DNA of 64,000 nucleotides from Pseudomonadota bacterium (lineage in GTDB: Bacteria > Desulfobacterota > Desulfobulbia > Desulfobulbales > Desulfocapsaceae): the NCBI GenBank assembly GCA_018817385.1, contig JAHIUA010000090.1:1-64000 (forward strand), in the 5' to 3' direction. The position numbers were made by a program, and so were the translations under genes. Positions 1 through 64,000 of the stretch are shown here, one piece after another. The notes beneath the pieces are model-generated. The model saw only the letters and a program-made list of their open reading frames with translations, made no database searches and was not told where the DNA came from. The stretch's first letter is position 1; each line of letters begins with the position of its first letter.

Positions 1-1
1 C

Positions 2-379
2 CTTCGCCTTTCCTATTCCCAGTTTCAGGAGCTCGAGTCCTTTGCCCGCTTTGGTACCCGCCTTGATGAAAGGACCAAAAAGATCTTGCAGCATGGTCAG
101 CGAGTCCGGGAAATATTAAAACAGAAGCAGTTCGCGCCCCTCAGTGCGGCCGAGCAGATCGCTGTACTGTTCGCAGTCAATACGGGGATGGTGGATCTAT
201 TGCCGCTTGGCAGCATTGCGGTAATGGAGGCCAAAATTGTTGAGGTCGTCAGAAACAGAGAAGGGTTTGCTAATGCTATTGCCGCAGCAGGAAAGGATGA
301 TCCTGTCTGGCACAAGCTTGAGCAGGAACTGGGAATAATAGTATCTGAAATAGGAGTTGCAGGGCCAGAGGAAGAATAA
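2..379 (+). CDS. atpA: F-type (probably N-ATPase) ATP synthase subunit alpha, 3' end
   Basis: The window opens inside this gene; 125 C-terminal codons are visible in frame 2 up to TAA at 377-379. The segment SYSQFQELESFARFGTRLD is the conserved C-terminal domain of F1 alpha, the nucleotide-binding subunit that alternates with beta in the catalytic hexamer. The gamma gene starts one base after the stop, and its ribosome-binding purines (gaggaag) lie inside this gene's end. In canonical atp operons gamma is followed by beta and epsilon. Here gamma is last and a convergent gene follows, which matches the gene order of N-type ATPases, alternative Na+ or H+ pumping F-ATPases in which beta and epsilon come first. 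Family is certain; N-type is inferred from order. Confidence 0.88.
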   Translation, partial: LRLSYSQFQELESFARFGTRLDERTKKILQHGQRVREILKQKQFAPLSAAEQIAVLFAVNTGMVDLLPLGSIAVMEAKIVEVVRNREGFANAIAAAGKDDPVWHKLEQELGIIVSEIGVAGPEEE

Positions 380-380
380 T

Positions 381-1253
381 ATGGAGACCTTGGAGCGACT
401 TGGCAGAAAAATCCGCACAGCCCATGATTTACTTTCTGTTGTCAAGACCATGAAAAGTCTGGCTGCCGTCAATGTCAGGCAGTTTGAAACGGCGGCTAGA
501 TCAATGGATGAGTACAGTAATGTTATTGAAACCGGCTGGCAGGCATTGTTTCGCAACCATATTCATATTCAGAGCAGGAAACGTTCGTCAGTCGCCGTTT
601 GTCTGGTGATAGGCTCAGACCAGGGGATGTGTGGTCAGTTTAATGATACTATTGTCCAATTTTCCCTGGAGGAGATATCTGCTCTCAAGGCGCAAGGGGT
701 GACTCCCTTTTACTGGACGGCCGGAGAGCGCGTTCGGGCAGGATTGGAAGAGGAAATCAAGATAGAACAACACTTTTCCCTGCCTTCTTCCAATGATGCC
801 ATAAGTGATCTGATGTTTACTCTGGTCCAGCGTTTTGCCGGGCTTCATGAGAAAGAGGAGATCGAAATGTTCTTCCTCTATTATAACCGCCTGGGGAGAG
901 GAGGGATGTATGAACCTGTTTCCTTACAGGTTCTGCCCTTTGATGCAAAGTGGAGCAAACAGTATCGAGAGGCAAGCTGGTCGTCCCGCAGTTTACCAAC
1001 TATTGGCATGGAGATGGATGCTTTTTTTGAACATATTTTTCGGCAGCACATCTTTGCCTCAATCTATAAGGCCTTTGCCCAGTCGCTGGCCAGTGAAAAT
1101 GCCGCTCGACTTTCTGCCATGCAGGCTGCAGAAAAAAACATCCTGGAACTCGAAGAAAAACTGCAGGGAAAATTCCGTGAGACCAGGCAGAGTGGTATCA
1201 CAGCAGAGCTCCTTGAGATTATCTCGGGCTTTGAAGCCCTGAGCGTTTCCTGA
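381..1253 (+). CDS. atpG: F-type (probably N-ATPase) ATP synthase subunit gamma
   Basis: A 290-residue protein, normal length for gamma, the central rotor shaft of F1 that couples ion flow through Fo to conformational change in alpha/beta. The N-terminal helix (GRKIRTAHDLLSVVKTMKSL) and the C-terminal helix with SENAARLSAMQAAEKNILEL are the paired coiled-coil ends typical of gamma; the middle carries the Rossmann-like domain (VIGSDQGMCGQFN). ATG 381 is chosen over the TTG at 357, which lies inside atpA, because purine-rich sequence sits just upstream. It is the last gene of the operon. The gamma family is clear; membership of the N-ATPase branch is inferred from the absence of atpD/atpC downstream. 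Confidence 0.88.
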   Translation: METLERLGRKIRTAHDLLSVVKTMKSLAAVNVRQFETAARSMDEYSNVIETGWQALFRNHIHIQSRKRSSVAVCLVIGSDQGMCGQFNDTIVQFSLEEISALKAQGVTPFYWTAGERVRAGLEEEIKIEQHFSLPSSNDAISDLMFTLVQRFAGLHEKEEIEMFFLYYNRLGRGGMYEPVSLQVLPFDAKWSKQYREASWSSRSLPTIGMEMDAFFEHIFRQHIFASIYKAFAQSLASENAARLSAMQAAEKNILELEEKLQGKFRETRQSGITAELLEIISGFEALSVS

Positions 1254-1366
1254 TTGAAGTGTTCTTCCCTCCATTGTTCAGCAAAAGTCAGGGCCCAGCC
1301 GGTACACCCAGCTTCTCCATTGTTCCAGGCCGCAAAACATTGTCGTGAGTCTGTTCTGGTCCGAGC

Positions 1367-3898
1367 TTAGGTCATGCCTGGCCACCAGAGAATGAGGTTT
1401 ATCTCTGCAGGGATATGGACTTCGTAGTGAAAGGGGATGATACGCGGAGTATAGTTGCCTACGGGCTGCTGGTTGGATACCTTGCCATGATAGTGGTATC
1501 CGTTGACACTGCCGGGGATGGTGGCACGGCGCTCCATCACCTGTTTTACTGATTCGCCGCTCCCAGCCGGTTCAGCGTACAACTGTACTTGGACAAAGTC
1601 CGGTGCGATAGCACCAAGATAGACCTGGATATCGAAGGACCAGCCATCGCTTTCTTCATGCAGTTCCAGGTTTCCCCAGTGCACCCCCTGCCAATGCTGT
1701 CTCAATGTCGACTCCCAGTCTTGCAGTTCCCTGGCCAGTCGGCCTTCCTCTGCGACCCTCCGTTCGTAGGAGGCGGCCGCCGGAAGATACATTTTTTCCA
1801 CGTATTCTTTCATCATCCTGCTGGTACTGAAATGCGGGGCCAGGCGCATCATGCTGGCACGCATGCGGGTTACCCAGGCCCGTGGGATTCCCGCTCCATC
1901 GCGTTGGTAGAATTCAGGAATCACCTCTTCTTCCAGGAGACGGTAGAGTTCTTCTGCTTCCGTGGCATCCCAGCCTGGTTCAGGGTGTTCCTTGCCGTCT
2001 CCCAATGCCCATCCCACCTCTTCGTCATAGGCCTCTGCCCACCAGCCATCCAGTTCTGAAATGTTCAGGCCGCCGTTGGCGAGTACCTTCATGCCGCTGG
2101 TGCCGCAGGCCTCCCAGGGTCTGCGTGGAGTATTGATCCACACATCGACACCCTGCACCATTTCCTGGGCCAGGCTTATATCGTAATCCTCGAGAAAGAC
2201 GGCATGGGCTCGGACTTCCGCTCTCTGAACGAATTGAGCCCATTGTTGAATTAACTGTTTGCCGGTTTCATCTTCAGGATGGGCTTTGCCGGCAACGATC
2301 AGCTGAACGGAGTATTTCGTGTTGGCGAGGAGACGTACCAGACGTTCCGGATCGTGGAGTAAGAGGTTGGGTCGTTTGTATTCGGCAAAGCGGCGGGCAA
2401 AACCGATGGTGAGGATATTCGGGTCCAGGGTATGTCTGGATTGGGAAATGGTCTCTGTATTTTCGCCTCGTTGACCAAGTTGCCGGGCAAGACGCTTACG
2501 GGCGTAGTTGACAAGGTCTGCCCGTTCCATGCCCTTGAATGTCCACAGCATTTCATCGCTCAGGTTGTCGAGGATGGCCTTGGCCAGAACCGCGTGGCCA
2601 TCTCGCCAGCGTTCCTTGCCGGCAGCCTGTGTCCATGTTTCATCGGCCCAGGGGGAATCCCAGGAGGGAACGTGTACCCCGTTGGTGATGTGCGTCACCG
2701 GCACCTCTCTTTCCGGCCAGCGCGGATAGAGGACCTGAAAGATGCGGCGGCTGACTTCACCGTGCAGTCTGCTGACCCCGTTGGTCATACCGCAGGTCCG
2801 CATGGCCAAGTAGGCCATATTGAAAGGTTCAAGTTGGTCCTCGGGGTTCAATCTTCCCAAAGCGAGCAGGGCAGTGATTGTAATGCCCAGACGTTCTGCA
2901 TATTGACTGCCGTATTTCAAGAGGATGGGCTGGGGGTAGGTGTCAAAACCGGCGGCTACGGGTGTGTGGGTAGTGAAAATGTTTCCGCCACGAGTTGCCC
3001 ACAGTGCCTCCCAGAAATCGAGTTTGTTTTCTTTCATGAACGATCGGGCCCGTTCCAAGGTCACGAAGGCTGCATGTCCTTCGTTGAGATGACAGACATC
3101 GACAGTTGCACCCAATGTTTTAAGAAGATTCCAGCCGCCGACCCCCAGAGCGATTTCCTGGATGAGACGCATTTCGAGCCCTCCGCCATAGAGCTTGCTG
3201 GTGATACCCCGATCACTCGCGCTGTTCAGGGGGTCATTGCTATCCAGAAGATAGAGGGTGATTCGCCCGATGATCGCCTTCCAGACCCGAAAACGTATTG
3301 TTCGTCCGGGAAAACGGAGATTTACATGGAGCCAGGAACCGGAGTCTGAGACCATTGGCTGGATGGGGAGACTGGTAGGATCGTTGTAGGGATAAACATT
3401 CTGTTGCTGGCCGTTGGCGTCAAGCATCTGCCTGAAATAACCTTCCTGGTACAACAGGCCGACACCGATTACCGGCACTCCCAGGTCGCTGGCCGCCTTG
3501 AGGTAATCGCCGGCGAGGATACCGAGCCCCCCGGCATAGAGTGGCAGTGATTCTCCGAGGCCGAACTCCATACTGAAATAGGCGATGCCTTGCAGCTTGG
3601 CATCGGGATAGGTTGTGTTATACCAGCCGGTCTGGCAACAATAGGCATCACGCTCCACAGCCAGGAGTGCTACCTGACTTTTGAATTCTCCATCTTTTGC
3701 CAGTTGCTGCAGCTGCTCCAGGGGAAGATTTTGTAAAATAACGTAGGGGTTTTCTGTCTGTTCCCAGGTTTGCGGATCAATCTTCTTCCATAAAGCGTCT
3801 CCGGCATGGCTCCATGTCCAGCGCAGGTCTGTTGCCAGGTCTTCCAAAAGTTCCAGGCCCGGAGGTAATTCTCGTATCTTGTAGCCGTGGTTGTTCAT
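1367..3898 (-). CDS. glgP: Alpha-glucan (glycogen/maltodextrin) phosphorylase, long form
   Basis: An 843-residue GT35 phosphorylase of the compact bacterial/archaeal type. It releases glucose-1-phosphate from glycogen or maltodextrins using pyridoxal phosphate. The first ~100 residues form the DUF3417-like helical module (LATDLRWTWSHAGDALW), followed by the catalytic start YFSMEFGLGESLPLYAGGLG and the PLP-lysine region GTSGMK near residue 600, then NISELDGWW. A C-terminal extension beyond residue ~720 is present here and absent from the second phosphorylase at 46074-48275. The gene is convergent with atpG. Together with the second phosphorylase and glgX it indicates storage-glucan turnover. 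No glycogen synthase or branching enzyme is in the window. GlgP versus MalP cannot be settled from sequence alone. Confidence 0.93.
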   Translation of the reverse strand: MNNHGYKIRELPPGLELLEDLATDLRWTWSHAGDALWKKIDPQTWEQTENPYVILQNLPLEQLQQLAKDGEFKSQVALLAVERDAYCCQTGWYNTTYPDAKLQGIAYFSMEFGLGESLPLYAGGLGILAGDYLKAASDLGVPVIGVGLLYQEGYFRQMLDANGQQQNVYPYNDPTSLPIQPMVSDSGSWLHVNLRFPGRTIRFRVWKAIIGRITLYLLDSNDPLNSASDRGITSKLYGGGLEMRLIQEIALGVGGWNLLKTLGATVDVCHLNEGHAAFVTLERARSFMKENKLDFWEALWATRGGNIFTTHTPVAAGFDTYPQPILLKYGSQYAERLGITITALLALGRLNPEDQLEPFNMAYLAMRTCGMTNGVSRLHGEVSRRIFQVLYPRWPEREVPVTHITNGVHVPSWDSPWADETWTQAAGKERWRDGHAVLAKAILDNLSDEMLWTFKGMERADLVNYARKRLARQLGQRGENTETISQSRHTLDPNILTIGFARRFAEYKRPNLLLHDPERLVRLLANTKYSVQLIVAGKAHPEDETGKQLIQQWAQFVQRAEVRAHAVFLEDYDISLAQEMVQGVDVWINTPRRPWEACGTSGMKVLANGGLNISELDGWWAEAYDEEVGWALGDGKEHPEPGWDATEAEELYRLLEEEVIPEFYQRDGAGIPRAWVTRMRASMMRLAPHFSTSRMMKEYVEKMYLPAAASYERRVAEEGRLARELQDWESTLRQHWQGVHWGNLELHEESDGWSFDIQVYLGAIAPDFVQVQLYAEPAGSGESVKQVMERRATIPGSVNGYHYHGKVSNQQPVGNYTPRIIPFHYEVHIPAEINLILWWPGMT

Positions 3899-4435
3899 GG
3901 TTCGCTAGCTCCTTTTCACGCAGTTGGATGAGAAAAAGAGGCCTGCCAACTCATCTTTTGTGCGAGTGTTTTCCTGATTGACTTAAATGGATGCTTCATT
4001 CCTTGAAGCTCTTAACTGGTCATCTCAAATTCGTCCTTTGGGAAAAAGAATATGTCATCCACAAGAATAAAATTATTAAGCTGTAAAAGCGAGGGAAATT
4101 TCAGCTGATTCGTTGCCCGCGTTATGCCGTAGTGATTTCTGGTTGCTGGCGAAAGAACAAAAGAGTAAGTTGTTATTGTAACTTGAGTTACCAGGGTCAA
4201 AGCAATTGTTTGATCTTCACCTAGAAACAGAGACCTTCCTTCGGGGGCAGGCAGCTAACGGCTCCAATATTTAGGAGAAAATAGCATAGCCACTGGTCAG
4301 GGCGTGTCCTTTCGGGGCATTGCCTGGATTTTGATGCTGAATTTTTGCTGGAGGTAGCCAATTATTGAGCCTTACCTATATAGGTACCATTTTAATATGT
4401 AATGAAATATTTTAAAAAGTTATGAGGTGAAAAAG
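3899..4435. other. Divergent intergenic region, glgP / periplasmic binding protein
   Basis: About 540 bases separate the divergently transcribed phosphorylase and the binding-protein gene, so both promoters should lie here. It is AT-rich near 4360-4425, just before the binding-protein gene. I see no gene, no long inverted repeat and no sigma-54 motif. Confidence 0.5.
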
Positions 4436-5599
4436 ATGAAAAGATCGTGGTTGTCCCCGGGGAGCTGTTTTTCTGTACTTATTCTGGCGCTGTTCTGTTT
4501 TTTGGGCCTTCCCGGCTCAAGCAGTGCTGCGGAAATAAAAATCGGCGCTATCTTGGCCCAAACCGGCCCGGCCTCATTTTTAGGTGGCCCAGAGGCGAAG
4601 TCTCTGCAAATGCTTGTCGATTCCATTAATGCCAAGGGCGGCATTAATGGCCATACCATCAAGCTTATAATAAAAGATTCTGCAACCGATCCTGCCAAGG
4701 CAATTTCTTTTACCCGTCAACTCATTGAAGAGGAAAAGGTTTTTGCCATTATTGGACCCTCAACAAGTGGAGAATCTCTGAAAGTCAAGTCTATTTGTGA
4801 AGAAAACAAGACAATTCTTATATCCTGTGCCTCGGCAGAACTTATTGTGAATCCAGTCTTCAAGTATGTCTTTAAGACCGCTCCCAGCGACTCCTTTGGT
4901 GCCCAGAAAATATTTATGACGATGAATGCCATGAATATCAGCAAGGTCGCGGTGGTGACCGGTAATACCGGTTTCGGCAAGGCCGGAAAGGGGCAGCTCA
5001 AGAAATTGGCTCCCGAGTATGGCATAACCATTGTTGAAGAGGAGACCTATGATAAAAATGCTACCGATTTAACAGCGCTTATAACCAAGATAAAATCCAA
5101 TCCTGAAATTCAGGCCGTGATTAACTGGTCTATTGTCCCTGCACAGGCAATTATTGCCAAGAATATGCGTCAGAGTGGATGGGATGTTCCCCTCTTTCAG
5201 AGTAGTGGCTTTGCCAATATCAAGTATGTTCAGGCCGCCGGTGCTGCAGCAGAGGGTATAATTTTCCCGGCCAGCAGGGTTATCGGAGCAGAAGAACTGA
5301 GCCCGGGACCAGTCAGGGATTTTCTCCTTTCTTACAAGACCGCCTATGAATCAAAATATGGTGAAGATATCTCAACCTTTGCTGGTCACACCTATGATGC
5401 CATGCTCCTTTTGGCCAAAGCCATTGAAACAGCGGGGCCGGATAGTGAGAAGGCTCGGGATGCTTTGGAAGAGATCAAGGGATTCATCGGAACAGCCGGT
5501 GAGTTCAACTTCTCTGCCACTGATCATTGTGGTTTGGGGATTGACGCCTTTGTCATGTTTACTGTCAAGAATGGTCAGTTCAGCATGATGCCGAATTAA
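4436..5599 (+). CDS. Branched-chain amino-acid-type ABC transporter substrate-binding protein
   Basis: A 387-residue periplasmic binding protein of the Leu/Ile/Val (Peripla_BP_6) class. A signal peptide covers about residues 1-31 (basic start, hydrophobic core, SSSAAE). The mature start EIKIGAILAQTGPASFLGGP and the later IGPSTSGES and GHTYDAMLLLAKAI are family hallmarks. The ligand is probably an amino acid, amide or small acid and cannot be read from sequence. ATG 4436 is preferred to the in-frame GTG at 4427 because gaggtg sits five bases before it. No permease or ATPase genes lie beside it, so it is an orphan that must work with distant partners, or acts as a sensor. A strong terminator follows at once, so it is transcribed alone. 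Confidence 0.88.
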   Translation: MKRSWLSPGSCFSVLILALFCFLGLPGSSSAAEIKIGAILAQTGPASFLGGPEAKSLQMLVDSINAKGGINGHTIKLIIKDSATDPAKAISFTRQLIEEEKVFAIIGPSTSGESLKVKSICEENKTILISCASAELIVNPVFKYVFKTAPSDSFGAQKIFMTMNAMNISKVAVVTGNTGFGKAGKGQLKKLAPEYGITIVEEETYDKNATDLTALITKIKSNPEIQAVINWSIVPAQAIIAKNMRQSGWDVPLFQSSGFANIKYVQAAGAAAEGIIFPASRVIGAEELSPGPVRDFLLSYKTAYESKYGEDISTFAGHTYDAMLLLAKAIETAGPDSEKARDALEEIKGFIGTAGEFNFSATDHCGLGIDAFVMFTVKNGQFSMMPN

Positions 5600-5632
5600 T
5601 GGTGGCCTGAAGACTGCCCTCTTTTTTTAAAC

Positions 5633-5675
5633 AAAAGCCCCCTTGAACCCATAGCGGTTCAAGGGGGCTTTTTTG
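5633..5675 (+). terminator. Rho-independent terminator
   Basis: A perfect stem GCCCCCTTGAACC / GGTTCAAGGGGGC is flanked by AAAA on the left and TTTTTT on the right, 34 bases after the binding-protein stop codon. The A and T flanks extend the stem. Confidence 0.93.
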
Positions 5676-5900
5676 TTTGGGTCCGCTTCGCGAGAATACT
5701 GTCTGCCGCTGTCTGCATTATCGGCAGGTCTTCTTGTCCGGTTTTCGTGAAACAAATCGTGACCAGGTCGCCGATAACTCTAATGGGGATCGACCGAATT
5801 GCTTAGGTATGAGTAACCGTCTTGTTTCCGCTGAAAAAGAGTACTGAGAAATCACCCTAAGGGAAGGCTTTTCCCGGCCAACGAAAGAGTGCTTGCGGTA
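5676..5900. other. Non-coding stretch before the alcohol dehydrogenase 1 promoter region
   Basis: No convincing reading frame, RNA gene or known riboswitch was recognised in these 225 bases. They lie between the terminator and the first palindrome, and may carry distal control sequence for the downstream operon. Confidence 0.35.
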
Positions 5901-5953
5901 ACCGTGTCATTATGACCCAAATTCTGCTCTTATGGGGGGCGTAATGACACGGT
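5901..5953. promoter_or_regulatory. Inverted repeat with GTCAT/ATGAC half-sites, candidate activator site
   Basis: ACCGTGTCATTA at 5901-5912 is repeated in exact inverse at 5942-5953. The left arm overlaps a compact palindrome GTCATTATGAC (5906-5916). The same half-site core recurs in the larger palindrome at 6031-6063 and upstream of the second alcohol dehydrogenase. It lies ~155-210 bases upstream of the sigma-54-like promoter at 6109-6124, a plausible distance for an enhancer bound by an NtrC-family protein. Assignment to the regulator at 8636-9976 is inference. Confidence 0.45.
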
Positions 5954-6030
5954 ATGGCTCTTGGGCGCAGGCCTGCAGGCCTTGCGACGGCCCAAATAGT
6001 TCATTGTCAGGGAAGTCCCTGCGGCCTCGC

Positions 6031-6063
6031 GACCCAATCGGGTCATAATGACCCGATTGGGTC
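6031..6063. promoter_or_regulatory. Perfect 16-bp palindrome, candidate NtrC-family upstream activator site
   Basis: GACCCAATCGGGTCAT, one central base, then the exact inverse complement. The core GGGTCAT-A-ATGACCC shares its half-site with 5901-5953 and 14478-14499. Its centre lies ~90 bases upstream of the start site predicted from the promoter at 6109-6124, an ideal enhancer position. A hairpin or REP-like element is the alternative reading. Confidence 0.55.
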
Positions 6064-6108
6064 GGGGAATGTGTGGGGTAACAAGCTGGAATGGTGTTGT
6101 TTTTAAAC

Positions 6109-6124
6109 TAGCACGATTTTTGCA
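6109..6124 (+). promoter_or_regulatory. Sigma-54-like -24/-12 promoter for the adh1-kinase-regulator operon
   Basis: TAGCACG-N4-TTGCA matches the consensus TGGCACG-N4-TTGCW except for one base in the -24 box. It lies ~170 bases before the dehydrogenase start and ~90 bases downstream of a palindrome. The regulator encoded in this operon has the GSFTGA loop that contacts sigma-54, so an autoregulatory loop is possible. Confidence 0.5.
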
Positions 6125-6294
6125 AAGACTGTCGGGTGACACTTCGAGTACGATACCATTCAGTTTGTTGTTTGCCTGGAAATGGAAAAATCTGCAGCAA
6201 TGAAACATAAAAGCGTACCAGTATTGATTCCTAACCTTTTTGTGCTTAAAATTATCTGGCTACTTATTTTTCTTGAAAAAAAATGGATGTGATT

Positions 6295-7443
6295 ATGGAA
6301 ACAACAAAATTTGCTATCCCTGAAATTATCTTTGGCCGGGGAAGTATTAAGTATGCCGGCCAATGTGCGCTCAGGAATGGCGCAAAAAAAGTTTTTCTTG
6401 TCAGTGATTCAGGTATAGAAAAAGTCGGCTGGGTGCAGCGGCTTATGGACGTTCTTAAAGAGGCTGGCATTGACTGGATTTATTACCCGCGGGTGACAGC
6501 CAACCCACGTGACTTTGAGGTGGAGCAGGGTGCAGAATTTTATCTGAAAAACGGTTGCGATGTGATAATGGCTATTGGCGGCGGTAGTTCCATGGATACA
6601 GCCAAAGGTATTGCTATTATTGCCAGCAACGGTGGTAAAATTCGTGATTATGAGGGGGCGAACAGGGTGCAGCGCCCCTTGCCACCCATGGTATTCATAA
6701 CGACTACGGCAGGCAGTGGTTCAGATATTTCCCAGTTCTGTATTATCACCGACGTGAAAAGGGCCGTGAAAATGTCCATTATTACCAGGACCCTTGTTCC
6801 CAACATTGCCATAGTCGATCCTCTGATCTTACGCACCAAAAGTGAGACACTGATTATTCAATCGGCTGTGGATGCCCTTGCCCATGCCATTGAGGCCTAT
6901 CTCTCCCGTATCTCCTCACCTTTCACGGAGCCGCAATCCCTGAAGGCCATTGATCTTATCATGCGCAACCTGCAACAGGCGGTCTCGACACGTTCGCTCG
7001 ACTCCCTGGAACAATTGAGCATAGCCTCCATTGCCGCTTCCATGGCCTTCAGTAATGCCGGACTCGGGGCCGAACACGCCCTGGCCCATTCCCTCGGTGG
7101 CCATTTTGACATGTCACATGGTGTGGTGCACCCGATTCTGCTGACAGAGGTCATGCGGTTTAATCTGGATTCCTCTACTGCCAAAATGGCAGATATCGGG
7201 CGAGTGGTGTTGAATAAACGTTTGGGTTCGGATCGTGAAACAGCCTTGGCAGGAATAGAGAAACTCGAGGAGTTCTTTGCCTCTTTTGATGTTTCTCTGA
7301 AGCTGCATCAGGTGGTTAAAAAAGATGACAGGAAGTATCTGGAGCCCATTTGTCGAATGGCTGTGAATGATGCCTGTAATCTCACCAATCCACGGCCGGC
7401 TTCCTGGGAGGAGCTCCTGGAAATTTGTGAGAAGGTGTGGTGA
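6295..7443 (+). CDS. Iron-containing alcohol dehydrogenase (group III), first copy
   Basis: A 382-residue NAD(P)-dependent Fe-type alcohol dehydrogenase that interconverts alcohols and aldehydes in the cytoplasm. The nucleotide-binding loop GGGSSMDTAKG, the metal-site stretch DALAHAIEAY and the histidine-rich HALAHSLGGHFDMSHG are all present, so it should be active. ATG 6295 is chosen over ATG 6283 because a weak ribosome site (GGATG) precedes only the former; four extra residues are the only difference. Its stop overlaps the kinase start (TGATG), so the enzyme and its two-component system are translationally coupled. It is clearly diverged from the second alcohol dehydrogenase at 14793-15974. 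Substrate is not determinable; short-chain alcohols are typical. Confidence 0.92.
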   Translation: METTKFAIPEIIFGRGSIKYAGQCALRNGAKKVFLVSDSGIEKVGWVQRLMDVLKEAGIDWIYYPRVTANPRDFEVEQGAEFYLKNGCDVIMAIGGGSSMDTAKGIAIIASNGGKIRDYEGANRVQRPLPPMVFITTTAGSGSDISQFCIITDVKRAVKMSIITRTLVPNIAIVDPLILRTKSETLIIQSAVDALAHAIEAYLSRISSPFTEPQSLKAIDLIMRNLQQAVSTRSLDSLEQLSIASIAASMAFSNAGLGAEHALAHSLGGHFDMSHGVVHPILLTEVMRFNLDSSTAKMADIGRVVLNKRLGSDRETALAGIEKLEEFFASFDVSLKLHQVVKKDDRKYLEPICRMAVNDACNLTNPRPASWEELLEICEKVW

Positions 7444-8636
7444 TGGCACCCAAGACAACTCTAGAAGACCTGGTTGGAATTGAGCACCATAAACTTGGGT
7501 TTTACCAGGAGTTACAGCGAAAGGTTGAGGAGTTGAAAACCTCGAACCAGGAGCTGGAGAGAAAGCGCAAAGAGATTCAGGCCTTGCTCGATGGGATTAC
7601 AGACCTGATGGCAGTCCTTTCTGAGGATCTGGAAATTCAATCCGTCAATCACGTCTTTAAAGAATGGTATCCCGATGAAGATCCCCTAGGGAAACATTGT
7701 TATGAACTTTTCAAAGAAGGTGATTCTCCCTGTGAAAATTGTCCGGTAGTAAAGGCCCTTGATACTCAAGAAATCACCAAGGATTTGCGTATATGCAAAG
7801 TCGGCGATAAGCTGCGTCATTATGAACTCATCGCTTCCCCCCTGAAGACAAGCCTCACCGGTGAGCGCAATGTTTTGCTTTTTAAGAGGGATGTGACCCT
7901 GGAAAAAGAGTATCAGGCCCAGTTTTATCAGGCTGAAAAAATGGCCACGGTGGGAGCCCTGGCTGCTGGAGTGGCCCATGAAATAAATAACCCTCTTACC
8001 GCCATCAGTGGTTTTGCCGAAGGGTTGCGGCGCCGCCTGGGTCGTATCCGTGGCCAGGTTGATAATGATATTTATGATGATTTTGAAGAATATACGGATA
8101 CCATAATTAAAGAGTGTCTGCGTTGTCGTGACATTGTGCGAAGTCTTCTTACTTTCAGCAGGCCGGTGGCTTCCAGTCTCCAGCCTGTGAATTTAAATTA
8201 TTGTATTGAAGACACCCTTTTTATCTTGAAACACCATTTCAAAGAGCAGCATAAAATTACCGTCAAAACTGACTTGTACAAGGATCTGCCCATGATTAAA
8301 GGGGATGAATCGCAACTTAAACAGGTGATTATTAATCTCTTAACCAATGCCTTTGATGCCACGGGTGAAGATGGAATCATACTGATAAAGACCTATCCTG
8401 AAAAAGACGGAGGCGCTGGACTTATCGTTCAAGACTCAGGTTGCGGAATCCCGCAGGCAGTCAAGGATAAGCTGTTTGAGCCGTTTTTCACCACCAAGCC
8501 CGTTGGCAAAGGGGTCGGTATCGGACTTTCAACCTGCTACTCCATAGTAAAAAACCATCACGGAGATATCAGTGTCAGCAGTGAAGAGGGAAAAGGATCC
8601 TCTTTTTGTGTGCGCATACCTGGTATAACGAACTAG
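7443..8636 (+). CDS. Cytosolic PAS-domain sensor histidine kinase
   Basis: A 397-residue kinase without membrane segments. A coiled coil (residues ~15-50) leads into a PAS domain (~50-155) with an unusual cysteine cluster around CENCPV (residues 97-102). The dimerisation/phosphoacceptor domain follows, with GVAHEINNPL and His179, then the ATPase domain with the N box (NLLTNAFDA), DSGCGIP and GVGIGLSTCYSIV. Architecture and neighbour match NtrB-like kinases paired with sigma-54 activators. It starts inside the dehydrogenase stop (TGATG) and its own stop overlaps the regulator start (TAGTG). Being soluble it probably senses an internal signal such as redox state, an alcohol/aldehyde or bound cofactor; the cysteines would suit a redox or metal signal, but that is inference. 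Confidence 0.92.
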   Translation: MAPKTTLEDLVGIEHHKLGFYQELQRKVEELKTSNQELERKRKEIQALLDGITDLMAVLSEDLEIQSVNHVFKEWYPDEDPLGKHCYELFKEGDSPCENCPVVKALDTQEITKDLRICKVGDKLRHYELIASPLKTSLTGERNVLLFKRDVTLEKEYQAQFYQAEKMATVGALAAGVAHEINNPLTAISGFAEGLRRRLGRIRGQVDNDIYDDFEEYTDTIIKECLRCRDIVRSLLTFSRPVASSLQPVNLNYCIEDTLFILKHHFKEQHKITVKTDLYKDLPMIKGDESQLKQVIINLLTNAFDATGEDGIILIKTYPEKDGGAGLIVQDSGCGIPQAVKDKLFEPFFTTKPVGKGVGIGLSTCYSIVKNHHGDISVSSEEGKGSSFCVRIPGITN

Positions 8637-9976
8637 TGAATAATATAAAATATCCAATACTTGTCATTGATGACGAAGAATCCATCAGAAGGCTGCTGGA
8701 AAAAGAGCTGGGCAACGACAACCGTGAGATTTTTACCGCCTCCGATGCAGCTCAGGCCATGGAAATGGTACGCCGGCGCTGGTTCGATGTTGTGATTATG
8801 GACTTGCTCCTGCCAGATAGTTCCGATCTCGATTTGCTCATAAAGGTGAGAGAGTCGAGCCCCGGTACAGAGGTGGTCATGATTACCGGGCATGGAGATA
8901 TTGATAGTGCGGTGGAGGCGATGAAACTTGGTGCCTGTGATTTTATCCCTAAGCCCTTCAATCTTGATCGACTCGATCTCATAGTCGAAAAAGCGCATCA
9001 ACGGGCAAGACTCTCCAGAGAAAATAAGAGACTCAGGCATCATTCCGGCTTTGATCATGGGCCGACGAAATTCATCGGTAATTCAAAGTCGGTGCGCAAC
9101 ATTCACTATCTGGTCGATAAGGTAGCGCCCGCAAATATTCCGGTACTTATAACCGGAGAATCTGGAGTAGGGAAGGACGTGGTGGCTCATGCTATCCACG
9201 ATCGCTCACCTCGTTCCGACAATCCGATTATCATAAAAAACTGCGCCTCCCTGCAAAAGGAACTGGCTCGCAGTGAACTGTTTGGTCATGTGAAAGGGTC
9301 ATTCACCGGTGCAAGCCAGACCCAGGAAGGTTTGATGTCGTATGCCCATGAGAGCACCCTCTTTCTTGATGAAATCGGCGAACTGTCCTTGGGGGTGCAG
9401 GCTTCACTGCTGCGGGTCCTCGAAACTCAGCGCTATCGCCGCCTGGGAGAGAAAGAAGAGCGACAGGTGGATATCCGTTTCCTCTTCGCAACCAACCGTA
9501 ACCTGGCCGAAGAAGTTCAGGGGGGACGTTTTAACGAAGCTTTTTTTCATCGTATCAATGCCTTTAACATCCATATTCCAACTCTGAATGAAAGAAAGGA
9601 AGATCTGCCTCTGCTGGTGGATTATTTTCTCACGGCCTTGAGCCCTGACGGGGGAACCTATCGGATGGTGGAAAAGGCAATGGAGTGCATGCTCAACTAT
9701 GAGTGGCCAGGGAATGTGAGGGAGCTGCGTAATGTTATTGAGCGCTCTATTATTCTTTCCGAAAATGGGATGATAACGGAAAGGTGTTTGCCCCGTGAAC
9801 TTGTCGAGGCCGCGGAAAGCTCTGAGGTAAGCCTTACTCTGGAGTCAGTGGAAAAACAGCATATTCTGAAAATTCTCGAATTTTATGGTGACAATCGCAG
9901 CAAGACTGCGGATGCCCTTGGAATCAGCCGCAAGACCCTGTACCGGAAGATGAAAGAGTACTGGGAAAAAGAATAG
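8636..9976 (+). CDS. NtrC-family sigma-54-dependent response regulator
   Basis: A 446-residue activator. The receiver domain (1-~125) has the acidic pocket IDDEES, phosphoacceptor Asp56 and the KPF lysine. The AAA+ domain has Walker A GESGVGKD (174-181), the sigma-54 contact loop GSFTGA (221-226, serine in place of the usual alanine) and Walker B LFLDEI (242-247). A Fis-type helix-turn-helix ends the protein (NRSKTADALGISRKTLYRKM). GTG 8636 overlaps the kinase stop; an upstream TTG at 8606 would lie inside the kinase. It should bind an enhancer and drive sigma-54 promoters. The two sigma-54-like promoters seen in this window stand before the two alcohol dehydrogenases, each with a GGGTCAT/ATGACCC palindrome. 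Confidence 0.95.
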   Translation: MNNIKYPILVIDDEESIRRLLEKELGNDNREIFTASDAAQAMEMVRRRWFDVVIMDLLLPDSSDLDLLIKVRESSPGTEVVMITGHGDIDSAVEAMKLGACDFIPKPFNLDRLDLIVEKAHQRARLSRENKRLRHHSGFDHGPTKFIGNSKSVRNIHYLVDKVAPANIPVLITGESGVGKDVVAHAIHDRSPRSDNPIIIKNCASLQKELARSELFGHVKGSFTGASQTQEGLMSYAHESTLFLDEIGELSLGVQASLLRVLETQRYRRLGEKEERQVDIRFLFATNRNLAEEVQGGRFNEAFFHRINAFNIHIPTLNERKEDLPLLVDYFLTALSPDGGTYRMVEKAMECMLNYEWPGNVRELRNVIERSIILSENGMITERCLPRELVEAAESSEVSLTLESVEKQHILKILEFYGDNRSKTADALGISRKTLYRKMKEYWEKE

Positions 9977-10031
9977 TCTCTCGATCCATTATTTGGCGGG
10001 GAGCTTTGTCCGGGAGTGGCGGAGGGGTATT

Positions 10032-10232
10032 ATGGCCACTCTATGGACTATTTTTTTGCTTTATATGATACAGAGTGGTACTGTTTTTTGTACCGGCTTA
10101 ATAGCGGTCATTCTATTTATTGATAACGCCAGAGTATTTCAAGAAGTCTTCTGGAGAGGAGACTGTCTGTGGAAACAACAGAGCGAGAGTGTGGCAAGAC
10201 CTGGCAACGGGACGGAAACGGTGAGCCTGTAA
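10032..10232 (+). CDS. Small hydrophobic membrane protein, unknown
   Basis: A 66-residue frame with a strong ribosome-binding site (ggagggg, six bases before ATG). Residues ~2-30 form one or two hydrophobic stretches (LWTIFLLYMIQ, FCTGLIAVILFI); the C-terminal half is polar. It lies 55 bases after the regulator, in the same direction, and could be the last gene of that operon. I do not recognise a family. It may be a chance frame; the ribosome site and membrane-like composition are the only support. Confidence 0.35.
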   Translation: MATLWTIFLLYMIQSGTVFCTGLIAVILFIDNARVFQEVFWRGDCLWKQQSESVARPGNGTETVSL

Positions 10233-10378
10233 TAAGACAATGTCGCAGCGTGTGTGTGGTCCTGACATGATTGGGGCTTCGCCAGATGTATTGGTGCGCC
10301 TTGGTCGTTAGCTGTTGCTTTTGGTAAGTAATTTCTGGATTGCCAATAGCGCCTGGAAAAATATTGACAGAAACTTAC

Positions 10379-10403
10379 CTTGGTGACATGGTTACCCACC
10401 AAG
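10379..10403 (+). promoter_or_regulatory. Nested inverted repeat overlapping the ribosome site of the HTH-PBP regulator
   Basis: CTTGGTG (10379-10385) and CACCAAG (10397-10403) are exact inverse arms; inside them GGTGAC-ATG-GTTACC forms a second near-palindrome. The right arm abuts the AGAGG ribosome site of the gene starting at 10412. Much of it, TTGGTG(A)CATGGT, recurs in the tupA leader at 11360-11371. This suggests an operator for autoregulation and tup control by the HTH protein, or an RNA hairpin masking the ribosome site. Confidence 0.45.
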
Positions 10404-10411
10404 AGGTACTC

Positions 10412-11347
10412 ATGAATAATAGGGAGCAAACGATGAGCAGGGATTTACTCAGTACACGTGAAGTGGCAGGGTTTCTCAAAGTGAATGAGAAGATGGTCTA
10501 TGCACTGGTGGCCGAGAAAGGGCTTCCGGCAACTAAGGTTACCGGGAAATGGCTTTTCCCCAAGCACCTGGTTGAGCAATGGATAGAAAACAATACGACT
10601 AATTTTCCCCAGAGTATTGATCGTCTCTCCTCCTATAATGATCTTATCATCTTTGCTGGCAGCAATGACATCCTGCTCGACAAATTGCTTTCGCTGTACA
10701 ACCGGAATTCAGGCAGTCTGGCCGTCTTTGGGAATCTTGGTTCCATGGGGGGCATACACGCTCTGCGCCGGAACCTCTGTCATATCGCGGCCAGTCATCT
10801 GATGCAGGAGAACGAAAAGGAGTACAACTTCGATATTGCCAGCAAAGAATTGGCTTCGATGCCCGTTGTCGTCAATTTCTGCAGGAGACAGCAGGGACTG
10901 TTGCTCGCTAAAGGCAATCCGAAAGGTCTGCACAGTGTCGATGATTTGCTTCGAAAAGCGGTTCAGATGGTCAATCGACCCCTTGGAACCGGTACCCGTT
11001 TATTGTTCGATAATGAACTGAAAAAGGCTGGCATCAGGGGGGAGCAGATAGAAGGGTACGACCGCGAGGTTAACAAACAACTTGATGTCGGCCTGGAAAT
11101 TCTTTCGGGTCGCGCAGATATCGGGCCCGGTATAGAGGCCGTGGCCCGCCTCCTTAATCTGGATTTTATACCCATCCGCTGGGAACGTTTTGATCTGCTG
11201 GTGCATAAAGACTATTTTTTCGACAAAGCCATCCAACAGTTTCTTGCCCTGTTACATGAGCAGAAATTCAGGACCCTGGCCGACGAGACTGGTGGCTATG
11301 ATCATACCCTGTCCGGAAAGATGATCTTTCCCGGGCAGGAACAATAA
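10412..11347 (+). CDS. HTH DNA-binding protein with PBP-like ligand domain, candidate tungstate/molybdate-responsive regulator
   Basis: A 311-residue two-domain regulator. Residues ~8-62 are an excisionase/MerR-like winged HTH (LLSTREVAGFLKVNEKMVYAL ... WLFPKHLVEQWI). The remainder is a periplasmic-binding-protein-like domain of the PF12727 type, acting in the cytoplasm as a ligand sensor: GSMGGI, RRQQGLLLAKGNP, GTGTRLLF, RADIGPGIEAVA. A homologous domain is fused to MoeA at 25810-27741. ATG 10412 follows AGAGG; ATG 10433 is the alternative. It precedes tupABC by 63 bases in the same direction, so control of tungstate uptake by metal or cofactor is the likely role, by inference from position and domain. 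It shows no similarity to the TOBE-based regulators ModE or TunR. Confidence 0.85.
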   Translation: MNNREQTMSRDLLSTREVAGFLKVNEKMVYALVAEKGLPATKVTGKWLFPKHLVEQWIENNTTNFPQSIDRLSSYNDLIIFAGSNDILLDKLLSLYNRNSGSLAVFGNLGSMGGIHALRRNLCHIAASHLMQENEKEYNFDIASKELASMPVVVNFCRRQQGLLLAKGNPKGLHSVDDLLRKAVQMVNRPLGTGTRLLFDNELKKAGIRGEQIEGYDREVNKQLDVGLEILSGRADIGPGIEAVARLLNLDFIPIRWERFDLLVHKDYFFDKAIQQFLALLHEQKFRTLADETGGYDHTLSGKMIFPGQEQ

Positions 11348-11359
11348 GGCCACTGTGCA

Positions 11360-11380
11360 TTGGTGCATGGTGGTAACCAT
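11360..11380 (+). promoter_or_regulatory. Operator-like repeat in the tupA leader
   Basis: TTGGTGCATGGT (11360-11371) repeats the sequence found before the upstream regulator gene apart from one missing base, and continues into the inverted repeat ATGGT-GGTA-ACCAT (11367-11380). It lies 31 bases before the tupA start. Probable binding site of the adjacent HTH-PBP protein (inference). Confidence 0.42.
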
Positions 11381-11410
11381 TAGATTTAAAAGGAGTAACA
11401 AAAGGTGTTC

Positions 11411-12304
11411 ATGATGAAAAGATTACTGGTTACAATGTCTGTTCTGTTCTTGTGTTTTATGTTGCCTGGGCTGGCTCTTTCAGGAGACAAGGTGTTGAAG
11501 ATGTCGACCACAACTTCAACACAGGCCTCGGGATTACTCGATATTCTCCTTCCTGAATTTACCAAAGATACCAATATTGTCGTAAAAGTTATAGCCAAAG
11601 GCACCGGTGCCGCAATTCGTGACGGCATAGATGGTAATGTTGATATTATTTTTGTCCACGCCAAAGAGCGGGAAGAGAAGTTTGTAAATGATGGCTTTGG
11701 GACCAAACGCTATCCTGTGATGCATAATGATTTTGTGGTCTTGGGTCCTCTATCCGACCCGGCAGGTATCAAAGGATGTGCTGTTGCTGCTGAGGCACTG
11801 CAGAAAATAGCCGCTGCTTCTGCTGTCTTTGTCTCACGGGGGGATGATTCCGGGACTCATACCAAGGAACAGGACTTGTGGAAGGTGAGTGGACTCCCCT
11901 TGGAAAAAGGGACGCAGACCATCGTCGCAAAAGGGGTAGAGAAGCAGGTGAACTTCGAAAGACCAGTAGGCGATTGGTATCTCTCAATCGGTCAGGGGAT
12001 GGGCAAGGCTCTTACCGTTGCCGATGAAAAACAGGCTTATATTCTGGCCGATCGCGGTACATACATCAAATACAAATTTGGTCGCGATATTCCACTGGAG
12101 CTGGAGGTCCTCTGTGAAGGCGATGCTACTTTGGCCAACCCGTATGGAATCATACCGGTTAATCCGGCTAAACACCCCCATGTGAAAAATGATCTGGCGA
12201 TGCAATTTACGACCTGGATTACCTCTGCCCGTGGTCAAAAACTGATCGGTGACTATCGCCTCCTTGGCAAACAGTTGTTCTATCCCGATGCTGCTGTACA
12301 GTAA
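11411..12304 (+). CDS. tupA: Tungstate ABC transporter, substrate-binding protein
   Basis: A 297-residue exported binding protein. The signal peptide spans about residues 1-24 (MMKRLLVTMSVLFLCF...). The mature start carries the oxyanion-binding STTTSTQASGLLD signature of TupA, followed by DIIFVHAKEREEKFV and SRGDDSGTHTKE, which distinguish it from molybdate ModA and sulfate-binding proteins. It captures tungstate in the periplasm for TupBC. ATG 11411 is chosen over GTG 11405 because AAAGG lies five bases upstream; another ATG follows at 11414. It forms an operon with tupB (42-base gap) and tupC. The island encodes an aldehyde oxidoreductase of the tungsten family, giving the uptake system an obvious consumer. 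Confidence 0.93.
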   Translation: MMKRLLVTMSVLFLCFMLPGLALSGDKVLKMSTTTSTQASGLLDILLPEFTKDTNIVVKVIAKGTGAAIRDGIDGNVDIIFVHAKEREEKFVNDGFGTKRYPVMHNDFVVLGPLSDPAGIKGCAVAAEALQKIAAASAVFVSRGDDSGTHTKEQDLWKVSGLPLEKGTQTIVAKGVEKQVNFERPVGDWYLSIGQGMGKALTVADEKQAYILADRGTYIKYKFGRDIPLELEVLCEGDATLANPYGIIPVNPAKHPHVKNDLAMQFTTWITSARGQKLIGDYRLLGKQLFYPDAAVQ

Positions 12305-12346
12305 GGCAGGATGCTCAATTTAAACTCTATAGAAGGATGAGACGTA

Positions 12347-13042
12347 GTGGATATTTTTGTTGATAGCCTCCACTCTGCCATTTTGCTTGTCTTTGCTCTC
12401 GACAGGGAAATGCTGGCCATTGTCATGGTTTCTTTGCAGGTGAGTTGCGTCTCAACCATTCTTGCTGGACTTGTCGGGGTGCCGACCGGATTTTTTATAG
12501 CTTTACGGCGGTTTCCCGGCAAGGCCATGCTCATTACCGTATTAAATACCTCATTGGCCTTGCCCACTGTGGTCATTGGTCTCTTTGTCTATGCCTTTAT
12601 TTCCCGGCGAGGCGTTTTTGGGCCCCTTGATCTGCTCTATACGCAAAAGGCCATTGTCATCGGTCAGGTGATCTTGATTATTCCCTTGGTAAGTGCCCTG
12701 ACAATTGCGGCCATCAGCCGAATCGATGAGCGTTATCGCCGTACAGCCATGACATTGGGGGCGAACCGGATGCAGACGGCCTGGGTCATTCTCTTCGAGG
12801 CCCGTTTCGGGATAACGGCAGCCATCGTGGCCGCATTCGGTAGGGTCATATCCGAGATCGGCATATCGATGATGCTTGGCGGTAATATCAAGGGGTTTAC
12901 CAGGACCATGACCACCGCCATGGCACTTGAATATGATAAAGGGGCTTTTTCCCTGGCCGTGGCTCTAGGTATTGTCTTGATGACCCTGAGTTTTGCTATG
13001 AATATTCTTTTTCACTTTTTTCAGGGTAAGTACCGAACATGA
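12347..13042 (+). CDS. tupB: Tungstate ABC transporter, permease
   Basis: A 231-residue inner-membrane permease with about five or six hydrophobic segments (e.g. MLAIVMVSLQVSCVSTILAG, VVIGLFVYAFI, AIVIGQVILIIPLVSALTIA). The ATPase-coupling loop is readable as YRRTAMTLGANRMQTAW followed by GRVISEIGISMMLGGN, typical of the TupB/ModB-like group. It starts with GTG after AAGGATGAG and its stop overlaps the tupC start by four bases (ATGA), so translation of the two is coupled. Confidence 0.92.
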   Translation: MDIFVDSLHSAILLVFALDREMLAIVMVSLQVSCVSTILAGLVGVPTGFFIALRRFPGKAMLITVLNTSLALPTVVIGLFVYAFISRRGVFGPLDLLYTQKAIVIGQVILIIPLVSALTIAAISRIDERYRRTAMTLGANRMQTAWVILFEARFGITAAIVAAFGRVISEIGISMMLGGNIKGFTRTMTTAMALEYDKGAFSLAVALGIVLMTLSFAMNILFHFFQGKYRT

Positions 13043-14064
13043 AAGTTTATTCAATTCATAAGTTAAACAAATCATGCAACGGTCGCTCTATTTTAGATAT
13101 TGATCATCTGGAGCTTGAGGCCGGACGAATCTATGGTCTCCTTGGCCCCAATGGTGCCGGGAAGACCACCCTTCTTAATATCCTTGGCTTTCTGGATCAA
13201 CCTACCTCAGGCCGTCTTGAATTTCTCGGTAAAGCTGTCCGCTTTCAGGAAAAGGAGTTGCTGCCTCTGCGTAAAGAGATTGTGGTTCTGGATCAATATC
13301 CGGTCCTTTTTACCACCTCTGTCTATAAAAATCTGGAGTTTGGCTTAAAGCTGAGAAAGGTGGCCAAGGCGGAAAGGGAGCGTCTCATTGATGAGGTCCT
13401 TGATCTGGTGGATATGGCTTCATTCAAGCATGCTCCTGCTTATAATCTTTCAGGTGGTGAAACCCAGCGGATAGCATTGGCTCGGGCATTGGCCCTTTCT
13501 CCCAAGGTCTTCCTCTGCGATGAGCCCACTGCCAGTGTTGATGTTGAAAATCAGGCAGTCATCGTCGCCTTACTGAAGCAGATCAATGAAAATAAAAACA
13601 TCACCATTGTCTTTACTACCCATGATCGTCTTCTTGCCGCAGGACTGGCTCATCATACCCTTGTCCTGAATGAAGGGCGTTTTGTCTCGACAAGCTACGA
13701 AAACACCTTTTCCTGCAGGATAGAACCAAAAGAGGATAAACAGATTTGGTGTCGTATCAGTGAAGACAGAGGGATTTTTCTTTCCTCCCCTAAGGTTGAA
13801 TCTCCTGCCTTGAAATCACGTCTCTTTATTGATTCCCAAAAAATTGATCTCCACACCGGTCAAACGATGCCGGGAGTTACCAACTGCTTGCCGGGTAAGG
13901 TCGTTCAGCTCATGGAAGAGTCCGGCAGAATTCGAGTTGTGGTGATGGTTGGATTTCTCCTGACTGTCATTCTCACAAGGGAAAAATATGATTCCCTCCG
14001 TCCGGCTATTGGTGATACGGTGGTCGTCTCTATCCCTCAGGATGCTGTCACCCTGTCCAATTGA
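13039..14064 (+). CDS. tupC: Tungstate ABC transporter, ATP-binding protein with C-terminal TOBE domain
   Basis: A 341-residue ATPase. Walker A is GPNGAGKT (36-43), the signature is LSGGETQRIALARAL, Walker B is FLCDEP, and the switch histidine lies in TTHD. Beyond residue ~235 a C-terminal extension ends in a TOBE-like oxyanion domain (NCLPGKVVQLMEESGRIRV ... DTVVVSIPQDAV), which in related transporters binds molybdate or tungstate and can shut transport off. It begins within the tupB stop (ATGA). No terminator was seen after it. Confidence 0.92.
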   Translation: MKVYSIHKLNKSCNGRSILDIDHLELEAGRIYGLLGPNGAGKTTLLNILGFLDQPTSGRLEFLGKAVRFQEKELLPLRKEIVVLDQYPVLFTTSVYKNLEFGLKLRKVAKAERERLIDEVLDLVDMASFKHAPAYNLSGGETQRIALARALALSPKVFLCDEPTASVDVENQAVIVALLKQINENKNITIVFTTHDRLLAAGLAHHTLVLNEGRFVSTSYENTFSCRIEPKEDKQIWCRISEDRGIFLSSPKVESPALKSRLFIDSQKIDLHTGQTMPGVTNCLPGKVVQLMEESGRIRVVVMVGFLLTVILTREKYDSLRPAIGDTVVVSIPQDAVTLSN

Positions 14065-14477
14065 GAACAGTGGCGTCGATGAGATATTTATAAAGAGACC
14101 TTTCAGGGTGATCAGGCTGGAGCGAGAAAAACGAAGGGGAGACAATGCCGTCGCTGCCCTCTTTGACCTGCCTGGACAAAAAACCATAAGTTTGTCAGCT
14201 GCATTTTCCCTCTTTTCCTCCGGACTGCAGACTCTTCACTGCCTCCCCTGCAGAGTCCCCGGCATGTTTCCCGCCATCCAGCATTTTCCAAGAAAATTTC
14301 CTGCAAAACCATTAAGTACAGCATTTCCTTCATGAGAGGAATAACGATTTCTCATCCCAACTGACAGCTTGTCTGGCAGTAGGTTGAGGCCTGTGGTTTT
14401 GATCTCCGGTACTTTCCAGATTCTCGTAACGACCTTGATGAAAATTGTAGAGCAGACGCTTTTATTTTCGCGTCACG
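14065..14477. other. Intergenic stretch between tupC and the adh2 regulatory region
   Basis: About 410 bases with no reading frame I would defend. A 115-codon frame at 13988-14335 overlaps the tupC end out of frame and has no recognisable content. No terminator or riboswitch was recognised. Confidence 0.4.
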
Positions 14478-14499
14478 GGGTCATCGGTCAACATGACCC
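14478..14499. promoter_or_regulatory. GGGTCAT-N8-ATGACCC inverted repeat, candidate enhancer of adh2
   Basis: GGGTCAT (14478-14484) and ATGACCC (14493-14499) are exact inverse arms, identical to the core arms of the palindrome at 6031-6063 but separated by eight bases, not one. The site is ~200-230 bases upstream of the start site expected from the sigma-54 promoter at 14690. Common half-sites suggest the same activator; the different spacing is a caution. Confidence 0.42.
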
Positions 14500-14689
14500 G
14501 TTTCGCCTACCATGGTGTTTCCTTTTGTCCCTTTCCCTCTAACCCCCTCTTCACAAAGGGTTTTTCTGATACTTTTGAGAACAATACTTGATTCCATAGT
14601 GGATAGCTTGGTTTTTGGCAGGGTCCTTTTGCCCCTTGGTATTTCTTAAAAATGCATGTAACATGCTGATCTTATACTAAGTATCATAC

Positions 14690-14705
14690 TGGCACGTCGT
14701 TTGCT
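14690..14705 (+). promoter_or_regulatory. Consensus sigma-54 promoter of alcohol dehydrogenase 2
   Basis: TGGCACG-TCGT-TTGCT fits the -24/-12 consensus TGGCACG-N4-TTGCW at every defined position. It ends 87 bases before the dehydrogenase ATG. A sigma-54 activator gene lies 4.7 kb upstream. Confidence 0.85.
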
Positions 14706-14792
14706 ACTATAGGTGTGCGCAGTTTTTGGATCCAAACTGAAAACTATGAAAGTGTAGTTCAACTTATTATCTCAAACGAAGGATGGTAAATT

Positions 14793-15974
14793 ATGGCTGT
14801 TCAAGAACAAGTTTACGGATTTTTTATCCCCAGTGTAACTCTTATCGGTATTGGCGCTCATAAAGAGATTCCTGCCAAGATCAAATCTCTCGGTGGCAGC
14901 AAACCTCTCGTAGTAACCGACAAAGGTATTACCGGCGCAGGTATCACCAAGAAGATCACTGATCTCCTTGACGAAGCTGGTATGGAATACGTTGTCTATG
15001 ATGACACAATTCCGAACCCCACAGACAAGAATGTTCATGATGGCGTAAAGATTTATCGCGATAACAAATGCGACAGCCTTATCACCTTGGGTGGCGGCAG
15101 TTCTCATGACTGTGGTAAAGGCGTTGGTCTGGTAGTAGCAAATGGCGGAGTAATCCAGGACTACGAAGGCGTTGACATGTCCAAAAAACCAATGCCTCCC
15201 TATGTAGCCGTGAACACCACTGCTGGTACCGCTTCTGAAATGACTCGTTTCTGTATTATCACAGACACCAGCCGCAAAGTAAAGATGGCCATTGTTGACT
15301 GGCGTGTAACCCCAGGTATCGCTCTTGACGATCCTCTTCTTATGATGGGTATGCCTCCTGCGCTGACCGCTGCAACTGGTATGGACGCTTTGACCCATGC
15401 AGTTGAGGCTTATGTTTCAACCATCGCCACCCCCATGACTGATTGTGCTGCTGAAAAGGCCATTGAACTTATTGCCCAGCACCTCCGTCCTGCAGTAGCT
15501 AATGGTGGCGACATCGTTGCTCGTGAAGGAATGTGTTTTGCTCAGTATCTTGCCGGTATGGCCTTCAACAATGCAAGCCTCGGTCATGTACATGCTATGG
15601 CCCATCAGCTTGGCGGTTTCTATGACCTGCCCCATGGCGAGTGTAATGCCATCCTCCTGCCTCACGTTTCAAAGTTCAATCTCATTGCCAAGTTGGATCG
15701 TTTCGTAAAAATCGCTGAGCTTATGGGCGAGAACGTTGAGGGTCTTTCTACTCGTGATGCAGCAGAGCTTGCTCTCGAAGCAATCAAGAAACTGTCCTCT
15801 GACGTTGGCATTCCTTCAGGTCTCGTTGCCTTAGGAAAACGTTATGGTAAGGATGTTCAGGAAAAAGACATCGCAACCATGACTGGTAATGCACAGAAGG
15901 ACGCATGTGGGTTCACCAACCCTCGTCTGCCTAAAGATGCCGATGTTGCTGCTATCTACAAAGCTGCAATGTAA
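14793..15974 (+). CDS. adh: Iron-containing alcohol dehydrogenase (group III), second copy
   Basis: A 393-residue Fe-type alcohol dehydrogenase that oxidises short alcohols with NAD+. It has the cofactor loop GGGSSHDCGKG, MDALTHAVEAY and HAMAHQLGGFYDLPHG with the metal-binding histidines. It sits directly upstream of hdrC, the pairing known from Desulfovibrio, where an alcohol dehydrogenase is encoded with HdrABC-FlxABCD. The gene uses a restricted set of frequent codons compared with neighbours (many GGT, GTT, ACC), suggesting high expression. The promoter is a consensus sigma-54 site and a terminator follows the stop, so it can be made in excess over the Hdr-Flx genes. Its product aldehyde is a natural substrate for the oxidoreductase at 23131. 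Confidence 0.95.
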   Translation: MAVQEQVYGFFIPSVTLIGIGAHKEIPAKIKSLGGSKPLVVTDKGITGAGITKKITDLLDEAGMEYVVYDDTIPNPTDKNVHDGVKIYRDNKCDSLITLGGGSSHDCGKGVGLVVANGGVIQDYEGVDMSKKPMPPYVAVNTTAGTASEMTRFCIITDTSRKVKMAIVDWRVTPGIALDDPLLMMGMPPALTAATGMDALTHAVEAYVSTIATPMTDCAAEKAIELIAQHLRPAVANGGDIVAREGMCFAQYLAGMAFNNASLGHVHAMAHQLGGFYDLPHGECNAILLPHVSKFNLIAKLDRFVKIAELMGENVEGLSTRDAAELALEAIKKLSSDVGIPSGLVALGKRYGKDVQEKDIATMTGNAQKDACGFTNPRLPKDADVAAIYKAAM

Positions 15975-15996
15975 AGAAGTACCAACGGATCTTTAT

Positions 15997-16034
15997 AGGG
16001 GTACAGGCCGATTTCGGCCTGTACCCCTCCTTTT
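15997..16034 (+). terminator. Terminator after adh2
   Basis: The stem AGGGGTACAGGCCGA / (T)CGGCCTGTACCCCT with a short T loop is followed by CCTTTT, 23 bases past the stop codon. The T tract is short, so partial read-through into the Hdr genes is possible. Confidence 0.85.
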
Positions 16035-16187
16035 GATTTATAGGGACAGATATACCAGATAACACTCCGCATAGGTCTTATCTGCTTTGCTTGAACTCCA
16101 CGTGTTTTATAGCGAGTGCAGTCAGGCAAAGATGCTTTTTACATTTGAAACGCTGCACCGACAGCGAAAAAGGCGGCTCGTAATACA

Positions 16188-16748
16188 ATGAAAGTTATCA
16201 ATATTAATTCGTCGTATAACTCTGATTTTGTCAAGCAGGTTGAAGAGGAAAGCGGCCAGAAGCTCAACCTTTGTTACCAGTGCGGAAAATGCACCGCAGG
16301 CTGCCCATATACCGATGAGTATGATATTTCCGTCAGCCAGATCATGAGACTTGCTCAGGCTGGTCAGAAGGAAAAAGTCCTGCAGGCAAACTCTCTGTGG
16401 CTCTGTGCTACATGTGAATCCTGCACCGCCCGCTGTCCTAATGAGATAGATGTGGCCAGGATCATGGATGTGCTTCGTCATATGGCCCGTCGGGAAGGGC
16501 ATGGCGGTACTGGTAGGGTCAAAACCTTTTGGGATTCTTTTCTCAGTTCCGTAAAAAGTAACGGCAGAGTCTTCGAAGTAGGCCTGCTCGTAAATTACAT
16601 ATCTCACACAGGAAGATTCTGGACCGATATTGGCCTGGGTCCCAAAGTTCTTCCTAAAGGCAAAATTCATTTCAAGCCTACTGAAATGCAGGGCAAGAAA
16701 GAGGTCGCAAAAATCTTCATGCGTTTCAAAGAGGAGTCCGCAAAATGA
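16188..16748 (+). CDS. hdrC: Heterodisulfide reductase-like subunit C (HdrC)
   Basis: A 186-residue soluble iron-sulfur protein with two [4Fe-4S] motifs, CYQCGKCTAGCP near residue 30 and CATCESCTARCP near residue 75. It should pass electrons between HdrA and the catalytic HdrB. The stop overlaps the hdrB start (ATGA). It is the first gene of a seven-gene Hdr-Flx unit, ~150 bases after the adh2 terminator, so it may have its own promoter or depend on read-through. No clear promoter motif was found in the gap. HdrC as a family is certain; the native disulfide substrate in sulfate reducers (DsrC has been proposed) is not shown by sequence. Confidence 0.94.
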   Translation: MKVININSSYNSDFVKQVEEESGQKLNLCYQCGKCTAGCPYTDEYDISVSQIMRLAQAGQKEKVLQANSLWLCATCESCTARCPNEIDVARIMDVLRHMARREGHGGTGRVKTFWDSFLSSVKSNGRVFEVGLLVNYISHTGRFWTDIGLGPKVLPKGKIHFKPTEMQGKKEVAKIFMRFKEESAK

Positions 16749-17650
16749 ATACATCTTTGAACTACGCATATTATCCTGGATGCTCAAGCACTGGAACTTC
16801 TATTGAGTATGATATGTCAAGCCGTGCCGTCTGTGCCGCCTTGGACATAAAATTGACCGATGTACCGGATTGGAACTGTTGTGGATCCACCCCGGCGCAT
16901 ACCGTTGACCATTCCCTGTCCTCAGCCCTTTCTGCCCGGAATCTTGACCAGGTATCATCCATGGGTCTTGATTCTTGCATTACCCCATGTCCAAGCTGTC
17001 TCGCCAATCTGAAAACTGCATCACACAGGATGGAAGATAAGGCCTTCAGGGATAAGGTGAACAACCTTCTTGAAAAGCCGGCGAACACAAATATTTCCAC
17101 AAAGTCTGTACTGCAGATACTGGTAGAAGACTACGGAATTGAAAATATACGAAAAAGAGTGGTGAAACCACTGAATGGACTGGTGGTTGGGGCCTATTAC
17201 GGATGTATCCTCAACCGGCCTCCTCATTTAATGCAATTTGATGATCGCGAGCATCCCATGGCAATGGACAACATAATGGAAGCGCTTGGCGCAACTGTTG
17301 TTCCCTTTCCCTTGAAGGTTGAATGCTGCGGCGCATCTTTTGGTATTCCGCGTAAAGATGTGGTGATGCGATTGTCAGGGAAATTGCTTGATACAGCCGA
17401 GGCTATAGGAGCTCAGGCTCTTGTGACTGCCTGTCCGCTGTGCCAGATGAATCTTGATATGCGTCAGAACCAGATAAACCATGCCAATGGTTCGCATCAT
17501 AATATGCCCATATTTTACTTTACCCAACTTTTGGGTCTGGCCCTGGGCCTGACGGAAAAAGAACTGGGGATGAACAAACTCTGCGTCAGTCCCCGCACTT
17601 TGTTGGATGCCATGGCGAACGGAGAAAATCTCAAGGAGAAGGCAGCATGA
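16745..17650 (+). CDS. hdrB: Heterodisulfide reductase-like subunit B (HdrB)
   Basis: A 301-residue protein with two cysteine-rich CCG domains, the catalytic type that reduces a disulfide at an unusual iron-sulfur centre. The first domain has YYPGCSS, NCCGSTPAH and TPCPSCL; the second has YYGCIL, ECCGASFG and TACPLCQMNLD, so both cysteine sets look complete. It overlaps hdrC and hdrA by four bases each (ATGA), indicating coupled, stoichiometric translation. Confidence 0.95.
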   Translation: MNTSLNYAYYPGCSSTGTSIEYDMSSRAVCAALDIKLTDVPDWNCCGSTPAHTVDHSLSSALSARNLDQVSSMGLDSCITPCPSCLANLKTASHRMEDKAFRDKVNNLLEKPANTNISTKSVLQILVEDYGIENIRKRVVKPLNGLVVGAYYGCILNRPPHLMQFDDREHPMAMDNIMEALGATVVPFPLKVECCGASFGIPRKDVVMRLSGKLLDTAEAIGAQALVTACPLCQMNLDMRQNQINHANGSHHNMPIFYFTQLLGLALGLTEKELGMNKLCVSPRTLLDAMANGENLKEKAA

Positions 17651-19605
17651 AAATAGGAGTCTTTGTCTGCCATTGCGGAAGCAATATTGAGGCTACAGTT
17701 GATACTGCTGCGGTAGCTGCAGCTGCCAGAGAATTCCCTGGTGTGGTCTTTGCCACGGACACAATGTATACCTGTTCCGAGCCGGGACAGGACGAAATCG
17801 TTGAGGCCATCAAGGAGCATAATCTTGGTGGTGTTGTTGTTGCCTCCTGTACACCGAGGATGCACGAGCAGACCTTCCGCCGAACTGTTGAACGGGCAGG
17901 ATTAAATAAATATCTTTTCGAAATGGCCAACATCCGGGAACATGTCTCCTGGATTGGAAAGGACCGCGAGGCCAACACCAACAAGTCAGTTGACCTTGTT
18001 CGTATGGCAACTGAAAAGTTGATGCGTAACCGGGCGCTCCATCCCAAAAAGTTTACGATCAATAAAAGAGTACTGGTCATTGGTGGTGGTGTGGCCGGAA
18101 TCCAGGCAGCCCTTGACTGTGCTGACGGTGGCCTTGAAGTGGTTTTGGTAGAAAAGACCACCACCATCGGTGGCAAGATGGCTAAGCTGGACAAGACCTT
18201 TCCCACAGTGGATTGTTCCAGTTGTATCCTCGGTCCAAGAATGGTTGATGTGGCGCAGCATCCTAATATTACCCTCTATGCCTATGCGGAAATAGAGGAA
18301 ATAAATGGCTACGTCGGAAATTTTGAGATCAAGGTCAAAAAGAAAGCAACCTACGTCGATTGGAAAAACTGTACCGGTTGTGGGATCTGTATGGACAAAT
18401 GTCCCAGTAAAAAAGCCAGGGACACCTTTAATGAAGAGATAGGGTTTACCAAAGCCATCAACATCCCTTTTCCTCAGGCCATCCCTAAAAAAGCCAAGAT
18501 TGATCCTGAATTTTGTACCATGTTGAAGAAAGGCAAATGTGGGGTCTGTGCCAAGGTGTGTCCATCAGGCTGTATTGATTATGAAATGAAGGATGAGTTC
18601 GTCACTGAAAAGGTGGGAGCCATCGTCACGGCCACCGGATTTGATCTTTTTGACTGGACTGTTTACGGCGAATACGGTGGTGGACGCTATCCTGATGTCA
18701 TCACCTCCCTCCAGTATGAACGTATGTTGTCAGCCTCTGGTCCGACTGGTGGACATATTAAACGTCCGTCCGATGGCAAAGAGCCCAAAAACGTCGTCTT
18801 TATTCAGTGCGTAGGATCGCGTGATAAATCCGTAGGCAGGCCCTATTGCACCGGGTTTTGCTGTATGTATACTGCCAAACAGGCGATTTTGACCAAAGAT
18901 CATCTGCCGCTCTCCCAGAGCTATGTCTTTTACATGGATATCCGGGCAACAGGGAAACTCTATGATGAGTTCACCCGCCGGGCCATGGAGGAGTACGACA
19001 CCAATTATATACGGGGTCGGGTCTCCATGATCTATCCCAAGGGTGATAAACTGCTGGTTCGAGGTGCTGATACCCTCATGGGTACCCAGGTTGAAGTGGA
19101 TGCGGACCTTGTTGTGCTCGCAGTGGGTGCTGAAGCCTCCGCCGGAGCAAGTGGACTTGCGGAAAAGCTTCGCATTTCCTACGACTCCTACGGATTTTAT
19201 ATGGAGGGACATCCCAAACTCAAACCTGTAGAGACCAACACTGCCGGTGTTTATCTTGCCGGTGCCTGTCAGGGGCCCAAAGATATCCCGTCTTCAGTAG
19301 CCCAAGGAAGTGCAGCTGCTTCCAAGGTACTGGGACTCTTTTCCAAGGATCAACTGGAAAGCGATCCCCAGGTGTCAATGGTCGACATCAAACGCTGTAT
19401 CGGATGCGGCAAATGTATCCAAACCTGTCCTTTCGGAGCCATTAAGGAGATTGACTTCCGTGGTATGGCCAAGGCAGATGTAATCGAAACAATATGTCAG
19501 GGCTGCGGTATCTGTACCTCAACCTGTCCCCAGGGTGCCATTCAGCTCCAGCATGCCACTGACAATCAGATCCTTTCGGAGGTAAATGCACTATGCCAGT
19601 TCTAG
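17647..19605 (+). CDS. hdrA: Heterodisulfide reductase-like subunit A (HdrA), flavin-bifurcating
   Basis: A 652-residue FAD and iron-sulfur protein, the likely electron-bifurcating centre of the complex. The N-terminus has VCHCGSNI and YTCSEPGQ cysteines, then the FAD loop GGGVAGIQAALDCADGG near residue 150. Iron-sulfur motifs follow: CTGCGICMDKCP near residue 243, CGVCAKVCP near 300, and a C-terminal pair CIGCGKCIQTCP and CQGCGICTSTCP. Length matches single-flavin HdrA proteins. Its 3' end overlaps flxD by 13 bases, and the flxD ribosome site lies within it. It should accept electrons from the Flx module and split them between ferredoxin and HdrBC; direction in vivo is inferred. Confidence 0.95.
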   Translation: MKIGVFVCHCGSNIEATVDTAAVAAAAREFPGVVFATDTMYTCSEPGQDEIVEAIKEHNLGGVVVASCTPRMHEQTFRRTVERAGLNKYLFEMANIREHVSWIGKDREANTNKSVDLVRMATEKLMRNRALHPKKFTINKRVLVIGGGVAGIQAALDCADGGLEVVLVEKTTTIGGKMAKLDKTFPTVDCSSCILGPRMVDVAQHPNITLYAYAEIEEINGYVGNFEIKVKKKATYVDWKNCTGCGICMDKCPSKKARDTFNEEIGFTKAINIPFPQAIPKKAKIDPEFCTMLKKGKCGVCAKVCPSGCIDYEMKDEFVTEKVGAIVTATGFDLFDWTVYGEYGGGRYPDVITSLQYERMLSASGPTGGHIKRPSDGKEPKNVVFIQCVGSRDKSVGRPYCTGFCCMYTAKQAILTKDHLPLSQSYVFYMDIRATGKLYDEFTRRAMEEYDTNYIRGRVSMIYPKGDKLLVRGADTLMGTQVEVDADLVVLAVGAEASAGASGLAEKLRISYDSYGFYMEGHPKLKPVETNTAGVYLAGACQGPKDIPSSVAQGSAAASKVLGLFSKDQLESDPQVSMVDIKRCIGCGKCIQTCPFGAIKEIDFRGMAKADVIETICQGCGICTSTCPQGAIQLQHATDNQILSEVNALCQF

Positions 19606-20057
19606 AAGGTAAAGAACTTCGTATTGTCGGGTTTCTCTGTAACTGGTGTTCCTATGGTGGTGCTGATACTGCCGGAGTTGGACGTTTTAAACAACCAACG
19701 GACCTCCGTATTATCAAGGTCCCCTGTTCAGGAAGAATTGACCCCTTGTTTGTTGTAAAAGCTTTGATGAATGGAGCTGATGGCGTACTGGTTTCAGGTT
19801 GTCATCCCAGAGATTGCCATTATGCGGAAGGCAATTTTTACGCTCGCAGAAGATTGGAAATAATGCACAAATTTCTCCCCATACTCGGTTATGAACCGGG
19901 ACGGTTTGAATATACCTGGGTTTCTGCTTCTGAAGGTCAGCGTTGGCAACAAGTGGTGACGTCATTTACCGAACAGATTCACAAACTCGGCCCGGCGCCA
20001 AAGATATTAGGACCGGAAGCCTCGGATACACTCGGCCTTATGCAGGCAGCCCTCTAA
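19593..20057 (+). CDS. flxD: MvhD/FlxD-like [2Fe-2S] electron-transfer subunit
   Basis: A 154-residue protein of the methyl-viologen-hydrogenase delta family. The conserved FLCNWCSYGGADTAG near residues 15-29, VPCSGRIDP and SGCHPRDCHY carry its cysteines. In methanogens MvhD connects a hydrogenase to HdrA; here no hydrogenase is present and the flanking Flx genes supply electrons from NADH or reduce NAD+. It starts inside hdrA after GGAGG. Confidence 0.93.
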   Translation: MPVLEGKELRIVGFLCNWCSYGGADTAGVGRFKQPTDLRIIKVPCSGRIDPLFVVKALMNGADGVLVSGCHPRDCHYAEGNFYARRRLEIMHKFLPILGYEPGRFEYTWVSASEGQRWQQVVTSFTEQIHKLGPAPKILGPEASDTLGLMQAAL

Positions 20058-20096
20058 AGGGATGCCCTAAGATCTGAGCCGAATAAAGGAGACCAG

Positions 20097-21056
20097 GTGA
20101 AATTTCAAAAAGAACTCAAAGACAGCATCAGAAAGGCCCTGCCGGAACTCGATGTGGTCATTGGCTGGTGCGGGAGCTTTGATCCCTTGCATGCCACCCC
20201 ACATTTTATCCGCCGGGAAGAAGATATAGAGAAGCTCGAGATAGGTCCGCTCAGCGTTCATAACCTGGCAACATACCTCCCCGGCCTGCGTGGCAAAAAG
20301 GTGGGAATTGTGGTCAAGGGCTGTGATAGCCGTTCCGTGATCGAACTGCTTCAGGAAAAACTCATCGCCAGGGACGATATAACCATCTTCGGTTTTCCCT
20401 GTACAGGTGTGGTGGATCAGGCAAAAATCAAAAAGGCCCTTGGCTACGTAGGAAATGTTGAGTCCTGTGATATGTCTGACAAGTCAGTGGTTATTGTTGC
20501 TGCAGGTAAGGCTCATTCATTGGAACTATCTGATGTTCTTGCCGATAAATGTCATTCCTGCAGATATCCTGATGCGATCATCAGCGATATTTTCGTCGGA
20601 GACAAGAGCGGAGAGGCAGTCCCTGCTCCTGCAGATTATGAGGCGTTGGCAACCTTTGAAAACCTATCGCTTCCCGATCGATTCGGGTTCTGGCTGAAGG
20701 AGCTTGATCGTTGCATCCGTTGTTATGCCTGCCGCAGTGCCTGTCCATTATGTGTCTGCCGGGATCATTGTGCGGCTGAAAGCCGTGAGCCACATTGGTT
20801 GTCCCAGGAAAACAATGTGCGTGATAAATTGATGTTTCAGGTTATTCACGCCTATCATCTGGCGGGACGGTGTACCGAATGCGGTGAATGTCAGCGTGCC
20901 TGCCCTGTTGATATCCCTGTTCTGATGCTCAAGCAGAAAATGAACAAGGAAATCAGGGATATTTTTAAATATGAGGCCGGAGTTGACCCTGAAGAGACTC
21001 CGCCCCTGCTCTCCTTCAAGATGGAAGAAGAGAATATTACAGAGAAGGATTGGTAA
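20097..21056 (+). CDS. flxC: Flx complex iron-sulfur subunit (FlxC-like)
   Basis: A 319-residue protein starting at GTG after AAGGAG. An N-terminal FrhB-like region (residues ~1-195) includes VVKGCDSRS and CHSCRYPDA. A ferredoxin domain with two clusters follows: CIRCYACRSACP (plus extra cysteines in CVCRDHC) and CTECGECQRACP. It is probably the electron conduit between the flavin subunit and FlxD/HdrA. Its stop and the flxB start share one base (TAATG). Naming follows position and motifs in the Desulfovibrio Flx complex. Confidence 0.88.
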   Translation: MKFQKELKDSIRKALPELDVVIGWCGSFDPLHATPHFIRREEDIEKLEIGPLSVHNLATYLPGLRGKKVGIVVKGCDSRSVIELLQEKLIARDDITIFGFPCTGVVDQAKIKKALGYVGNVESCDMSDKSVVIVAAGKAHSLELSDVLADKCHSCRYPDAIISDIFVGDKSGEAVPAPADYEALATFENLSLPDRFGFWLKELDRCIRCYACRSACPLCVCRDHCAAESREPHWLSQENNVRDKLMFQVIHAYHLAGRCTECGECQRACPVDIPVLMLKQKMNKEIRDIFKYEAGVDPEETPPLLSFKMEEENITEKDW

Positions 21057-22117
21057 TGGCTCTTGTTAAATATCTGAAATCAACGGACTTGAAGTCCTGG
21101 CTGGCTGAACTGGCACAGGAAAACCGTGTTTTTGCCCCTCGTTATGAGGGCGAGGCAGTAATTTTTGCCCCCTTTGACCCCGAGCAGGAAATATTTATAA
21201 AATACGCAGCCACTGCGCCGCCTAAAAAGACAGTTTTTCCTCAGAGTGAAAGACTTGTCGATTTCATGTACAGCAAAGATCCTGAAGATTTGAGCAGGAT
21301 TAAGATCGAAGCCCAGGAAGTCCTGCCCCAGGGAACAGCTGTAGTGTTTGGTGGCCGTCCCTGTGACGTCCGCGGATTCACCATGTTTGATCGGGTGTAT
21401 ATGGCGGAAGAGGCAACTGATATCTATTATAAGGCCCGTCGCGATAATACCTCGTTTATCACCCTGGCCTGTGATGCAACCGAGAATACCTGCTTCTGTC
21501 ACTGGGTGAACAGCAGTCCATCCGATCCGACAGGTTCAGATGTCCTGGCTATCCCTGTCGAGGGAGGTTTCCTCTTGAAAGCTGTTTCCGACAGAGGAGA
21601 AACGCTGTTGACTTCTCAGCTCTTGTCAGCAGGGGAAAACAGGGTAGAGGAAGGGGAAAGGGTATGTAAAGAGGTTGCCGATAGCTTAAGTCAGGCGCCG
21701 GATCTGGCGAATTCCCCCAAGAAATTGCTGGAAGTGTTCGACAACATTGAGTTCTGGCAGGATGTCTCAGCAAAGTGTCTCAGTTGTGGGACCTGCACCT
21801 ATCTCTGCCCTACATGCTATTGTTTCAACATCACTGATGAAACTCAAGGTATGAAAGGTTCCAGGATCAGGTCATGGGACAATTGCATGTCAGCCCTTTT
21901 TACCATGGAGGCCAGTGGCCATAATCCTCGCCCGACGAAGGCTCATCGATTGAAAAACAGGGTAGGACACAAATTCAGTTATTATCCTGATCTTCATGAC
22001 GGAGTTATTTCCTGTTGTGGTTGTGGCAGATGCATCAAGAGCTGTCCGGCAGGAGTGGATATTCGTGAAATAGTACTGAAGGCCATAGCATTTGAGCCGA
22101 CAGTTGTAGAGGGGTAA
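21056..22117 (+). CDS. flxB: Flx complex iron-sulfur subunit (FlxB-like)
   Basis: A 353-residue protein resembling the beta subunit of sulfhydrogenases and anaerobic sulfite reductase. The N-terminal two-thirds contains GGRPCDVRGF and CDATENTCFC; two C-terminal [4Fe-4S] motifs are CLSCGTCTYLCP and CCGCGRCIKSCP. ATG 21056 overlaps the flxC stop and has GAAGGA upstream. It should partner the FAD/NAD subunit flxA that starts four bases after its stop. Confidence 0.9.
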   Translation: MALVKYLKSTDLKSWLAELAQENRVFAPRYEGEAVIFAPFDPEQEIFIKYAATAPPKKTVFPQSERLVDFMYSKDPEDLSRIKIEAQEVLPQGTAVVFGGRPCDVRGFTMFDRVYMAEEATDIYYKARRDNTSFITLACDATENTCFCHWVNSSPSDPTGSDVLAIPVEGGFLLKAVSDRGETLLTSQLLSAGENRVEEGERVCKEVADSLSQAPDLANSPKKLLEVFDNIEFWQDVSAKCLSCGTCTYLCPTCYCFNITDETQGMKGSRIRSWDNCMSALFTMEASGHNPRPTKAHRLKNRVGHKFSYYPDLHDGVISCCGCGRCIKSCPAGVDIREIVLKAIAFEPTVVEG

Positions 22118-22121
22118 GCAG

Positions 22122-22955
22122 ATGAACAATAAAAATCTCTATCTTCCTGAGATGGCTACCATTCAAGAAGTCATAGAAGAAACGCATAATATTATAACCT
22201 TTAGGGTGACCCTGAATAACCAGGAGGCAATGAAGAATTTTAGTTTTCAGCCTGGTAATGTGGGTCAGCTTTCAGCCTTCGGTATTGGTGAATCAACCTT
22301 TGTCATCAATTCTCCGCCATCGCGCATGGAGTATCTCCAGTTCAGTGTCATGCGATCCGGTGAGGTGACGAGCAACCTCCATACTCTGAAGGCCGGCGAT
22401 CAGATAGGCGTACGGGCACCACTGGGGAATCACTTTCCCTATGAGGACATGAAAGGAAAAGATATCGTTTTCGTCGGTGGTGGTATTGGTATGGCCCCCT
22501 TGCGGACTCTTCTCTTGTTCATGCTTGATAACAGGTCGGATTACGGTAAGATTACCCTCCTTTACGGAGCCCGATCCCCCCTTGACATGGCCTTTAATTA
22601 TGAGTTGCAGGATTGGCTGGATCGTGATGATCTTGACACCTACCTGACCATTGATGCTGAATTCGAGGGCTGGAAACATAACGTTGGTCTTATTCCAAAC
22701 GTCCTTCTCGATATCGCTCCCAGTGCTGAAAATAGCGTCGCGATTACCTGCGGACCACCGATAATGATTAAATTCACCCTCCAGGCCCTGGAAAAACTCG
22801 GGTTTAAGGATGAGCAGATAGTAACTACCCTTGAAAAACGGATGAAATGCGGGGTGGGAATCTGTGGGCGATGTAATATTGGCTCCAGTTATGTGTGTAA
22901 GGACGGACCAGTGTATACTGGCGCCCAGCTCAAGGAATTACCCAACGAGTTGTAG
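22122..22955 (+). CDS. flxA: Flx complex FAD/NAD(P)-binding subunit (FlxA-like)
   Basis: A 277-residue ferredoxin-NADP reductase-like flavoprotein, similar to sulfhydrogenase gamma and dihydroorotate dehydrogenase electron-transfer subunits. The FAD domain shows VRAPLGNHFPYEDMKGK; the pyridine nucleotide loop is VGGGIGMAPLRTLL; TCGPPIM follows; a C-terminal cysteine cluster CGVGICGRCNIG ... VCKDGPV would hold a [2Fe-2S] centre. It is the NAD(H) entry or exit point of the complex and the last gene of the unit, with 175 bases to the oxidoreductase gene. Confidence 0.92.
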   Translation: MNNKNLYLPEMATIQEVIEETHNIITFRVTLNNQEAMKNFSFQPGNVGQLSAFGIGESTFVINSPPSRMEYLQFSVMRSGEVTSNLHTLKAGDQIGVRAPLGNHFPYEDMKGKDIVFVGGGIGMAPLRTLLLFMLDNRSDYGKITLLYGARSPLDMAFNYELQDWLDRDDLDTYLTIDAEFEGWKHNVGLIPNVLLDIAPSAENSVAITCGPPIMIKFTLQALEKLGFKDEQIVTTLEKRMKCGVGICGRCNIGSSYVCKDGPVYTGAQLKELPNEL

Positions 22956-23130
22956 GGCTCTGTGGAAAGGTTTTTCGAGAACTGGGTGGGGAAGTGGCCT
23001 TCAAAGAATTTAAAGTTGTAGATAAAAAATGCTAAACATGAGGCCGGTTGGCTTAACGGGTCGTTGAAGATGTGTCTCTGTGGAGATTCTGACACACGCT
23101 CAAATTTTCAATCATTAAAGGAGTAAGATT

Positions 23131-24858
23131 ATGGCTGATAAGATTTTTCGGGTCAATATGACGGATCTATCAACTTCTGTCGAAGACGTACCGGCTGGCT
23201 GGGCTGGTCATGGCGGACGTGGACTCACATCAACAATTGTCGCAGCAGAAGTTCCCCCTACCTGTCATCCCCTCGGACCCAATAACAAACTCGTTATTGC
23301 CCCAGGTCTGCTTTCCGGTACTCCTGCAGCAAACTCAGGCCGTCTCTCCTGTGGGGCCAAAAGTCCTTTGACCGGCACCATTAAAGAGTCCAATTCAGGC
23401 GGTACTTCTGCCCAGTTGCTGGCAAAATGCGGCTGTAAAGCTATCATTATCGAAGGCCAGCCCAAGGCTGATACCTGGTACAACCTGGCGGTTACCCCTG
23501 AGGGTGTCACCATCAACGAGGAAAAAGAAGTTATTGGTAAGGGTAATTTTGCCACCATCGAACTCCTTAACGAACGTCTTGGCGCATCTCTGGGAATTAT
23601 CAGCATCGGACCTGCTGGTGAAATGAAGATGAGAGCTGCAAACATTTCGGTAAAAGATCCTGACGGACATATCCGTTCCTGTGGACGCGGTGGTCTTGGC
23701 GCCGTAATGGGATCAAAGGGTATCAAATTTATCAGTGTGGATCCTAAAGACGGCAAGGTTGAAATAGCCGATATCGACAAGTTTCGCGCAGCCAACAAGG
23801 CCTTTGCCAAAGCCCTTGTCGATCACCCAGTCAGCCAGGCCCTCGGTACCTACGGTACCAACGTTCTTGTTAATATTATTAATGAGTCCGGTGGGCTGCC
23901 AACCAGGAATTTCACTCAAGGTCAGTTTGAAGGACATGAGCAGATTTCCGGGGAAACCATGCACGATGTGATCAAAGAGCGTGATGGGAAGGTCAAACAT
24001 AACTGTCACAAGGGATGTGTCATTCAATGTTCTCAGATCTATAATGATGTAAAGAAAGAATATAAGACCTCAGGGATAGAGTATGAATCAATCTGGGCCC
24101 TTGGCGCAGACTGTGCCATTGATAATCTGGACCAGATTGCCGAAGCAGATCATCTCCTTGATGATCTCGGTCTGGATTCCATCGAAACTGCGGTTGCCAT
24201 GGGTGTTGCCATGGAAGCAGGTGTTATTGAGTTTGGCGATGGTGAAGGTCTCCTGCGCATCTTGACAGAGGAAGTTGCCAAAGGAACCGGCCTTGGTCGT
24301 ATAATCGGCGGCGGTGCTGGTGATGTTGGACGCGCTTATGGTGTTACCCGTGTTCCAGTGGTAAAAAATCAGGCCATTCCTGCCTATGATCCCCGTGCCA
24401 TTAAGGGAATCGGTATCACTTATGCCACATCCACCCAGGGAGCTGATCACACAATGGGCTATACCATTGCCACCAATATTCTTGGTGTCGGCGGGAGCAT
24501 TGATCCTCTTACCAAAGAAGGTCAGGTTGAGCTTTCCCGTAATCTCCAGATCGCGACAGCGGCCATTGATTCAACAGGGATGTGCCTCTTTATTGCCTTT
24601 GCAGCCCTTGACGATACAACCTGTCTGCCGGCTCTCATTGACCTCATCAATGCCCGTTTCGGTATTGCATTGACCGGTGATGATGTTGTGAATCTTGGTA
24701 AATATATCCTCAAAACGGAGCACGCCTTTAATCAGGCTGCTGGCTTTACCAAAGAGGATGACAGGTTGCCTGAATTCTTTAGCCTGGAGCCCATAGCTCC
24801 CCATAACGTAGTTTGGGATTTCACCGGAGAGGAGATCGATACCTTCTGGGAATTCTAA
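23131..24858 (+). CDS. aor: Tungsten-containing aldehyde:ferredoxin oxidoreductase
   Basis: A 575-residue AOR-family enzyme oxidising aldehydes to acids with ferredoxin as acceptor, using a bis-pterin tungsten cofactor and one [4Fe-4S] cluster. The N-terminus RVNMTDLSTSVEDVP ... HGGRGL, then PGLLSGTPAANSGRL and RSCGRGGLGAVMGSKGIK are family landmarks. Cluster ligands are predicted at Cys292, Cys296 and Cys300 (CHKGCVIQC, a CX3CX3C spacing) and Cys485 (GMC). A strong ribosome site AAAGGAG precedes ATG. Its position after adh and Hdr-Flx suggests it takes the aldehyde made by alcohol dehydrogenase and donates ferredoxin electrons to the complex. Tungsten, not molybdenum, is inferred from the family and from tupABC nearby. 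Confidence 0.94.
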   Translation: MADKIFRVNMTDLSTSVEDVPAGWAGHGGRGLTSTIVAAEVPPTCHPLGPNNKLVIAPGLLSGTPAANSGRLSCGAKSPLTGTIKESNSGGTSAQLLAKCGCKAIIIEGQPKADTWYNLAVTPEGVTINEEKEVIGKGNFATIELLNERLGASLGIISIGPAGEMKMRAANISVKDPDGHIRSCGRGGLGAVMGSKGIKFISVDPKDGKVEIADIDKFRAANKAFAKALVDHPVSQALGTYGTNVLVNIINESGGLPTRNFTQGQFEGHEQISGETMHDVIKERDGKVKHNCHKGCVIQCSQIYNDVKKEYKTSGIEYESIWALGADCAIDNLDQIAEADHLLDDLGLDSIETAVAMGVAMEAGVIEFGDGEGLLRILTEEVAKGTGLGRIIGGGAGDVGRAYGVTRVPVVKNQAIPAYDPRAIKGIGITYATSTQGADHTMGYTIATNILGVGGSIDPLTKEGQVELSRNLQIATAAIDSTGMCLFIAFAALDDTTCLPALIDLINARFGIALTGDDVVNLGKYILKTEHAFNQAAGFTKEDDRLPEFFSLEPIAPHNVVWDFTGEEIDTFWEF

Positions 24859-24875
24859 GTAGCATTATCTGAGTT

Positions 24876-24941
24876 GTACGCTCTGTTTTCTGCCTATTGC
24901 CATTCTTTCCTCCTCCATCAATAGGCAGAGAGCAGACGTAC
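24876..24941 (+). repeat. Long imperfect hairpin downstream of aor
   Basis: TCTGCCTATTG (24889-24899) pairs exactly with CAATAGGCAGA (24919-24929), and GTACG/CGTAC extend the base of the stem through an irregular section. No T tract follows, so it more probably stabilises the aor mRNA 3' end or attenuates than terminates cleanly. Confidence 0.6.
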
Positions 24942-24984
24942 ACTTTCCAGTTTATTCATTTCTAACCTGTTCCATCCCCTCGCT

Positions 24985-25605
24985 ATGTTTAACTCAGCCC
25001 AGCATATTTCCCGATTGGAACTTCTCATACCAGCCGGTTCTATCTCTCGTTATACAACTTTGTTGCAGGCCGGAATCATTGAAGAACGTCAATCCCCATG
25101 CACCTATAGAGCGTTTTTTTCCTCTTTACCGGGTGTGAACAGCCAATATATAGTTGATCGCATAGAAACTATTTTTCACAACGGGTTGCCTGTTGATGAT
25201 ATCGAAACAGATATTGAGGGATCTGCTCCAGTTATTGCTATTTCCGGTGCCATGCCAGGACTTGCCGGGGCAATTTTTCGAAAAAACAGTTTTCATGCAG
25301 CCTTGAGAACTGCAGAATCGCACGCTTCTTCAGACAGTTTAGAGAAGGCTGAAAAAAAAATCATCACCCTGAAATTATTCAATGTCATTGCCAGTGAAAA
25401 AGGAGGAAATTTCCTCAATAACGGTTGCTTTATGAAAAGTGACAGTGTTTTGAAATTTATTAACTATCGTCCGCAGCTCTTTTCTCATCTTCTTGCCCTC
25501 AGTTGTGATGATAACTCATTGGAACTTGAAGAGGTCAAGACCATTCTTCTTCACTCAGATATCGTCTTTTTAAAGATTCATGAAGACGATGGCCGTCTCT
25601 CCTAG
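24985..25605 (+). CDS. Conserved-looking protein of unknown function in the tungsten/AOR operon
   Basis: A 206-residue soluble protein with no signal peptide or membrane segment. I do not recognise a named family. Residues ~55-95 (RIETIFHNGLPVDDIETDI ... VIAISGAMPGLAGAIFRKN) resemble in order the end of a beta-grasp MoaD/ThiS domain: a strand with NG, a turn with VDD, then a strand leading to a glycine-rich motif, here GAMPGLAGA, not terminal. The C-terminal half is helical and charged. Position between aor and the MoeA fusion suggests a role in cofactor insertion or aldehyde oxidoreductase maturation, which is inference only. No ribosome site is obvious before ATG 24985. Confidence 0.6.
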   Translation: MFNSAQHISRLELLIPAGSISRYTTLLQAGIIEERQSPCTYRAFFSSLPGVNSQYIVDRIETIFHNGLPVDDIETDIEGSAPVIAISGAMPGLAGAIFRKNSFHAALRTAESHASSDSLEKAEKKIITLKLFNVIASEKGGNFLNNGCFMKSDSVLKFINYRPQLFSHLLALSCDDNSLELEEVKTILLHSDIVFLKIHEDDGRLS

Positions 25606-25813
25606 TATAAAAGAAATGCCTGGCAGGCAGGGAGTTAACCCTGTCATTGATACTCTTGTTCTTCCTCCCCTGAGCATGTCAGGTCTTCAGTTTTCTCCAG
25701 ATAGAGCAGGTTTAATAGTCATCTTGTTGAGGGATCATGATCACTTTCTTAGCGTTGCAAGTGGACAGGGCCTGGCAATAGGTTCTCCAGGCAGAGGGTA
25801 CTTGTTCCAATGA
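25580..25813 (+). CDS. Small protein of unknown function, overlapping its neighbours
   Basis: A 77-residue frame that overlaps the preceding gene by 26 bases and the MoeA fusion by four (ATGA). That arrangement is what translational coupling looks like and is the main reason to list it. The sequence (e.g. GLQFSPDRAGLIVILLRD) has no motif I recognise. ATG at 25580 or 25589 could be the start. It could be a chance frame. Confidence 0.35.
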   Translation: MKTMAVSPSIKEMPGRQGVNPVIDTLVLPPLSMSGLQFSPDRAGLIVILLRDHDHFLSVASGQGLAIGSPGRGYLFQ

Positions 25814-27741
25814 AAAAATCCAATATTTTCGTTGGAAATAAGCCGCTTACTGCAGCGAAAGAACTTTGGCAAGCAGCTCTCGAAGACATTGAGTTTGGCA
25901 GCAGGCTGCTAACCATCCATTTTTTCCCTGTTGATGAAGCCCTGGGCTGCCGTCTCGCCGATCCGGTCTTCGCCAATCAGTCGTCACCTTCATATAATGC
26001 TGCGGCTATGGATGGAATTGCTGTCCATTTCGCGGATCTGGCCCAGGCGACTGAGGCCTTGCCTGTGCACCTTACTCAAGAGAGATTTATGCCGGTAAAC
26101 ACCGGCAACGTCATACCTGCAGGTTTTGATGCCGTAGTCATGAGCGAGGATGTCCATTATGTCAGCGACGAGGAAGTGGAACTGGCTAAGCCGGCAATTC
26201 CCTGGCAGCATGTGCGAACCATTGGTGAAGATATTGTAGCAACCGAGCTCATCCTGCCCGAAGGACACAAAGTTCGTCCCATCGATCAAGCGGCCTTGCT
26301 GGCCGCCGGGGTAACAAAAATTAATATCCGGCGTCCGCCCAAGGTGCTGGTTATCCCCACCGGTAATGAACTTATCCAACCCGGTCAAGGGGTAAAACCA
26401 GGTCAGGTTCTCGAGTGTAACTCCCGGATACTTGCGGGATATCTTAATGATTGGGGGGCCGAAGCCAAAGGCTCGCTCCCGGTGATTGATGATCCTCAGC
26501 ATCTGCGCAAAGCAATAGATAGGGCGGTGCTGGAAAATGATATTGTCGTGATCAATGCCGGGGCCTCTGCAGGTACCAGGGATTATACCTCGGATGTGTT
26601 GGCGGAGATAGGTGAAATCATTGTTCACGGCGTGGCTATAAAGCCAGGGAAACCAGTTGTTTTGGCCATTGTCGATGATACCCCTGTTATAGGGCTGCCA
26701 GGCTATCCGGTTTCGGCCATCCTGACTATGCGTCTCTTTGTTCGTGAAATGATTTATACCTTTATGAACCTGGAAACTCCGAAAGAGGACATGATTGAGG
26801 CAGTGATGTCGCGTCCATGGCACTCGTCCAAGGTGGTTGATGAATATGTAAGGGTCACCCTGGGGCAGGTTGATAATAGCTTTATAGCCACTCCGATAGG
26901 AAAAGGGGCAGGATCCGTGATGTCTCTTGTGCGGGCCGATGGTTTATTGACCCTCCCTGCCGGATGTGACTGTATGGGTGCCGGTGACCATGTCCAAATT
27001 GAACTCCTTCGTCCTCGCCAGGAGCTAGAGTCCACTCTAGTGTTTATTGGCAGTCACGATAACATCCTTGATGTCATTGCCAATCAGCTGCACAACCAAC
27101 GTCCCTCTATCAGAATCTCGTCGTCCCATGTCGGTAGCATGGGTGGCATAATGGCAATACGCAGGGGGGAGGCCCATCTTGCCGGGACGCATCTTCTCGA
27201 TGACGTAAGTGGGGAATATAATATTTCCTACATCAAGCGGTTTCTTGGTGGCATTCCTCTCCAGCTCATCAATCTCTGCTATCGTGAGCAGGGACTTCTC
27301 GTTGAGAAGGGCAATCCACTGGCTATTGAGGGGTTTTCCGATATTGCCAGACGTAAGCTTTCTTTTATTAACCGCCAAAATGGTGCCGGTACCCGTGTGC
27401 TCACTGACAAGATCCTAAGGGATCTCTCTGTCGATCCGAGGGCCATTCAAGGCTATAACCATGAAGAATATACCCATATGGGTCTTGCTGCGGCCATTGC
27501 CGGCGGCAGCGTTGACACGGGAATGGGAATTCGTGCGGCAGCGGTAGCCCATGATCTTGATTTTGTCTCGGTAACTGAGGAGCGCTATGACCTCATTCTT
27601 CCCCTTCAGTTTCGAGAAGACGAAAAGGTGGATACCGTTCTCGAAATTATGAAAAATGATATGCATTTTCATAAGAAAGTGCTCACCCTTGGCGGCTATG
27701 ATCTTCGCGATTGCGGGAAGGTAATGTATGAACAAAAGTAA
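25810..27741 (+). CDS. moeA: MoeA-like molybdopterin metal-insertion protein fused to a PBP-like domain
   Basis: A 643-residue fusion. Residues ~1-405 are MoeA, the enzyme that inserts molybdate or tungstate into adenylated molybdopterin: NAAAMDGIAV, VNTGNVIPAGFDAVV, IPTGNELIQPGQ, NAGASAGTRDYT and GLPGYPVSA are its landmarks. From ~residue 410 a PF12727-type substrate-binding domain follows (GSMGGIMAIRRG, REQGLLVEKGNP, NRQNGAGTRVLTD, GSVDTGMGI). The same domain forms the sensor half of the regulator at 10412-11347. Here it may capture oxyanion or nucleotide ligand for delivery, or sense it. In this operon tungsten is the likely metal. It starts inside the stop of the 77-residue frame. Confidence 0.94.
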   Translation: MKKSNIFVGNKPLTAAKELWQAALEDIEFGSRLLTIHFFPVDEALGCRLADPVFANQSSPSYNAAAMDGIAVHFADLAQATEALPVHLTQERFMPVNTGNVIPAGFDAVVMSEDVHYVSDEEVELAKPAIPWQHVRTIGEDIVATELILPEGHKVRPIDQAALLAAGVTKINIRRPPKVLVIPTGNELIQPGQGVKPGQVLECNSRILAGYLNDWGAEAKGSLPVIDDPQHLRKAIDRAVLENDIVVINAGASAGTRDYTSDVLAEIGEIIVHGVAIKPGKPVVLAIVDDTPVIGLPGYPVSAILTMRLFVREMIYTFMNLETPKEDMIEAVMSRPWHSSKVVDEYVRVTLGQVDNSFIATPIGKGAGSVMSLVRADGLLTLPAGCDCMGAGDHVQIELLRPRQELESTLVFIGSHDNILDVIANQLHNQRPSIRISSSHVGSMGGIMAIRRGEAHLAGTHLLDDVSGEYNISYIKRFLGGIPLQLINLCYREQGLLVEKGNPLAIEGFSDIARRKLSFINRQNGAGTRVLTDKILRDLSVDPRAIQGYNHEEYTHMGLAAAIAGGSVDTGMGIRAAAVAHDLDFVSVTEERYDLILPLQFREDEKVDTVLEIMKNDMHFHKKVLTLGGYDLRDCGKVMYEQK

Positions 27742-28057
27742 GGGCATCGAATGGTGAGGATTGAGGGGCTGAATTTTAAAAAACCATTTTCTAATTATAT
27801 GATACGCTGCTTAAAGGATTGATTTTTTCTTCGTTCTGGCACCTGGTCGATACGAAGGTCTGCATGCTGCTGTCCATCTAGTGGAAGAGATAGCCTTGAA
27901 TCATCGGTTACTGGTCTGCCGCTGCAGCGAAAAAACCTTTAAAAATGTTTTTCACCTTTCCCTTGCATAGAAAAGCGTCAACACCACTTCAAACAGCCTC
28001 GTGAGAGTAACAGAGTTGCTCAGATAAGGTGTTTTAATTATTGTTAAGGAGATCCAA
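27742..28057. other. Gap between moeA and the MoaD-like gene
   Basis: 316 bases with no supported gene. TGGCACC at ~27846 resembles a -24 box but no -12 box lies at the right spacing. The MoaD-like gene probably has its own promoter here. Confidence 0.4.
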
Positions 28058-28282
28058 ATGAAAGTAACCATCAAACTCTTTGCCTTCTTTCGTGAAGGTC
28101 GTTTCAAGATAGAAGAGAGAGAATACCCTGAAGCGACGACGGTCTCCGAAGTTGTTGCAGGACTGGGTATTGACTTCGAAGAAGTTGGTGTCCTTATGAT
28201 CAATTCCAGGCATTGCCAGTTTGAGACTCGTATAGAAAAAGGGGATAACGTGGCAATTTTTCCGGTTATCGGTGGCGGCTGA
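28058..28282 (+). CDS. moaD: MoaD/ThiS-family sulfur carrier protein
   Basis: A 74-residue beta-grasp protein ending in the diglycine-type tail (FPVIGGG) that is adenylated and thiocarboxylated to donate sulfur, here most likely for molybdopterin dithiolene formation. The pattern IKLFAFFREGRF, VSEVVAGLGI, INSR and NVAIFPVIGGG fits MoaD better than ThiS, and the genomic setting (aor, moeA fusion) agrees. A strong AAGGAG precedes the ATG. A MoaE-like partner is encoded at 35410-35775. Use for tungstopterin synthesis is inferred. Confidence 0.85.
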   Translation: MKVTIKLFAFFREGRFKIEEREYPEATTVSEVVAGLGIDFEEVGVLMINSRHCQFETRIEKGDNVAIFPVIGGG

Positions 28283-29272
28283 TGGGGTGAGTGGACGTAT
28301 GCTCAGCAATTATCTGTGGTCACTATATCCTTCCTCTCAGTCTCTACTCTCGCATAGAAAGAGAACAGAGTCTATCTCTGAATTGGTAAAGCACCTTGGA
28401 TTCTACGAAGGGGAAACCTCTTTGCTGAGATCGTTGAAAATATGAAACTGTTTCTGCAACCCCTGTTCGTTCAGGAGCGGTATCATAAGACCATCCCTGC
28501 GAACGACCTCTTGTAACCGTTACCTCTTCTCTGCTCTCTTCCCAGCTGATCCTCATAATGGATTGTATCTGTTTTTCTATCCTTAGATATTGACCGCCAT
28601 CTGGGCCAGATCTGCATGGTCCACCGTTGGATGGACCCTTCCATATCAATGCTGTCAGGAACCGGCAAGAGGTCTTTGTCTTGCCAGCGGCGCTCTTTGA
28701 ACAATGATGGCGAGGCACGACCATCTTATTCTGATCTCACCACTCCTCCGGCATTGAAAACTTCTCTCCAGCCGGGTGCGTTCACTGGCTCAATTCTTAA
28801 ACTATTTCTGTAAAACTAAATTGATGGCAAAGAACCACTCTAACTGTTTAACAGTGCCTTGTATTTGTTCATTTGGGATTTCGAAGTATACTCTCGCTGT
28901 TCGAGAAGACCTGAATGGAGGAAGATGAAGTGCTGTTGGACAGCTGCTCAATTTTTTTGATTTTCTCCCCTGTGGGATTGGATTAGAGTTGAGATGTTAT
29001 CAGGGCCTGGTGAACCGTTGCTCATCCTGGCCTGGGGGCTGAACAGGTTAACGAAAGAGTCATTCTCTAGATAAATATTCGCTAATGCAGGGGGATGGTC
29101 GACTCTGCACTCCGTAGGGGAGAAGGGTAGCCATTGCTGTAATACTCTGATATCACCTTCAATATCGGATACAAGCTAAACAATTGTCTGCACTTAACCG
29201 AAAAGAAAAGAGAAAACAGGACGATGAGAGATAAATATACAAACTGTACCTGAGACCTATGAAGAATGTTGA
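28283..29272. other. Long non-coding stretch of about 990 bases
   Basis: No reading frame here has recognisable content. A 126-codon frame on the minus strand (28344-28724) has odd composition and overlaps a plus-strand frame, so I treat both as chance. No tRNA, riboswitch or terminator was recognised. The stretch is long for this gene-dense window and may be decayed sequence or hold an unrecognised RNA. Confidence 0.45.
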
Positions 29273-29590
29273 ATGAAATTTTGTAAAGACTGCGGAGGAG
29301 TTCTCAATCTTTTCGGAAATAATACCTCATTGCTGTGCTCTTCCTGCATCCAGCATAAGAAAACTCTTTTATCAAAAGAACCAGAACCAGGACAAGAAGC
29401 AGAAACAGACGTTGCTGATCTGCTTGGCGAAACCGTAATTACCTATGAAAATGGGAAGATTATTCTCCGTTCAAAAGAAGGGTGGCTGTTGTGGAGTGCT
29501 GCCGGCGAAACCCAGACTGAACTGAAAACAGTGTTGAAAACAGCAAAATTCATTTATGAAATTCGTAAAAAGCGTAAAAAAAAGAGCTGA
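29273..29590 (+). CDS. Small zinc-ribbon protein, unknown function
   Basis: A 105-residue protein. An N-terminal zinc ribbon uses two CXXC pairs (CKDCGG at residues 4-9 and CSSC near 23-26). The middle is acidic; residues ~58-80 look like a short beta-rich module (ETVITYENGKIILRSKEG) and the C-terminus is very basic (KKRKKKS). It lies 39 bases upstream of a ParA/MinD-like ATPase in the same direction and probably forms an operon with it. Nucleic-acid or protein binding is plausible; the specific role is unknown. Confidence 0.7.
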   Translation: MKFCKDCGGVLNLFGNNTSLLCSSCIQHKKTLLSKEPEPGQEAETDVADLLGETVITYENGKIILRSKEGWLLWSAAGETQTELKTVLKTAKFIYEIRKKRKKKS

Positions 29591-29629
29591 CTGTTTAGCC
29601 CGTGCCCACAATAAGAACAAGTTTTCACT

Positions 29630-30553
29630 ATGGCCATTACGATATCAATAGGCTCCGGCAAGGGAGGCACCGGCAAGACGATGATCCTTTGCAACCTTGC
29701 CCTCCTTCTCGCCAAGAGAGGAAAAAAAGTATGCCTGGTTGATCTTGATATCGGTGGTGCTGATGCCCATCTTCTCTTCGGTCTTTTTGAGCCTAAATAC
29801 TCTCTTACTGATTTTCTGGCAAGAAGAGTTGAATCCCTGGCTGATGCCGTGCATACTTTCTATGCTTTCAATGGATTGCAGCTTATTCCAGGAACCGGCA
29901 ATACCTTGCAGACTGCCAATATGAGCTACCAGGAAAAGCAACGCCTGTTGAAAGGTATTGCTTCCCTTGATGCTGATGTTGTCTTCATTGATGTCGGAGC
30001 AGGAACCAGTTATCACTCCCTTGATTTTTTCATGTGCGCCGATGTTCAAATTTGTGTAACCATGCCGGATCCCACCGCAATAATGGATTTTTATAATTTT
30101 TTGCAACTGGCAACCATCCGAAAAGTACTTGGCAGTTTTCTTTCCCACAGTCAAGTGAGTCTGTTTCTTAAAAGCAAGAACTTTTCCTCACTGGCTGATG
30201 TGTTTGAATGGGCTGAAAAGGCAGAGGAAGGTGCAAGAGAAAAGGCGCAACAGGCCCTGCATGGTTTTAATCCGTTGCTGGTGATTAACAGAAATATCAC
30301 TAAAGGCAGGGTCAACAAAACAAAACTCAAAAAGCTTGTGGCAAAATATCTCGGCATTGATATACCGGCACTGGGAGAGATCCCCGAAGACCAGGCAATT
30401 AATGAAGCTCTCAGGGCGTATATGCCGGTATGTGAACTCTTGCCGGAGGCGCCCTCTTCGCTGGCGTTGATGAATATCGCCGATAAAATCGAAAAAGTCA
30501 TTGAGCTCTTTCAGTACTATTCACACCAATCTGCCATCATTCCAAGAGAGTGA
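29630..30553 (+). CDS. MinD/ParA-family ATPase
   Basis: A 307-residue deviant Walker ATPase. The Walker A motif KGGTGKT (residues 11-17) has the signature lysine, followed by DLDIGGADAHLLFG and the switch region VFIDVGAGTSYHSLDFF. A helical insertion sits at residues ~170-215. The overall look is closest to the FlhG/YlxH-like or orphan MinD group, but no flagellar, Min or chromosome-partition genes are adjacent, so the cargo is unknown. The upstream zinc-ribbon gene is its only apparent partner. No C-terminal amphipathic membrane helix is evident. Confidence 0.88.
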   Translation: MAITISIGSGKGGTGKTMILCNLALLLAKRGKKVCLVDLDIGGADAHLLFGLFEPKYSLTDFLARRVESLADAVHTFYAFNGLQLIPGTGNTLQTANMSYQEKQRLLKGIASLDADVVFIDVGAGTSYHSLDFFMCADVQICVTMPDPTAIMDFYNFLQLATIRKVLGSFLSHSQVSLFLKSKNFSSLADVFEWAEKAEEGAREKAQQALHGFNPLLVINRNITKGRVNKTKLKKLVAKYLGIDIPALGEIPEDQAINEALRAYMPVCELLPEAPSSLALMNIADKIEKVIELFQYYSHQSAIIPRE

Positions 30554-30669
30554 TACCCGCATTCTCCTTCACTTGGGGCGTTTTTCGTTACCCCAACTCT
30601 ATTGCAACAGCCGAGGAAAATAAGTTTGTCACAACGACAAGAGAGATGTTGTAGCCGTTCAGTATTGTG

Positions 30670-32094
30670 CTACTTCCTTGTTATCTGGTCGGTATCGGAC
30701 TCATGCTGTTTTCTTTCGTCAAAATTCATATGGAGAAAAGGATCCGCCTGTTCCAGGAAGTCTGACGCAGTCTTTCCTCCCTTCGTTTGCGGGAATGTTT
30801 TTCCGAGGATTGCTTGGATAATTTCCTGGTGTTGGATTTGATCGGCAGGGGCTCCAGGAAGGAGCAGCCCTCTTTTGGTGCTGACCAAAAGATGGGCAGC
30901 AAGGAGTTTTTTTAAGGTCTTGTCTATCAGCTTGCTTGAGTAGGCAGGGCAATGGCCTCGAAGTTTATCGTGCTGCAATTCTCTTTTCTCGGCATAGGCG
31001 TCAAGGGTGGTTGTGAGGATGTCGAAGGCAGCGCTGAGTTGCTCCAGTGGTGAATGGTCTTCATCCTTGAGTTGATAACTGCGGTGTTGTTGACAGGCAA
31101 ATGCCAGTTGGGCCCCGCCAAGGATAAATACCCAGCCGAGAAACATCCAGACCAGAAAGAGCGGCAAGGTGGCAAAAGAACCATAGATCGCATTATAATT
31201 GGAGACGCCGATCTGGAGGCCGATATAGAAATTCTGGGTAATGAACCAGAACGTTGCCCCAAAAAGGGCGCCGATAAATGCTGGCAGTGGTCTCACGTTG
31301 GTATTAGGGAAAAAGATATAAATCAGGAACAGGGTCAAAGTGATAAAAAAGAGAGGGACGAGGAGGAGGGCTGTTTGGACCCACATCTCGGGGAAAAAAG
31401 CTATAATTTTGCCGAGCAGAGCGTCGTTTTTGAGAACGGCATTGGCTGCAAAACCAAAGTTAATGGAAAAGGGCATAAGGACGAGAAAGGTCAGGTAATC
31501 GGTAAGCTTGCGTAGAAGAGTGCGACCGGATGAGACCTGCCATATGGTATTCATGGAAAGTTCAATGTTGCCGAGAACAAGAATGGCACTGAACAGGATA
31601 CCGAGAACACCAAAGGTGCCAAGGGTAGCGAAATTTGTTTTATCTACGTAGTCGAAGATTTGATCGGTTGCTGCGCGGAGGTGTATGGTAATGGTGGCAT
31701 TTTGCCCCGACGATGGTACCTCTTCCGGAGCCGGGGAAAGGTGTATGTCTTCTGAAAAGCCAGGAATGATAGCTTCCTGGGGGATGGGTGTGGCTCTTTC
31801 CAGGGTATCAATGTAACTGTACACGACCTGTCGCAATTGGTTGCCGCCACCGAGTCCTTTTACCACTGCCGTACTCATCGCCAGGATGGGGACAAGGGAG
31901 AGGAGAATTGTATATGTCAGAGCACTCGCCCGAATATTGAGTTCGTTCCTGTTGAATTCTTTGACAGTGATGAGGAGAATGCGAACAAAGGTGTGGAAAT
32001 TATGCAGTAGAACAGAGTTCCCGGAAAAGGGGATATCTGCCCAGGTAATGGCTCGTTGGATGAGGGTCACTTTGCCGGGATCTTGCTTGTGCAT
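30670..32094 (-). CDS. YihY/BrkB-family inner membrane protein
   Basis: A 474-residue integral membrane protein of the YihY (formerly ribonuclease BN) family, with about six hydrophobic segments between residues ~50 and ~330. Landmarks are NIRASALTYTILLSLVPILAM, NYNAIYGSFATLPLFLVWMF and GGAQLAFACQ. A periplasmic loop of ~90 residues (110-165) is longer than usual. A soluble C-terminal tail (~350-474) resembles a winged-helix fold as in other long YihY proteins. Family members have been linked to lipid transport across the envelope, not to RNase activity. Confidence 0.88.
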   Translation of the reverse strand: MHKQDPGKVTLIQRAITWADIPFSGNSVLLHNFHTFVRILLITVKEFNRNELNIRASALTYTILLSLVPILAMSTAVVKGLGGGNQLRQVVYSYIDTLERATPIPQEAIIPGFSEDIHLSPAPEEVPSSGQNATITIHLRAATDQIFDYVDKTNFATLGTFGVLGILFSAILVLGNIELSMNTIWQVSSGRTLLRKLTDYLTFLVLMPFSINFGFAANAVLKNDALLGKIIAFFPEMWVQTALLLVPLFFITLTLFLIYIFFPNTNVRPLPAFIGALFGATFWFITQNFYIGLQIGVSNYNAIYGSFATLPLFLVWMFLGWVFILGGAQLAFACQQHRSYQLKDEDHSPLEQLSAAFDILTTTLDAYAEKRELQHDKLRGHCPAYSSKLIDKTLKKLLAAHLLVSTKRGLLLPGAPADQIQHQEIIQAILGKTFPQTKGGKTASDFLEQADPFLHMNFDERKQHESDTDQITRK

Positions 32095-32166
32095 AACATC
32101 ACATGGGTTTTGGCAGCAGGCAATGGATGGTCTGCTGCCTTTTCTGTTGCCAGGGGCTTCGGGGGG

Positions 32167-34317
32167 TCAGCGTTTTGAGTATAACCATTTATCCAGGATA
32201 TTAAAGACGATATCGCGTTTGATCGGTTTTGTGATATAGTCATTCATACCGGCTTCGAGACAGAGTTCCCGGTCCCCCTTCATGGCATTTGCAGTCATGG
32301 CTATTATGGGAATAGTGGTAAAACCCAAACTGCGGATTTTTCGTGTAGCCTCATAGCCATCCATTTCCGGCATTTGCACATCCATGAGGATGGTATCAAA
32401 CTGGTCCGGGGTGTTGCGGAGCGCTTCCACTGCCAGTTTGCCGTTGGCTGCGATTTCTACGCTATAACCGGCCTTAGTCAGCATCATATTAGCAAGTTTC
32501 TGGTTCACCAGATTATCCTCGACCAGAAGTAACCTGACAGATTGTTTTATCTCTTCGCGAACTGAGTATTGGGTCACCAGCTTTTTATCTGCCTGCGGAA
32601 TATCTTGATCGTCTTTACTGTTTAATGTTTTGGAAAGGGTGCGCAGAAGAATGGAGCGCCTGGCAGGTTTGGTCAAAAAGGCCTTAAAACCTGCTTCTTT
32701 GCATTTGCTGGCGATCTTTTCCGTTGAGGAGGTGTAGGCGAGCAGGGGGATATTCTTACTCTGCAGATCTGAGGTTTTGATCATGGTCGCCAGCTTAAAA
32801 CCTGAAATCATAGGCATCTGCAGGTCAACAATGGCGAGATCAAAGGGGTTCCCCTGTTGTTCTGCAGCAGCAAGGGTTTCCATGGTTTTGGTCTCATCGA
32901 GCAGGGTGACCACCTGAATTTCCGCTTTCTTGAGAAGGTGTTCCAGGATCTCATTGTTGGCCCGGTTGTCGTCAACAATGAGCATCTTGCTTCCCTTCAG
33001 GTCCAGCTGGCTGAGGGGCTTGCTGCGTGAAATTGCTGACTTGCGCATCACTGCCGTAAAATGGAAGGTGGTTCCCTGACCCTGAACGCTTTCTACCCAG
33101 ACCTTTCCCTGCATCAGGGCTGCAATTTTGCGACATATGGAGAGGCCTAGCCCTGTTCCACCATACTTACGGGTGGTTGAACCGTCTTCCTGTTTAAAGG
33201 CTTCGAAAATAAATTCAAATTTGGAGGGAGCAATGCCGATTCCGGTATCACGTATCAGACAGTGCAGGGTGATGGTCTCATGGTCTTCTTTTTCCACGTT
33301 GATGGCCAACTCCAGTTCTCCTTTTTCAGTGAACTTGGCTGAGTTGGCCAGAAGATTAATCAGTACCTGTCGAAATCTTCCCGGGTCACCTTTAAGGTTG
33401 GCGGGGAGGTTGTCATCGATGCGACAGAGAACCTCAATGGGTTTTCCGGATACCCTGGGACGTATCATGTCGCAGACATCGTGAGCAGTGATCTCCGGGT
33501 CAAAGTCAATGTATTCAAGACTCATTTGACCGGCTTCGACTTTTGAGAAATCGAGGATGTCATTAATCAGGCCCAGTAATGCCTCGCCGCTTCTTTTGAT
33601 GGTTTTGGCACAGTCACGCTGCTCCTCATCGAGTTCGCTGGCTAAGAGCATTTCAGTAAAACCGATGACACCGTTCATCGGTGTCCTTATTTCATGGCTC
33701 ATGGAAGCCAGAAATTGGCTTTTGGCAACTGAAGCAGCTTCTGCAGCACTTTTTGCCTTGCGTAACTGTTTGGTCTGGATTGCAATTTCGGTTTTCAAGG
33801 TTTTGGAATAATTTTCCTGTTGTTCCTGAATAATCTGGTAGTTTTTTTCATTATCCTCCAGGGTGGTCTGATATTTTTTTTCCAGGACTGAAAATTTACG
33901 ATCGAATTGTTTTTTTTGTATGGCCAATTTTTTCTCAACGGCAGTCTTCTCGAGACGGCTGGCAAAGAGCCTGCAACCAAGGATGATCATCTTCTGAAAA
34001 TGGGATGAGAGGTGGCCAGAAGAGGGGTGGGTGAAGAAGAGAGTCGCCTGAATATCGGCAAGAGCTATGGCATGCCAGGCGCATTCTTCTCCAGTGACGG
34101 CGAGAAAGGGTTCTTTTTCTTTGGCCAGGAGTGTTTTGAGCCTTTTCAGGAGAGCAGGGGAGGGAGGAACAGCCTCTCCTGTGCTGGATTGCTCACCCCT
34201 GTGGTCTATACACAGATACCAGCATTCGGGGACGAGTGTATGAAGGAGCTGTAACAGTTCCTGGATCTCTTTTTGATAGGAGATGACTGACTCGAAAATC
34301 GTAAAGTTGCTGATCAT
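32167..34317 (-). CDS. Hybrid sensor histidine kinase with two receiver domains
   Basis: A 716-residue cytosolic hybrid kinase. An N-terminal ~135-residue domain of unknown type (possibly GAF-like) leads into a long coiled coil (~140-205), then the phosphoacceptor [12 protein letters not shown], the ATPase domain ([31 protein letters not shown]), receiver 1 (LIVDDN, IVDLQMP, LTKP) and receiver 2 ([23 protein letters not shown]). No Hpt domain is present, so output goes through a separate phosphotransfer protein. ATG 34317 is chosen over the upstream ATG 34338 because GAGGAAT precedes it and it starts one base after the HDOD stop. The pair is an operon. Confidence 0.94.
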
Positions 34318-34318
34318 A

Positions 34319-35167
34319 TCATTCCTCTTTGGCGCCATAAATATCCTGGGCTCTGATCATTTCTTCTGGAAGATCTTCGATCAGGACCTTGTATTCATCC
34401 ATGTTTTCCTGGAGATGAGAAACCAGATGGAGAGGCAGCTCCGGAATGGTGTTGGCCAGGGCCGTGTAACCCAGTTGCCCGGTAATATACTCTGCAATCT
34501 GAATGATGCCAGTCAGGCTTTCGGGAGGGTAATTGTTGTCTTGCTGGTGATGATCGCGGATGGCCTCCTGGATGGTCTGGGGCATCTTCCACTCAAGGGT
34601 CATGAGGTAGCCGATTTCACAGTGATCGGTTCCCAGAAACTGTTGTTCGAGAGTGGTGATAGAGTTGCCGGTGCTACAGGCCTCACAGGTGGCCAGGAAT
34701 TTTTCTCTTTCTACCTGTTCTTCGACGATCATTCCGAAATCGTGGAGTATACCACATAGATATGCGTCGTCTCCGTTGGTGCCGAAAATTCTTTCGGCGA
34801 TCATTTTGGCGCAGATGCTTACAGCGGCACAGTGGAGCCACAGTTTTTTTCTTGAAAAAATATGGGATTTTTTATCTCCCCGGAAAATATTTTTCAAGGC
34901 ATCGGTTACAGCCAGGTTGTGTAGATTCTTCCTGCCGATAAAGGCGACGGCTCTGCCGATGGAGTCAATTCGCTGGGTGAGTCCGTAAAAAGAGCTGTTT
35001 ATCAGACGAAGCAGGCGTACCACCAGAATCGGATCCATTTTGATGACGTCTTCAAAGTCCTTCATGGTGGCATTCTCATCTGAGATGAGATGGGAGAGGG
35101 TGGTAACTACGTGGGGAAGGGGTTCGATATCATTGAATTTTCGAATTATGTTTTTTGCTGTGGCCAT
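34319..35167 (-). CDS. HDOD-domain signalling protein
   Basis: A 282-residue protein almost entirely made of an HDOD domain, an HD-like output module without the full metal site. [42 protein letters not shown] and [14 protein letters not shown] are typical. ATG 35167 is chosen since the ~37 residues upstream in the longer frame look non-conserved. It is the first gene of an operon with the hybrid kinase and probably acts in the same signalling pathway. Confidence 0.88.
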
Positions 35168-35409
35168 GGGCACCTGTCTGTTCTGAACAAAGGGTACCCA
35201 CTTACATGCAAGACAGATAGAGCGCAGTTTTGGGGGGTCAGGGCTATTCGTTACTCGTTGTCTCGGTACCATATCCATCTGTCGCGAGTGGTAATTGACA
35301 GATGGATGGCAAATTCAGTGAATCCGAAGCGTTTTGCGGCTAGTGGTACGGCTCAACCTCACCTCTATTGTATTTGTCTTGTCCTGAGTGGATACCCCAT
35401 TTTTATGGA

Positions 35410-35775
35410 TTACTCTGCCATAATCTCTTTCTTGTGGACCGCTTCCGATTTGACCCGGTCGAGAAGTTCGGCCAGAACCGGTTTGATGTTTTCTCGAATA
35501 TCGCCGGCCACAATGAGATAGAGTAGATCGTCTCCAGGTTGAAAACGCCCGGTCAGGGCTTCTGCAACTATGTCGTAAATTCCTTCACGTTTGAGAAATT
35601 CCTGGCGGATGGACTCAATTTTGGCAAGATCCGGAGTGACTTCAAGGGCAATGACCTTTTTTTTGTCCTTCCGTGACCAGTTACGGACCACGCCGTTATG
35701 GATGAGGATCATCCCGACATTGTCCTTGAATCCAGGTTGACGTTTCATCTCAGCAATACGTTTTGAAATATCCAT
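35410..35775 (-). CDS. MoaE-like molybdopterin synthase large-subunit homolog
   Basis: A 121-residue protein. The C-terminal half (GDDLLYLIVAGDIRENIKPV, LLDRVKSEAVHKKE) matches the MoaE layout, where a helix following HR-like residues leads to the terminal KKE lysine pair that binds molybdopterin. The usual HR dipeptide is replaced here by a less basic GDIRE, and the N-terminal half (VGMILIHNGVVRNWSRK) aligns with MoaE only loosely. It may partner the MoaD-like protein at 28058-28282, 7 kb away, for pterin dithiolene synthesis. A good ribosome site (AAGGAG) precedes the ATG. The MltD-like gene lies 53 bases upstream on the same strand. Confidence 0.6.
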   Translation of the reverse strand: MDISKRIAEMKRQPGFKDNVGMILIHNGVVRNWSRKDKKKVIALEVTPDLAKIESIRQEFLKREGIYDIVAEALTGRFQPGDDLLYLIVAGDIRENIKPVLAELLDRVKSEAVHKKEIMAE

Positions 35776-35828
35776 AAAAAGAACTCCTTATTCAGGTAAA
35801 AAATAATGGGCAGGCAAGGGACTCCCTA

Positions 35829-37841
35829 TCAAATAGCCTTGACAATGGGGATTGTCAATTGCTGCGAGGAACGAAGGTTGTTAAAATTTAGGTCGGTGTT
35901 ATATTTTTTCAAGAGCCAGAAAGGGAGGTCAAACTTAGTACGACAGATTTCCCAGATGGTGTCACCTTTATTAACTTCATAGACTCTGACTCCGACGATT
36001 TTATAAGCACTATAGAAATCTTCTTCAGTTTCAAGGTGAAAGTCAAATCGTTTTTCTTCAAATTCGCTGGCTGATACCTTGCTTAAAAGGACATGGATTG
36101 TTTCATCAGGAACGATCTGGCGATCAGGAGGGAGTTTGTTTATCTTGCGAAGCTCCTCGCTGGGGATCTGCAACCATTTGGCGAGAAGTTCTAACGATTC
36201 TTCCGGGAGAACGGTTATTGTCCCCTGGGTGCCGTTCTTATTTGGGGAAAGATTGCGGACACTGAGTTCACCCAGGACTATTCCACGGGCCATCTGAATG
36301 GATTTCCATTCAGCTTCTTTTTTGTTGGTCTCAATCAGTACTGGTACTGATTGAGGACTGCTGGCAGTGGAAGTCGCAGTCAGGGTGGGAAGCGTGCGCT
36401 TTTGTGCCGTGGAACTGATGTTTTGTATTTCTGCTGATCTGTTTTTTGTCGGTTGCTCAGGGATGCGCAGGTTTTGGCCAACAAAAACAGAGGCCTTTTT
36501 GTCGAGTTTATTGGCTAGCCTAAGCGTTGTGAGGCTGACGCCATGGGCACGGGCTATTTTGCTGGCGCTATCTCCAGAGCGGACTTGATAGAATTTTGTT
36601 GGCTTTTGCGTTTTGTGGTAAAGACGTTGAGGGAGTGCTGCCAGTAAATTTTTCTGTTCCTGGCTCCGGGGAAGACGGAGAGTATAGCCCTTTGGCACAT
36701 ATTTTTCTCCCTCCAGCACAGAGCTGCGTAAGGCAGGATTCAACCCTTGTATGGTGCTCGGAGATACCTTGAGATGTTTGCAGAGGTCATTGGCTGCGAT
36801 ATAACCGGGGAGGGTTATGGTCAACACCTGTTGAGGCTTGTTGAGGGTGAGAGAAGAATCTTTTTCAAGTTTTTTGACTACGCTCAAGGCTGCAAGAAAT
36901 TCGGAGTAAAAGTTGCGAGAGGCAAATTTAAAATATCCTTGATCGTAGTTGGCAAATATTTTCTCATAGCTCGTGTGGGCTTTTTGGGCTCGCAGCATAC
37001 CTGCCGGTCCATAGTTGTAGGCGGTCAGAGCAAGTGGCCAGCTGCCAAGGAGTTGGTAGTTTTTTTTCAGGAACTGAGCGGCTGCTCGGCTTGCGAGGAT
37101 GGGATCCTGTCGTTCATCTACTTCATAATTGATGGTAAGGTACTGGCTTCCAGTCTCGCGAGTAAACTGCCAGATTCCAGATGCGCCGAATTTTGAATAG
37201 GCCTTCAGGTTAAAAGAAGATTCTACGTGGGGAAGATAGGCGAGTTCTTCCGGCAATCCCTGCTCGCTGAATATTTTGCGAATCTCACTGAGATAAGCTC
37301 CTGATCGGATGTATCCTTCGAGGAAGCGCTCCTTTTGGCCAATCTGAATACGTATTGAGTTCGCGGCATCTTGCAACTGTTTTGGGGTGTGGGTGCGGAA
37401 AAGGGTGGCAATCCGTTTTTCATCATCACTGCGTGGTGGGATACCCTTGGCGAGTTTATTGAGAATCTCGGAATATTTTTTTTCAGCGCCTTCGAGTATT
37501 GGAGCGTTGATTTTAGAAGCTCCGGGAATTCGGTGGTCAACGATGGGAAGGACAGTATAGATTTTTGAAAGGTCATACGAATCATGGACCACTGCCTGGC
37601 TGGTGGAATAGTGATCGTACACCTTCTCCCAGAAGCGGACATTGTTTTCAATGACAGGATACCGGGGGAAGTCTTCATCTGCGAAAGTGGTTGCCGGGAG
37701 TATGATTGAGAGGCAGAGGGAAAAGAAAAATAAAAAAGATCCCAGGCAGGAGAATCCAGGAAAATGGATACCTGGGGCTATCTTGCGGTGGGGCCTCTTT
37801 TGGGAAGAGGTCAGGACCTGATTGGATATCAATGGTGCCAT
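35829..37841 (-). CDS. mltD: MltD-like membrane-bound lytic transglycosylase with LysM repeats
   Basis: A 670-residue exported murein hydrolase. A hydrophobic signal segment lies at residues ~30-53 (SFLFFFSLCLSIILPA). The SLT domain includes the catalytic glutamate in LAYLPHVESSFN and the downstream SKFGASGIWQFTRETG and ALTAYNYGPAGM. At least two LysM modules follow, near residues 420-465 (VRSGDSASKIARAHGVS) and 620-665 (VNKGDTIWEICRTKF), with a weaker one before them (LPGYIAANDLCKHLKVS). It cleaves peptidoglycan with 1,6-anhydro formation, in wall turnover or in opening the wall for envelope complexes. Confidence 0.92.
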   Translation of the reverse strand: MAPLISNQVLTSSQKRPHRKIAPGIHFPGFSCLGSFLFFFSLCLSIILPATTFADEDFPRYPVIENNVRFWEKVYDHYSTSQAVVHDSYDLSKIYTVLPIVDHRIPGASKINAPILEGAEKKYSEILNKLAKGIPPRSDDEKRIATLFRTHTPKQLQDAANSIRIQIGQKERFLEGYIRSGAYLSEIRKIFSEQGLPEELAYLPHVESSFNLKAYSKFGASGIWQFTRETGSQYLTINYEVDERQDPILASRAAAQFLKKNYQLLGSWPLALTAYNYGPAGMLRAQKAHTSYEKIFANYDQGYFKFASRNFYSEFLAALSVVKKLEKDSSLTLNKPQQVLTITLPGYIAANDLCKHLKVSPSTIQGLNPALRSSVLEGEKYVPKGYTLRLPRSQEQKNLLAALPQRLYHKTQKPTKFYQVRSGDSASKIARAHGVSLTTLRLANKLDKKASVFVGQNLRIPEQPTKNRSAEIQNISSTAQKRTLPTLTATSTASSPQSVPVLIETNKKEAEWKSIQMARGIVLGELSVRNLSPNKNGTQGTITVLPEESLELLAKWLQIPSEELRKINKLPPDRQIVPDETIHVLLSKVSASEFEEKRFDFHLETEEDFYSAYKIVGVRVYEVNKGDTIWEICRTKFDLPFWLLKKYNTDLNFNNLRSSQQLTIPIVKAI

Positions 37842-37910
37842 AATAAGAAAAGAGGAAGAATGAGAATTAGAGTACTGCTGCTATCACTATTTAATCACAA
37901 GGAGTAATTG

Positions 37911-38396
37911 ATGTATAGCCCTATCTTGGCAACGCTTGGGTTTGTCCTTTCCCAGGATAAAGAAAGTGTCTTGTTGGTTCATAGAAATAAAAGGCTGGGG
38001 GATCAGCATCTGGGTAAGTATAATGGTCTTGGTGGAAAAATGGAAGTAGGAGAAGATGTTTTTGCCTGTTTGAAACGAGAGATCCAGGAAGAAGCTGGAA
38101 TCATCTGTGAAGCGGCAGAGCTGAGAGGTACGGTCAGTTGGCCGGGATTCGGCCCTGGCGGAGAGCACTGGTTTGGTTTTATTTTTCTTGTTAATCGTTT
38201 TCTGGGTGAACCCTGGTCTGAAAACGAGGAAGGCAATCTGTGTTGGAAACCGCTGAGGGAACTTGAGACCTTGCCGATGTGGGAGGGAGATAAATATTTT
38301 CTTCCCTTGGTTTTTGACGGCAACGATAAGCCTTTTCATGGGCATATGCCTTATGTCAATGGCCGTCCATTGAGTTGGAATTATTCGCGGGTATAA
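37911..38396 (+). CDS. Nudix hydrolase, MutT/8-oxo-dGTPase-like
   Basis: A 161-residue Nudix protein. The full Nudix box is present at residues ~44-66 (GKMEVGE ... REIQEEAGI). The downstream FGPGGEHWFGFIFLVNRF and final MPYVNGRPL resemble MTH1-like 8-oxo-dGTP diphosphatases. It likely cleans oxidised nucleotides. ATG 37911 is preferred to TTG 37908 because AAGGAG lies at correct spacing. It is transcribed divergently from the transglycosylase. Confidence 0.88.
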   Translation: MYSPILATLGFVLSQDKESVLLVHRNKRLGDQHLGKYNGLGGKMEVGEDVFACLKREIQEEAGIICEAAELRGTVSWPGFGPGGEHWFGFIFLVNRFLGEPWSENEEGNLCWKPLRELETLPMWEGDKYFLPLVFDGNDKPFHGHMPYVNGRPLSWNYSRV

Positions 38397-38706
38397 CCAG
38401 TACCGGTTCAGGTTTGAGTTGGGCCCTGAGGCTTATCAGGAGATGTTAAGGAAGGGGGGAGTTGTGAGAGCCTTTCTGCCAATCTGCAGGGGCTTGAGTA
38501 GCGAACCGTTTTCTTTTGATAGTGGAGTTTGAAATCTATTGGAGCCTACTTACCGCTCTTTTTTGAAATGAGACGTGTTTTTAGCTGAATAGCATGGAGT
38601 GAAACCTTGCAATAAAAGTCACTGAGGGTATAATCTAGCTGTTCTTTAACTGGTACTGTTAACTTTGATATTTTAATATTTTTATATTTGCTCAGGAGTA
38701 TATAGA
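38397..38706. other. Intergenic region before zapB
   Basis: 310 bases without a gene. AT-rich sequence at 38640-38695 is where the zapB promoter should lie. Nothing else was recognised. Confidence 0.4.
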
Positions 38707-39051
38707 ATGGCTCAGGATAATGAATTGCAACGTCTGGAAAGATTTGTTTCTTCTCTGCTCACGAAATTTAATGCTCTTCAGGAAGAGAATAGGCAGCTGA
38801 CAGAACGGATAGAGAGGCGTGATGCTACCATTGATGGCCTTGAGGAGGATCTTGCCGGCATGAGGGAAGAGCGTGGAGATATCTCCAGCCGGGTAGGGAG
38901 TCTTATCGATAAAATTGAGGAATGGGAGAGCGCCAGCGGAGTCAATATCAAGGAGGAAGAATCATCATATCCCTCTGATAAGGCCGCTGATTCCGCAGTC
39001 CAGGGGAGCCTTTTCTCCGATGATTCAGAGGATGAAGATCGTTCTGAATAA
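38707..39051 (+). CDS. zapB: Coiled-coil cell-division protein, ZapB-like
   Basis: A 114-residue acidic protein. Residues ~5-75 form a continuous heptad coiled coil (LERFVSSLLTKFNALQEENRQ, RIERRDATIDGLEEDL) and the tail is acidic and probably disordered. The gene immediately precedes zapA, the usual setting for ZapB-like Z-ring-associated factors in this group. Function is inferred from shape and neighbour because coiled coils carry little family signal. Confidence 0.7.
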   Translation: MAQDNELQRLERFVSSLLTKFNALQEENRQLTERIERRDATIDGLEEDLAGMREERGDISSRVGSLIDKIEEWESASGVNIKEEESSYPSDKAADSAVQGSLFSDDSEDEDRSE

Positions 39052-39123
39052 GTGAAAGTATCCGTACAGCAGTCTGGTCTACTTCTCAGTCTGCAGTGTA
39101 AAATAGGTTGAAAGGAGAATCTA

Positions 39124-39435
39124 TTGGAACGCCTCGTTCGTTTTGAACTTCTGGGACAGCCCTTTGCTTTTTATACCGGTGCTCCTGAAGAGGAGGTGAA
39201 CGAAATTCTCCAGATGGTGAAGGGACTTGTCCTCGAAAACAGTTCTTCAGATATTGCCGGGAGTATATCGGTCAGCAAGGTTGCTGTTTTGGCCAGCTTG
39301 AATATGGCTTCCAAATATGTTGAGTTGAAAAGAGATTTTGAGGCCTATAAGGATGATATGGAAACTCGTTTACTTCGTCTTACGGAACAGATAAGTGGTG
39401 AGTTGGCAGAAGAAAAAAAGATACCAGAAGAATGA
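39124..39435 (+). CDS. zapA: Cell division protein ZapA
   Basis: A 103-residue ZapA-family protein that binds and cross-links FtsZ filaments. The N-terminal globular part has VRFELLGQPFAFYTGAPEEEV; SKVAVLASLNMASKYVELK and the long C-terminal helix fit the family. The start is TTG 39124 preceded by AAAGGAGAATCTA, an excellent ribosome site that decides the choice. A 6S RNA candidate follows, an arrangement widespread in Proteobacteria. Confidence 0.85.
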   Translation: MERLVRFELLGQPFAFYTGAPEEEVNEILQMVKGLVLENSSSDIAGSISVSKVAVLASLNMASKYVELKRDFEAYKDDMETRLLRLTEQISGELAEEKKIPEE

Positions 39436-39685
39436 TTGTGTTGTAAGAAACAGCTTCAGCTGTTTAGTGGTTGTTTTTTTTGCAACCCTGTTGATTGGTA
39501 ATGCATTAAAATAACAGGGAAAAACGTGCCACTGTAGAGGAAGTATTTTATATATCAACAAAAACGATATTTTTTACGAGTCCATTCAGGATAATCTGTT
39601 TTCGTTTTCCGGAAACTTTGTTATACTAAATTATAATAAGTTTAAAATCTCTTTCGTTCCCTTCGGGTGACGGAAGGGATTAACA
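39436..39685. other. Gap between zapA and the 6S RNA candidate
   Basis: 250 bases, very AT-rich around 39590-39650. TTTGTTATACTAAATTATAA near 39615 contains -10-like sequences that could drive the RNA. A small hairpin CCCTTC/GAAGGG occurs at ~39659-39678. No coding potential. Confidence 0.35.
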
Positions 39686-39856
39686 GTTTTCCCTGCGCTG
39701 TTGGTGATCTTCAGTGTCGTTGAGCCAACTCTCTTAAAAAGGGTAACCTCGCTGTTCGAATATGGAAAATCGCTTGCGAATTCCCAGAAATGGACATGGG
39801 TCTGCCCACCTATTTAATAGGTTTAACTCTCCTGATGACACGGCAGGGTGGGGAAA
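39686..39856 (+). ncRNA. ssrS: 6S RNA (ssrS) candidate
   Basis: A ~170-base segment whose ends pair: GTTTTCCCTGC at the 5' side with GGCAGGGTGGGGAAA at the 3' side. The 5' arm continues with GTTGGTGATC and TTGAGCCAACTC, the stem next to the central bubble that mimics an open promoter in 6S RNAs. It lies between zapA and rny, the conserved location in many Desulfobacterota and other Proteobacteria, and ends just before a perfect terminator. It would sequester the housekeeping RNA polymerase holoenzyme. Ends are estimates. Confidence 0.68.
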
Positions 39857-39867
39857 TTTAACTTTCT

Positions 39868-39897
39868 CAGAACAGAAAGATTTTCTGTTCTGTTTTT
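39868..39897 (+). terminator. Rho-independent terminator of the 6S RNA
   Basis: CAGAACAGAAA - GAT - TTTCTGTTCTG is a perfect 11-bp stem followed by TTTTT. It follows no coding gene, supporting an RNA gene just upstream. Confidence 0.9.
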
Positions 39898-40325
39898 ATA
39901 TTCCGGGAACATATCGTTATGCAAGGCGGTACTGCAGAATAAAAACGATGTCCTCCCGGAAATAACCAGCAGGATTGACTGCGGTTGAAAGAGTAGTTGT
40001 CGGAAAGAAGACGAATAAAGGAAAAGCAGAGTTTGTTTATATCAACTGTCTAACGGTGCGGCACTATCTTTTGGCCGATTTCATATATAGAGAAAAAAAC
40101 GTTATTTACATGTCCTTAATGTCGCATGTGTTTTTTTGGTGATGATGTAAATGGTTGACTTTTCGGTATAACTTTTTCGGATGTAGAATGAACGGATACA
40201 TCTGATTAAAGGTTGTACAACTCCCTTCCCCCTTCGTTTTTCTCCCCCTCTTTGTGGAGTTTTTTACTCCAACGTCTCTCTTTGTTCCGCTATCTTCGCT
40301 TCTGCTGCCATGGGGAACAGTTTAT
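39898..40325. other. Intergenic region before rny
   Basis: About 430 bases. The frame covering 40254-40325 is continuous with rny but lacks a ribosome site and would push the membrane anchor inward, so it is treated as leader. No other feature recognised. Confidence 0.4.
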
Positions 40326-41891
40326 ATGGAATTTGTAAATCAAGCGCTTGTGCTTCTGCCTCTTGGCCTGTTGGCAGGTCTTGTCGGCGGTTTTTTCCTG
40401 CGAAAACGATTTATTGAAGGGCAGCATGCCAATATTAAATCTCAAGGAAAACAAATCATTGAAGCTGCCATCGTTGAGGCTGAACAGATAAAAAAAGAGG
40501 CTCTGATTCAGAGTAAGGAAGAGGCCTACAAACAAAAGCAGATTGCTGAGGAAGAAATTCGGGCCGAAAAAAATGACCTGAAAGAAGAGCTACTTCTCCT
40601 GGATCGTAAAAAAGATCAGTTGAAAAAGGAGTGGGCTACTCTGGATAGACGTCAAGGAGATATGGACAAGCGGCTCAATAATCTGCAACAGCATGAACAG
40701 GAATTGCGAGATAAAGATAAAGAAATTGATCTCTTGATTGGACAACAGCGCAATGAGTTGGAGAAAATTTCTGGTGTTACTCAGAGTGAAGCCAAAAAGC
40801 TGCTTATGGATTCCTTGGAGAGTGAAGCGCGCATGGACGCCGCCAAACGGCTTGCACGCATAGAAAATGAGATGAAAATGGAGGCTGACCGCAAGGGGAA
40901 AAATATCCTTGCGTTGGCTATTTGTCGCTATGCCGGAGATTATGTTGCAGACAAGACCGTTTCCATGGTCCCGTTACCCAATGATGAGATGAAAGGACGG
41001 ATCATTGGTAGGGAAGGACGAAATATCAGAGCCATAGAGGCTGCTACCGGTATTGATATCATTATTGATGATACCCCGGAAGCCGTTATCCTCTCGGGTT
41101 TTAATCCAGTTCGTCGCGAAATTGCCCGTTTGGCCCTGTTGCAGCTGATTAATGACGGTCGTATTCATCCGGCTCGAATTGAAGAAGTCGTCGCCAAAGT
41201 GACCAAGGAGCTTGAGGTCGTTATCCGGGAGGCTGGAGAACAGGCTACCTTTGATGTCGGTGCCCATGGCGTGCATGTGGATCTGATTAATATCCTTGGC
41301 CGCTTGAAATATCGTACCAGTTACGGTCAGAATGTCCTGCAGCATTCTCTTGAGGTGGCCTTTCTCTGTGGAATAATGGCTGCGGAACTGGGTATTGATG
41401 TGAAAATGGCTAAGCGTGCCGGGCTCCTCCACGATATAGGAAAGGCAGTGGATCACGAAGTCGAGGGTTCCCATGCCATCATTGGTCGTGACCTGGCAAA
41501 GAAATATGGTGAACCGGAAGAGGTTGTTTATGCCATTGGTGCCCACCATGAAGACCAACCCCCTCAATCGGTTCTCGATATTCTGGTACAGTCTGCAGAT
41601 GCCCTTTCCGGTGCCCGTCCCGGTGCGCGTAAGGAAATGTTGCAATCTTATGTCAAACGGCTGGAAGATCTTGAGGCTATTGCCAGTTCCTTTGAAGGTG
41701 TCGACAAATGCTATGCCATCCAGGCTGGCCGGGATCTTCGTATCATCGTTGATTCGCAGAAAGTCAAGGATGCGGAGACCAATCTCCTCAGCCAGGATAT
41801 TGCCAAGGCCATTGAAGAAAAGCTCACCTATCCTGGCCAGATTCGTGTCACCGTTATTCGCGAGACCAGGGCCGTTGGATATGCAAAATAG
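40326..41891 (+). CDS. rny: Ribonuclease Y
   Basis: A 521-residue membrane-anchored endoribonuclease that starts mRNA decay. One N-terminal membrane segment (residues ~5-27) is followed by a long coiled coil (~35-190), a KH RNA-binding domain ([20 protein letters not shown]) and the HD catalytic domain with [15 protein letters not shown]. Length with ATG 40326 is the family norm; an upstream GTG at 40254 would add 24 unlikely residues. Located after the 6S RNA and before tyrS. Confidence 0.93.
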
Positions 41892-41997
41892 GGGCTAACG
41901 ACAGAAGGCTACAGAGGTTCGTATCACAGTAAGTTTTGCATTTGCGTCCTGATTGAGCGCTTTGCAAACGTATTTTTTGAGGTTTGAGTATACGATT

Positions 41998-43212
41998 ATG
42001 GTATCGATTGAAGAACAGATTTCCCTTCTTGAAAGAGGTGTTGTTGACTGTATTGCTCATGATGAGCTGGTCAAGAAACTAAAAAAGGCTGAGGTCAGCG
42101 GAATACCCCTGCGCATTAAGGCCGGATTTGATCCGACCGCACCGGATCTCCATTTGGGACATACTGTCTTATTGCAGAAACTGAAGCATTTTCAAGATTT
42201 CGGCCATGATATCTATTTTCTCATTGGGGATTTCACAGGGATGATAGGCGATCCCACCGGTAAGTCTGAAACAAGAAAGGCGCTTACGCGTGAAGATGTA
42301 GCCAGAAACGCTGAGAGTTACAAAGAGCAGGTCTTTAAGATCCTTGATCCGGAAAAAACACGGGTTGTGTTCAACAGCGAGTGGCTGGGAAAACTCGATT
42401 CTTTTGATATGATACGTCTGGCCTCGGAACTGACTGTTGCCAGAATGCTGGAACGCGAGGATTTCAAGGTCCGTTTTCGCGAGGGGAGTCCCATTTCCAT
42501 CCATGAATTTATGTATCCTCTCATTCAGGGTTACGATTCAGTTGCTTTGCAGGCGGATGTTGAACTTGGTGGCACCGATCAGCTCTTTAATCTTCTTATG
42601 GGTCGTGATCTGCAACGATCAAGGGGACAGGAACCACAGGTGGTGATGACCCTTCCTCTGCTTGAAGGGCTGGACGGGGTCAATAAGATGAGCAAGTCAC
42701 TGGGTAATTATATCGGCATCACTGAACCAGCGAATGATATCTATGGGAAGGTCCTTTCCGCCTCTGATGATCTCATGTTTCGTTATTTTGATTTGTTAAG
42801 TGACCTTGGTCGTGAGGAAATTGCAGGTCTGAAGGCGGAGATGGAGGCAGGAACACTTCATCCGAAGAAGATTAAACAACAACTTGCTCGTGAGTTGACG
42901 GCGCGCTTTCATTCCCCTGAAGCCGCCTTGCAGGCTGAGGAAAATTTTGAAAATGTTTTTGGTCAGGGAGGTTTGCCTGACGATATTCCTGAAGCAAGGA
43001 TACAGGCCAAGGAAGAGATCTGGTTACCTCAACTCCTTGTGGACCTGGATCTGGTCCAATCGACCTCCGATGGCCGGCGTATGATAAAACAGAGTGCCGT
43101 GTCTCTTGATGGAGAGAAGGTTCATGATCTCAAAAAAACAATATCTCCGCAGGGGGAGATCCTGATCAAGGTAGGAAAACGTCGATTTTGCAAAGTTGTT
43201 TTCGAGGATTGA
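41998..43212 (+). CDS. tyrS: Tyrosyl-tRNA synthetase
   Basis: A 404-residue class I synthetase charging tRNA-Tyr. The HIGH-type motif is [12 protein letters not shown], the KMSKS motif is intact ([12 protein letters not shown]), and a C-terminal S4-like RNA-binding domain ([19 protein letters not shown]) is present. The form matches the shorter TyrZ-like group. ATG 41998 is chosen over an upstream in-frame start at 41953 because alignment with the family begins at [13 protein letters not shown]. Confidence 0.95.
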
Positions 43213-43265
43213 GGAGAACTTCCTTGCCGTACTGACGAGACACAACCCGGAACTACAACAAGCAT

Positions 43266-43311
43266 ACGCACAAAGGGCCTGACGAAGAAATTCGTCAGGC
43301 CCTTTGTGCGT
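43266..43311. terminator. 21-bp perfect hairpin between convergent tyrS and fur
   Basis: ACGCACAAAGGGCCTGACGA(A), a GAAA loop, then the exact inverse. The stem is 21 bp with no mismatches. Neither side has a long T tract, but the position between two converging genes and the stability suit a bidirectional terminator. Confidence 0.8.
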
Positions 43312-43347
43312 TACAGAGAGTCTGCGTTCCCTTCACAAGGAGCAAAA

Positions 43348-43764
43348 CTAGTTTACCGTTTCATCAACTCCCTTGGCGCTGCATTCACTGCAGACACCGG
43401 CAAATTCGATATGATGGCCAAGTACCTGATAGTGGCTTATTTCAGCCGCTGTTTTGTTAATATCGATCTGTACTGGGATATCAATGTCATCAACCTTGCC
43501 GCAGTGAAGGCAACGGATGTGATAGTGGGGAGCAATGGTGGCATCAAATCGTTTCTGGGTCCCGCCGACTTCCAGTTTCAAAATGAGACCCGTTTCTGAC
43601 ATGAGTTCGAGGTTTCTGTACACGGTGCCTAGTCCGATACGGGGTAGGCGTTTTCGCACCATATCATAAACTTCATTGGCTGTGGGGTGTGAGGTTACTT
43701 TTGCAAGTTCCTCAAGAATGATCTGTCTCTGTGTGGTTAAACGCATCTGTGGAGTATGTTGCAT
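43348..43764 (-). CDS. Fur-family transcriptional regulator (PerR-like)
   Basis: A 138-residue metalloregulator. The winged helix (RLTTQRQIILEELAK, GTVYRNLELMSETGLI) is followed by the regulatory metal site HYHIRCLHCGKVDDI, and the structural zinc cysteines are CLHC and CSEC. The sequence looks closer to PerR than to iron-responsive Fur (FDATIAPHYHIRC), suggesting peroxide sensing, with moderate certainty. It is convergent with tyrS; no peroxidase gene is adjacent. Confidence 0.9.
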   Translation of the reverse strand: MQHTPQMRLTTQRQIILEELAKVTSHPTANEVYDMVRKRLPRIGLGTVYRNLELMSETGLILKLEVGGTQKRFDATIAPHYHIRCLHCGKVDDIDIPVQIDINKTAAEISHYQVLGHHIEFAGVCSECSAKGVDETVN

Positions 43765-43917
43765 GTGGTTTCCTTTTGGCTGAAGTGGGAATTATTCCTG
43801 TTGACTAATGTAGAACAATAAACAGGAATTTCAAGGAAAAAAAGAGGGTGAAGAACAAAAACGTGAGTGTAAACTTTATGCTAACCAACGTATAAACGTC
43901 GGAATCTCAAATAGATG

Positions 43918-45213
43918 CTAACGAATAGGGGGATTGTAATAACCAAGTTGTAATTCTGGGAATTCCTGTTTAATGTTTTCCAGCCATTTTCTCATACCCA
44001 GGGCCGGGGCTGTCGTCTGGAATTTGATGCTGCGGAGATACCATTCAGGGTCCATATTCAAATTACGGAGTTGAATGCGATCCGGTTGATAGGTATGGAG
44101 CAGATGGCGCAGGGCTGTGTATTCTTCGATGGAGTCAGTGACACCGGGAAGGATAAAGTAATTCAGGGAGACGAACCCTCCTCCTCGCTTCATCACCTGG
44201 ATAGATTCGAGGACGTCGGCAAGGGTAAAATTCTGTGGTCGGTAATAGTCGCTATGGTATTGAATCTGAGCTGAATTGATGCTGACCCGCAGGCTGTCAA
44301 GTCCTGCTTCAGAGAGACGTTTTATGGCTTGGGGGAGGCTGGCATTGGAATTGAGATTGATGGTGCCTCTGTCAGTCTTTCGGCGAATTGCTGCGATTGC
44401 CTTTTCTATGGTGTCTGCCTGCAGCAGTGGCTCTCCCTCACACCCCTGACCGAAACTGACAATGGCCTGTTCTGCATGTTGGAGATGGGGGATGGCTATT
44501 TCTGCAAGTTCTGCGGGAGTGGGGACAAAACGGATCCTATCCTGGGTGGCGGAGCATTTCCCGGATGATTGCAGGGAAATACAACCGACGCACCTGGCGT
44601 TGCAGGTCGGTGACGTGGGCAGAGGGGCTTCCCAGCGTCCCAGGAAGTAATTTCTTGCAGCTGGACATGCATAGGTGAGGCAGCATTTCCCGAGATGCTG
44701 AACCAGACGGTTGTGTTTGTACTGGTTGAGTTTAGTTCTGGTCCTGCTGTTGATCACGGTTTGATTGAACTGGGCAGCATCCTGACGGATATCAGCATCG
44801 CTGCGAAAGGCAGTGGTCCAGAAGCGATCATCGTACCAGCCAACAGCGGTATAGGCAAAAAGTGGAAGACGGGGAGCCTTCTCCTGGGTTTGATAGGCGC
44901 TGTTCAAGACCGCAGTATGCGCAGGAGACATGAAGGCGGATACGGCCTGGATTGGTTCGCCAGGCTTGAAAGGATTATCTTCCAGCAGGAGTGGTTCTCC
45001 CGAATCAGGGTCTAATCCTACTGGGAGACGACCAGGAAGGACAAAGAGCTCACTCCCCTCAGGGAGGGGAATAAAATCTTCTTTTTCCGGAAGCAGGAAT
45101 TGTCCACCGCTCATGCCTGCCATGTGCAGCGCAGGAAAATCTGTGATGTTTCCCTTCAGGTCGGCATAGACGAGGCTGGGTTGCCCTGCAGGATGTCTGG
45201 TATTCTCGGGCAT
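43918..45213 (-). CDS. Radical SAM protein of unknown specificity
   Basis: A 431-residue protein with a radical SAM cluster motif CNARCVGC (CX3CX2C) near residue 207, then SFGQGCEGEPLL and LDSLRVSINS of the SAM-binding barrel. About 200 residues precede the barrel, including a cysteine group (GKCCLTYACPAARNYF) that may bind a further cluster; SSGKCS follows the motif. The N-terminal part (VYADLKGNITDFPALHMAGM) looks like a conserved non-barrel domain seen in deltaproteobacterial homologs. ATG 45213 is used. Substrate unknown. Confidence 0.85.
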   Translation of the reverse strand: MPENTRHPAGQPSLVYADLKGNITDFPALHMAGMSGGQFLLPEKEDFIPLPEGSELFVLPGRLPVGLDPDSGEPLLLEDNPFKPGEPIQAVSAFMSPAHTAVLNSAYQTQEKAPRLPLFAYTAVGWYDDRFWTTAFRSDADIRQDAAQFNQTVINSRTRTKLNQYKHNRLVQHLGKCCLTYACPAARNYFLGRWEAPLPTSPTCNARCVGCISLQSSGKCSATQDRIRFVPTPAELAEIAIPHLQHAEQAIVSFGQGCEGEPLLQADTIEKAIAAIRRKTDRGTINLNSNASLPQAIKRLSEAGLDSLRVSINSAQIQYHSDYYRPQNFTLADVLESIQVMKRGGGFVSLNYFILPGVTDSIEEYTALRHLLHTYQPDRIQLRNLNMDPEWYLRSIKFQTTAPALGMRKWLENIKQEFPELQLGYYNPPIR

Positions 45214-45414
45214 AAGCAAAATTTAAAACCTCGAAATGGGACTGTTCAGGTATGTTTTAGGCTGGTGCCTTTCCTGCAGGATACTTTTCCTCCCCTCTTG
45301 GGGGGGCATCATGCTCTGGGGGCATTCAATCACATATGCTGGTTTGTAAAATGTTTGTTGGCTGGTCTGATTTGGGAAATAGTTTTGGGTTGGTGGATGG
45401 TTTAACAGGCTTAA

Positions 45415-45840
45415 TTACTGGGGCCTGAGTACCTTGAAAACGGAATCAATTGCTCTGTAGATATCAATATCATCACCAAAGATATCTTCTATGGAAGGAT
45501 GGTTGATCAGATCTTCTATAACATACTGGGTAAGATAGAGACTGAGTATATTGGGGTCGGGAATAAGGGTGCGAATGGGAGCCACTTTCATCTGCAGGTC
45601 GAATTCTTCCATTTCCGGCAGTTTTTTGAGGAGACCAACAAAAACATCGCGTAAACTTTGCACAGAGTCGGTCTCAATAACCTCACGATCAATAAGTCTC
45701 TGCACCAGTTTTGCAGAAAATTCTTCAGCATTGTCGCGCGCTTTTCTCAGGATAAACCGCCTCTCTCTTTCCCGTTTTCTGTCGATGGTGCGGATGGTTT
45801 TGTCAGTAGCGTTGGTGGCGCTTATATGGATTTTTGCCAT
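45415..45840 (-). CDS. Conserved hypothetical protein, basic coil plus helical domain
   Basis: A 141-residue soluble protein. Residues ~15-45 are strongly basic and helical (RTIDRKRERERRFILRKAR); the rest is helical and acidic (PSIEDIFGDDIDIYRAIDSV). A good ribosome site (AGGAG) precedes the ATG. No family recognised. It lies upstream of the radical SAM gene on the same strand with a ~200-base gap. Confidence 0.6.
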   Translation of the reverse strand: MAKIHISATNATDKTIRTIDRKRERERRFILRKARDNAEEFSAKLVQRLIDREVIETDSVQSLRDVFVGLLKKLPEMEEFDLQMKVAPIRTLIPDPNILSLYLTQYVIEDLINHPSIEDIFGDDIDIYRAIDSVFKVLRPQ

Positions 45841-46073
45841 TTTTTTCTCCTGTAGACCTTCTCAGTCAGGATATATGGGAAAGCCGGAATCTCTATTTCT
45901 ACAATGCCGCAGGCACAGAGTCTTTTTCAGGCTATGAATAATCTGTCGAAATTTACTGTATATGGAGAAATCTTCCAAACAAAAAATTTACAAGAACTCT
46001 CCAAAATATCCTTTAAGATACTCCCCTCTCTGGAAAATACCGTTGAGGTGTCAACAGATCTACTTTTTACTTC

Positions 46074-48275
46074 TTACTGGTTACTGTTGTAAAGAGCAGC
46101 AAAATTATCCATCTTCCTCTGCAGTGACGGGGAGAGTTTAAGCTTGTATTTGTTCAGGTATTCAGCTGCCATGCGATGGGTGTTAAAAATGGGAATGTTG
46201 AGAGAGAGATTCATGATTGCCTTATCGAGAAAGCGAGAGCGAGAGTCGTCTTCGTAAAATTCGTCAAGTACGGCTGGTAGCTTTTGGTAAAAGGAGGCAG
46301 AATCTTCAGTGTAGAATAAGGTCTCGGGTGATTCACTGAGATCGGCTTGATCCACAGGGCCTTCATGACCAAATTTCCACCCGGTAGCGCCATCGTGGTA
46401 ACCTTCAGCCCACCAGCCGTCCATGATGGAAAAATTGGGTACACCATTCAGTGCTGCTTTCATACCACTGGTTCCGGATGCCTCCAGTGGACGTTTGGGA
46501 TTGTTGAGCCAGATATGCACCCCGGCGACCATCATTTTGGCAATCTGCATATCATAGTTGGGGATGAAAATAAGATTAGCCAGACCCTTACTCTTGGTAT
46601 GCAGCTCTTCCTGATAATCAAGAATAAGCTTGATTACTGATTTTCCGGGTTCATCCGCGGGATGGGCCTTTCCTGAAAAAATGAAATTAACTGGCCAATT
46701 ATTTTCTACCAGAATAGCGCAGAGAGTATCAATATTGTCAAAGACGAGATCTGCACGTTTGTATGTGGAGAAGCGCCTGGCAAAACCGATGGTAAAGATA
46801 GCAGGATCAAGCTGATTATCAGAATCAATGAGGTTGGAGTAGTAGTTGGGAGGGTCTATCCAGGTACTTGTCATTTGATTACGGTGTTGAAGAAGCATGG
46901 AGTTGATATAGTCATAGAGAGTGCTGGAATCCTTGGCCCATGCACGACTGAGATACGTGCGAAAACGGCTGTTGTTTTTCAGCAGAGCAGCTTTTTGAAA
47001 GACTCCAGGGTCCTCTCTCCAGTTATCGAGTTCGGAAAAGGCATCAAAAACTTCTGCTCTTGCATCGCTGATCCAGGTGAGATGATGGACGCCATTGGTG
47101 ATAGCTGTGATTTTCCCGGCGGCTTCGGGAAACTGCTTGTGGGTAACATCTCTGTGTAACCTGCTGACACTGTTAGCGGCCCTGTTGACCCGCATGGCAA
47201 ACGTTGTAAAATTGTAGGAATGAGGGCTATCCACGTCATGGGCAAGGAGCTCCAGGATATGGCGACAAGATTTATGACTCATTCCTGCATATACGGATTT
47301 GTCAAATCGGTCATGTCCAGCTTTGACCGGGGTGTGGATAGTATAGACCAGCCTGCGGGAAACCTTGTCTGCTGCGGTCATGATCTGCTCGTCACTGGCT
47401 TGGGAAAAGTCAGCATGTTTGAGAGTGGCCTGCAGCTCCTCGGCGATAAGCTGTAGGGCTACGACAACGCCATGCTGCTCATTGAGATGGAGTGTATTGG
47501 ATGTGATACCTAAAGCTTGAAGTACTGGAAGAATACCTGTGCCGAGCATTCGTCGTTGCGTGGCTTTTATGAAAGACGAATCTGAATTGTAGAGCTTGCC
47601 GGCGGCATCACGAATGGGGGCAGGATTATCCAGCAGGGAAAAATCGAGGAGGAGCTCTGGGACAAAGAAATCCAGGGAATGGTTGACTTCCATCTTCATC
47701 CATACCTGGGCCGAGGCTATGGTTTCCTGGTCGTATTCATTAAAGAAGGGAATCTGAATATGTAAGGGTTCCTCGGGGTTTTGAGGGTTGCGAAGGAGAT
47801 AGAGCCCAGGTACCTGCTCCGGGTGCCAGTCCACCGTTTGGCATATCTGGCCGATTTTGGAATCGACTATCTGGCAAAAATAGCCATAGCGATAGAGCAG
47901 GCTGACTGCGACAACAGGTATTCGGCAGTCGGCAAAACTTTTCAAGGAATCTCCGGCAAGCACCCCCAGGCCGCCACCATAGCAGGGAATTTTTTCAGGG
48001 CCATAGAACAGCTTTTTGGTGAACTGTTTGAGGGCGGAATCCATGCTGTCGGTTCTTTCGATGTCAATCAGCCTGTCTTTGATCGGGTGAAAGACGTCAG
48101 GGTCTGCACCGATTTCCATGGAGATATAGACCACGGAATTGCCGTCTTTGGCGGTCAGGTTCTGCCAGACTTGATCAAATACTGTTTGTGGGACTCCGAA
48201 AAAAGTACCGAAACTATTTTTGGCTATCAGGCTGTGGAGGTCTAGGTCGCTGTCGTATAAGGGATTCTGAGGCAT
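46074..48275 (-). CDS. Alpha-glucan phosphorylase, short form
   Basis: A 733-residue GT35 enzyme, second in the window. VYISMEIGADPDVFHPIKDR and YGGGLGVLAGDSLKSFADC begin the catalytic part only ~50 residues from the start; EASGTSGMKAALNG near residue 603 holds the PLP lysine; FSIMDGWWAEGYHDG follows. Compared with the 843-residue enzyme at 1367-3898 it lacks the N-terminal DUF3417-like module and the C-terminal ~110-residue extension. The pair may differ in preferred chain length or regulation. Flanked by unrelated genes. Confidence 0.92.
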   Translation of the reverse strand: MPQNPLYDSDLDLHSLIAKNSFGTFFGVPQTVFDQVWQNLTAKDGNSVVYISMEIGADPDVFHPIKDRLIDIERTDSMDSALKQFTKKLFYGPEKIPCYGGGLGVLAGDSLKSFADCRIPVVAVSLLYRYGYFCQIVDSKIGQICQTVDWHPEQVPGLYLLRNPQNPEEPLHIQIPFFNEYDQETIASAQVWMKMEVNHSLDFFVPELLLDFSLLDNPAPIRDAAGKLYNSDSSFIKATQRRMLGTGILPVLQALGITSNTLHLNEQHGVVVALQLIAEELQATLKHADFSQASDEQIMTAADKVSRRLVYTIHTPVKAGHDRFDKSVYAGMSHKSCRHILELLAHDVDSPHSYNFTTFAMRVNRAANSVSRLHRDVTHKQFPEAAGKITAITNGVHHLTWISDARAEVFDAFSELDNWREDPGVFQKAALLKNNSRFRTYLSRAWAKDSSTLYDYINSMLLQHRNQMTSTWIDPPNYYSNLIDSDNQLDPAIFTIGFARRFSTYKRADLVFDNIDTLCAILVENNWPVNFIFSGKAHPADEPGKSVIKLILDYQEELHTKSKGLANLIFIPNYDMQIAKMMVAGVHIWLNNPKRPLEASGTSGMKAALNGVPNFSIMDGWWAEGYHDGATGWKFGHEGPVDQADLSESPETLFYTEDSASFYQKLPAVLDEFYEDDSRSRFLDKAIMNLSLNIPIFNTHRMAAEYLNKYKLKLSPSLQRKMDNFAALYNSNQ

Positions 48276-48791
48276 GGTATTTTTACTGGATGAATAATTT
48301 GGGGAAATATGTTGTCGATCGCTTTTTTTTCTTTATTCTGCTGTTGCCATTGGTCTGCTTTTGTATAGTCTTGTATTTAGAGGCATGGGAAATATTTATC
48401 AAGCTTAAAGCTCTCTTGTGTCTCACACCAGGTCCCGAATAAACGCTGGAAGGCTCATTTTTTCAGGAGCTTCTTGGCGGTACATGTCCCTTACAATAGT
48501 CATTAACTCTCAAATGTGGTGTTTTTTTTTGTTTTTTACCAGAACAATATTAAAAGAGTTCCTTATAACATCCTAGAAAAAGGTAAAAGTTGTCCCAGGA
48601 GATAAAAACTGAGAGGATGTGCTTTTTCTCTTCATTACTTCTCGTCCTCTAATGAAAACGTCTGGTGTTTTTTGAAAAATAGCATTAGACTAATTTTTTG
48701 ATTTTTGTAAGCTGGAATTAAGGTAGATGTCATGTTGTTAGAAGAGAAGCAGGTTGGTCAAAAAATTAGCTTATCCATAAGGGGTGAGGGT
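48276..48791. other. Divergent intergenic region, phosphorylase / pal
   Basis: About 515 AT-rich bases containing the promoters for both genes. No RNA or repeat recognised. An in-frame ATG at 48732 would add 20 hydrophilic residues before the pal signal peptide and is rejected. Confidence 0.4.
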
Positions 48792-49304
48792 ATGAACAGT
48801 AGAAGCAGTATGTGCCTGGGAATTGTTGTAGCGTCTTTTTTTCTGTTTTTGGGTGGGTGCTCCGGTAAAAAGGCTTCAGAGCAGGACAGTGGTCTTGGGC
48901 AAGACCCTGCAGCAATGGGCAATGCAGAGTCATTAGAATCTCAGACCACAGGTATCATGGAAGGTCGCACTTCTGGTCCGATGTTACCGGTTTATTTTAG
49001 TTTTGATGATTCTTCAATCCGTGCTGATCAGCAACCACGGATTCAAGTAAATGCTGATTTTTTGAAGAAAGAAGAAGGGGTGAACATACGAGTAGAAGGA
49101 AACTGTGACCCTAGGGGAACCAGGGAATACAATCTGGCCCTTGGAGAGAGACGCGCACTGAGTGCCAAAAAATATCTCACCAATCTGGGAGTATCGCCGG
49201 ATCGTATTACTACGGTAAGTTTTGGCGAGGAGAAAATCCTGCTTCATGGACAGGATGAGATGGCATGGGCCCAAAACCGTCGTGACGATTTTGTTATTGA
49301 GTAA
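48792..49304 (+). CDS. Pal-like OmpA-family peptidoglycan-associated lipoprotein
   Basis: A 170-residue lipoprotein. The signal peptide ends in the lipobox FLGGC (Cys ~24). The C-terminal OmpA domain has the murein-binding pattern VEGNCDPRGTREYNLALGERRA and VSFGEEK, typical of Pal. It anchors the outer membrane to peptidoglycan. ATG 48792 is chosen since the signal peptide begins there. No tol genes are adjacent. Confidence 0.85.
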   Translation: MNSRSSMCLGIVVASFFLFLGGCSGKKASEQDSGLGQDPAAMGNAESLESQTTGIMEGRTSGPMLPVYFSFDDSSIRADQQPRIQVNADFLKKEEGVNIRVEGNCDPRGTREYNLALGERRALSAKKYLTNLGVSPDRITTVSFGEEKILLHGQDEMAWAQNRRDDFVIE

Positions 49305-49551
49305 CATCTGGAAAAGAAAATCTTCTCTGTTTGGTTTCAATAAGATGTAATTATTCGGATTCAGAGGTGAAGGTTGATAACTAGGAAATTGCAGATGATT
49401 TCATAGTGACCTGTCAGAATAAAAAACAATGAATTATCTCATCCGGAATTTGTTGTTTATTCAATAGTATTCAGCTTGTTAGTTGAATGTCTGAGTAACT
49501 GTGATACTACTCTATACGTTATACTAACACCGGTGATGAACGGTAAGCCGG

Positions 49552-49614
49552 GATAAGTACCTTGACGAAATTCTTTTCAAAAAACCCGAAAAGAATTTCG
49601 TCAAGGTACTTATC
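49552..49614. repeat. Perfect 27-bp inverted repeat with 9-base loop
   Basis: The arm at 49552-49578 (GATAAGTACCTTGACGAA...) is exactly inverse-complementary to 49588-49614, separated by AAAAAACCC. It lies 67 bases before the skp-like gene and 247 bases after pal. No T tract follows on the plus strand. It is far longer than ordinary terminators seen here; possible roles are terminator, RNase III site or miniature mobile remnant. Confidence 0.85.
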
Positions 49615-49680
49615 ATCCTCTTCTGTTGATGTAGAGTGCATTGCTAATCCATATAACATAGGAAAATAGGAGAAAAAACG

Positions 49681-50208
49681 ATGTTGAAACGTATCTTGCT
49701 GACAGTCACCCTGGTGATTCTTGCTACTTTTGCTGTTGATAGCACAAGTGCTCGTGCCGATGGGACGAAGATTGGAGTAATGAATATTCAGAAAATATTG
49801 CTCGAATCTTCTGCAGGTCGCAAGGCAAAGGAGATTTTTGAGAAAAGAATGAATGAGCTGCAGTCCAAATTCAAGGGTGAGCAGGATGAGCTGGTTGCTC
49901 TGCAGCAGGAAATTGAAAAGAAAAGCTCCGCCTGGAGTGCTGACAAAAAAGGGGAAAAGGTTCGTGAACTGCAGAAGAAGCAGCGTGAACTGCAGGTGAA
50001 AAGCGAAGATGCGCAGATTGAGCTTAAGCAGCTGCAGGACAAAGAGTTGGAGCCCATTCTCAAAATGCTGCAGACCGTCGTCAATACCTATGGCCAGAAA
50101 AACGGTTATATCGTGATTCTGGATTCCAAAGTTGGTGTTCTTTTTGCCGCCAATGGCGTTGATGTCAGTGAAGATGTCAAAAAGGAACTGGATAAACGTA
50201 TGAAATAA
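49681..50208 (+). CDS. OmpH/Skp-family periplasmic chaperone
   Basis: A 175-residue exported chaperone for unfolded outer-membrane proteins. The signal peptide spans residues ~1-26 (ending ARA). The mature start GTKIGVMNIQKILLESSAGRKA and the long charged coiled coil (residues ~50-130) are the Skp tentacle helices; YGQKNGYIVILDSKVGVLFA closes the trimerisation core. Strong ribosome site (AGGAG) before ATG. It stands alone, not next to bamA/lpxD. Confidence 0.88.
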   Translation: MLKRILLTVTLVILATFAVDSTSARADGTKIGVMNIQKILLESSAGRKAKEIFEKRMNELQSKFKGEQDELVALQQEIEKKSSAWSADKKGEKVRELQKKQRELQVKSEDAQIELKQLQDKELEPILKMLQTVVNTYGQKNGYIVILDSKVGVLFAANGVDVSEDVKKELDKRMK

Positions 50209-50243
50209 GAGTTGTCTGTTCGCACTGATTTTTTCTTTTTGCT

Positions 50244-50285
50244 AACGATGCAGGGGAGTGTATTCCTCTGCATCGTTTTTCTTTT
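50244..50285 (+). terminator. Rho-independent terminator after the Skp-like gene
   Basis: AACGATGCAGGGGA pairs with TCCTCTGCATCGTT (one G-T pair) and is followed by TTTCTTTTT, about 35 bases past the stop. Confidence 0.9.
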
Positions 50286-50308
50286 TCCGTAACCCGGCAC
50301 AAAAATCC

Positions 50309-50797
50309 ATGCAGCCCCTTGAATTTATAAAATTGACCCCGCGCAGCAATTGCGGAAAATGTGGCTATGCTGCCTGTTTGGCCTTTGCTGCAGCCGTTAC
50401 CAAGGGAGGAGAAGAGCCGGCAAAATGTCCGTATCTTGATCAGTCTCTTCTGGGGGAGGAGTTTGGCAAAAAAGAACGGGGCAAAGATGGATTGGAGGGG
50501 CTGGCAACACTCCTTGATGAGAAGGATCTGGCGTTGGTGGCTCATCTGAAGGAAAAAATCGGTGGGCTTGATTTTTCCTCGGTTGCAGGATCAATAGGCT
50601 GCAGGTGGTCCGGTCCTGAAAAAGATTGTCTCTGTTTCAGGTATCTTGGCCAGGAAGTGGAACTCTCCCATACGGGTATTCTCGTTGACGGGAGAGAAGC
50701 GGAAGATCCCAGGGATCAGATTCTCCTCTACAACTATGTCCATTTCGGTGCTGGTGGCCAGGAGCCGAAGCAGCACTGGATCGGGATGGAGTCTTTA
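50309..50797 (+). pseudogene. DUF3786 iron-sulfur protein gene, truncated by the IS element
   Basis: The frame starts with a four-cysteine [4Fe-4S] motif (NCGKCGYAACLAFA and a later KCPYLD), then the DUF3786 region (CRWSGPEKDCLCFRYLGQEVEL, DPRDQILLYNYVHFGAGGQ, HWIGMES). The family normally continues well beyond this point. At ~50798 the reading runs into the left end of an insertion sequence and stops shortly after (50857). The missing 3' part was not recognised on the far side of the element, so the rest may be deleted or rearranged. DUF3786 proteins are common in anaerobes and their function is unknown. Confidence 0.75.
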
Positions 50798-52886
50798 CCT
50801 AACCCAACTTTTTGCCAATCATTCCCAAACTCCTCTGGAATGCTATGTGTTACCTGAGACGCAAAACAAAAAACTCGTAACATTAGCGACATGACATTCC
50901 TTGGCCTTTTGTAGTGCCATAAAATACACTTAGTTCTTGACTTAGGGCGTTTTTTATGTCATTCTCCTTTCCATGTATATTCGAAGAACATCTATCAAGA
51001 GCAGGAAGGACGGATCACAATATTACACCTACCGGTTAGTCGAATCCCGACGTACAGAAAAGGGTGTCCGTCAATACACGTTGGTTAATCTTGGTGCCGA
51101 TTTTTCTTTGCCAAGAGAACAATGGCCAGATCTGACAAAACGGATTGAGGGAATCCTCAGCGGACAGCAGAGCCTGTTTGATATTGATTGCAATATTGAG
51201 AAGTTGGCTCAGAATTATGCGTCGAGGATTGTTGCTTCACATCAGGATGATAGTGATCCTGATGTGATCGACTACCGGGAAGTTGATCTTGATAGCCTTG
51301 AGATCAGCAGGTCGCGCAGTGTTGGCGGCGAGCATGCAATGCTTGAAGCATTACGGTTTTTGGGACTTGATACGATACTGGGAGGGCTTGGTTTTAATGG
51401 ACCGCAGACAGCTGCTGCCATTGGGACGATAATTGGCCGAGCCTGTGAACCTGGAAGTGAATTGGCAACCCATGAATGGCTTCAGGAACGATCAGGTCTT
51501 GGAGAATTGATTGGGTATGACTTTAATGATCTCAGCTTGTATGGCATGTACAAGGTATCCGATCAGTTACTCAAAAAGAAATCGGCTATAGAAAAGCACT
51601 TGTACGAACAAGAGCGGACTCTCTTTGGACTCCAGGAAACAATCACCCTGTACGATCTAACCAATACGTATTTTGAGGGTCAATGCAAGAGTAATGCCCT
51701 TGCAGCTCGTGGCCATTCTAAGGAGAAACGTACAGACTGTCCCCTGGTCACTCTTGGGCTGGTTCTAGACTCCAGTGGCTTCCCTCGGCGCAGTCACGTG
51801 TACGAGGGCAATGTAAGTGAACCAAAGACATTGTCGAAGATGCTTCATGGCCTTGAAAAAGGTGGAACACATACAAGCATGAAAGCTATGGTGGTCATGG
51901 ATGCAGGTATTGCAACCGAGGACAATATCACCTGGCTTACAGAGCATCAGTACCCATATCTTGTGGTGAGTAGAAAGAAGCATCGGGAATTTGATGAAGA
52001 CTCATCTGTTGTTGTCAAAAAGGATGACGAATGCACAGTCAGGGTGCAGAAGGTAATTGATGAAGCAACAAAGGAGACGCTCTTATATTGCCATTCTACA
52101 ATGCGGGAAAAGAAAGACCAAGCAATCGAGGATCGTTTTGTCGGCCATTTTGAAGAAACCCTGCAAAAGCTGAACAATGGTCTGCACCAAAAGAGATGTC
52201 TCAAGAAATATGACAAAGTTATGGAAAAAATCGGCCGCTTGAGACAGAAATATTCCAGGGTCTCCCGGCAGTTTACAATTTCCGTAGAAAAAGATGGTAC
52301 CAGCGCCAATGCTACAAAAATCACTTGGCAGCAGAAGGCTGCACCAAACACAACAGACACCTTCCCTGGAGTCTACTGCCTACGAACAAGTCAGACCGAC
52401 TGGGATGAAGTCACCCTATGGAAAACATATACGATGCTGACAGATCTTGAAGCTGTCTTTCGTTCTTTAAAATCTGAACTTGGGTTACGACCGATTCATC
52501 ATCAGATAGCCGACAGAGTTTCAGGGCACCTGTTTATTACTCTTTTAGCATATCATCTCGTCCATTCAGTACGATACAGATTGAAGCAAGTCAATATTCA
52601 CAGCAGTTGGTCTAGTTTAAGGAAACTCTTGTCAACACAGAATCGTGTAACAGTATCCATGCAGTGCAAGAAAGGTGGCACAGTCCATGTCAGGAAAAGC
52701 ACACGACCTGAACCAAAGCAGCAAGAGATATATTCAGCTCTGGGAATAAAGAGTCATCCTGGCCATACGATAAAAACGACGATATGAAACAAATTGATAG
52801 ATGTAGTGCCATAACGACATGGGGTAAAGGTGTAACGTGCAGTTATTGTTGGTGATTTTGTTTTCTAGTCACAAAGTTGGGCTAGG
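50798..52886 (+). mobile_element. IS1634-family insertion sequence
   Basis: About 2.09 kb with imperfect terminal inverted repeats: CCTAACCCAACTTTTTG on the left and, inverted, CCTAGCCCAACTTTGTG on the right (15 of 17 match). One transposase gene fills it. GGAGTC occurs at both flanks (50788-50793 and 52885-52890) and could be a 6-bp target duplication, but that would shift the ends a few bases and leave TTTA unexplained on the left. A 12-base direct repeat GTAGTGCCATAA lies inside each end (50911, 52803). Confidence 0.85.
50973..52787 (+). CDS. IS1634-family transposase
   Basis: A 604-residue DDE transposase of the IS4 superfamily. The N-terminal start MYIRRTSIKSRKDGSQYYTY is characteristic of IS1634 proteins. 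DDE-region landmarks are LYDLTNTYFEGQC, VVMDAGIATEDNI, and the YREK-type glutamate region LTDLEAVFRSLKSELGL. It is full length with no internal stop or frameshift, so the element may still be active. Confidence 0.93.
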   Translation: MYIRRTSIKSRKDGSQYYTYRLVESRRTEKGVRQYTLVNLGADFSLPREQWPDLTKRIEGILSGQQSLFDIDCNIEKLAQNYASRIVASHQDDSDPDVIDYREVDLDSLEISRSRSVGGEHAMLEALRFLGLDTILGGLGFNGPQTAAAIGTIIGRACEPGSELATHEWLQERSGLGELIGYDFNDLSLYGMYKVSDQLLKKKSAIEKHLYEQERTLFGLQETITLYDLTNTYFEGQCKSNALAARGHSKEKRTDCPLVTLGLVLDSSGFPRRSHVYEGNVSEPKTLSKMLHGLEKGGTHTSMKAMVVMDAGIATEDNITWLTEHQYPYLVVSRKKHREFDEDSSVVVKKDDECTVRVQKVIDEATKETLLYCHSTMREKKDQAIEDRFVGHFEETLQKLNNGLHQKRCLKKYDKVMEKIGRLRQKYSRVSRQFTISVEKDGTSANATKITWQQKAAPNTTDTFPGVYCLRTSQTDWDEVTLWKTYTMLTDLEAVFRSLKSELGLRPIHHQIADRVSGHLFITLLAYHLVHSVRYRLKQVNIHSSWSSLRKLLSTQNRVTVSMQCKKGGTVHVRKSTRPEPKQQEIYSALGIKSHPGHTIKTTI

Positions 52887-53024
52887 AGTCGGACAGAGAA
52901 ACGGACCACAGCAATAAACTCTCACCATTGACTCCTTCACTCCTGCAGAACAAGCACACCTCTTTTTTCCCGCTTTGCTTCAGTTACACTGGGTGCCAGC
53001 TGTCTTACAGGCGCTATGCTCCCC

Positions 53025-53051
53025 CTGAAAAAAGGAGATCACTTTTTTCAG
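53025..53051. repeat. Perfect 10-bp hairpin near the DUF1566 gene end
   Basis: CTGAAAAAAG - GAGATCA - CTTTTTTCAG. On the minus strand it lies ~70 bases after the DUF1566 stop. It may act with the next hairpin as a terminator in either direction. Confidence 0.6.
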
Positions 53052-53064
53052 CAAACAAGACAAG

Positions 53065-53099
53065 CCTGCCTGGGAGGAAGCATGCCCCTCCCAGGCAGG
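53065..53099 (-). terminator. Perfect 13-bp hairpin after the DUF1566 gene
   Basis: CCTGCCTGGGAGG and CCTCCCAGGCAGG are exact inverse arms around a 9-base loop, ~20 bases past the minus-strand stop codon. GC-rich and well placed as a terminator, although no long T run follows. Confidence 0.7.
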
Positions 53100-53119
53100 A
53101 AGAAAAGAAGAAAATACTT

Positions 53120-54058
53120 CTATGCCTTTCTACAGAGTCGAGCAAAAGCCCCTGGAATGGTGCCAGAAGACCAGAAGGCCCGCCCCTGCTTGTAATCCAC
53201 GAACCAGTAACCACCCGGCTTGCGTTGAGCAGCAACAAAAATAAACGGTTGTTCTTTGGAAAAACAGAGTTGAAGATGGATTCCCTTACTGTTCATTCCA
53301 GGCTCCATAAGGGACATGGCCTCTTCCATGGTCGGCATCCTCCAGTCATAATAACCGGCAAATCCTTCTCTGTTCATCTTTTCAATGTTACGCTGCATGG
53401 TGCGAACTGAATTAATATCCAGACCTCCTCGTTGCCACATAAGTCCGGTTTTTTGATCGACCACCGTCAGCCCATCACCTGTGTCCACCAATTGGTTCTC
53501 AAAAAAGCCCTCTGGATTATACTCACTATCAAAAAAATTCCATTTCCTGATGACTGCACCAATCTGGTCATCATTGATAACGGCGTGCTCTGTCGGCAAC
53601 CCTACCACTTTTCCATAAAATTTTGATTCCGCCAGGCCGACGAGGGGGGCACCCATATCCTCTACCTTTTTTTCGACAAACAAAGGGACAAGAGCAGAAC
53701 ATTCCTCAGATTCCAGAACATTGCCAATCAACCATTTCTTGATACCAGCATCAATGGCATAGCTTTTTTCAAAAAGGGATGAACTCCCCTGCTTTTTGAC
53801 GCAACCCTCTAACATGTTCTCCGGCGCCTTTATTTCCGCGAGAATTTTGGCATGCTTAACCCCACGTTCCATAAGACAGAGTTTTGGCTCTTTTCCCCAG
53901 TTGTCTATAAAAAAATAATAGATCCGTTCATCATTATTCCGTACCCTCTCCCTTCCGCCCCAGGACTCAAATGTTCCAAAGGTCATATCCGGTGTCATTT
54001 CCCAATCAATTTCCGGGGTGACATCACCACCGATTTTCAATTTTTGAAACATACCCAT
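53120..54058 (-). CDS. DUF1566 (Lcl C-terminal domain) protein
   Basis: A 312-residue protein without an evident signal peptide. The C-terminal ~115 residues match the DUF1566/Lcl fold: TVVDQKTGLMWQRGG, GYYDWRMPTMEEAMSL and GAFARLCRK. The N-terminal ~190 residues are not recognised. Many DUF1566 proteins in this phylum are numerous paralogs of unknown role. Divergent from glgX. Confidence 0.75.
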   Translation of the reverse strand: MGMFQKLKIGGDVTPEIDWEMTPDMTFGTFESWGGRERVRNNDERIYYFFIDNWGKEPKLCLMERGVKHAKILAEIKAPENMLEGCVKKQGSSSLFEKSYAIDAGIKKWLIGNVLESEECSALVPLFVEKKVEDMGAPLVGLAESKFYGKVVGLPTEHAVINDDQIGAVIRKWNFFDSEYNPEGFFENQLVDTGDGLTVVDQKTGLMWQRGGLDINSVRTMQRNIEKMNREGFAGYYDWRMPTMEEAMSLMEPGMNSKGIHLQLCFSKEQPFIFVAAQRKPGGYWFVDYKQGRAFWSSGTIPGAFARLCRKA

Positions 54059-54111
54059 TACTCACTCCTTTTCTTTGGTGGCAATACTACAAGGCCTGGT
54101 TGTTAAGTTCC

Positions 54112-54154
54112 TTATCGGTACCTAAGCTGTTCCTTGATACCAAGGTACTGATAA
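54112..54154. promoter_or_regulatory. Inverted repeat in the divergent DUF1566/glgX promoter region
   Basis: TTATCGGTACCT (54112-54123) and AGGTACTGATAA (54143-54154) are inverse arms with one mismatch and a 19-base spacer. Lying between divergent genes it could be an operator or a hairpin. Confidence 0.4.
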
Positions 54155-54255
54155 AGTATTTCTGCTTTTTTCTCTGCTGGTGTATCTTATTAAAAACAGT
54201 TCAGATATCTTTTCCATACTCACTCAATTATTTAATTATAATTACTATTATCATA

Positions 54256-56448
54256 ATGAGCAAGAAAAAATACTCCTTTTCTATTAAACGCGGTGACCCT
54301 CTGCCCGGCGGAGCAACCGCCCTCGATCGTGGGATCAACTTTGCTGTCTTTTCCCGGCATGCTACGGGGGTAACCCTGGTTATCGAAATAAAAGCCCCTG
54401 GCGAAGACATACCCAGCTGCCACGAACTGGAATTGGATCCAGCAGTGAACCGCACCGGTGATATCTGGCATATCTTCCTGGTCACCGAAGAACGGGAGAT
54501 CTGCTATGGCTACCGCTTCGACGGTCCAACTGATATCGAGAAACTTGGAGTGATCTATGATCGAAAACAAATCCTCATAGATCCACTCTCTCACGCCTTA
54601 AGCGGACGTAAATGGGGAGAAGATTTCCAGACTGGCCACAACCCCCTCTGCCATCTTATCAAACATGACTTTGACTGGCAGAATGACAGGCCGCTGAAGA
54701 CACCCATGGTGGACTCTGTTATCTACGAACTCCATGTCCGAGGGTTTACCCAGGCTGCAAACTCCGGGGTAAAGAATCCAGGAACCTACCTGGGAATTGT
54801 CGAAAAAATCCCTTACCTGAAAGAGCTCGGTGTCACTGCAGTAGAGCTCATGCCAATCACTGAATGGGATGAGAACGATAACGTCTTTCACGATCCGCTA
54901 AGCGGCATGAGGTTAAAAAATTACTGGGGTTATAATCCAGTCTCTTTTTTTGCCCTCAAATCAGGCTATGCCTCTGAGCCAGATAACCATGTCAACGAAT
55001 TCAAGTCGATGGTCCTCAGCCTGCACCAGGCCGGCATCGAAGTCATCCTCGACATGGTCTACAACCACACCGGCGAGGGCGATTACCAGGGAACCACCTC
55101 CAGTTTCCGTGGTATTGACAACCCCATCTACTACCTTCTCGACCAACACAGCCGTGAATATCTCAATTACTCCGGTTGCGGCAACACCTTCAACTGTAAC
55201 CATCCCGTGGTAAGGGAATTTATTCTCAACTCCCTCCGGTATTGGGTTATAGAAATGCATGTAGATGGTTTTCGTTTTGATCTCGCTTCTATCCTTGGCC
55301 GTGACCGTCAGGGACATGTCCTTGCCAACCCACCCATGATCGAGATGATTGCTCAGGACCCCATCCTTCGAGACACCAAAATTATTGCCGAAGCCTGGGA
55401 TGCGGCAGGATTGTACCAAGTGGGTAGTTTTTCCACTGATGCCCGCTGGGCCGAGTGGAACGGTAGATTCCGCGATGACATCCGAGCCTTTATGGCAGGT
55501 CACAAGGGGTCCATTGCCAACCTGGCCACCCGCATTGCCGGCAGCTCCGACCTCTATCAATCCAGCTCACGGACCCCCTGTAACTCAGTCAACTTCATCA
55601 CCAGTCACGATGGATTCACCCTCAATGACCTGGTCAGCTATAACGAAAAGCATAACAGCAGCAATGGAGAAGATAATCATGATGGTGATAATCACAATAT
55701 CAGCTGGAACAGTGGAATTGAAGGAAAGGAAGCCAATGCCGAAATCGAGGATTTTCGTTTTCGGCGCATGCGCAGTATGGCCCTGATTCTTATCCTCTCC
55801 CAAGGGGTGCCGATGATCACGGCTGGTGACGAATTCGGCCGCAGCCAGGATGGGAACAATAACTGCTGGTGTCAGGACAACAGGAGCAGTTGGCTGGACT
55901 GGGATCTGGCCCGCACCAATAAAGGGTTGCTCCGCTTTTTCAAAAAATGTCTCATCCTTCGTAAGAAACACCATATTTTTCGCCGTCACGATTTTTTCAG
56001 TTCACGGGAAAGTAGCCTGGGATCGAGGCAGGAAGCAGACATCAGCTGGCAATCTCTGCGCCCGGGACAAGAGGACTGGTCAGAAAATTGCCACACCTTG
56101 GCCTTTCTCCTTCGCGGCGAGAAAAAAGAAGGACAGAAAGATGATGACTTCTTTATCATGCTCAACGGCCACCGCAAAGAAAATGCCATTTTTGTTATTC
56201 CCCCCCCTTCAGACCCAAGACATTGTTGGAAACAAATCATTAACACTGCCCGGGCAGCGCCGTATGACTTCCCGCCCCCAAGCCGGGCAAGCAAGAAAAA
56301 AGGAGGTGACACCATCCTGGTCAAGAGCATGGCTGCCGTTGTCCTCCAGTCCGAGCAACCACCTGATACACTTCATATAAACGGTGCCTCAAAACAACTT
56401 ACCCTTGAGCCGAGCAGAAGGTTGGCCAAAAGAGAGCGGTATACCTGA
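54256..56448 (+). CDS. glgX: Glycogen debranching enzyme GlgX
   Basis: A 730-residue GH13 enzyme that removes alpha-1,6 branches from phosphorylase-limited glycogen. An N-terminal CBM48-like domain (GATALDRGINFAVFSRHATG) precedes the barrel, whose conserved regions are DMVYNHTGEG, GFRFDLASIL (nucleophile Asp), IAEAWDAAG (acid Glu) and FITSHDGFTLNDLVSY. A long upstream frame to 54100 encodes an improbable leader; ATG 54256 begins MSKKKYSF. With two phosphorylases in the window it supports glycogen breakdown as an energy reserve. Confidence 0.94.
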   Translation: MSKKKYSFSIKRGDPLPGGATALDRGINFAVFSRHATGVTLVIEIKAPGEDIPSCHELELDPAVNRTGDIWHIFLVTEEREICYGYRFDGPTDIEKLGVIYDRKQILIDPLSHALSGRKWGEDFQTGHNPLCHLIKHDFDWQNDRPLKTPMVDSVIYELHVRGFTQAANSGVKNPGTYLGIVEKIPYLKELGVTAVELMPITEWDENDNVFHDPLSGMRLKNYWGYNPVSFFALKSGYASEPDNHVNEFKSMVLSLHQAGIEVILDMVYNHTGEGDYQGTTSSFRGIDNPIYYLLDQHSREYLNYSGCGNTFNCNHPVVREFILNSLRYWVIEMHVDGFRFDLASILGRDRQGHVLANPPMIEMIAQDPILRDTKIIAEAWDAAGLYQVGSFSTDARWAEWNGRFRDDIRAFMAGHKGSIANLATRIAGSSDLYQSSSRTPCNSVNFITSHDGFTLNDLVSYNEKHNSSNGEDNHDGDNHNISWNSGIEGKEANAEIEDFRFRRMRSMALILILSQGVPMITAGDEFGRSQDGNNNCWCQDNRSSWLDWDLARTNKGLLRFFKKCLILRKKHHIFRRHDFFSSRESSLGSRQEADISWQSLRPGQEDWSENCHTLAFLLRGEKKEGQKDDDFFIMLNGHRKENAIFVIPPPSDPRHCWKQIINTARAAPYDFPPPSRASKKKGGDTILVKSMAAVVLQSEQPPDTLHINGASKQLTLEPSRRLAKRERYT

Positions 56449-56997
56449 TCGAGAATAGCAATTTTTCCCAGCACAGCAAAGGTACCACTCCGTAGGATAC
56501 CACATTCTGAAGAGGGCTTGTTGACTTACGCTGTAATCGAGTTTCGGTTCGGTAATTAAAACCTGACAACAAACCCTTCCGTGACCAAAACAACAATCCA
56601 TTTAAACAATAATACCATCACCTTGCCACCAGCATATGAGCCACCCAGAGGGTCCATGAAGACAATACATAAAGAAATCACTCGACAAGGACCAACATGA
56701 CAAAAAAAAGAAATAAGTCGACTTAAAAAACACGTCAACTATCCGTTATACTAAGATATAATACATGAATGACACCTGGAACAAGGAGAGTACAAAAAAA
56801 AATACCTGGTCATATCACAATTTCTCTTGTGAAATTGGCCAAAAACCTTTTATAGTACTGCATAGGATGTGATACATATCATATGTCAGACAGTGATATC
56901 TGCACCTGCGGAAGTGCTTTGGGGAGAAGACACAATTCATCGACCCTCAGGAATATCCCTGGCGACAGATGGACCGAAAAAAAACCGGGAGGGTAAA
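56449..56997. other. Intergenic region before the multihaem cytochrome
   Basis: About 550 bases. AT-rich boxes near 56750-56760 and 56845-56860 (TTTTATAGTACT) are candidate promoter elements. The transcribed part before the ribosome site (56869-56990) is long, so a regulatory leader is possible, but I could not recognise a c-di-GMP (GEMM) riboswitch core there. Confidence 0.4.
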
Positions 56998-58113
56998 ATG
57001 AAGACGAATAAAAAGTGGTATCAATATGGGGTATTGGCAAGTATGGGAGTTCTTATGCTTGCTGCACCCGCATCCGCAAAAGTAAACGGGCAGTGTGCCA
57101 TATGTCACACCATGCACAACAGCCAGGATGGAGCCCCAATGGCCATCGACGCTGCTGGTGCCCCACAGACCGCACCCAATGAGGTTCTGCTGCTCAGAGG
57201 CTGTGTCGCCTGTCATACCGGAACCAATGATGGGACCAATGTTATCCCCTATGTTTCCGACACCGCTGCACCTACCTACGGCGTCGATGGCACCACCGGC
57301 AACACCTTGGCCGGCGGTAGCTTTTACTGGGTTGCCAGTCAGACCCCAGGGTTAGATGGAGCAACCGCCGACTCGACCGGTCATAACGTGGCCACCGACA
57401 GCATGGCGGTCCAGGATGCAGTCCTCTTAAACAACCCTCCAGGAGCCACTGCCGCCCTCACCGCCCAGCTCAGATGTGCCGGCGTTAATGGTTGCCATGG
57501 TGACAGCGCTGCCAGCAGTGACTTTGCGGCTATCACCGGCACCCATCATGCCGATGATACGGTTATTGACGGCAGCACCACAGCCACCAGTTTCCGTTTT
57601 CTCCTTGGCATAGTAGGTCTGGAAGATTCCGATTGGGAATATATGCCAACAGCCACTGCCCATAATCAATACAAGGGTGTAGACAGAACCGCTGACACTC
57701 AGAATGACACCACCACCATTTCTTCCCTCTGTGCCCGCTGTCACAATGACTATCACAATGGAGCCGGAAATGTGGGTGGAACGAACCCCACCACTGGCGC
57801 CTTTGCCAGCCCTTGGGTCCGTCACCCGACAGATTTTGACATGGGCAACACCGGTGCTACTGCTGAATACCGTGATTACGGTGGAACAGGTGTCAATGCT
57901 TATGTAGTTTCTGCCCCCGTGGCCAGTAACACCATTGGCGTTGCTCCCCTGTCAAGCATTACCTTTACAGGCGACGATGCGATCGTGACCTGTATCTCCT
58001 GCCATCGCGCCCATGGTTCAGGGTATGCCGATCTCCTTCGTTGGGATTATTCAGCAGTCTCTGCCGGCGTTAGTGGTACAGGAGCATGTTTTGAGTGTCA
58101 TACCAGTAAATAA
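56998..58113 (+). CDS. Exported six-site c-type cytochrome, OmcS-like motif order
   Basis: A 371-residue protein with a signal peptide (residues 1-~27, ending APASA). Haem motifs: CAICH (33-37), CVACH (69-73), CAGVNGCH (160-167, a CX5CH spacing), CARCH (245-249), CISCH (332-336) and CFECH (364-368). Around them are CHTMHNS after the first haem, GHNV before the third, CHNDYHN...RHP at the fourth, CHRAHGSGYADLLRWDY at the fifth and CHTSK at the terminus. This order resembles the Geobacter nanowire cytochrome OmcS as I recall it, which also has six haems, one with an expanded spacing. GGAGGG precedes ATG 56998. A terminator follows, so it can be expressed above the downstream genes. Filament formation is inference. 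Confidence 0.9.
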   Translation: MKTNKKWYQYGVLASMGVLMLAAPASAKVNGQCAICHTMHNSQDGAPMAIDAAGAPQTAPNEVLLLRGCVACHTGTNDGTNVIPYVSDTAAPTYGVDGTTGNTLAGGSFYWVASQTPGLDGATADSTGHNVATDSMAVQDAVLLNNPPGATAALTAQLRCAGVNGCHGDSAASSDFAAITGTHHADDTVIDGSTTATSFRFLLGIVGLEDSDWEYMPTATAHNQYKGVDRTADTQNDTTTISSLCARCHNDYHNGAGNVGGTNPTTGAFASPWVRHPTDFDMGNTGATAEYRDYGGTGVNAYVVSAPVASNTIGVAPLSSITFTGDDAIVTCISCHRAHGSGYADLLRWDYSAVSAGVSGTGACFECHTSK

Positions 58114-58147
58114 TATTACCGCTGTAAGGTATACACACTGACCACTG

Positions 58148-58186
58148 AATCCCCCTGTTCCATACCCGTGAACAGGGGGATTTTTT
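58148..58186 (+). terminator. Rho-independent terminator after the cytochrome
   Basis: AATCCCCCTGTTC / GAACAGGGGGATT, a perfect 13-bp stem with a 9-base loop, followed by TTTT, 34 bases after the stop codon. Confidence 0.93.
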
Positions 58187-58412
58187 GTAGTACGTCCCTG
58201 TGATCCACACCTGTAGCATGCAAATTTTCATTGGCTGGTGGCGCCCATCTTTGTGGCCACTCAACAATGATAATTTGCCATATTTATCGGTATGTTGTAT
58301 ACAGAGAATTGCAACTCAGGATGGCCGTTGTTCCAGAAAGAGTGGCCATGACAGCATCAGGTATTAACGTATATTTTGTGTTTTTTATTTTGTAAAGGCT
58401 AACCAGGCAATT
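58187..58412. other. Gap between the cytochrome terminator and the beta-barrel gene
   Basis: 226 bases, expected to hold the promoter of the downstream five-gene operon. AT-rich at 58370-58395. No known element recognised. Confidence 0.35.
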
Positions 58413-60506
58413 GTGAACAGTCTAGAGTTTCATAAACAGCTTCTTCTTCGCTCTTGGCTCCCCTGTTGCTGCCTGTTCGTACTTATCCCCACTCACGCCT
58501 GTGGAGAGGAAATTTCCCTTGACGCCTCCTGGCAGGCCAGCGCCAACCAAGTAGGTGAAGAGGAAGATGTCAATTCCTTTAACCAGCGCTACGGTGTGCA
58601 ATGGAATCCCAGGGTAACCCGGGCCATCTTTTTTGACTCCAACGTTAACTACTCCCGGAATGAGAGTACCGGCAGCATTATCCGTGAAACGCTTTCCCCA
58701 ACCGGCAGCCTGCAGGTTGAAAACGACATTTTCCTTGCCGAAGTCAGTGGTCTCATGAATAAGACCAAAAACTCCCAAAGCTATGATCTGGTCGACAGCA
58801 GTTGGGAAGCTATCCTCGCCTCCAACTGGGACTATCGCTTCTGGCCCAATCTGAGTATTAATGTAGGCCAAAACTGGTTTAGTGACAGCGAAGATGTGCA
58901 CATCACGGATAACAGCCTTAAATGGTCTGAATTTATTGCCAAGTGGGAGTTGGATAGTTTTGAGGCTTATTACAGCTATTACACCCAGCTCAGAGATGAC
59001 TTTGTTGAACAAAGCAATTACGATGAAAAAAAGCATTTCGGCAGGATTGATTACAGCCGGGGATTTTTTGCCAACCGCCTGAACCTTAGTTTTTCCGGGC
59101 AAGTAACCAATTCGACCACGGACATCAGCGCTGAAGGGGACACGGTCGCCATCAGAGTCGGACTCAGCCAGGCACTCGCTGGTATAGACCCCACTCCCCA
59201 ATCAGGGAATCTGCCCACAACCCCCGGCCTCATTGATGGAAACACCAATAGTTCTGTCTTCACCATCACCCCCCTAGAGGTTGCCAATCTCGCAATCAAG
59301 GCAGACTTCCAACCCATTAGCACCATCTACGTCTATACCAGTCAACTTGATCCTCTGCTCGCTGCTGAAACCAGTTCCCTGAGCTGGGATCTTTACTCCA
59401 GTACTGACGGTGTAAACTGGCAGAGAGAGGCAATCAACCCAGCCACTACCTACGATGAGGACAGATCCCGTTTCCAAGTCAGCATTGGTGGTCTGCAACG
59501 AATCTATCTGAAGCTGGTGGTAACAGGCTGGCCTCTGTCTCTGGCCATCCCGGTAACCGAAATTGAGGCCTTTAATAATCAAACCAGCTCCGAGGATACT
59601 TATGCGGAAACCCAGGAATATGACAGGACATTGACCGACCTGAATCTCCGCTACACCCCAAGCACAAATACCAGCCTCAGCTACTCCCTGGTCTGGGACG
59701 ACTCCGATTACACAATCGGCAACGATCGGACCCGTCTCTTTCAAACAGGAAATGTCAGATGGAGATACAATCAGTACCTGATCCCTTCCTTTACCGTTAA
59801 CAACACGACCACGGAAAACAGCGCCATTGCCGATAACAGTCAGCGCTCTTATGCCTTTACAGTACAGTCCATATTCCTCCCGACCCTTGAAACAAACGTT
59901 GGCATTACCAGAAACGAAAACTCGAACGATGACGTTCTGGAATCAACCAACGATAGCTTCCACTTCAATTTGATCGCGGCCCTGTATCCGAATCTGGACA
60001 CGACACTTGATATCAACACCATCTTTAACAGAAATGAAGAGGATGACAGTTCGAATGAAAACCTTGGCCTGCGCTGGACCCTCACTGCCCGCCTGCGCCC
60101 CAACCTGTTGGTTGACTTTATCGCAGAACATGGAAGTACCGAAGTCGGATTCACAGAGATTGCTGATACTGATCAATCTGGAGGCCGAACCACTCTCAAT
60201 GTAAACTGGCGTCCCTCTGATCTCCTGTCCATAATGGCCAACGCCTCCCAGGGCTATGGTGATGAGTGGTCCAACTATGAAAGTTATCGTTTAGATACCA
60301 ATTTTTCCCTGATTCGCACATCCAAGACCCAGTTTACGATTGGTCATAGAATCACCAGTACGGAAGACGACACCATTAACAGCCTTAACGCCAACTGGAG
60401 TTGGAACATAAGTGAATTTTTAACGATGCAGTCTATAGCCAATTACCTCATAACCCAAGAAGACAATGGCTGGTACGTAAATACCCGCCTCACAGCAAGG
60501 TTTTAG
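58413..60506 (+). CDS. Large outer-membrane beta-barrel protein with a discoidin-like insertion
   Basis: A 697-residue exported protein starting at GTG 58413. The signal peptide runs to about residue 31 (LFVLIPTHACGEE). Most of the chain is alternating amphipathic strands rich in aromatic residues and Asn/Ser, with repeats such as SLSYSLVWDDSDYTIG and NVNWRPSDLLSIMANASQGY, and the last residue is Phe, as in proteins inserted by BAM. Residues ~285-395 interrupt the barrel and look like a discoidin/F5-8C sandwich (IYVYTSQLDPLL, SLSWDLYSSTDGVNWQRE, LKLVVTGW, TEIEAFN). It is separated from the cytochrome by a terminator but faces the same way. A porin-like conduit for electrons or for cytochrome export is the leading guess; sequence is too diverged for a firm family. 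Confidence 0.78.
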   Translation: MNSLEFHKQLLLRSWLPCCCLFVLIPTHACGEEISLDASWQASANQVGEEEDVNSFNQRYGVQWNPRVTRAIFFDSNVNYSRNESTGSIIRETLSPTGSLQVENDIFLAEVSGLMNKTKNSQSYDLVDSSWEAILASNWDYRFWPNLSINVGQNWFSDSEDVHITDNSLKWSEFIAKWELDSFEAYYSYYTQLRDDFVEQSNYDEKKHFGRIDYSRGFFANRLNLSFSGQVTNSTTDISAEGDTVAIRVGLSQALAGIDPTPQSGNLPTTPGLIDGNTNSSVFTITPLEVANLAIKADFQPISTIYVYTSQLDPLLAAETSSLSWDLYSSTDGVNWQREAINPATTYDEDRSRFQVSIGGLQRIYLKLVVTGWPLSLAIPVTEIEAFNNQTSSEDTYAETQEYDRTLTDLNLRYTPSTNTSLSYSLVWDDSDYTIGNDRTRLFQTGNVRWRYNQYLIPSFTVNNTTTENSAIADNSQRSYAFTVQSIFLPTLETNVGITRNENSNDDVLESTNDSFHFNLIAALYPNLDTTLDINTIFNRNEEDDSSNENLGLRWTLTARLRPNLLVDFIAEHGSTEVGFTEIADTDQSGGRTTLNVNWRPSDLLSIMANASQGYGDEWSNYESYRLDTNFSLIRTSKTQFTIGHRITSTEDDTINSLNANWSWNISEFLTMQSIANYLITQEDNGWYVNTRLTARF

Positions 60507-60509
60507 CCC

Positions 60510-61088
60510 ATGAAAAAGATCACCTGCATGATTCTCCTGGCCTTATCCCTACTCTCAATCTATGGCTGCTCATCCAAAGATCCGTCCATCCAGACCTATC
60601 TCCGGGAAGGCACAGACCTGAGCTACGTCACCAGGGTTGCTATCCTCCCCTTTGAAAACAACACCCAGGATGAGTATGCCTCCAAGCGGATCCGTGACAT
60701 AACCGCCACCCAGATTATGGCCATGGGCCTCTTTGATGTTGCGGACAAGGGAGTTGTTGACAGTGCCCTGAGCGAGATGGGTATAGACCCCAGCACCCCT
60801 CTAGATGTTCCTCTGGTAAAACAACTCTCCCAGAGACTCAATGTTCAGAGTTTAATCATTGGCACGGTCAACAATATCGGAGAAAGTCGCCAGGGCTCGT
60901 TCAGCTACCCGGAAATATCGCTAACTCTCCAGCTCCTCGATGGCGAATCTTCGGTAATACTCTGGCGAACCAGTGATACCCTGAGTGGATATTCCCTTTC
61001 CGACCGCCTGTTTGGCCTCGACCCTATGGATTCCTTTCAAATCACTGTCGAATTGCTTGATAACATGCTTTCAACTATTCCAAAGTGA
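60510..61088 (+). CDS. CsgG/TolB-N-like outer-membrane lipoprotein
   Basis: A 192-residue lipoprotein with lipobox SIYGC (Cys 20). The body starts VTRVAILPFENNTQDEYASK, then ITATQIMAMGLFDVADKGVVDSALSEMGI and VQSLIIGTVNNIGES, the pattern of CsgG-like and GNA1162-like periplasmic lipoproteins. It begins four bases after the beta-barrel stop and its own stop overlaps the next start (GTGA). The two following genes carry the same kind of domain. Confidence 0.75.
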   Translation: MKKITCMILLALSLLSIYGCSSKDPSIQTYLREGTDLSYVTRVAILPFENNTQDEYASKRIRDITATQIMAMGLFDVADKGVVDSALSEMGIDPSTPLDVPLVKQLSQRLNVQSLIIGTVNNIGESRQGSFSYPEISLTLQLLDGESSVILWRTSDTLSGYSLSDRLFGLDPMDSFQITVELLDNMLSTIPK

Positions 61089-62626
61089 ACAGAATGGCAG
61101 GAAAACTCTCCACCTCTGAGGTACAGGTAAAAAGGCGGCCAACTGCAGCTTTTGCCGGATTGTACCTTAGCCTGCTCATAGCCTTATTCTTCTGGACTGG
61201 AATGGCAGTTGCCCAGTCCATTGCCTTTTTTCCCCTTCTCGACCTGAGCGAAGACCCCAATGGGATCAATAGCCCACTCACTGAAAAGGTCCGGCAGGAA
61301 CTGATTTTACGCGGAAAGACGCTTATTCCGGCTGAAGAAGTCATGCAATTTCTGGTTCGCAACCGAATCAGGAGTCTTGGAAAGCTAAGCCGTTACCAGA
61401 CATCTCTGGTTCACAAAGAGCTCGGCGCGGAGCTGGTGCTTCAGGGGACTGTATGTCAGATAGATAATGACACAACACCTCTCCTAAGCCTCAACCTCCA
61501 GCTCAGCAGGACCTCGGACGAACAGATTATCTGGGCCCATACAGAACAACTCTACTACTCAGACCTCACCAGCCTCCTTGGTTTGCAAGATCCCCATAAC
61601 CTGGCAGATCTCTACGAACCTTTTTTTAATTCCCTCTTTGCCACCCTGCCTGAACATCCAGATATTGGAGGGGAAGCAATGAATACCTTGAATATTGACA
61701 CAGTGATCATTTCCCCCAACTATCTCAGATCTGGAGAAAATGTAAGCTGCAAGATTAAGATGCGCAATATTTTGGATGACAAAGCAATCCAGCCCCAACT
61801 GATCGTTCGTTCCAACGGACAGGAGCACCCCCTCATTCTCGATGAAGAAGGCTATTACCTGCAAACATCCTGGCCGGTTGAAGAAAATGCCGGATCTTAT
61901 CCCATAACCTTGAAGGCCACCTGGCCATCAGGGATCACTCAAGAAGGAATTATCGGTTCCTACAATGTTGATGTTCAAGAACCTGGAGTGAAACTACACC
62001 TGATCGGCACCGAACGTGACGGACAAATCCTATTCAGCGACAAACTCATTATTATCCCCAAACTTGTGGAACCCGAGCCAATTGACCGTTGGGAAATTAT
62101 GGTCATCGACGAAGAGGAAGAAACAATAGTCATCATGGGAGCCGCCGGCAATATACCAAGACGTATCACCTGGCAGGGCAAGACCACGCTGGGTGGCATT
62201 GCAGCTCCCGGCATCTACTGGATCACCTTCAAGGTCTGGGACCGTGCTCAACGCGAATCCTACGCCGAAGCCGAAGTTCAATACAGACCTGAGCCGCCGC
62301 AGATCCTGGTGGAGGCAACCCATGAGGAGGACCGAGTAAGGGTTGGTCTCGACAACATTGTCAATACCCCACTCAACTTTTGGTGGGCCAAATTTTTTGC
62401 AGAAGACGGCCGTCTGCTTAAACTGGTCCAGGGAACTGAACTGCCTGCGACCATTGAACTTGACAACATTTCTGATCCGGAATACAAGATCCAGTGCCTG
62501 CTGACCGCCAGAGATATCCTCGGCAACCAGAGCCAACTCAATATTGCCAACCTGTTTAAACCTGTTGAGAGTGGAGTTGATGGAGAAGAAATCAGCATCG
62601 AAACCGAATGGGTAGAGGAGTTTTGA
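61085..62626 (+). CDS. Exported protein: CsgG/TolB-N-like domain plus beta-sandwich domains
   Basis: A 513-residue protein with an N-terminal signal/anchor (residues ~22-44, ending MAVAQS). Residues ~45-200 repeat the fold seen in its neighbours (IAFFPLLDLSEDPNG, KTLIPAEEVMQFLVRNRI, AELVLQGTVCQIDND). Beyond that are two or three Ig-like sandwiches (e.g. ISPNYLRSGENVSCKIKMRN; GIAAPGIYWITFKVWDRAQR, FlgD-like in style). GTG 61085 overlaps the previous stop; ATG 61094 is the alternative. No lipobox cysteine is seen. Probably a periplasmic or surface scaffold of the same assembly. Confidence 0.65.
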   Translation: MNRMAGKLSTSEVQVKRRPTAAFAGLYLSLLIALFFWTGMAVAQSIAFFPLLDLSEDPNGINSPLTEKVRQELILRGKTLIPAEEVMQFLVRNRIRSLGKLSRYQTSLVHKELGAELVLQGTVCQIDNDTTPLLSLNLQLSRTSDEQIIWAHTEQLYYSDLTSLLGLQDPHNLADLYEPFFNSLFATLPEHPDIGGEAMNTLNIDTVIISPNYLRSGENVSCKIKMRNILDDKAIQPQLIVRSNGQEHPLILDEEGYYLQTSWPVEENAGSYPITLKATWPSGITQEGIIGSYNVDVQEPGVKLHLIGTERDGQILFSDKLIIIPKLVEPEPIDRWEIMVIDEEEETIVIMGAAGNIPRRITWQGKTTLGGIAAPGIYWITFKVWDRAQRESYAEAEVQYRPEPPQILVEATHEEDRVRVGLDNIVNTPLNFWWAKFFAEDGRLLKLVQGTELPATIELDNISDPEYKIQCLLTARDILGNQSQLNIANLFKPVESGVDGEEISIETEWVEEF

Positions 62627-62629
62627 ACA

Positions 62630-63226
62630 GTGAAGTACTGGGTCCGTTTTTTTCTTATTCTCTTTCTTTTTCTTCTTGCCGGCTGTGGTGGCAAAGCTGT
62701 GCCAATCATCCAAAAGCTGGCACCTTTACCCGCACAGGGGAGCTGTAAGATTGCCGTCCTCCCTTTCCTCAACAAGATTTCCTATCCTCAGGGCGGCCCA
62801 ATTGTCAACAAAATCTTCCTCTCTGAACTCGTGGCCACCGGCCGCTTTCAAGTATTCCCCGAAGGGGACATCGACTCGATCTATCAACAGCTTCTCATCT
62901 ACCCCCTTGAACAGCCCACCCGGGAACAACTGGCAATGATCGGAGGCCGAATCAATCCAGACCTCTTTATCGGTGGAACCATATTAAAGATGGATGAGAG
63001 AAGACAGGGTGACTATGTCCATACCGAAATGACCCTTATTCTCCATCTCTACGATGGTAAATCAGGGAAACTCCTCTGGTCCACTTACCACCATCGCCTC
63101 GGCAGTGAGTATCAGCAGGTCATGCATCTTGGCAGAATAAATTCCATCTCTGGTCTGGCCCGTCGCATGTCTCAGGAAATTATAGCCGACTGGCTTGAAC
63201 AAGGAATGATCCCATGTACCGAATAA
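62630..63226 (+). CDS. CsgG/TolB-N-like lipoprotein, second
   Basis: A 198-residue lipoprotein, lipobox LLAGC (Cys 19), GTG start after GAGGAG. IAVLPFLNKISYPQGGPIV, ATGRFQVFPEGDIDSIYQQL and PDLFIGGTILKMDERRQGD parallel the 192-residue protein at 60510 motif for motif, so these are distant paralogs. Its stop lies inside the next gene (overlap 63214-63226), so the operon continues. Confidence 0.72.
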   Translation: MKYWVRFFLILFLFLLAGCGGKAVPIIQKLAPLPAQGSCKIAVLPFLNKISYPQGGPIVNKIFLSELVATGRFQVFPEGDIDSIYQQLLIYPLEQPTREQLAMIGGRINPDLFIGGTILKMDERRQGDYVHTEMTLILHLYDGKSGKLLWSTYHHRLGSEYQQVMHLGRINSISGLARRMSQEIIADWLEQGMIPCTE

Positions 63227-64000
63227 GTAAAATCCTCTTTTTGAGTTTTGTGCTCTCACTCTCCGCCGTCCTCTCCCTTGAGGCGGGCTGGCTTCCCTGG
63301 AGTTCCCAGACCTTTGTCACCATAGGCGGTGAAGACTACAGTAGTGATGATTTTAAATCCTGGTGGGAAAACTGGCAGGAAAAAGGCATGAAGGTACCCG
63401 AAAGTCCTGATGTTTTTATAGACTGGATACTTCTCTTTAAAGAAGCGGAACGGATGAAACTCTACGAGTCGCCAACGTACCGTAAGAAGGCACTCACCTT
63501 TCTCAAGGCCAGGACCCTGATGTACCTGAAGAGTGAAGAAATTGACCAAAAGATTCAAATCAGTGACGATGACCTCTGGAAGCAGTATCTGAAGAGCCAT
63601 GCACCTCAATATCAGGTCAATATATTCTTTTTCAAGAAAGAGGAGTCAGCGCAGGCATTCGTCGACAAACTTGGCCAGGAATCCCTCAGCGATGCAGATT
63701 TCACCGTCAAACATGGGAGAGAGGATGGGTACTTCTCCCAGCGCAGCGAATGGTATCGCCCCACCGGCATTAATCCCGGATGGCTCCCTATCCTCCATGA
63801 ATTGGAAAAGGGTAAAATGAGCGCACCGGTTCCCTATAAAGAGGACTTTGTCGTCTTGAGACTGCAAGATATTGTCGAGGGGAGCAGGGAAGACTTCGAG
63901 GTGGTGAAAACCCAGGTACGGGAAAAAGTCTGGAAAGATGAGGAAAACAGACTGACTGTTGACCTGCTCAACAGGCTCCGCCAACAGTACCATGTAAAGA
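63214..64000 (+). CDS. Exported parvulin/SurA-like peptidyl-prolyl isomerase, 3' truncated by window end
   Basis: An open frame from ATG 63214 to the last base, 262 codons. A signal peptide covers residues ~1-24 (ILFLSFVLSLSAVLSLEAGW). Helical N-terminal residues ~35-130 resemble the SurA/PrsA chaperone part; residues ~130-230 resemble a parvulin domain (QYQVNIFFFKKEESAQAFV, FTVKHGREDGYFSQRSEWY, GKMSAPVPYKEDFVVLRLQD). AAGGA precedes the ATG, which overlaps the upstream stop. A periplasmic foldase in this operon fits assembly of the beta-barrel or cytochrome. The gene continues beyond the window. Confidence 0.75.
   Translation, partial: MYRISKILFLSFVLSLSAVLSLEAGWLPWSSQTFVTIGGEDYSSDDFKSWWENWQEKGMKVPESPDVFIDWILLFKEAERMKLYESPTYRKKALTFLKARTLMYLKSEEIDQKIQISDDDLWKQYLKSHAPQYQVNIFFFKKEESAQAFVDKLGQESLSDADFTVKHGREDGYFSQRSEWYRPTGINPGWLPILHELEKGKMSAPVPYKEDFVVLRLQDIVEGSREDFEVVKTQVREKVWKDEENRLTVDLLNRLRQQYHVK

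Follow-up and report, generated by a model that had tools for sequence, protein, structure and literature searches.

Three PelC-like proteins between a candidate outer-membrane barrel and multihaem cytochromes in a Desulfobulbales version of the oetABI/OmcS secretion cluster

Introduction

A 2025 review (PMC12307469) counts the exit route and the anchoring site of cytochrome nanowires among the unsettled questions. In the locus analysed here, ring-type parts encoded beside multihaem cytochromes hint at how electron-carrying wires leave the cell. It lies at the end of the window, i.e. the whole 64,000-nucleotide stretch of DNA analysed (contig JAHIUA010000090.1 of assembly GCA_018817385.1, positions 1-64,000, forward strand), which belongs to a member of the Desulfocapsaceae, order Desulfobulbales. 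An initial annotation, made from the letters of the window, had proposed an export or anchoring machine for the adjacent cytochrome and knew of no system of this make-up in the literature. The proposed role agrees with published work. The claim of novelty did not stand: the cluster is known as oetABI and as the OmcS-adjacent block of Geobacter. The locus is the Desulfobulbales version of the oetABI cluster and of the Geobacter OmcS maturation-secretion block, and not a new system. Two literatures, one on electron conduits and the other on wire secretion, appear to assign different functions to the same genes.

Organization of the operon

The three central genes are referred to by the working names Lpo1, Lpo2 and Lpo3. 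The features of the locus are the following.

56869..58113, + strand: OmcS-like cytochrome with 5 CxxCH motifs (ortholog profile against OmcS; position 5' of the barrel)
58413..60506, + strand: outer-membrane beta-barrel candidate, 697 aa (amphipathic stretches, C-terminal Phe, orthologs in the loci)
59220..59627, + strand: discoidin-like (F5/8 type C) insertion within the barrel (ortholog Pfam matches; GH92 structure 7nsn)
60510..61088, + strand: Lpo1, PelC-like lipoprotein, 192 aa (solved-structure matches; invariant lipobox Cys)
61085..62626, + strand: Lpo2, LpoB/PelC-like domain with Ig-like sandwiches, 513 aa (hhalign, 4q6z, FlgD_ig)
62630..63226, + strand: Lpo3, PelC-like lipoprotein, 198 aa (9h80 profile match; alignment of 20 orthologs)
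From 63214, past the window, to 64836 of the contig, + strand: parvulin-type PPIase, 540 aa (Rotamase_2)

The tight packing pointed out by the initial annotation was confirmed: from the barrel to the PPIase, the genes are separated successively by a 3-bp gap, a 4-bp overlap, a 3-bp gap and a 13-bp overlap. The end of the window cuts the operon. The 540-aa PPIase is complete as an open reading frame at L002:3214-4836 and its identification as a parvulin folding factor was borne out by Pfam (Rotamase_2, E 4.7e-27). It is followed by a lipoprotein with 26 CxxCH motifs, a cytochrome with 16 and an NHL propeller. Downstream lies another cluster, which encodes a b561-like membrane protein along with further cytochromes. 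The likely true start of the OmcS-like cytochrome is near 56998 (MKTNKKW...). Promoter-like sites (13 versus 8.0 expected) and terminator-like sites (3 versus 7.8 expected) were uninformative overall; the sole exception is a site at 58348-58375, 5' of the barrel gene.

Three copies of one PelC-like domain

The three Lpo genes had been read as diverged copies of a single domain. Alignments of their orthologs compared with hhalign proved homologous, with E-values of 4e-24 for Lpo1/Lpo3, 4e-11 for Lpo1/Lpo2 and 4e-12 for Lpo2/Lpo3, and are not structurally unrelated domains. Judged from these profiles, Lpo1-3 are paralogous copies of one domain of the PelC/LpoB/CsgG superfamily. In a tree of 111 domains, they formed separate clades comprising 40/40 Lpo1, 35/35 Lpo2 and 35/36 Lpo3 sequences (support 0.88, 0.98 and 0.88, respectively).

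The closest solved relatives of two of the copies are PelC proteins. Lpo1 best matched 5t11 (E 2.5e-5), 5t10 (4.1e-5) and 5t0z (0.0016), followed by 9h80, which is labelled PelC (0.0035). The first three were deposited under 'uncharacterized protein' or 'putative lipoprotein', and we take them to be PelC structures. The best solved match of the Lpo3 profile was 9h80, PelC of the PelBC complex (E 2.4e-6), and that of the Lpo2 domain was the LpoB structure 4q6z (E 5.9e-4). The PelC matches are weak (20-30 bits), and the fold alone does not prove ring formation. Among plasmids, the single match of Lpo1 was to a GNA1162 family protein and was distant (23% identity, E 4e-7).

The distinction between two lipoproteins and one copy of another kind was upheld. 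The lipobox pattern fits 21/21 Lpo1, 17/20 Lpo3 and 2/19 Lpo2 sequences, and the lipobox Cys is invariant in all 21 Lpo1 and all 20 Lpo3 rows of the ortholog alignments. In Lpo3, Cys19 (that of the lipobox) and Cys196 are invariant among 20 orthologs and Cys39 is nearly so. Lpo2 has a signal peptide without lipobox, a conserved C-terminal W-x3-F and the Ig-like extension that had been noticed in the window copy: FlgD_ig was detected in 15/19 and Big_13 in 3/19 Lpo2 members, neither of them in the window Lpo2 at E up to 0.01. Median pI values (5.2 for Lpo1, 5.0 for Lpo2 and 8.2 for Lpo3) are too mixed for domain charge to be used as an argument.

The barrel candidate

The 697-aa protein is a putative outer-membrane barrel, an assignment based on its C-terminal Phe and 35 amphipathic stretches (a crude count without control that includes the insertion). 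Pfam gave no match for it at E up to 1, and OMP_b-brl was found in 1/23 orthologs. Porin_4 matched just the barrel of a sister cluster, below its cut-off, and there was no porin among the 6 solved chains listed at E up to 10. By genomic position, the protein would be the counterpart of OetI. The discoidin-like insertion was recovered through the orthologs, since F5_F8_type_C was found in 6/23 of them (best 2.6e-4), with no match in the window copy at E up to 1; the profile of the insertion matched the GH92 mannosidase structure 7nsn (E 5.7e-5).

Cytochromes of the cluster

The ortholog profile of the cytochrome located 5' of the barrel matched OmcS (6ef8/6nef) with an E-value of 2.8e-28, and the operon contains two such OmcS-like copies. 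In Desulfurivibrio, the gene at this position is DA_402: in locus L047 of a relative, the two published DA_402 primers have exact matches at 15126-15209, directly upstream of the barrel (12558-14774, minus strand), and a recA primer also matches that genome. In Desulfurivibrio alkaliphilus, this OmcS homologue is reported to be induced more than 100-fold on ferrihydrite (PMC12545173).

A lipobox-like site was found in 68/85 of the 26-haem and 4/79 of the 16-haem proteins, some genomes being counted twice. In three genomes, these two cytochromes are fused into a single 42-haem chain in which haems 26 and 27 are just 21-23 residues apart, without linker. These fusions make it testable that both large cytochromes constitute one continuous wire.

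Conservation of the gene order

Three differently chosen and partly overlapping sets of loci were compared (n=27, 52 and 35), the second of which was found with Lpo1 alone. The third set leaves out the loci of the first, G466:C104, G273 and weaker hits (mostly matching the PPIase part only); G466:C234, which returned an earlier 3.5-kb locus, was dropped, so that 35 of 36 regions were used. All three Lpo domains are present in 26/27, 48/52 and 22/35 loci, and an ortholog of the barrel candidate in 27/27, 49/52 and 27/35. The same arrangement is found repeatedly across the phylum as sampled, and nearly all loci that have enough contig contain the 26- and 16-haem genes. Lpo genes are missing from one locus with a PPIase gene (L145).

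The initial annotation had called for a survey of the operon beside multihaem cytochromes, and the association held: a cytochrome of at least 4 haems is encoded in 47 of the 52 loci found with Lpo1, the other five being contigs of 3.3-7.3 kb. Among 20 weaker Lpo1-like places from 19 genomes, which represent part of the weaker matches, six show no cytochrome; three of these (L212, L224, L228) are cut by contig ends and three (L222, L229, L230) are not. At the genome level, Lpo1 matches (E 1e-6) were found in 31/34 genomes with a close OmcS-like match versus 120/395 overall, from lists compared by eye and with a bias, because cluster members had served to build the OmcS-like profile. Three genomes (G117, G144, G253) encode an OmcS-like cytochrome without Lpo1.

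Lpo2 and Lpo3 are fused in tandem in seven loci of the three sets and in 9/20 of the weaker Lpo1-like loci. Two distant relatives taken for Desulfuromonadia (L214, L216) have the order propeller, barrel, Lpo1, Lpo2-3, PPIase, 26-haem cytochrome, 16-haem cytochrome and propeller, i.e. eight genes of which the 26-haem one is the sixth.

Possible functions of the cluster

Given the observed kinship, gene order, conservation and gene fusions of the cluster, the reading that we hold somewhat more probable than its competitors taken together is a heteromeric collar of the PelC type, seated on a barrel by which OmcS-type wires would be exported or anchored. OmcS-like subunits would enter the periplasm and acquire haem, and the parvulin would assist their folding. 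Lipid-anchored Lpo1 and Lpo3 would form, with Lpo2, a mixed PelC-like ring below the inner mouth of the barrel. This ring may collect either subunits that have folded or the filament base and pass them on to the barrel, from which the wire would reach the cell surface. An end-to-end pair formed by the 26-haem lipoprotein and the 16-haem cytochrome would supply electrons to the export site. With the PelC kinship, it becomes testable whether the cluster lipoproteins form the collar of an export barrel.

A porin-cytochrome conduit is the main alternative and is perhaps half as probable as the collar. The barrel would sheathe the 16-haem cytochrome and pass electrons to a surface-exposed 26-haem lipoprotein, the Lpo trio would only assemble or steady the complex, and the wires would be exported elsewhere. 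OetABI has been modelled in this way (PMC10553843), and both the lipobox-like sites of the 26-haem proteins and the downstream cluster with its b561-like protein are in keeping with it. Across the loci, the constancy of the 26- and 16-haem genes equals that of the PelC-like genes, which suits a conduit just as well. The 42-haem chains, however, fit poorly with different compartments for the two cytochromes, because so few residues separate haems 26 and 27. Moreover, the 26-haem GSU2495 of Geobacter was called periplasmic in one paper (PMC10599522), and the published passages on OetABI assign no role to PelC-like proteins.

Both functions could also be merged. One machine would then build and feed the nanowire: an alternating three-protein ring would collar the barrel and extrude OmcS-type wires, the 26- and 16-haem cytochromes, joined end to end, would form a 42-haem wire spanning the periplasm, with one end inserted in the filament base, and the names OetABI conduit and OmcS secretion cluster would denote a single complex. 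This broader proposal is rather unlikely in its entirety.

It is improbable that the trio acts as LpoB does, by stimulating peptidoglycan synthases or by locally opening the wall for a large trans-envelope complex. Pfam LpoB was detected at E up to 0.01 in 20/21 Lpo1, 9/20 Lpo3 and 2/19 Lpo2 members, and the Lpo2 domain has its best solved match in LpoB. The window proteins themselves scored 20.2, 17.0 and 20.3 bits, under the cut-off of 22.3, neither Lpo1 nor Lpo3 had an LpoB structure among its solved matches (E up to 10), and the neighbours labelled in the loci encode cytochromes, propellers and PPIases.

The initial annotation had named the domains CsgG/TolB-N-like. These names are not wrong at the superfamily level, because the corresponding Pfam families match some orthologs: CsgG in 2/21 Lpo1 (best 5.4e-9, which surpasses the top LpoB match in the set, 1.8e-8) and TolB_N in 3/20 Lpo3 members (best 3.5e-4). 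They did not hold for the closest solved kin, which are PelC for Lpo1 and Lpo3 and LpoB for Lpo2. A CsgG-like pore of the three Lpo proteins that would secrete the cytochrome, with the barrel not serving as export channel, is kept as a rival because of these two Lpo1 orthologs and is likewise improbable: none of the window Lpo proteins matches Pfam CsgG (E up to 1), no CsgG-named chain occurs among the solved matches of Lpo1, Lpo2 and Lpo3 at E up to 10, the barrel candidate recurs in most loci, and the one CsgG gene of the genome (E 0.001), sited on another contig, aligns to the Lpo1 profile with a probability of 12% and carries an extra glycine-rich stretch missing from Lpo1.

Comparison with known systems

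For the OmcS companion block of Geobacter, Shen et al. reportedly described in 2025 a prolyl isomerase OscH, channel-like OscEFG and a propeller-like OscD, and may state the PelC kinship. In the open-access papers searched, neither this kinship nor the two-domain tandem fusions nor the linker-free 42-haem fusions were found; the open-access titles and abstract openings listed for PelC, CsgG, LpoB or TolB together with extracellular electron transfer or OmcS made no mention of a PelC-like kinship.

The PelBC complex has an export barrel with twelve PelC lipoproteins at its periplasmic side (PMC12141448). The locus resembles this system by its same-fold lipoproteins beside an outer-membrane barrel, here a candidate; the PelC/LpoB-type domain is carried by lipoproteins in Lpo1 and Lpo3, and is present without lipobox in Lpo2. 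It differs in having three PelC-like genes instead of one, whereas PelB carries TPR repeats and its export substrate is a sugar polymer. PelC Trp149, which lies at the membrane face and is required for a stable PelBC complex (PMC12141448), is not conserved in Lpo1, where the aligned residue is Tyr in the window and D/E/Y in the other rows; the Lpo3-PelC alignment ends one residue before it. The pel operon context is absent among the Pfam-labelled operon neighbours, which are cytochromes, propellers and a PPIase. Other relatives of the fold are GNA1162, whose Pfam family matches 10/21 Lpo1 members, and the flagellar ring protein FlgT, whose structures match Lpo3 weakly (E 0.05), although no flagellar gene occurs among the Pfam-scanned operon neighbours.

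The block GSU2500-GSU2493 of Geobacter sulfurreducens, linked to the maturation and secretion of OmcS (PMC12977616), is alike in that its eight genes lie by OmcS-like cytochromes and include a 26-haem member, GSU2495. In the distant relatives L214 and L216, two PelC-like domains are fused, whereas they are encoded by separate genes in the window, where Lpo2 also has Ig-like domains. The two OmcS-like genes of the window have 5 CxxCH motifs each, not 6.

The oetABI operon was laid out by Skennerton et al. (2017). In the sulfate-reducing partners of ANME, the OetABI barrel is regarded as an electron-conduit porin with OmcS-like neighbours (Murali et al. 2023; PMC10553843). The published passages give this role to the barrel and name no PelC-like protein, in which they differ from the present reading. 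The OetABI core comprises a PPIase, a 26-haem cytochrome, a 16-haem cytochrome and a six-bladed propeller, and occurs in two copies in Desulfurivibrio (PMC5539420). The operon cut by the end of the window matches this core, its PPIase gene being followed by the 26-haem, the 16-haem and then the propeller gene, and two copies of the cluster are likewise found in genome G062.

Operon and genomic surroundings

The operon is carried by a contig of 105,560 bases (C44) in a genome of 5.38 Mb. Its genes follow one another on a single strand, those beyond the parvulin being read from the longer locus L002:

From 56869 (+): 5-haem cytochrome
58413-60506 (+): barrel candidate, 697 aa
60510-61088 (+): Lpo1 (working name), PelC/LpoB/CsgG superfamily
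61085-62626 (+): Lpo2, same superfamily
62630-63226 (+): Lpo3, same superfamily
From 63214 (+), past the window end: parvulin (PPIase)
L002: 675-aa protein with 26 CxxCH (26-haem)
L002: 393-aa protein with 16 CxxCH (16-haem), overlapping the 26-CxxCH gene by one base
L002, in order: NHL propeller, second 5-haem cytochrome, 8-haem cytochrome
L002, further on, in order: YNCE-type propeller lipoprotein, 10-haem cytochrome, another NHL protein

Outside the window, the minus strand of C44 carries more electron-transfer genes (78358-88056, L231) coding for 14-haem and 18-haem cytochromes, an NHL protein, a cytochrome b561-like membrane protein and 3-, 6- and 7-haem proteins; this may be where the same chain meets the inner membrane. 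Within the window are also found a 604-aa ORF (50973-52787) that we take to resemble an IS1634-type transposase, an Lcl_C domain protein (53120-54058, minus strand, E 3.2e-16) and a glycogen-debranching-type enzyme (54100-56448; Pfam alpha-amylase, CBM48 and isoamylase C-terminal matches).

Conservation of the gene order

The gene order was compared in three sets of loci, the first two sharing genomes. An Lpo2 search of 96 related genomes matched 27, the window's included, and gave 27 loci from other genomes: all three domains were present in 26, the barrel in 27, and the PPIase and a cytochrome with four or more haems in 25 each, the two cytochrome-less loci sitting on contigs of 5.0 and 6.2 kb. 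An Lpo1 pattern scan of 84,980 species genomes gave 52 loci, with related contigs titled Desulfobulbaceae, Desulfocapsa and Desulfurivibrio among others (three domains 48, barrel 49, PPIase 47, cytochrome of at least 4 haems 47); the five cytochrome-less loci lie on contigs 3.3-7.3 kb long. Among 35 loci taken from a PPIase search of 395 genomes of the phylum, at least one Lpo was found in 34, the barrel in 27 and a cytochrome in all 35. All three labels appear in 22, a figure lowered in part by fused proteins, which receive a single label, and by truncated contigs. L145 combines the PPIase with a 7-haem cytochrome and has no Lpo.

The cluster is patchy within the window's genus (Lpo2 in 6/20 genomes). 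A cytochrome ORF is absent at 6 of 20 weaker Lpo1-like places, three of which (L212, L224, L228) end at contig edges while L222, L229 and L230 do not. L222 (9992-12081, minus strand) is an exception to the Lpo1-cytochrome neighbourhood: its Lpo1-like gene adjoins a 485-aa barrel-type frame, with 0 cytochrome ORFs in 20 kb. The export or anchoring role for the adjacent cytochrome put forward in the initial annotation finds partial support. The constancy of the 26-haem and 16-haem genes is explained equally well by a conduit, as published for OetABI of ANME-partner sulfate reducers, in which barrel and cytochromes pass electrons to the surface; we regard this alternative as rather unlikely.

Gene fusions and a sister cluster

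The 26-haem and 16-haem proteins form a single 42-haem ORF at L054:3641-6778 (a contig apparently identical to that of L106), at L056:12353-15388 and in L227 from 3774. Haems 26 and 27 are separated there by 21, 22 and 23 residues; since other haem steps span 15-31, these fusions have no linker, suggesting that the separate proteins dock directly end to end. The Lpo2 and Lpo3 domains occur as a tandem protein in L162, L163, L164, L166, L167, L171, L176 and L213-L221 and are separate in L211; this tandem fusion argues for both in one complex. A sister cluster (L225:5426-13044, minus strand; L226:7800-15351, plus strand) comprises, in succession, a barrel, one PelC-like lipoprotein, PPIase, NHL propeller, thioredoxin-like protein and 10-haem cytochrome. 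The L225 barrel matches the barrel profile with 91.5% probability and its lipoprotein matches Lpo1 (E 2.5e-19), which supports a module of barrel and PelC-like lipoprotein.

Kinship of Lpo1, Lpo2 and Lpo3

That the three consecutive genes are diverged copies of one domain, as initially annotated, was borne out by hhalign of ortholog alignments (pairwise E 4e-24, 4e-11 and 4e-12); judged at the sequence level, the domains are a single family. A tree built from 111 domains of 39 selected loci places the labels in separate clades (Lpo1 40/40, Lpo2 35/35, Lpo3 35/36; support 0.88, 0.98 and 0.88), so that the duplications appear to predate the spread of the copies. The window proteins come near LpoB in Pfam, under its cut-off. 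Among orthologs, LpoB matches 20/21 Lpo1 (best 1.8e-8), 9/20 Lpo3 and 2/19 Lpo2, GNA1162 10/21 Lpo1 and TolB_N 3/20 Lpo3.

Against all solved chains, matches to PelC are weak. The top match of the Lpo3 profile is PelC in the PelBC complex (9h80, 2.4e-6). The Lpo1 profile matches 5t11 (2.5e-5), 5t10 (4.1e-5) and 5t0z (0.0016), deposited without the PelC name and which we take to be PelC structures, then 9h80 (0.0035); for the Lpo2 domain, LpoB (5.9e-4) ranks above 5t0z (0.16). As three paralogs lie beside one barrel, they may well form a mixed PelC-like ring at it; the weakness of the PelC matches and the CsgG matches among Lpo1 orthologs speak against this reading. That Lpo1-3 themselves build a CsgG-like pore secreting the cytochrome is improbable. 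Pfam CsgG does match 2/21 Lpo1 orthologs (best 5.4e-9), which favours such a pore; against it, no chain named CsgG was among the solved-chain matches of Lpo1-3 listed at E <= 10.

The lipobox Cys is invariant across Lpo1 and Lpo3 alignment rows; the lipobox pattern fits only 2/19 Lpo2 rows. Lpo2 closes with a conserved W-x3-F (window 62609-62623), preceded by a variable acidic tail and found at the ORF end in 26/28, 47/53 and 21/32 cases in sets 1, 2 and 3, truncated and fused ORFs counted; it looks like a docking motif. In Lpo3 orthologs, Cys39 (nearly invariant) and Cys196 (invariant), present besides the lipobox Cys, perhaps form a disulfide. Lpo1 does not conserve Trp149 of PelC; just past the aligned position lies a hydrophobic loop (LFG in Lpo1, LLG in Lpo2) that may be relevant to the mechanism. 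The PelC kinship and the 42-haem fusions are the points worth following.

OmcS-like neighbours and expression

A 5-haem family profile made from 20 cluster members matches OmcS (E 2.8e-28) across most of its length. An OmcS-like match at 1e-30 occurs in 34/395 genomes, 31 of which also have an Lpo1 match (120/395 overall; exceptions G117, G144 and G253), a co-occurrence read by eye from the two lists and biased because the profile derives from cluster members. Both published DA_402 primers match genome G062 exactly (L047:15126-15209), within an OmcS-like gene that immediately precedes the barrel (12558-14774, minus strand); the recA primer also matches G062. DA_402 is the D. alkaliphilus OmcS homologue, reported to be induced more than 100-fold on ferrihydrite, and the OmcS-like DA_756 and DA_765 are likewise induced (PMC12545173). 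A second G062 cluster (L051) has an OmcS-like gene at each end with eight genes in between; by gene counting, these ends would fit DA_756 and DA_765.

Relation to published systems

In Skennerton 2017, propeller, 16-haem, 26-haem and PPIase genes make up a core that Desulfurivibrio alkaliphilus has in two copies (PMC5539420), which Murali 2023 names OetABI, terming the barrel a porin (PMC10553843). GSU2495 is a 26-haem cytochrome according to a 2026 mBio paper, which cites Shen et al. 2025 for a link between the GSU2500-2493 block and the maturation and secretion of OmcS nanowires (PMC12977616). L214 and L216 share the order propeller, barrel, Lpo1, Lpo2-3, PPIase, 26-haem, 16-haem, propeller: eight genes, the sixth 26-haem, as in Geobacter GSU2500-2493. 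The Shen et al. 2025 abstract reportedly presents OscH as a prolyl isomerase, OscEFG as channel-like and OscD as propeller-like. On Fe(III) oxide, GSU2495, termed periplasmic, goes up when omcB is mutated (PMC10599522), and Murali states the same rise for the OetI conduit (PMC10553843). We infer that OetABI and GSU2500-2493 are two names for the same genes. The initial annotation's view that no described system has this exact composition is not supported, the window cluster being a split, Ig-bearing version of a known one.
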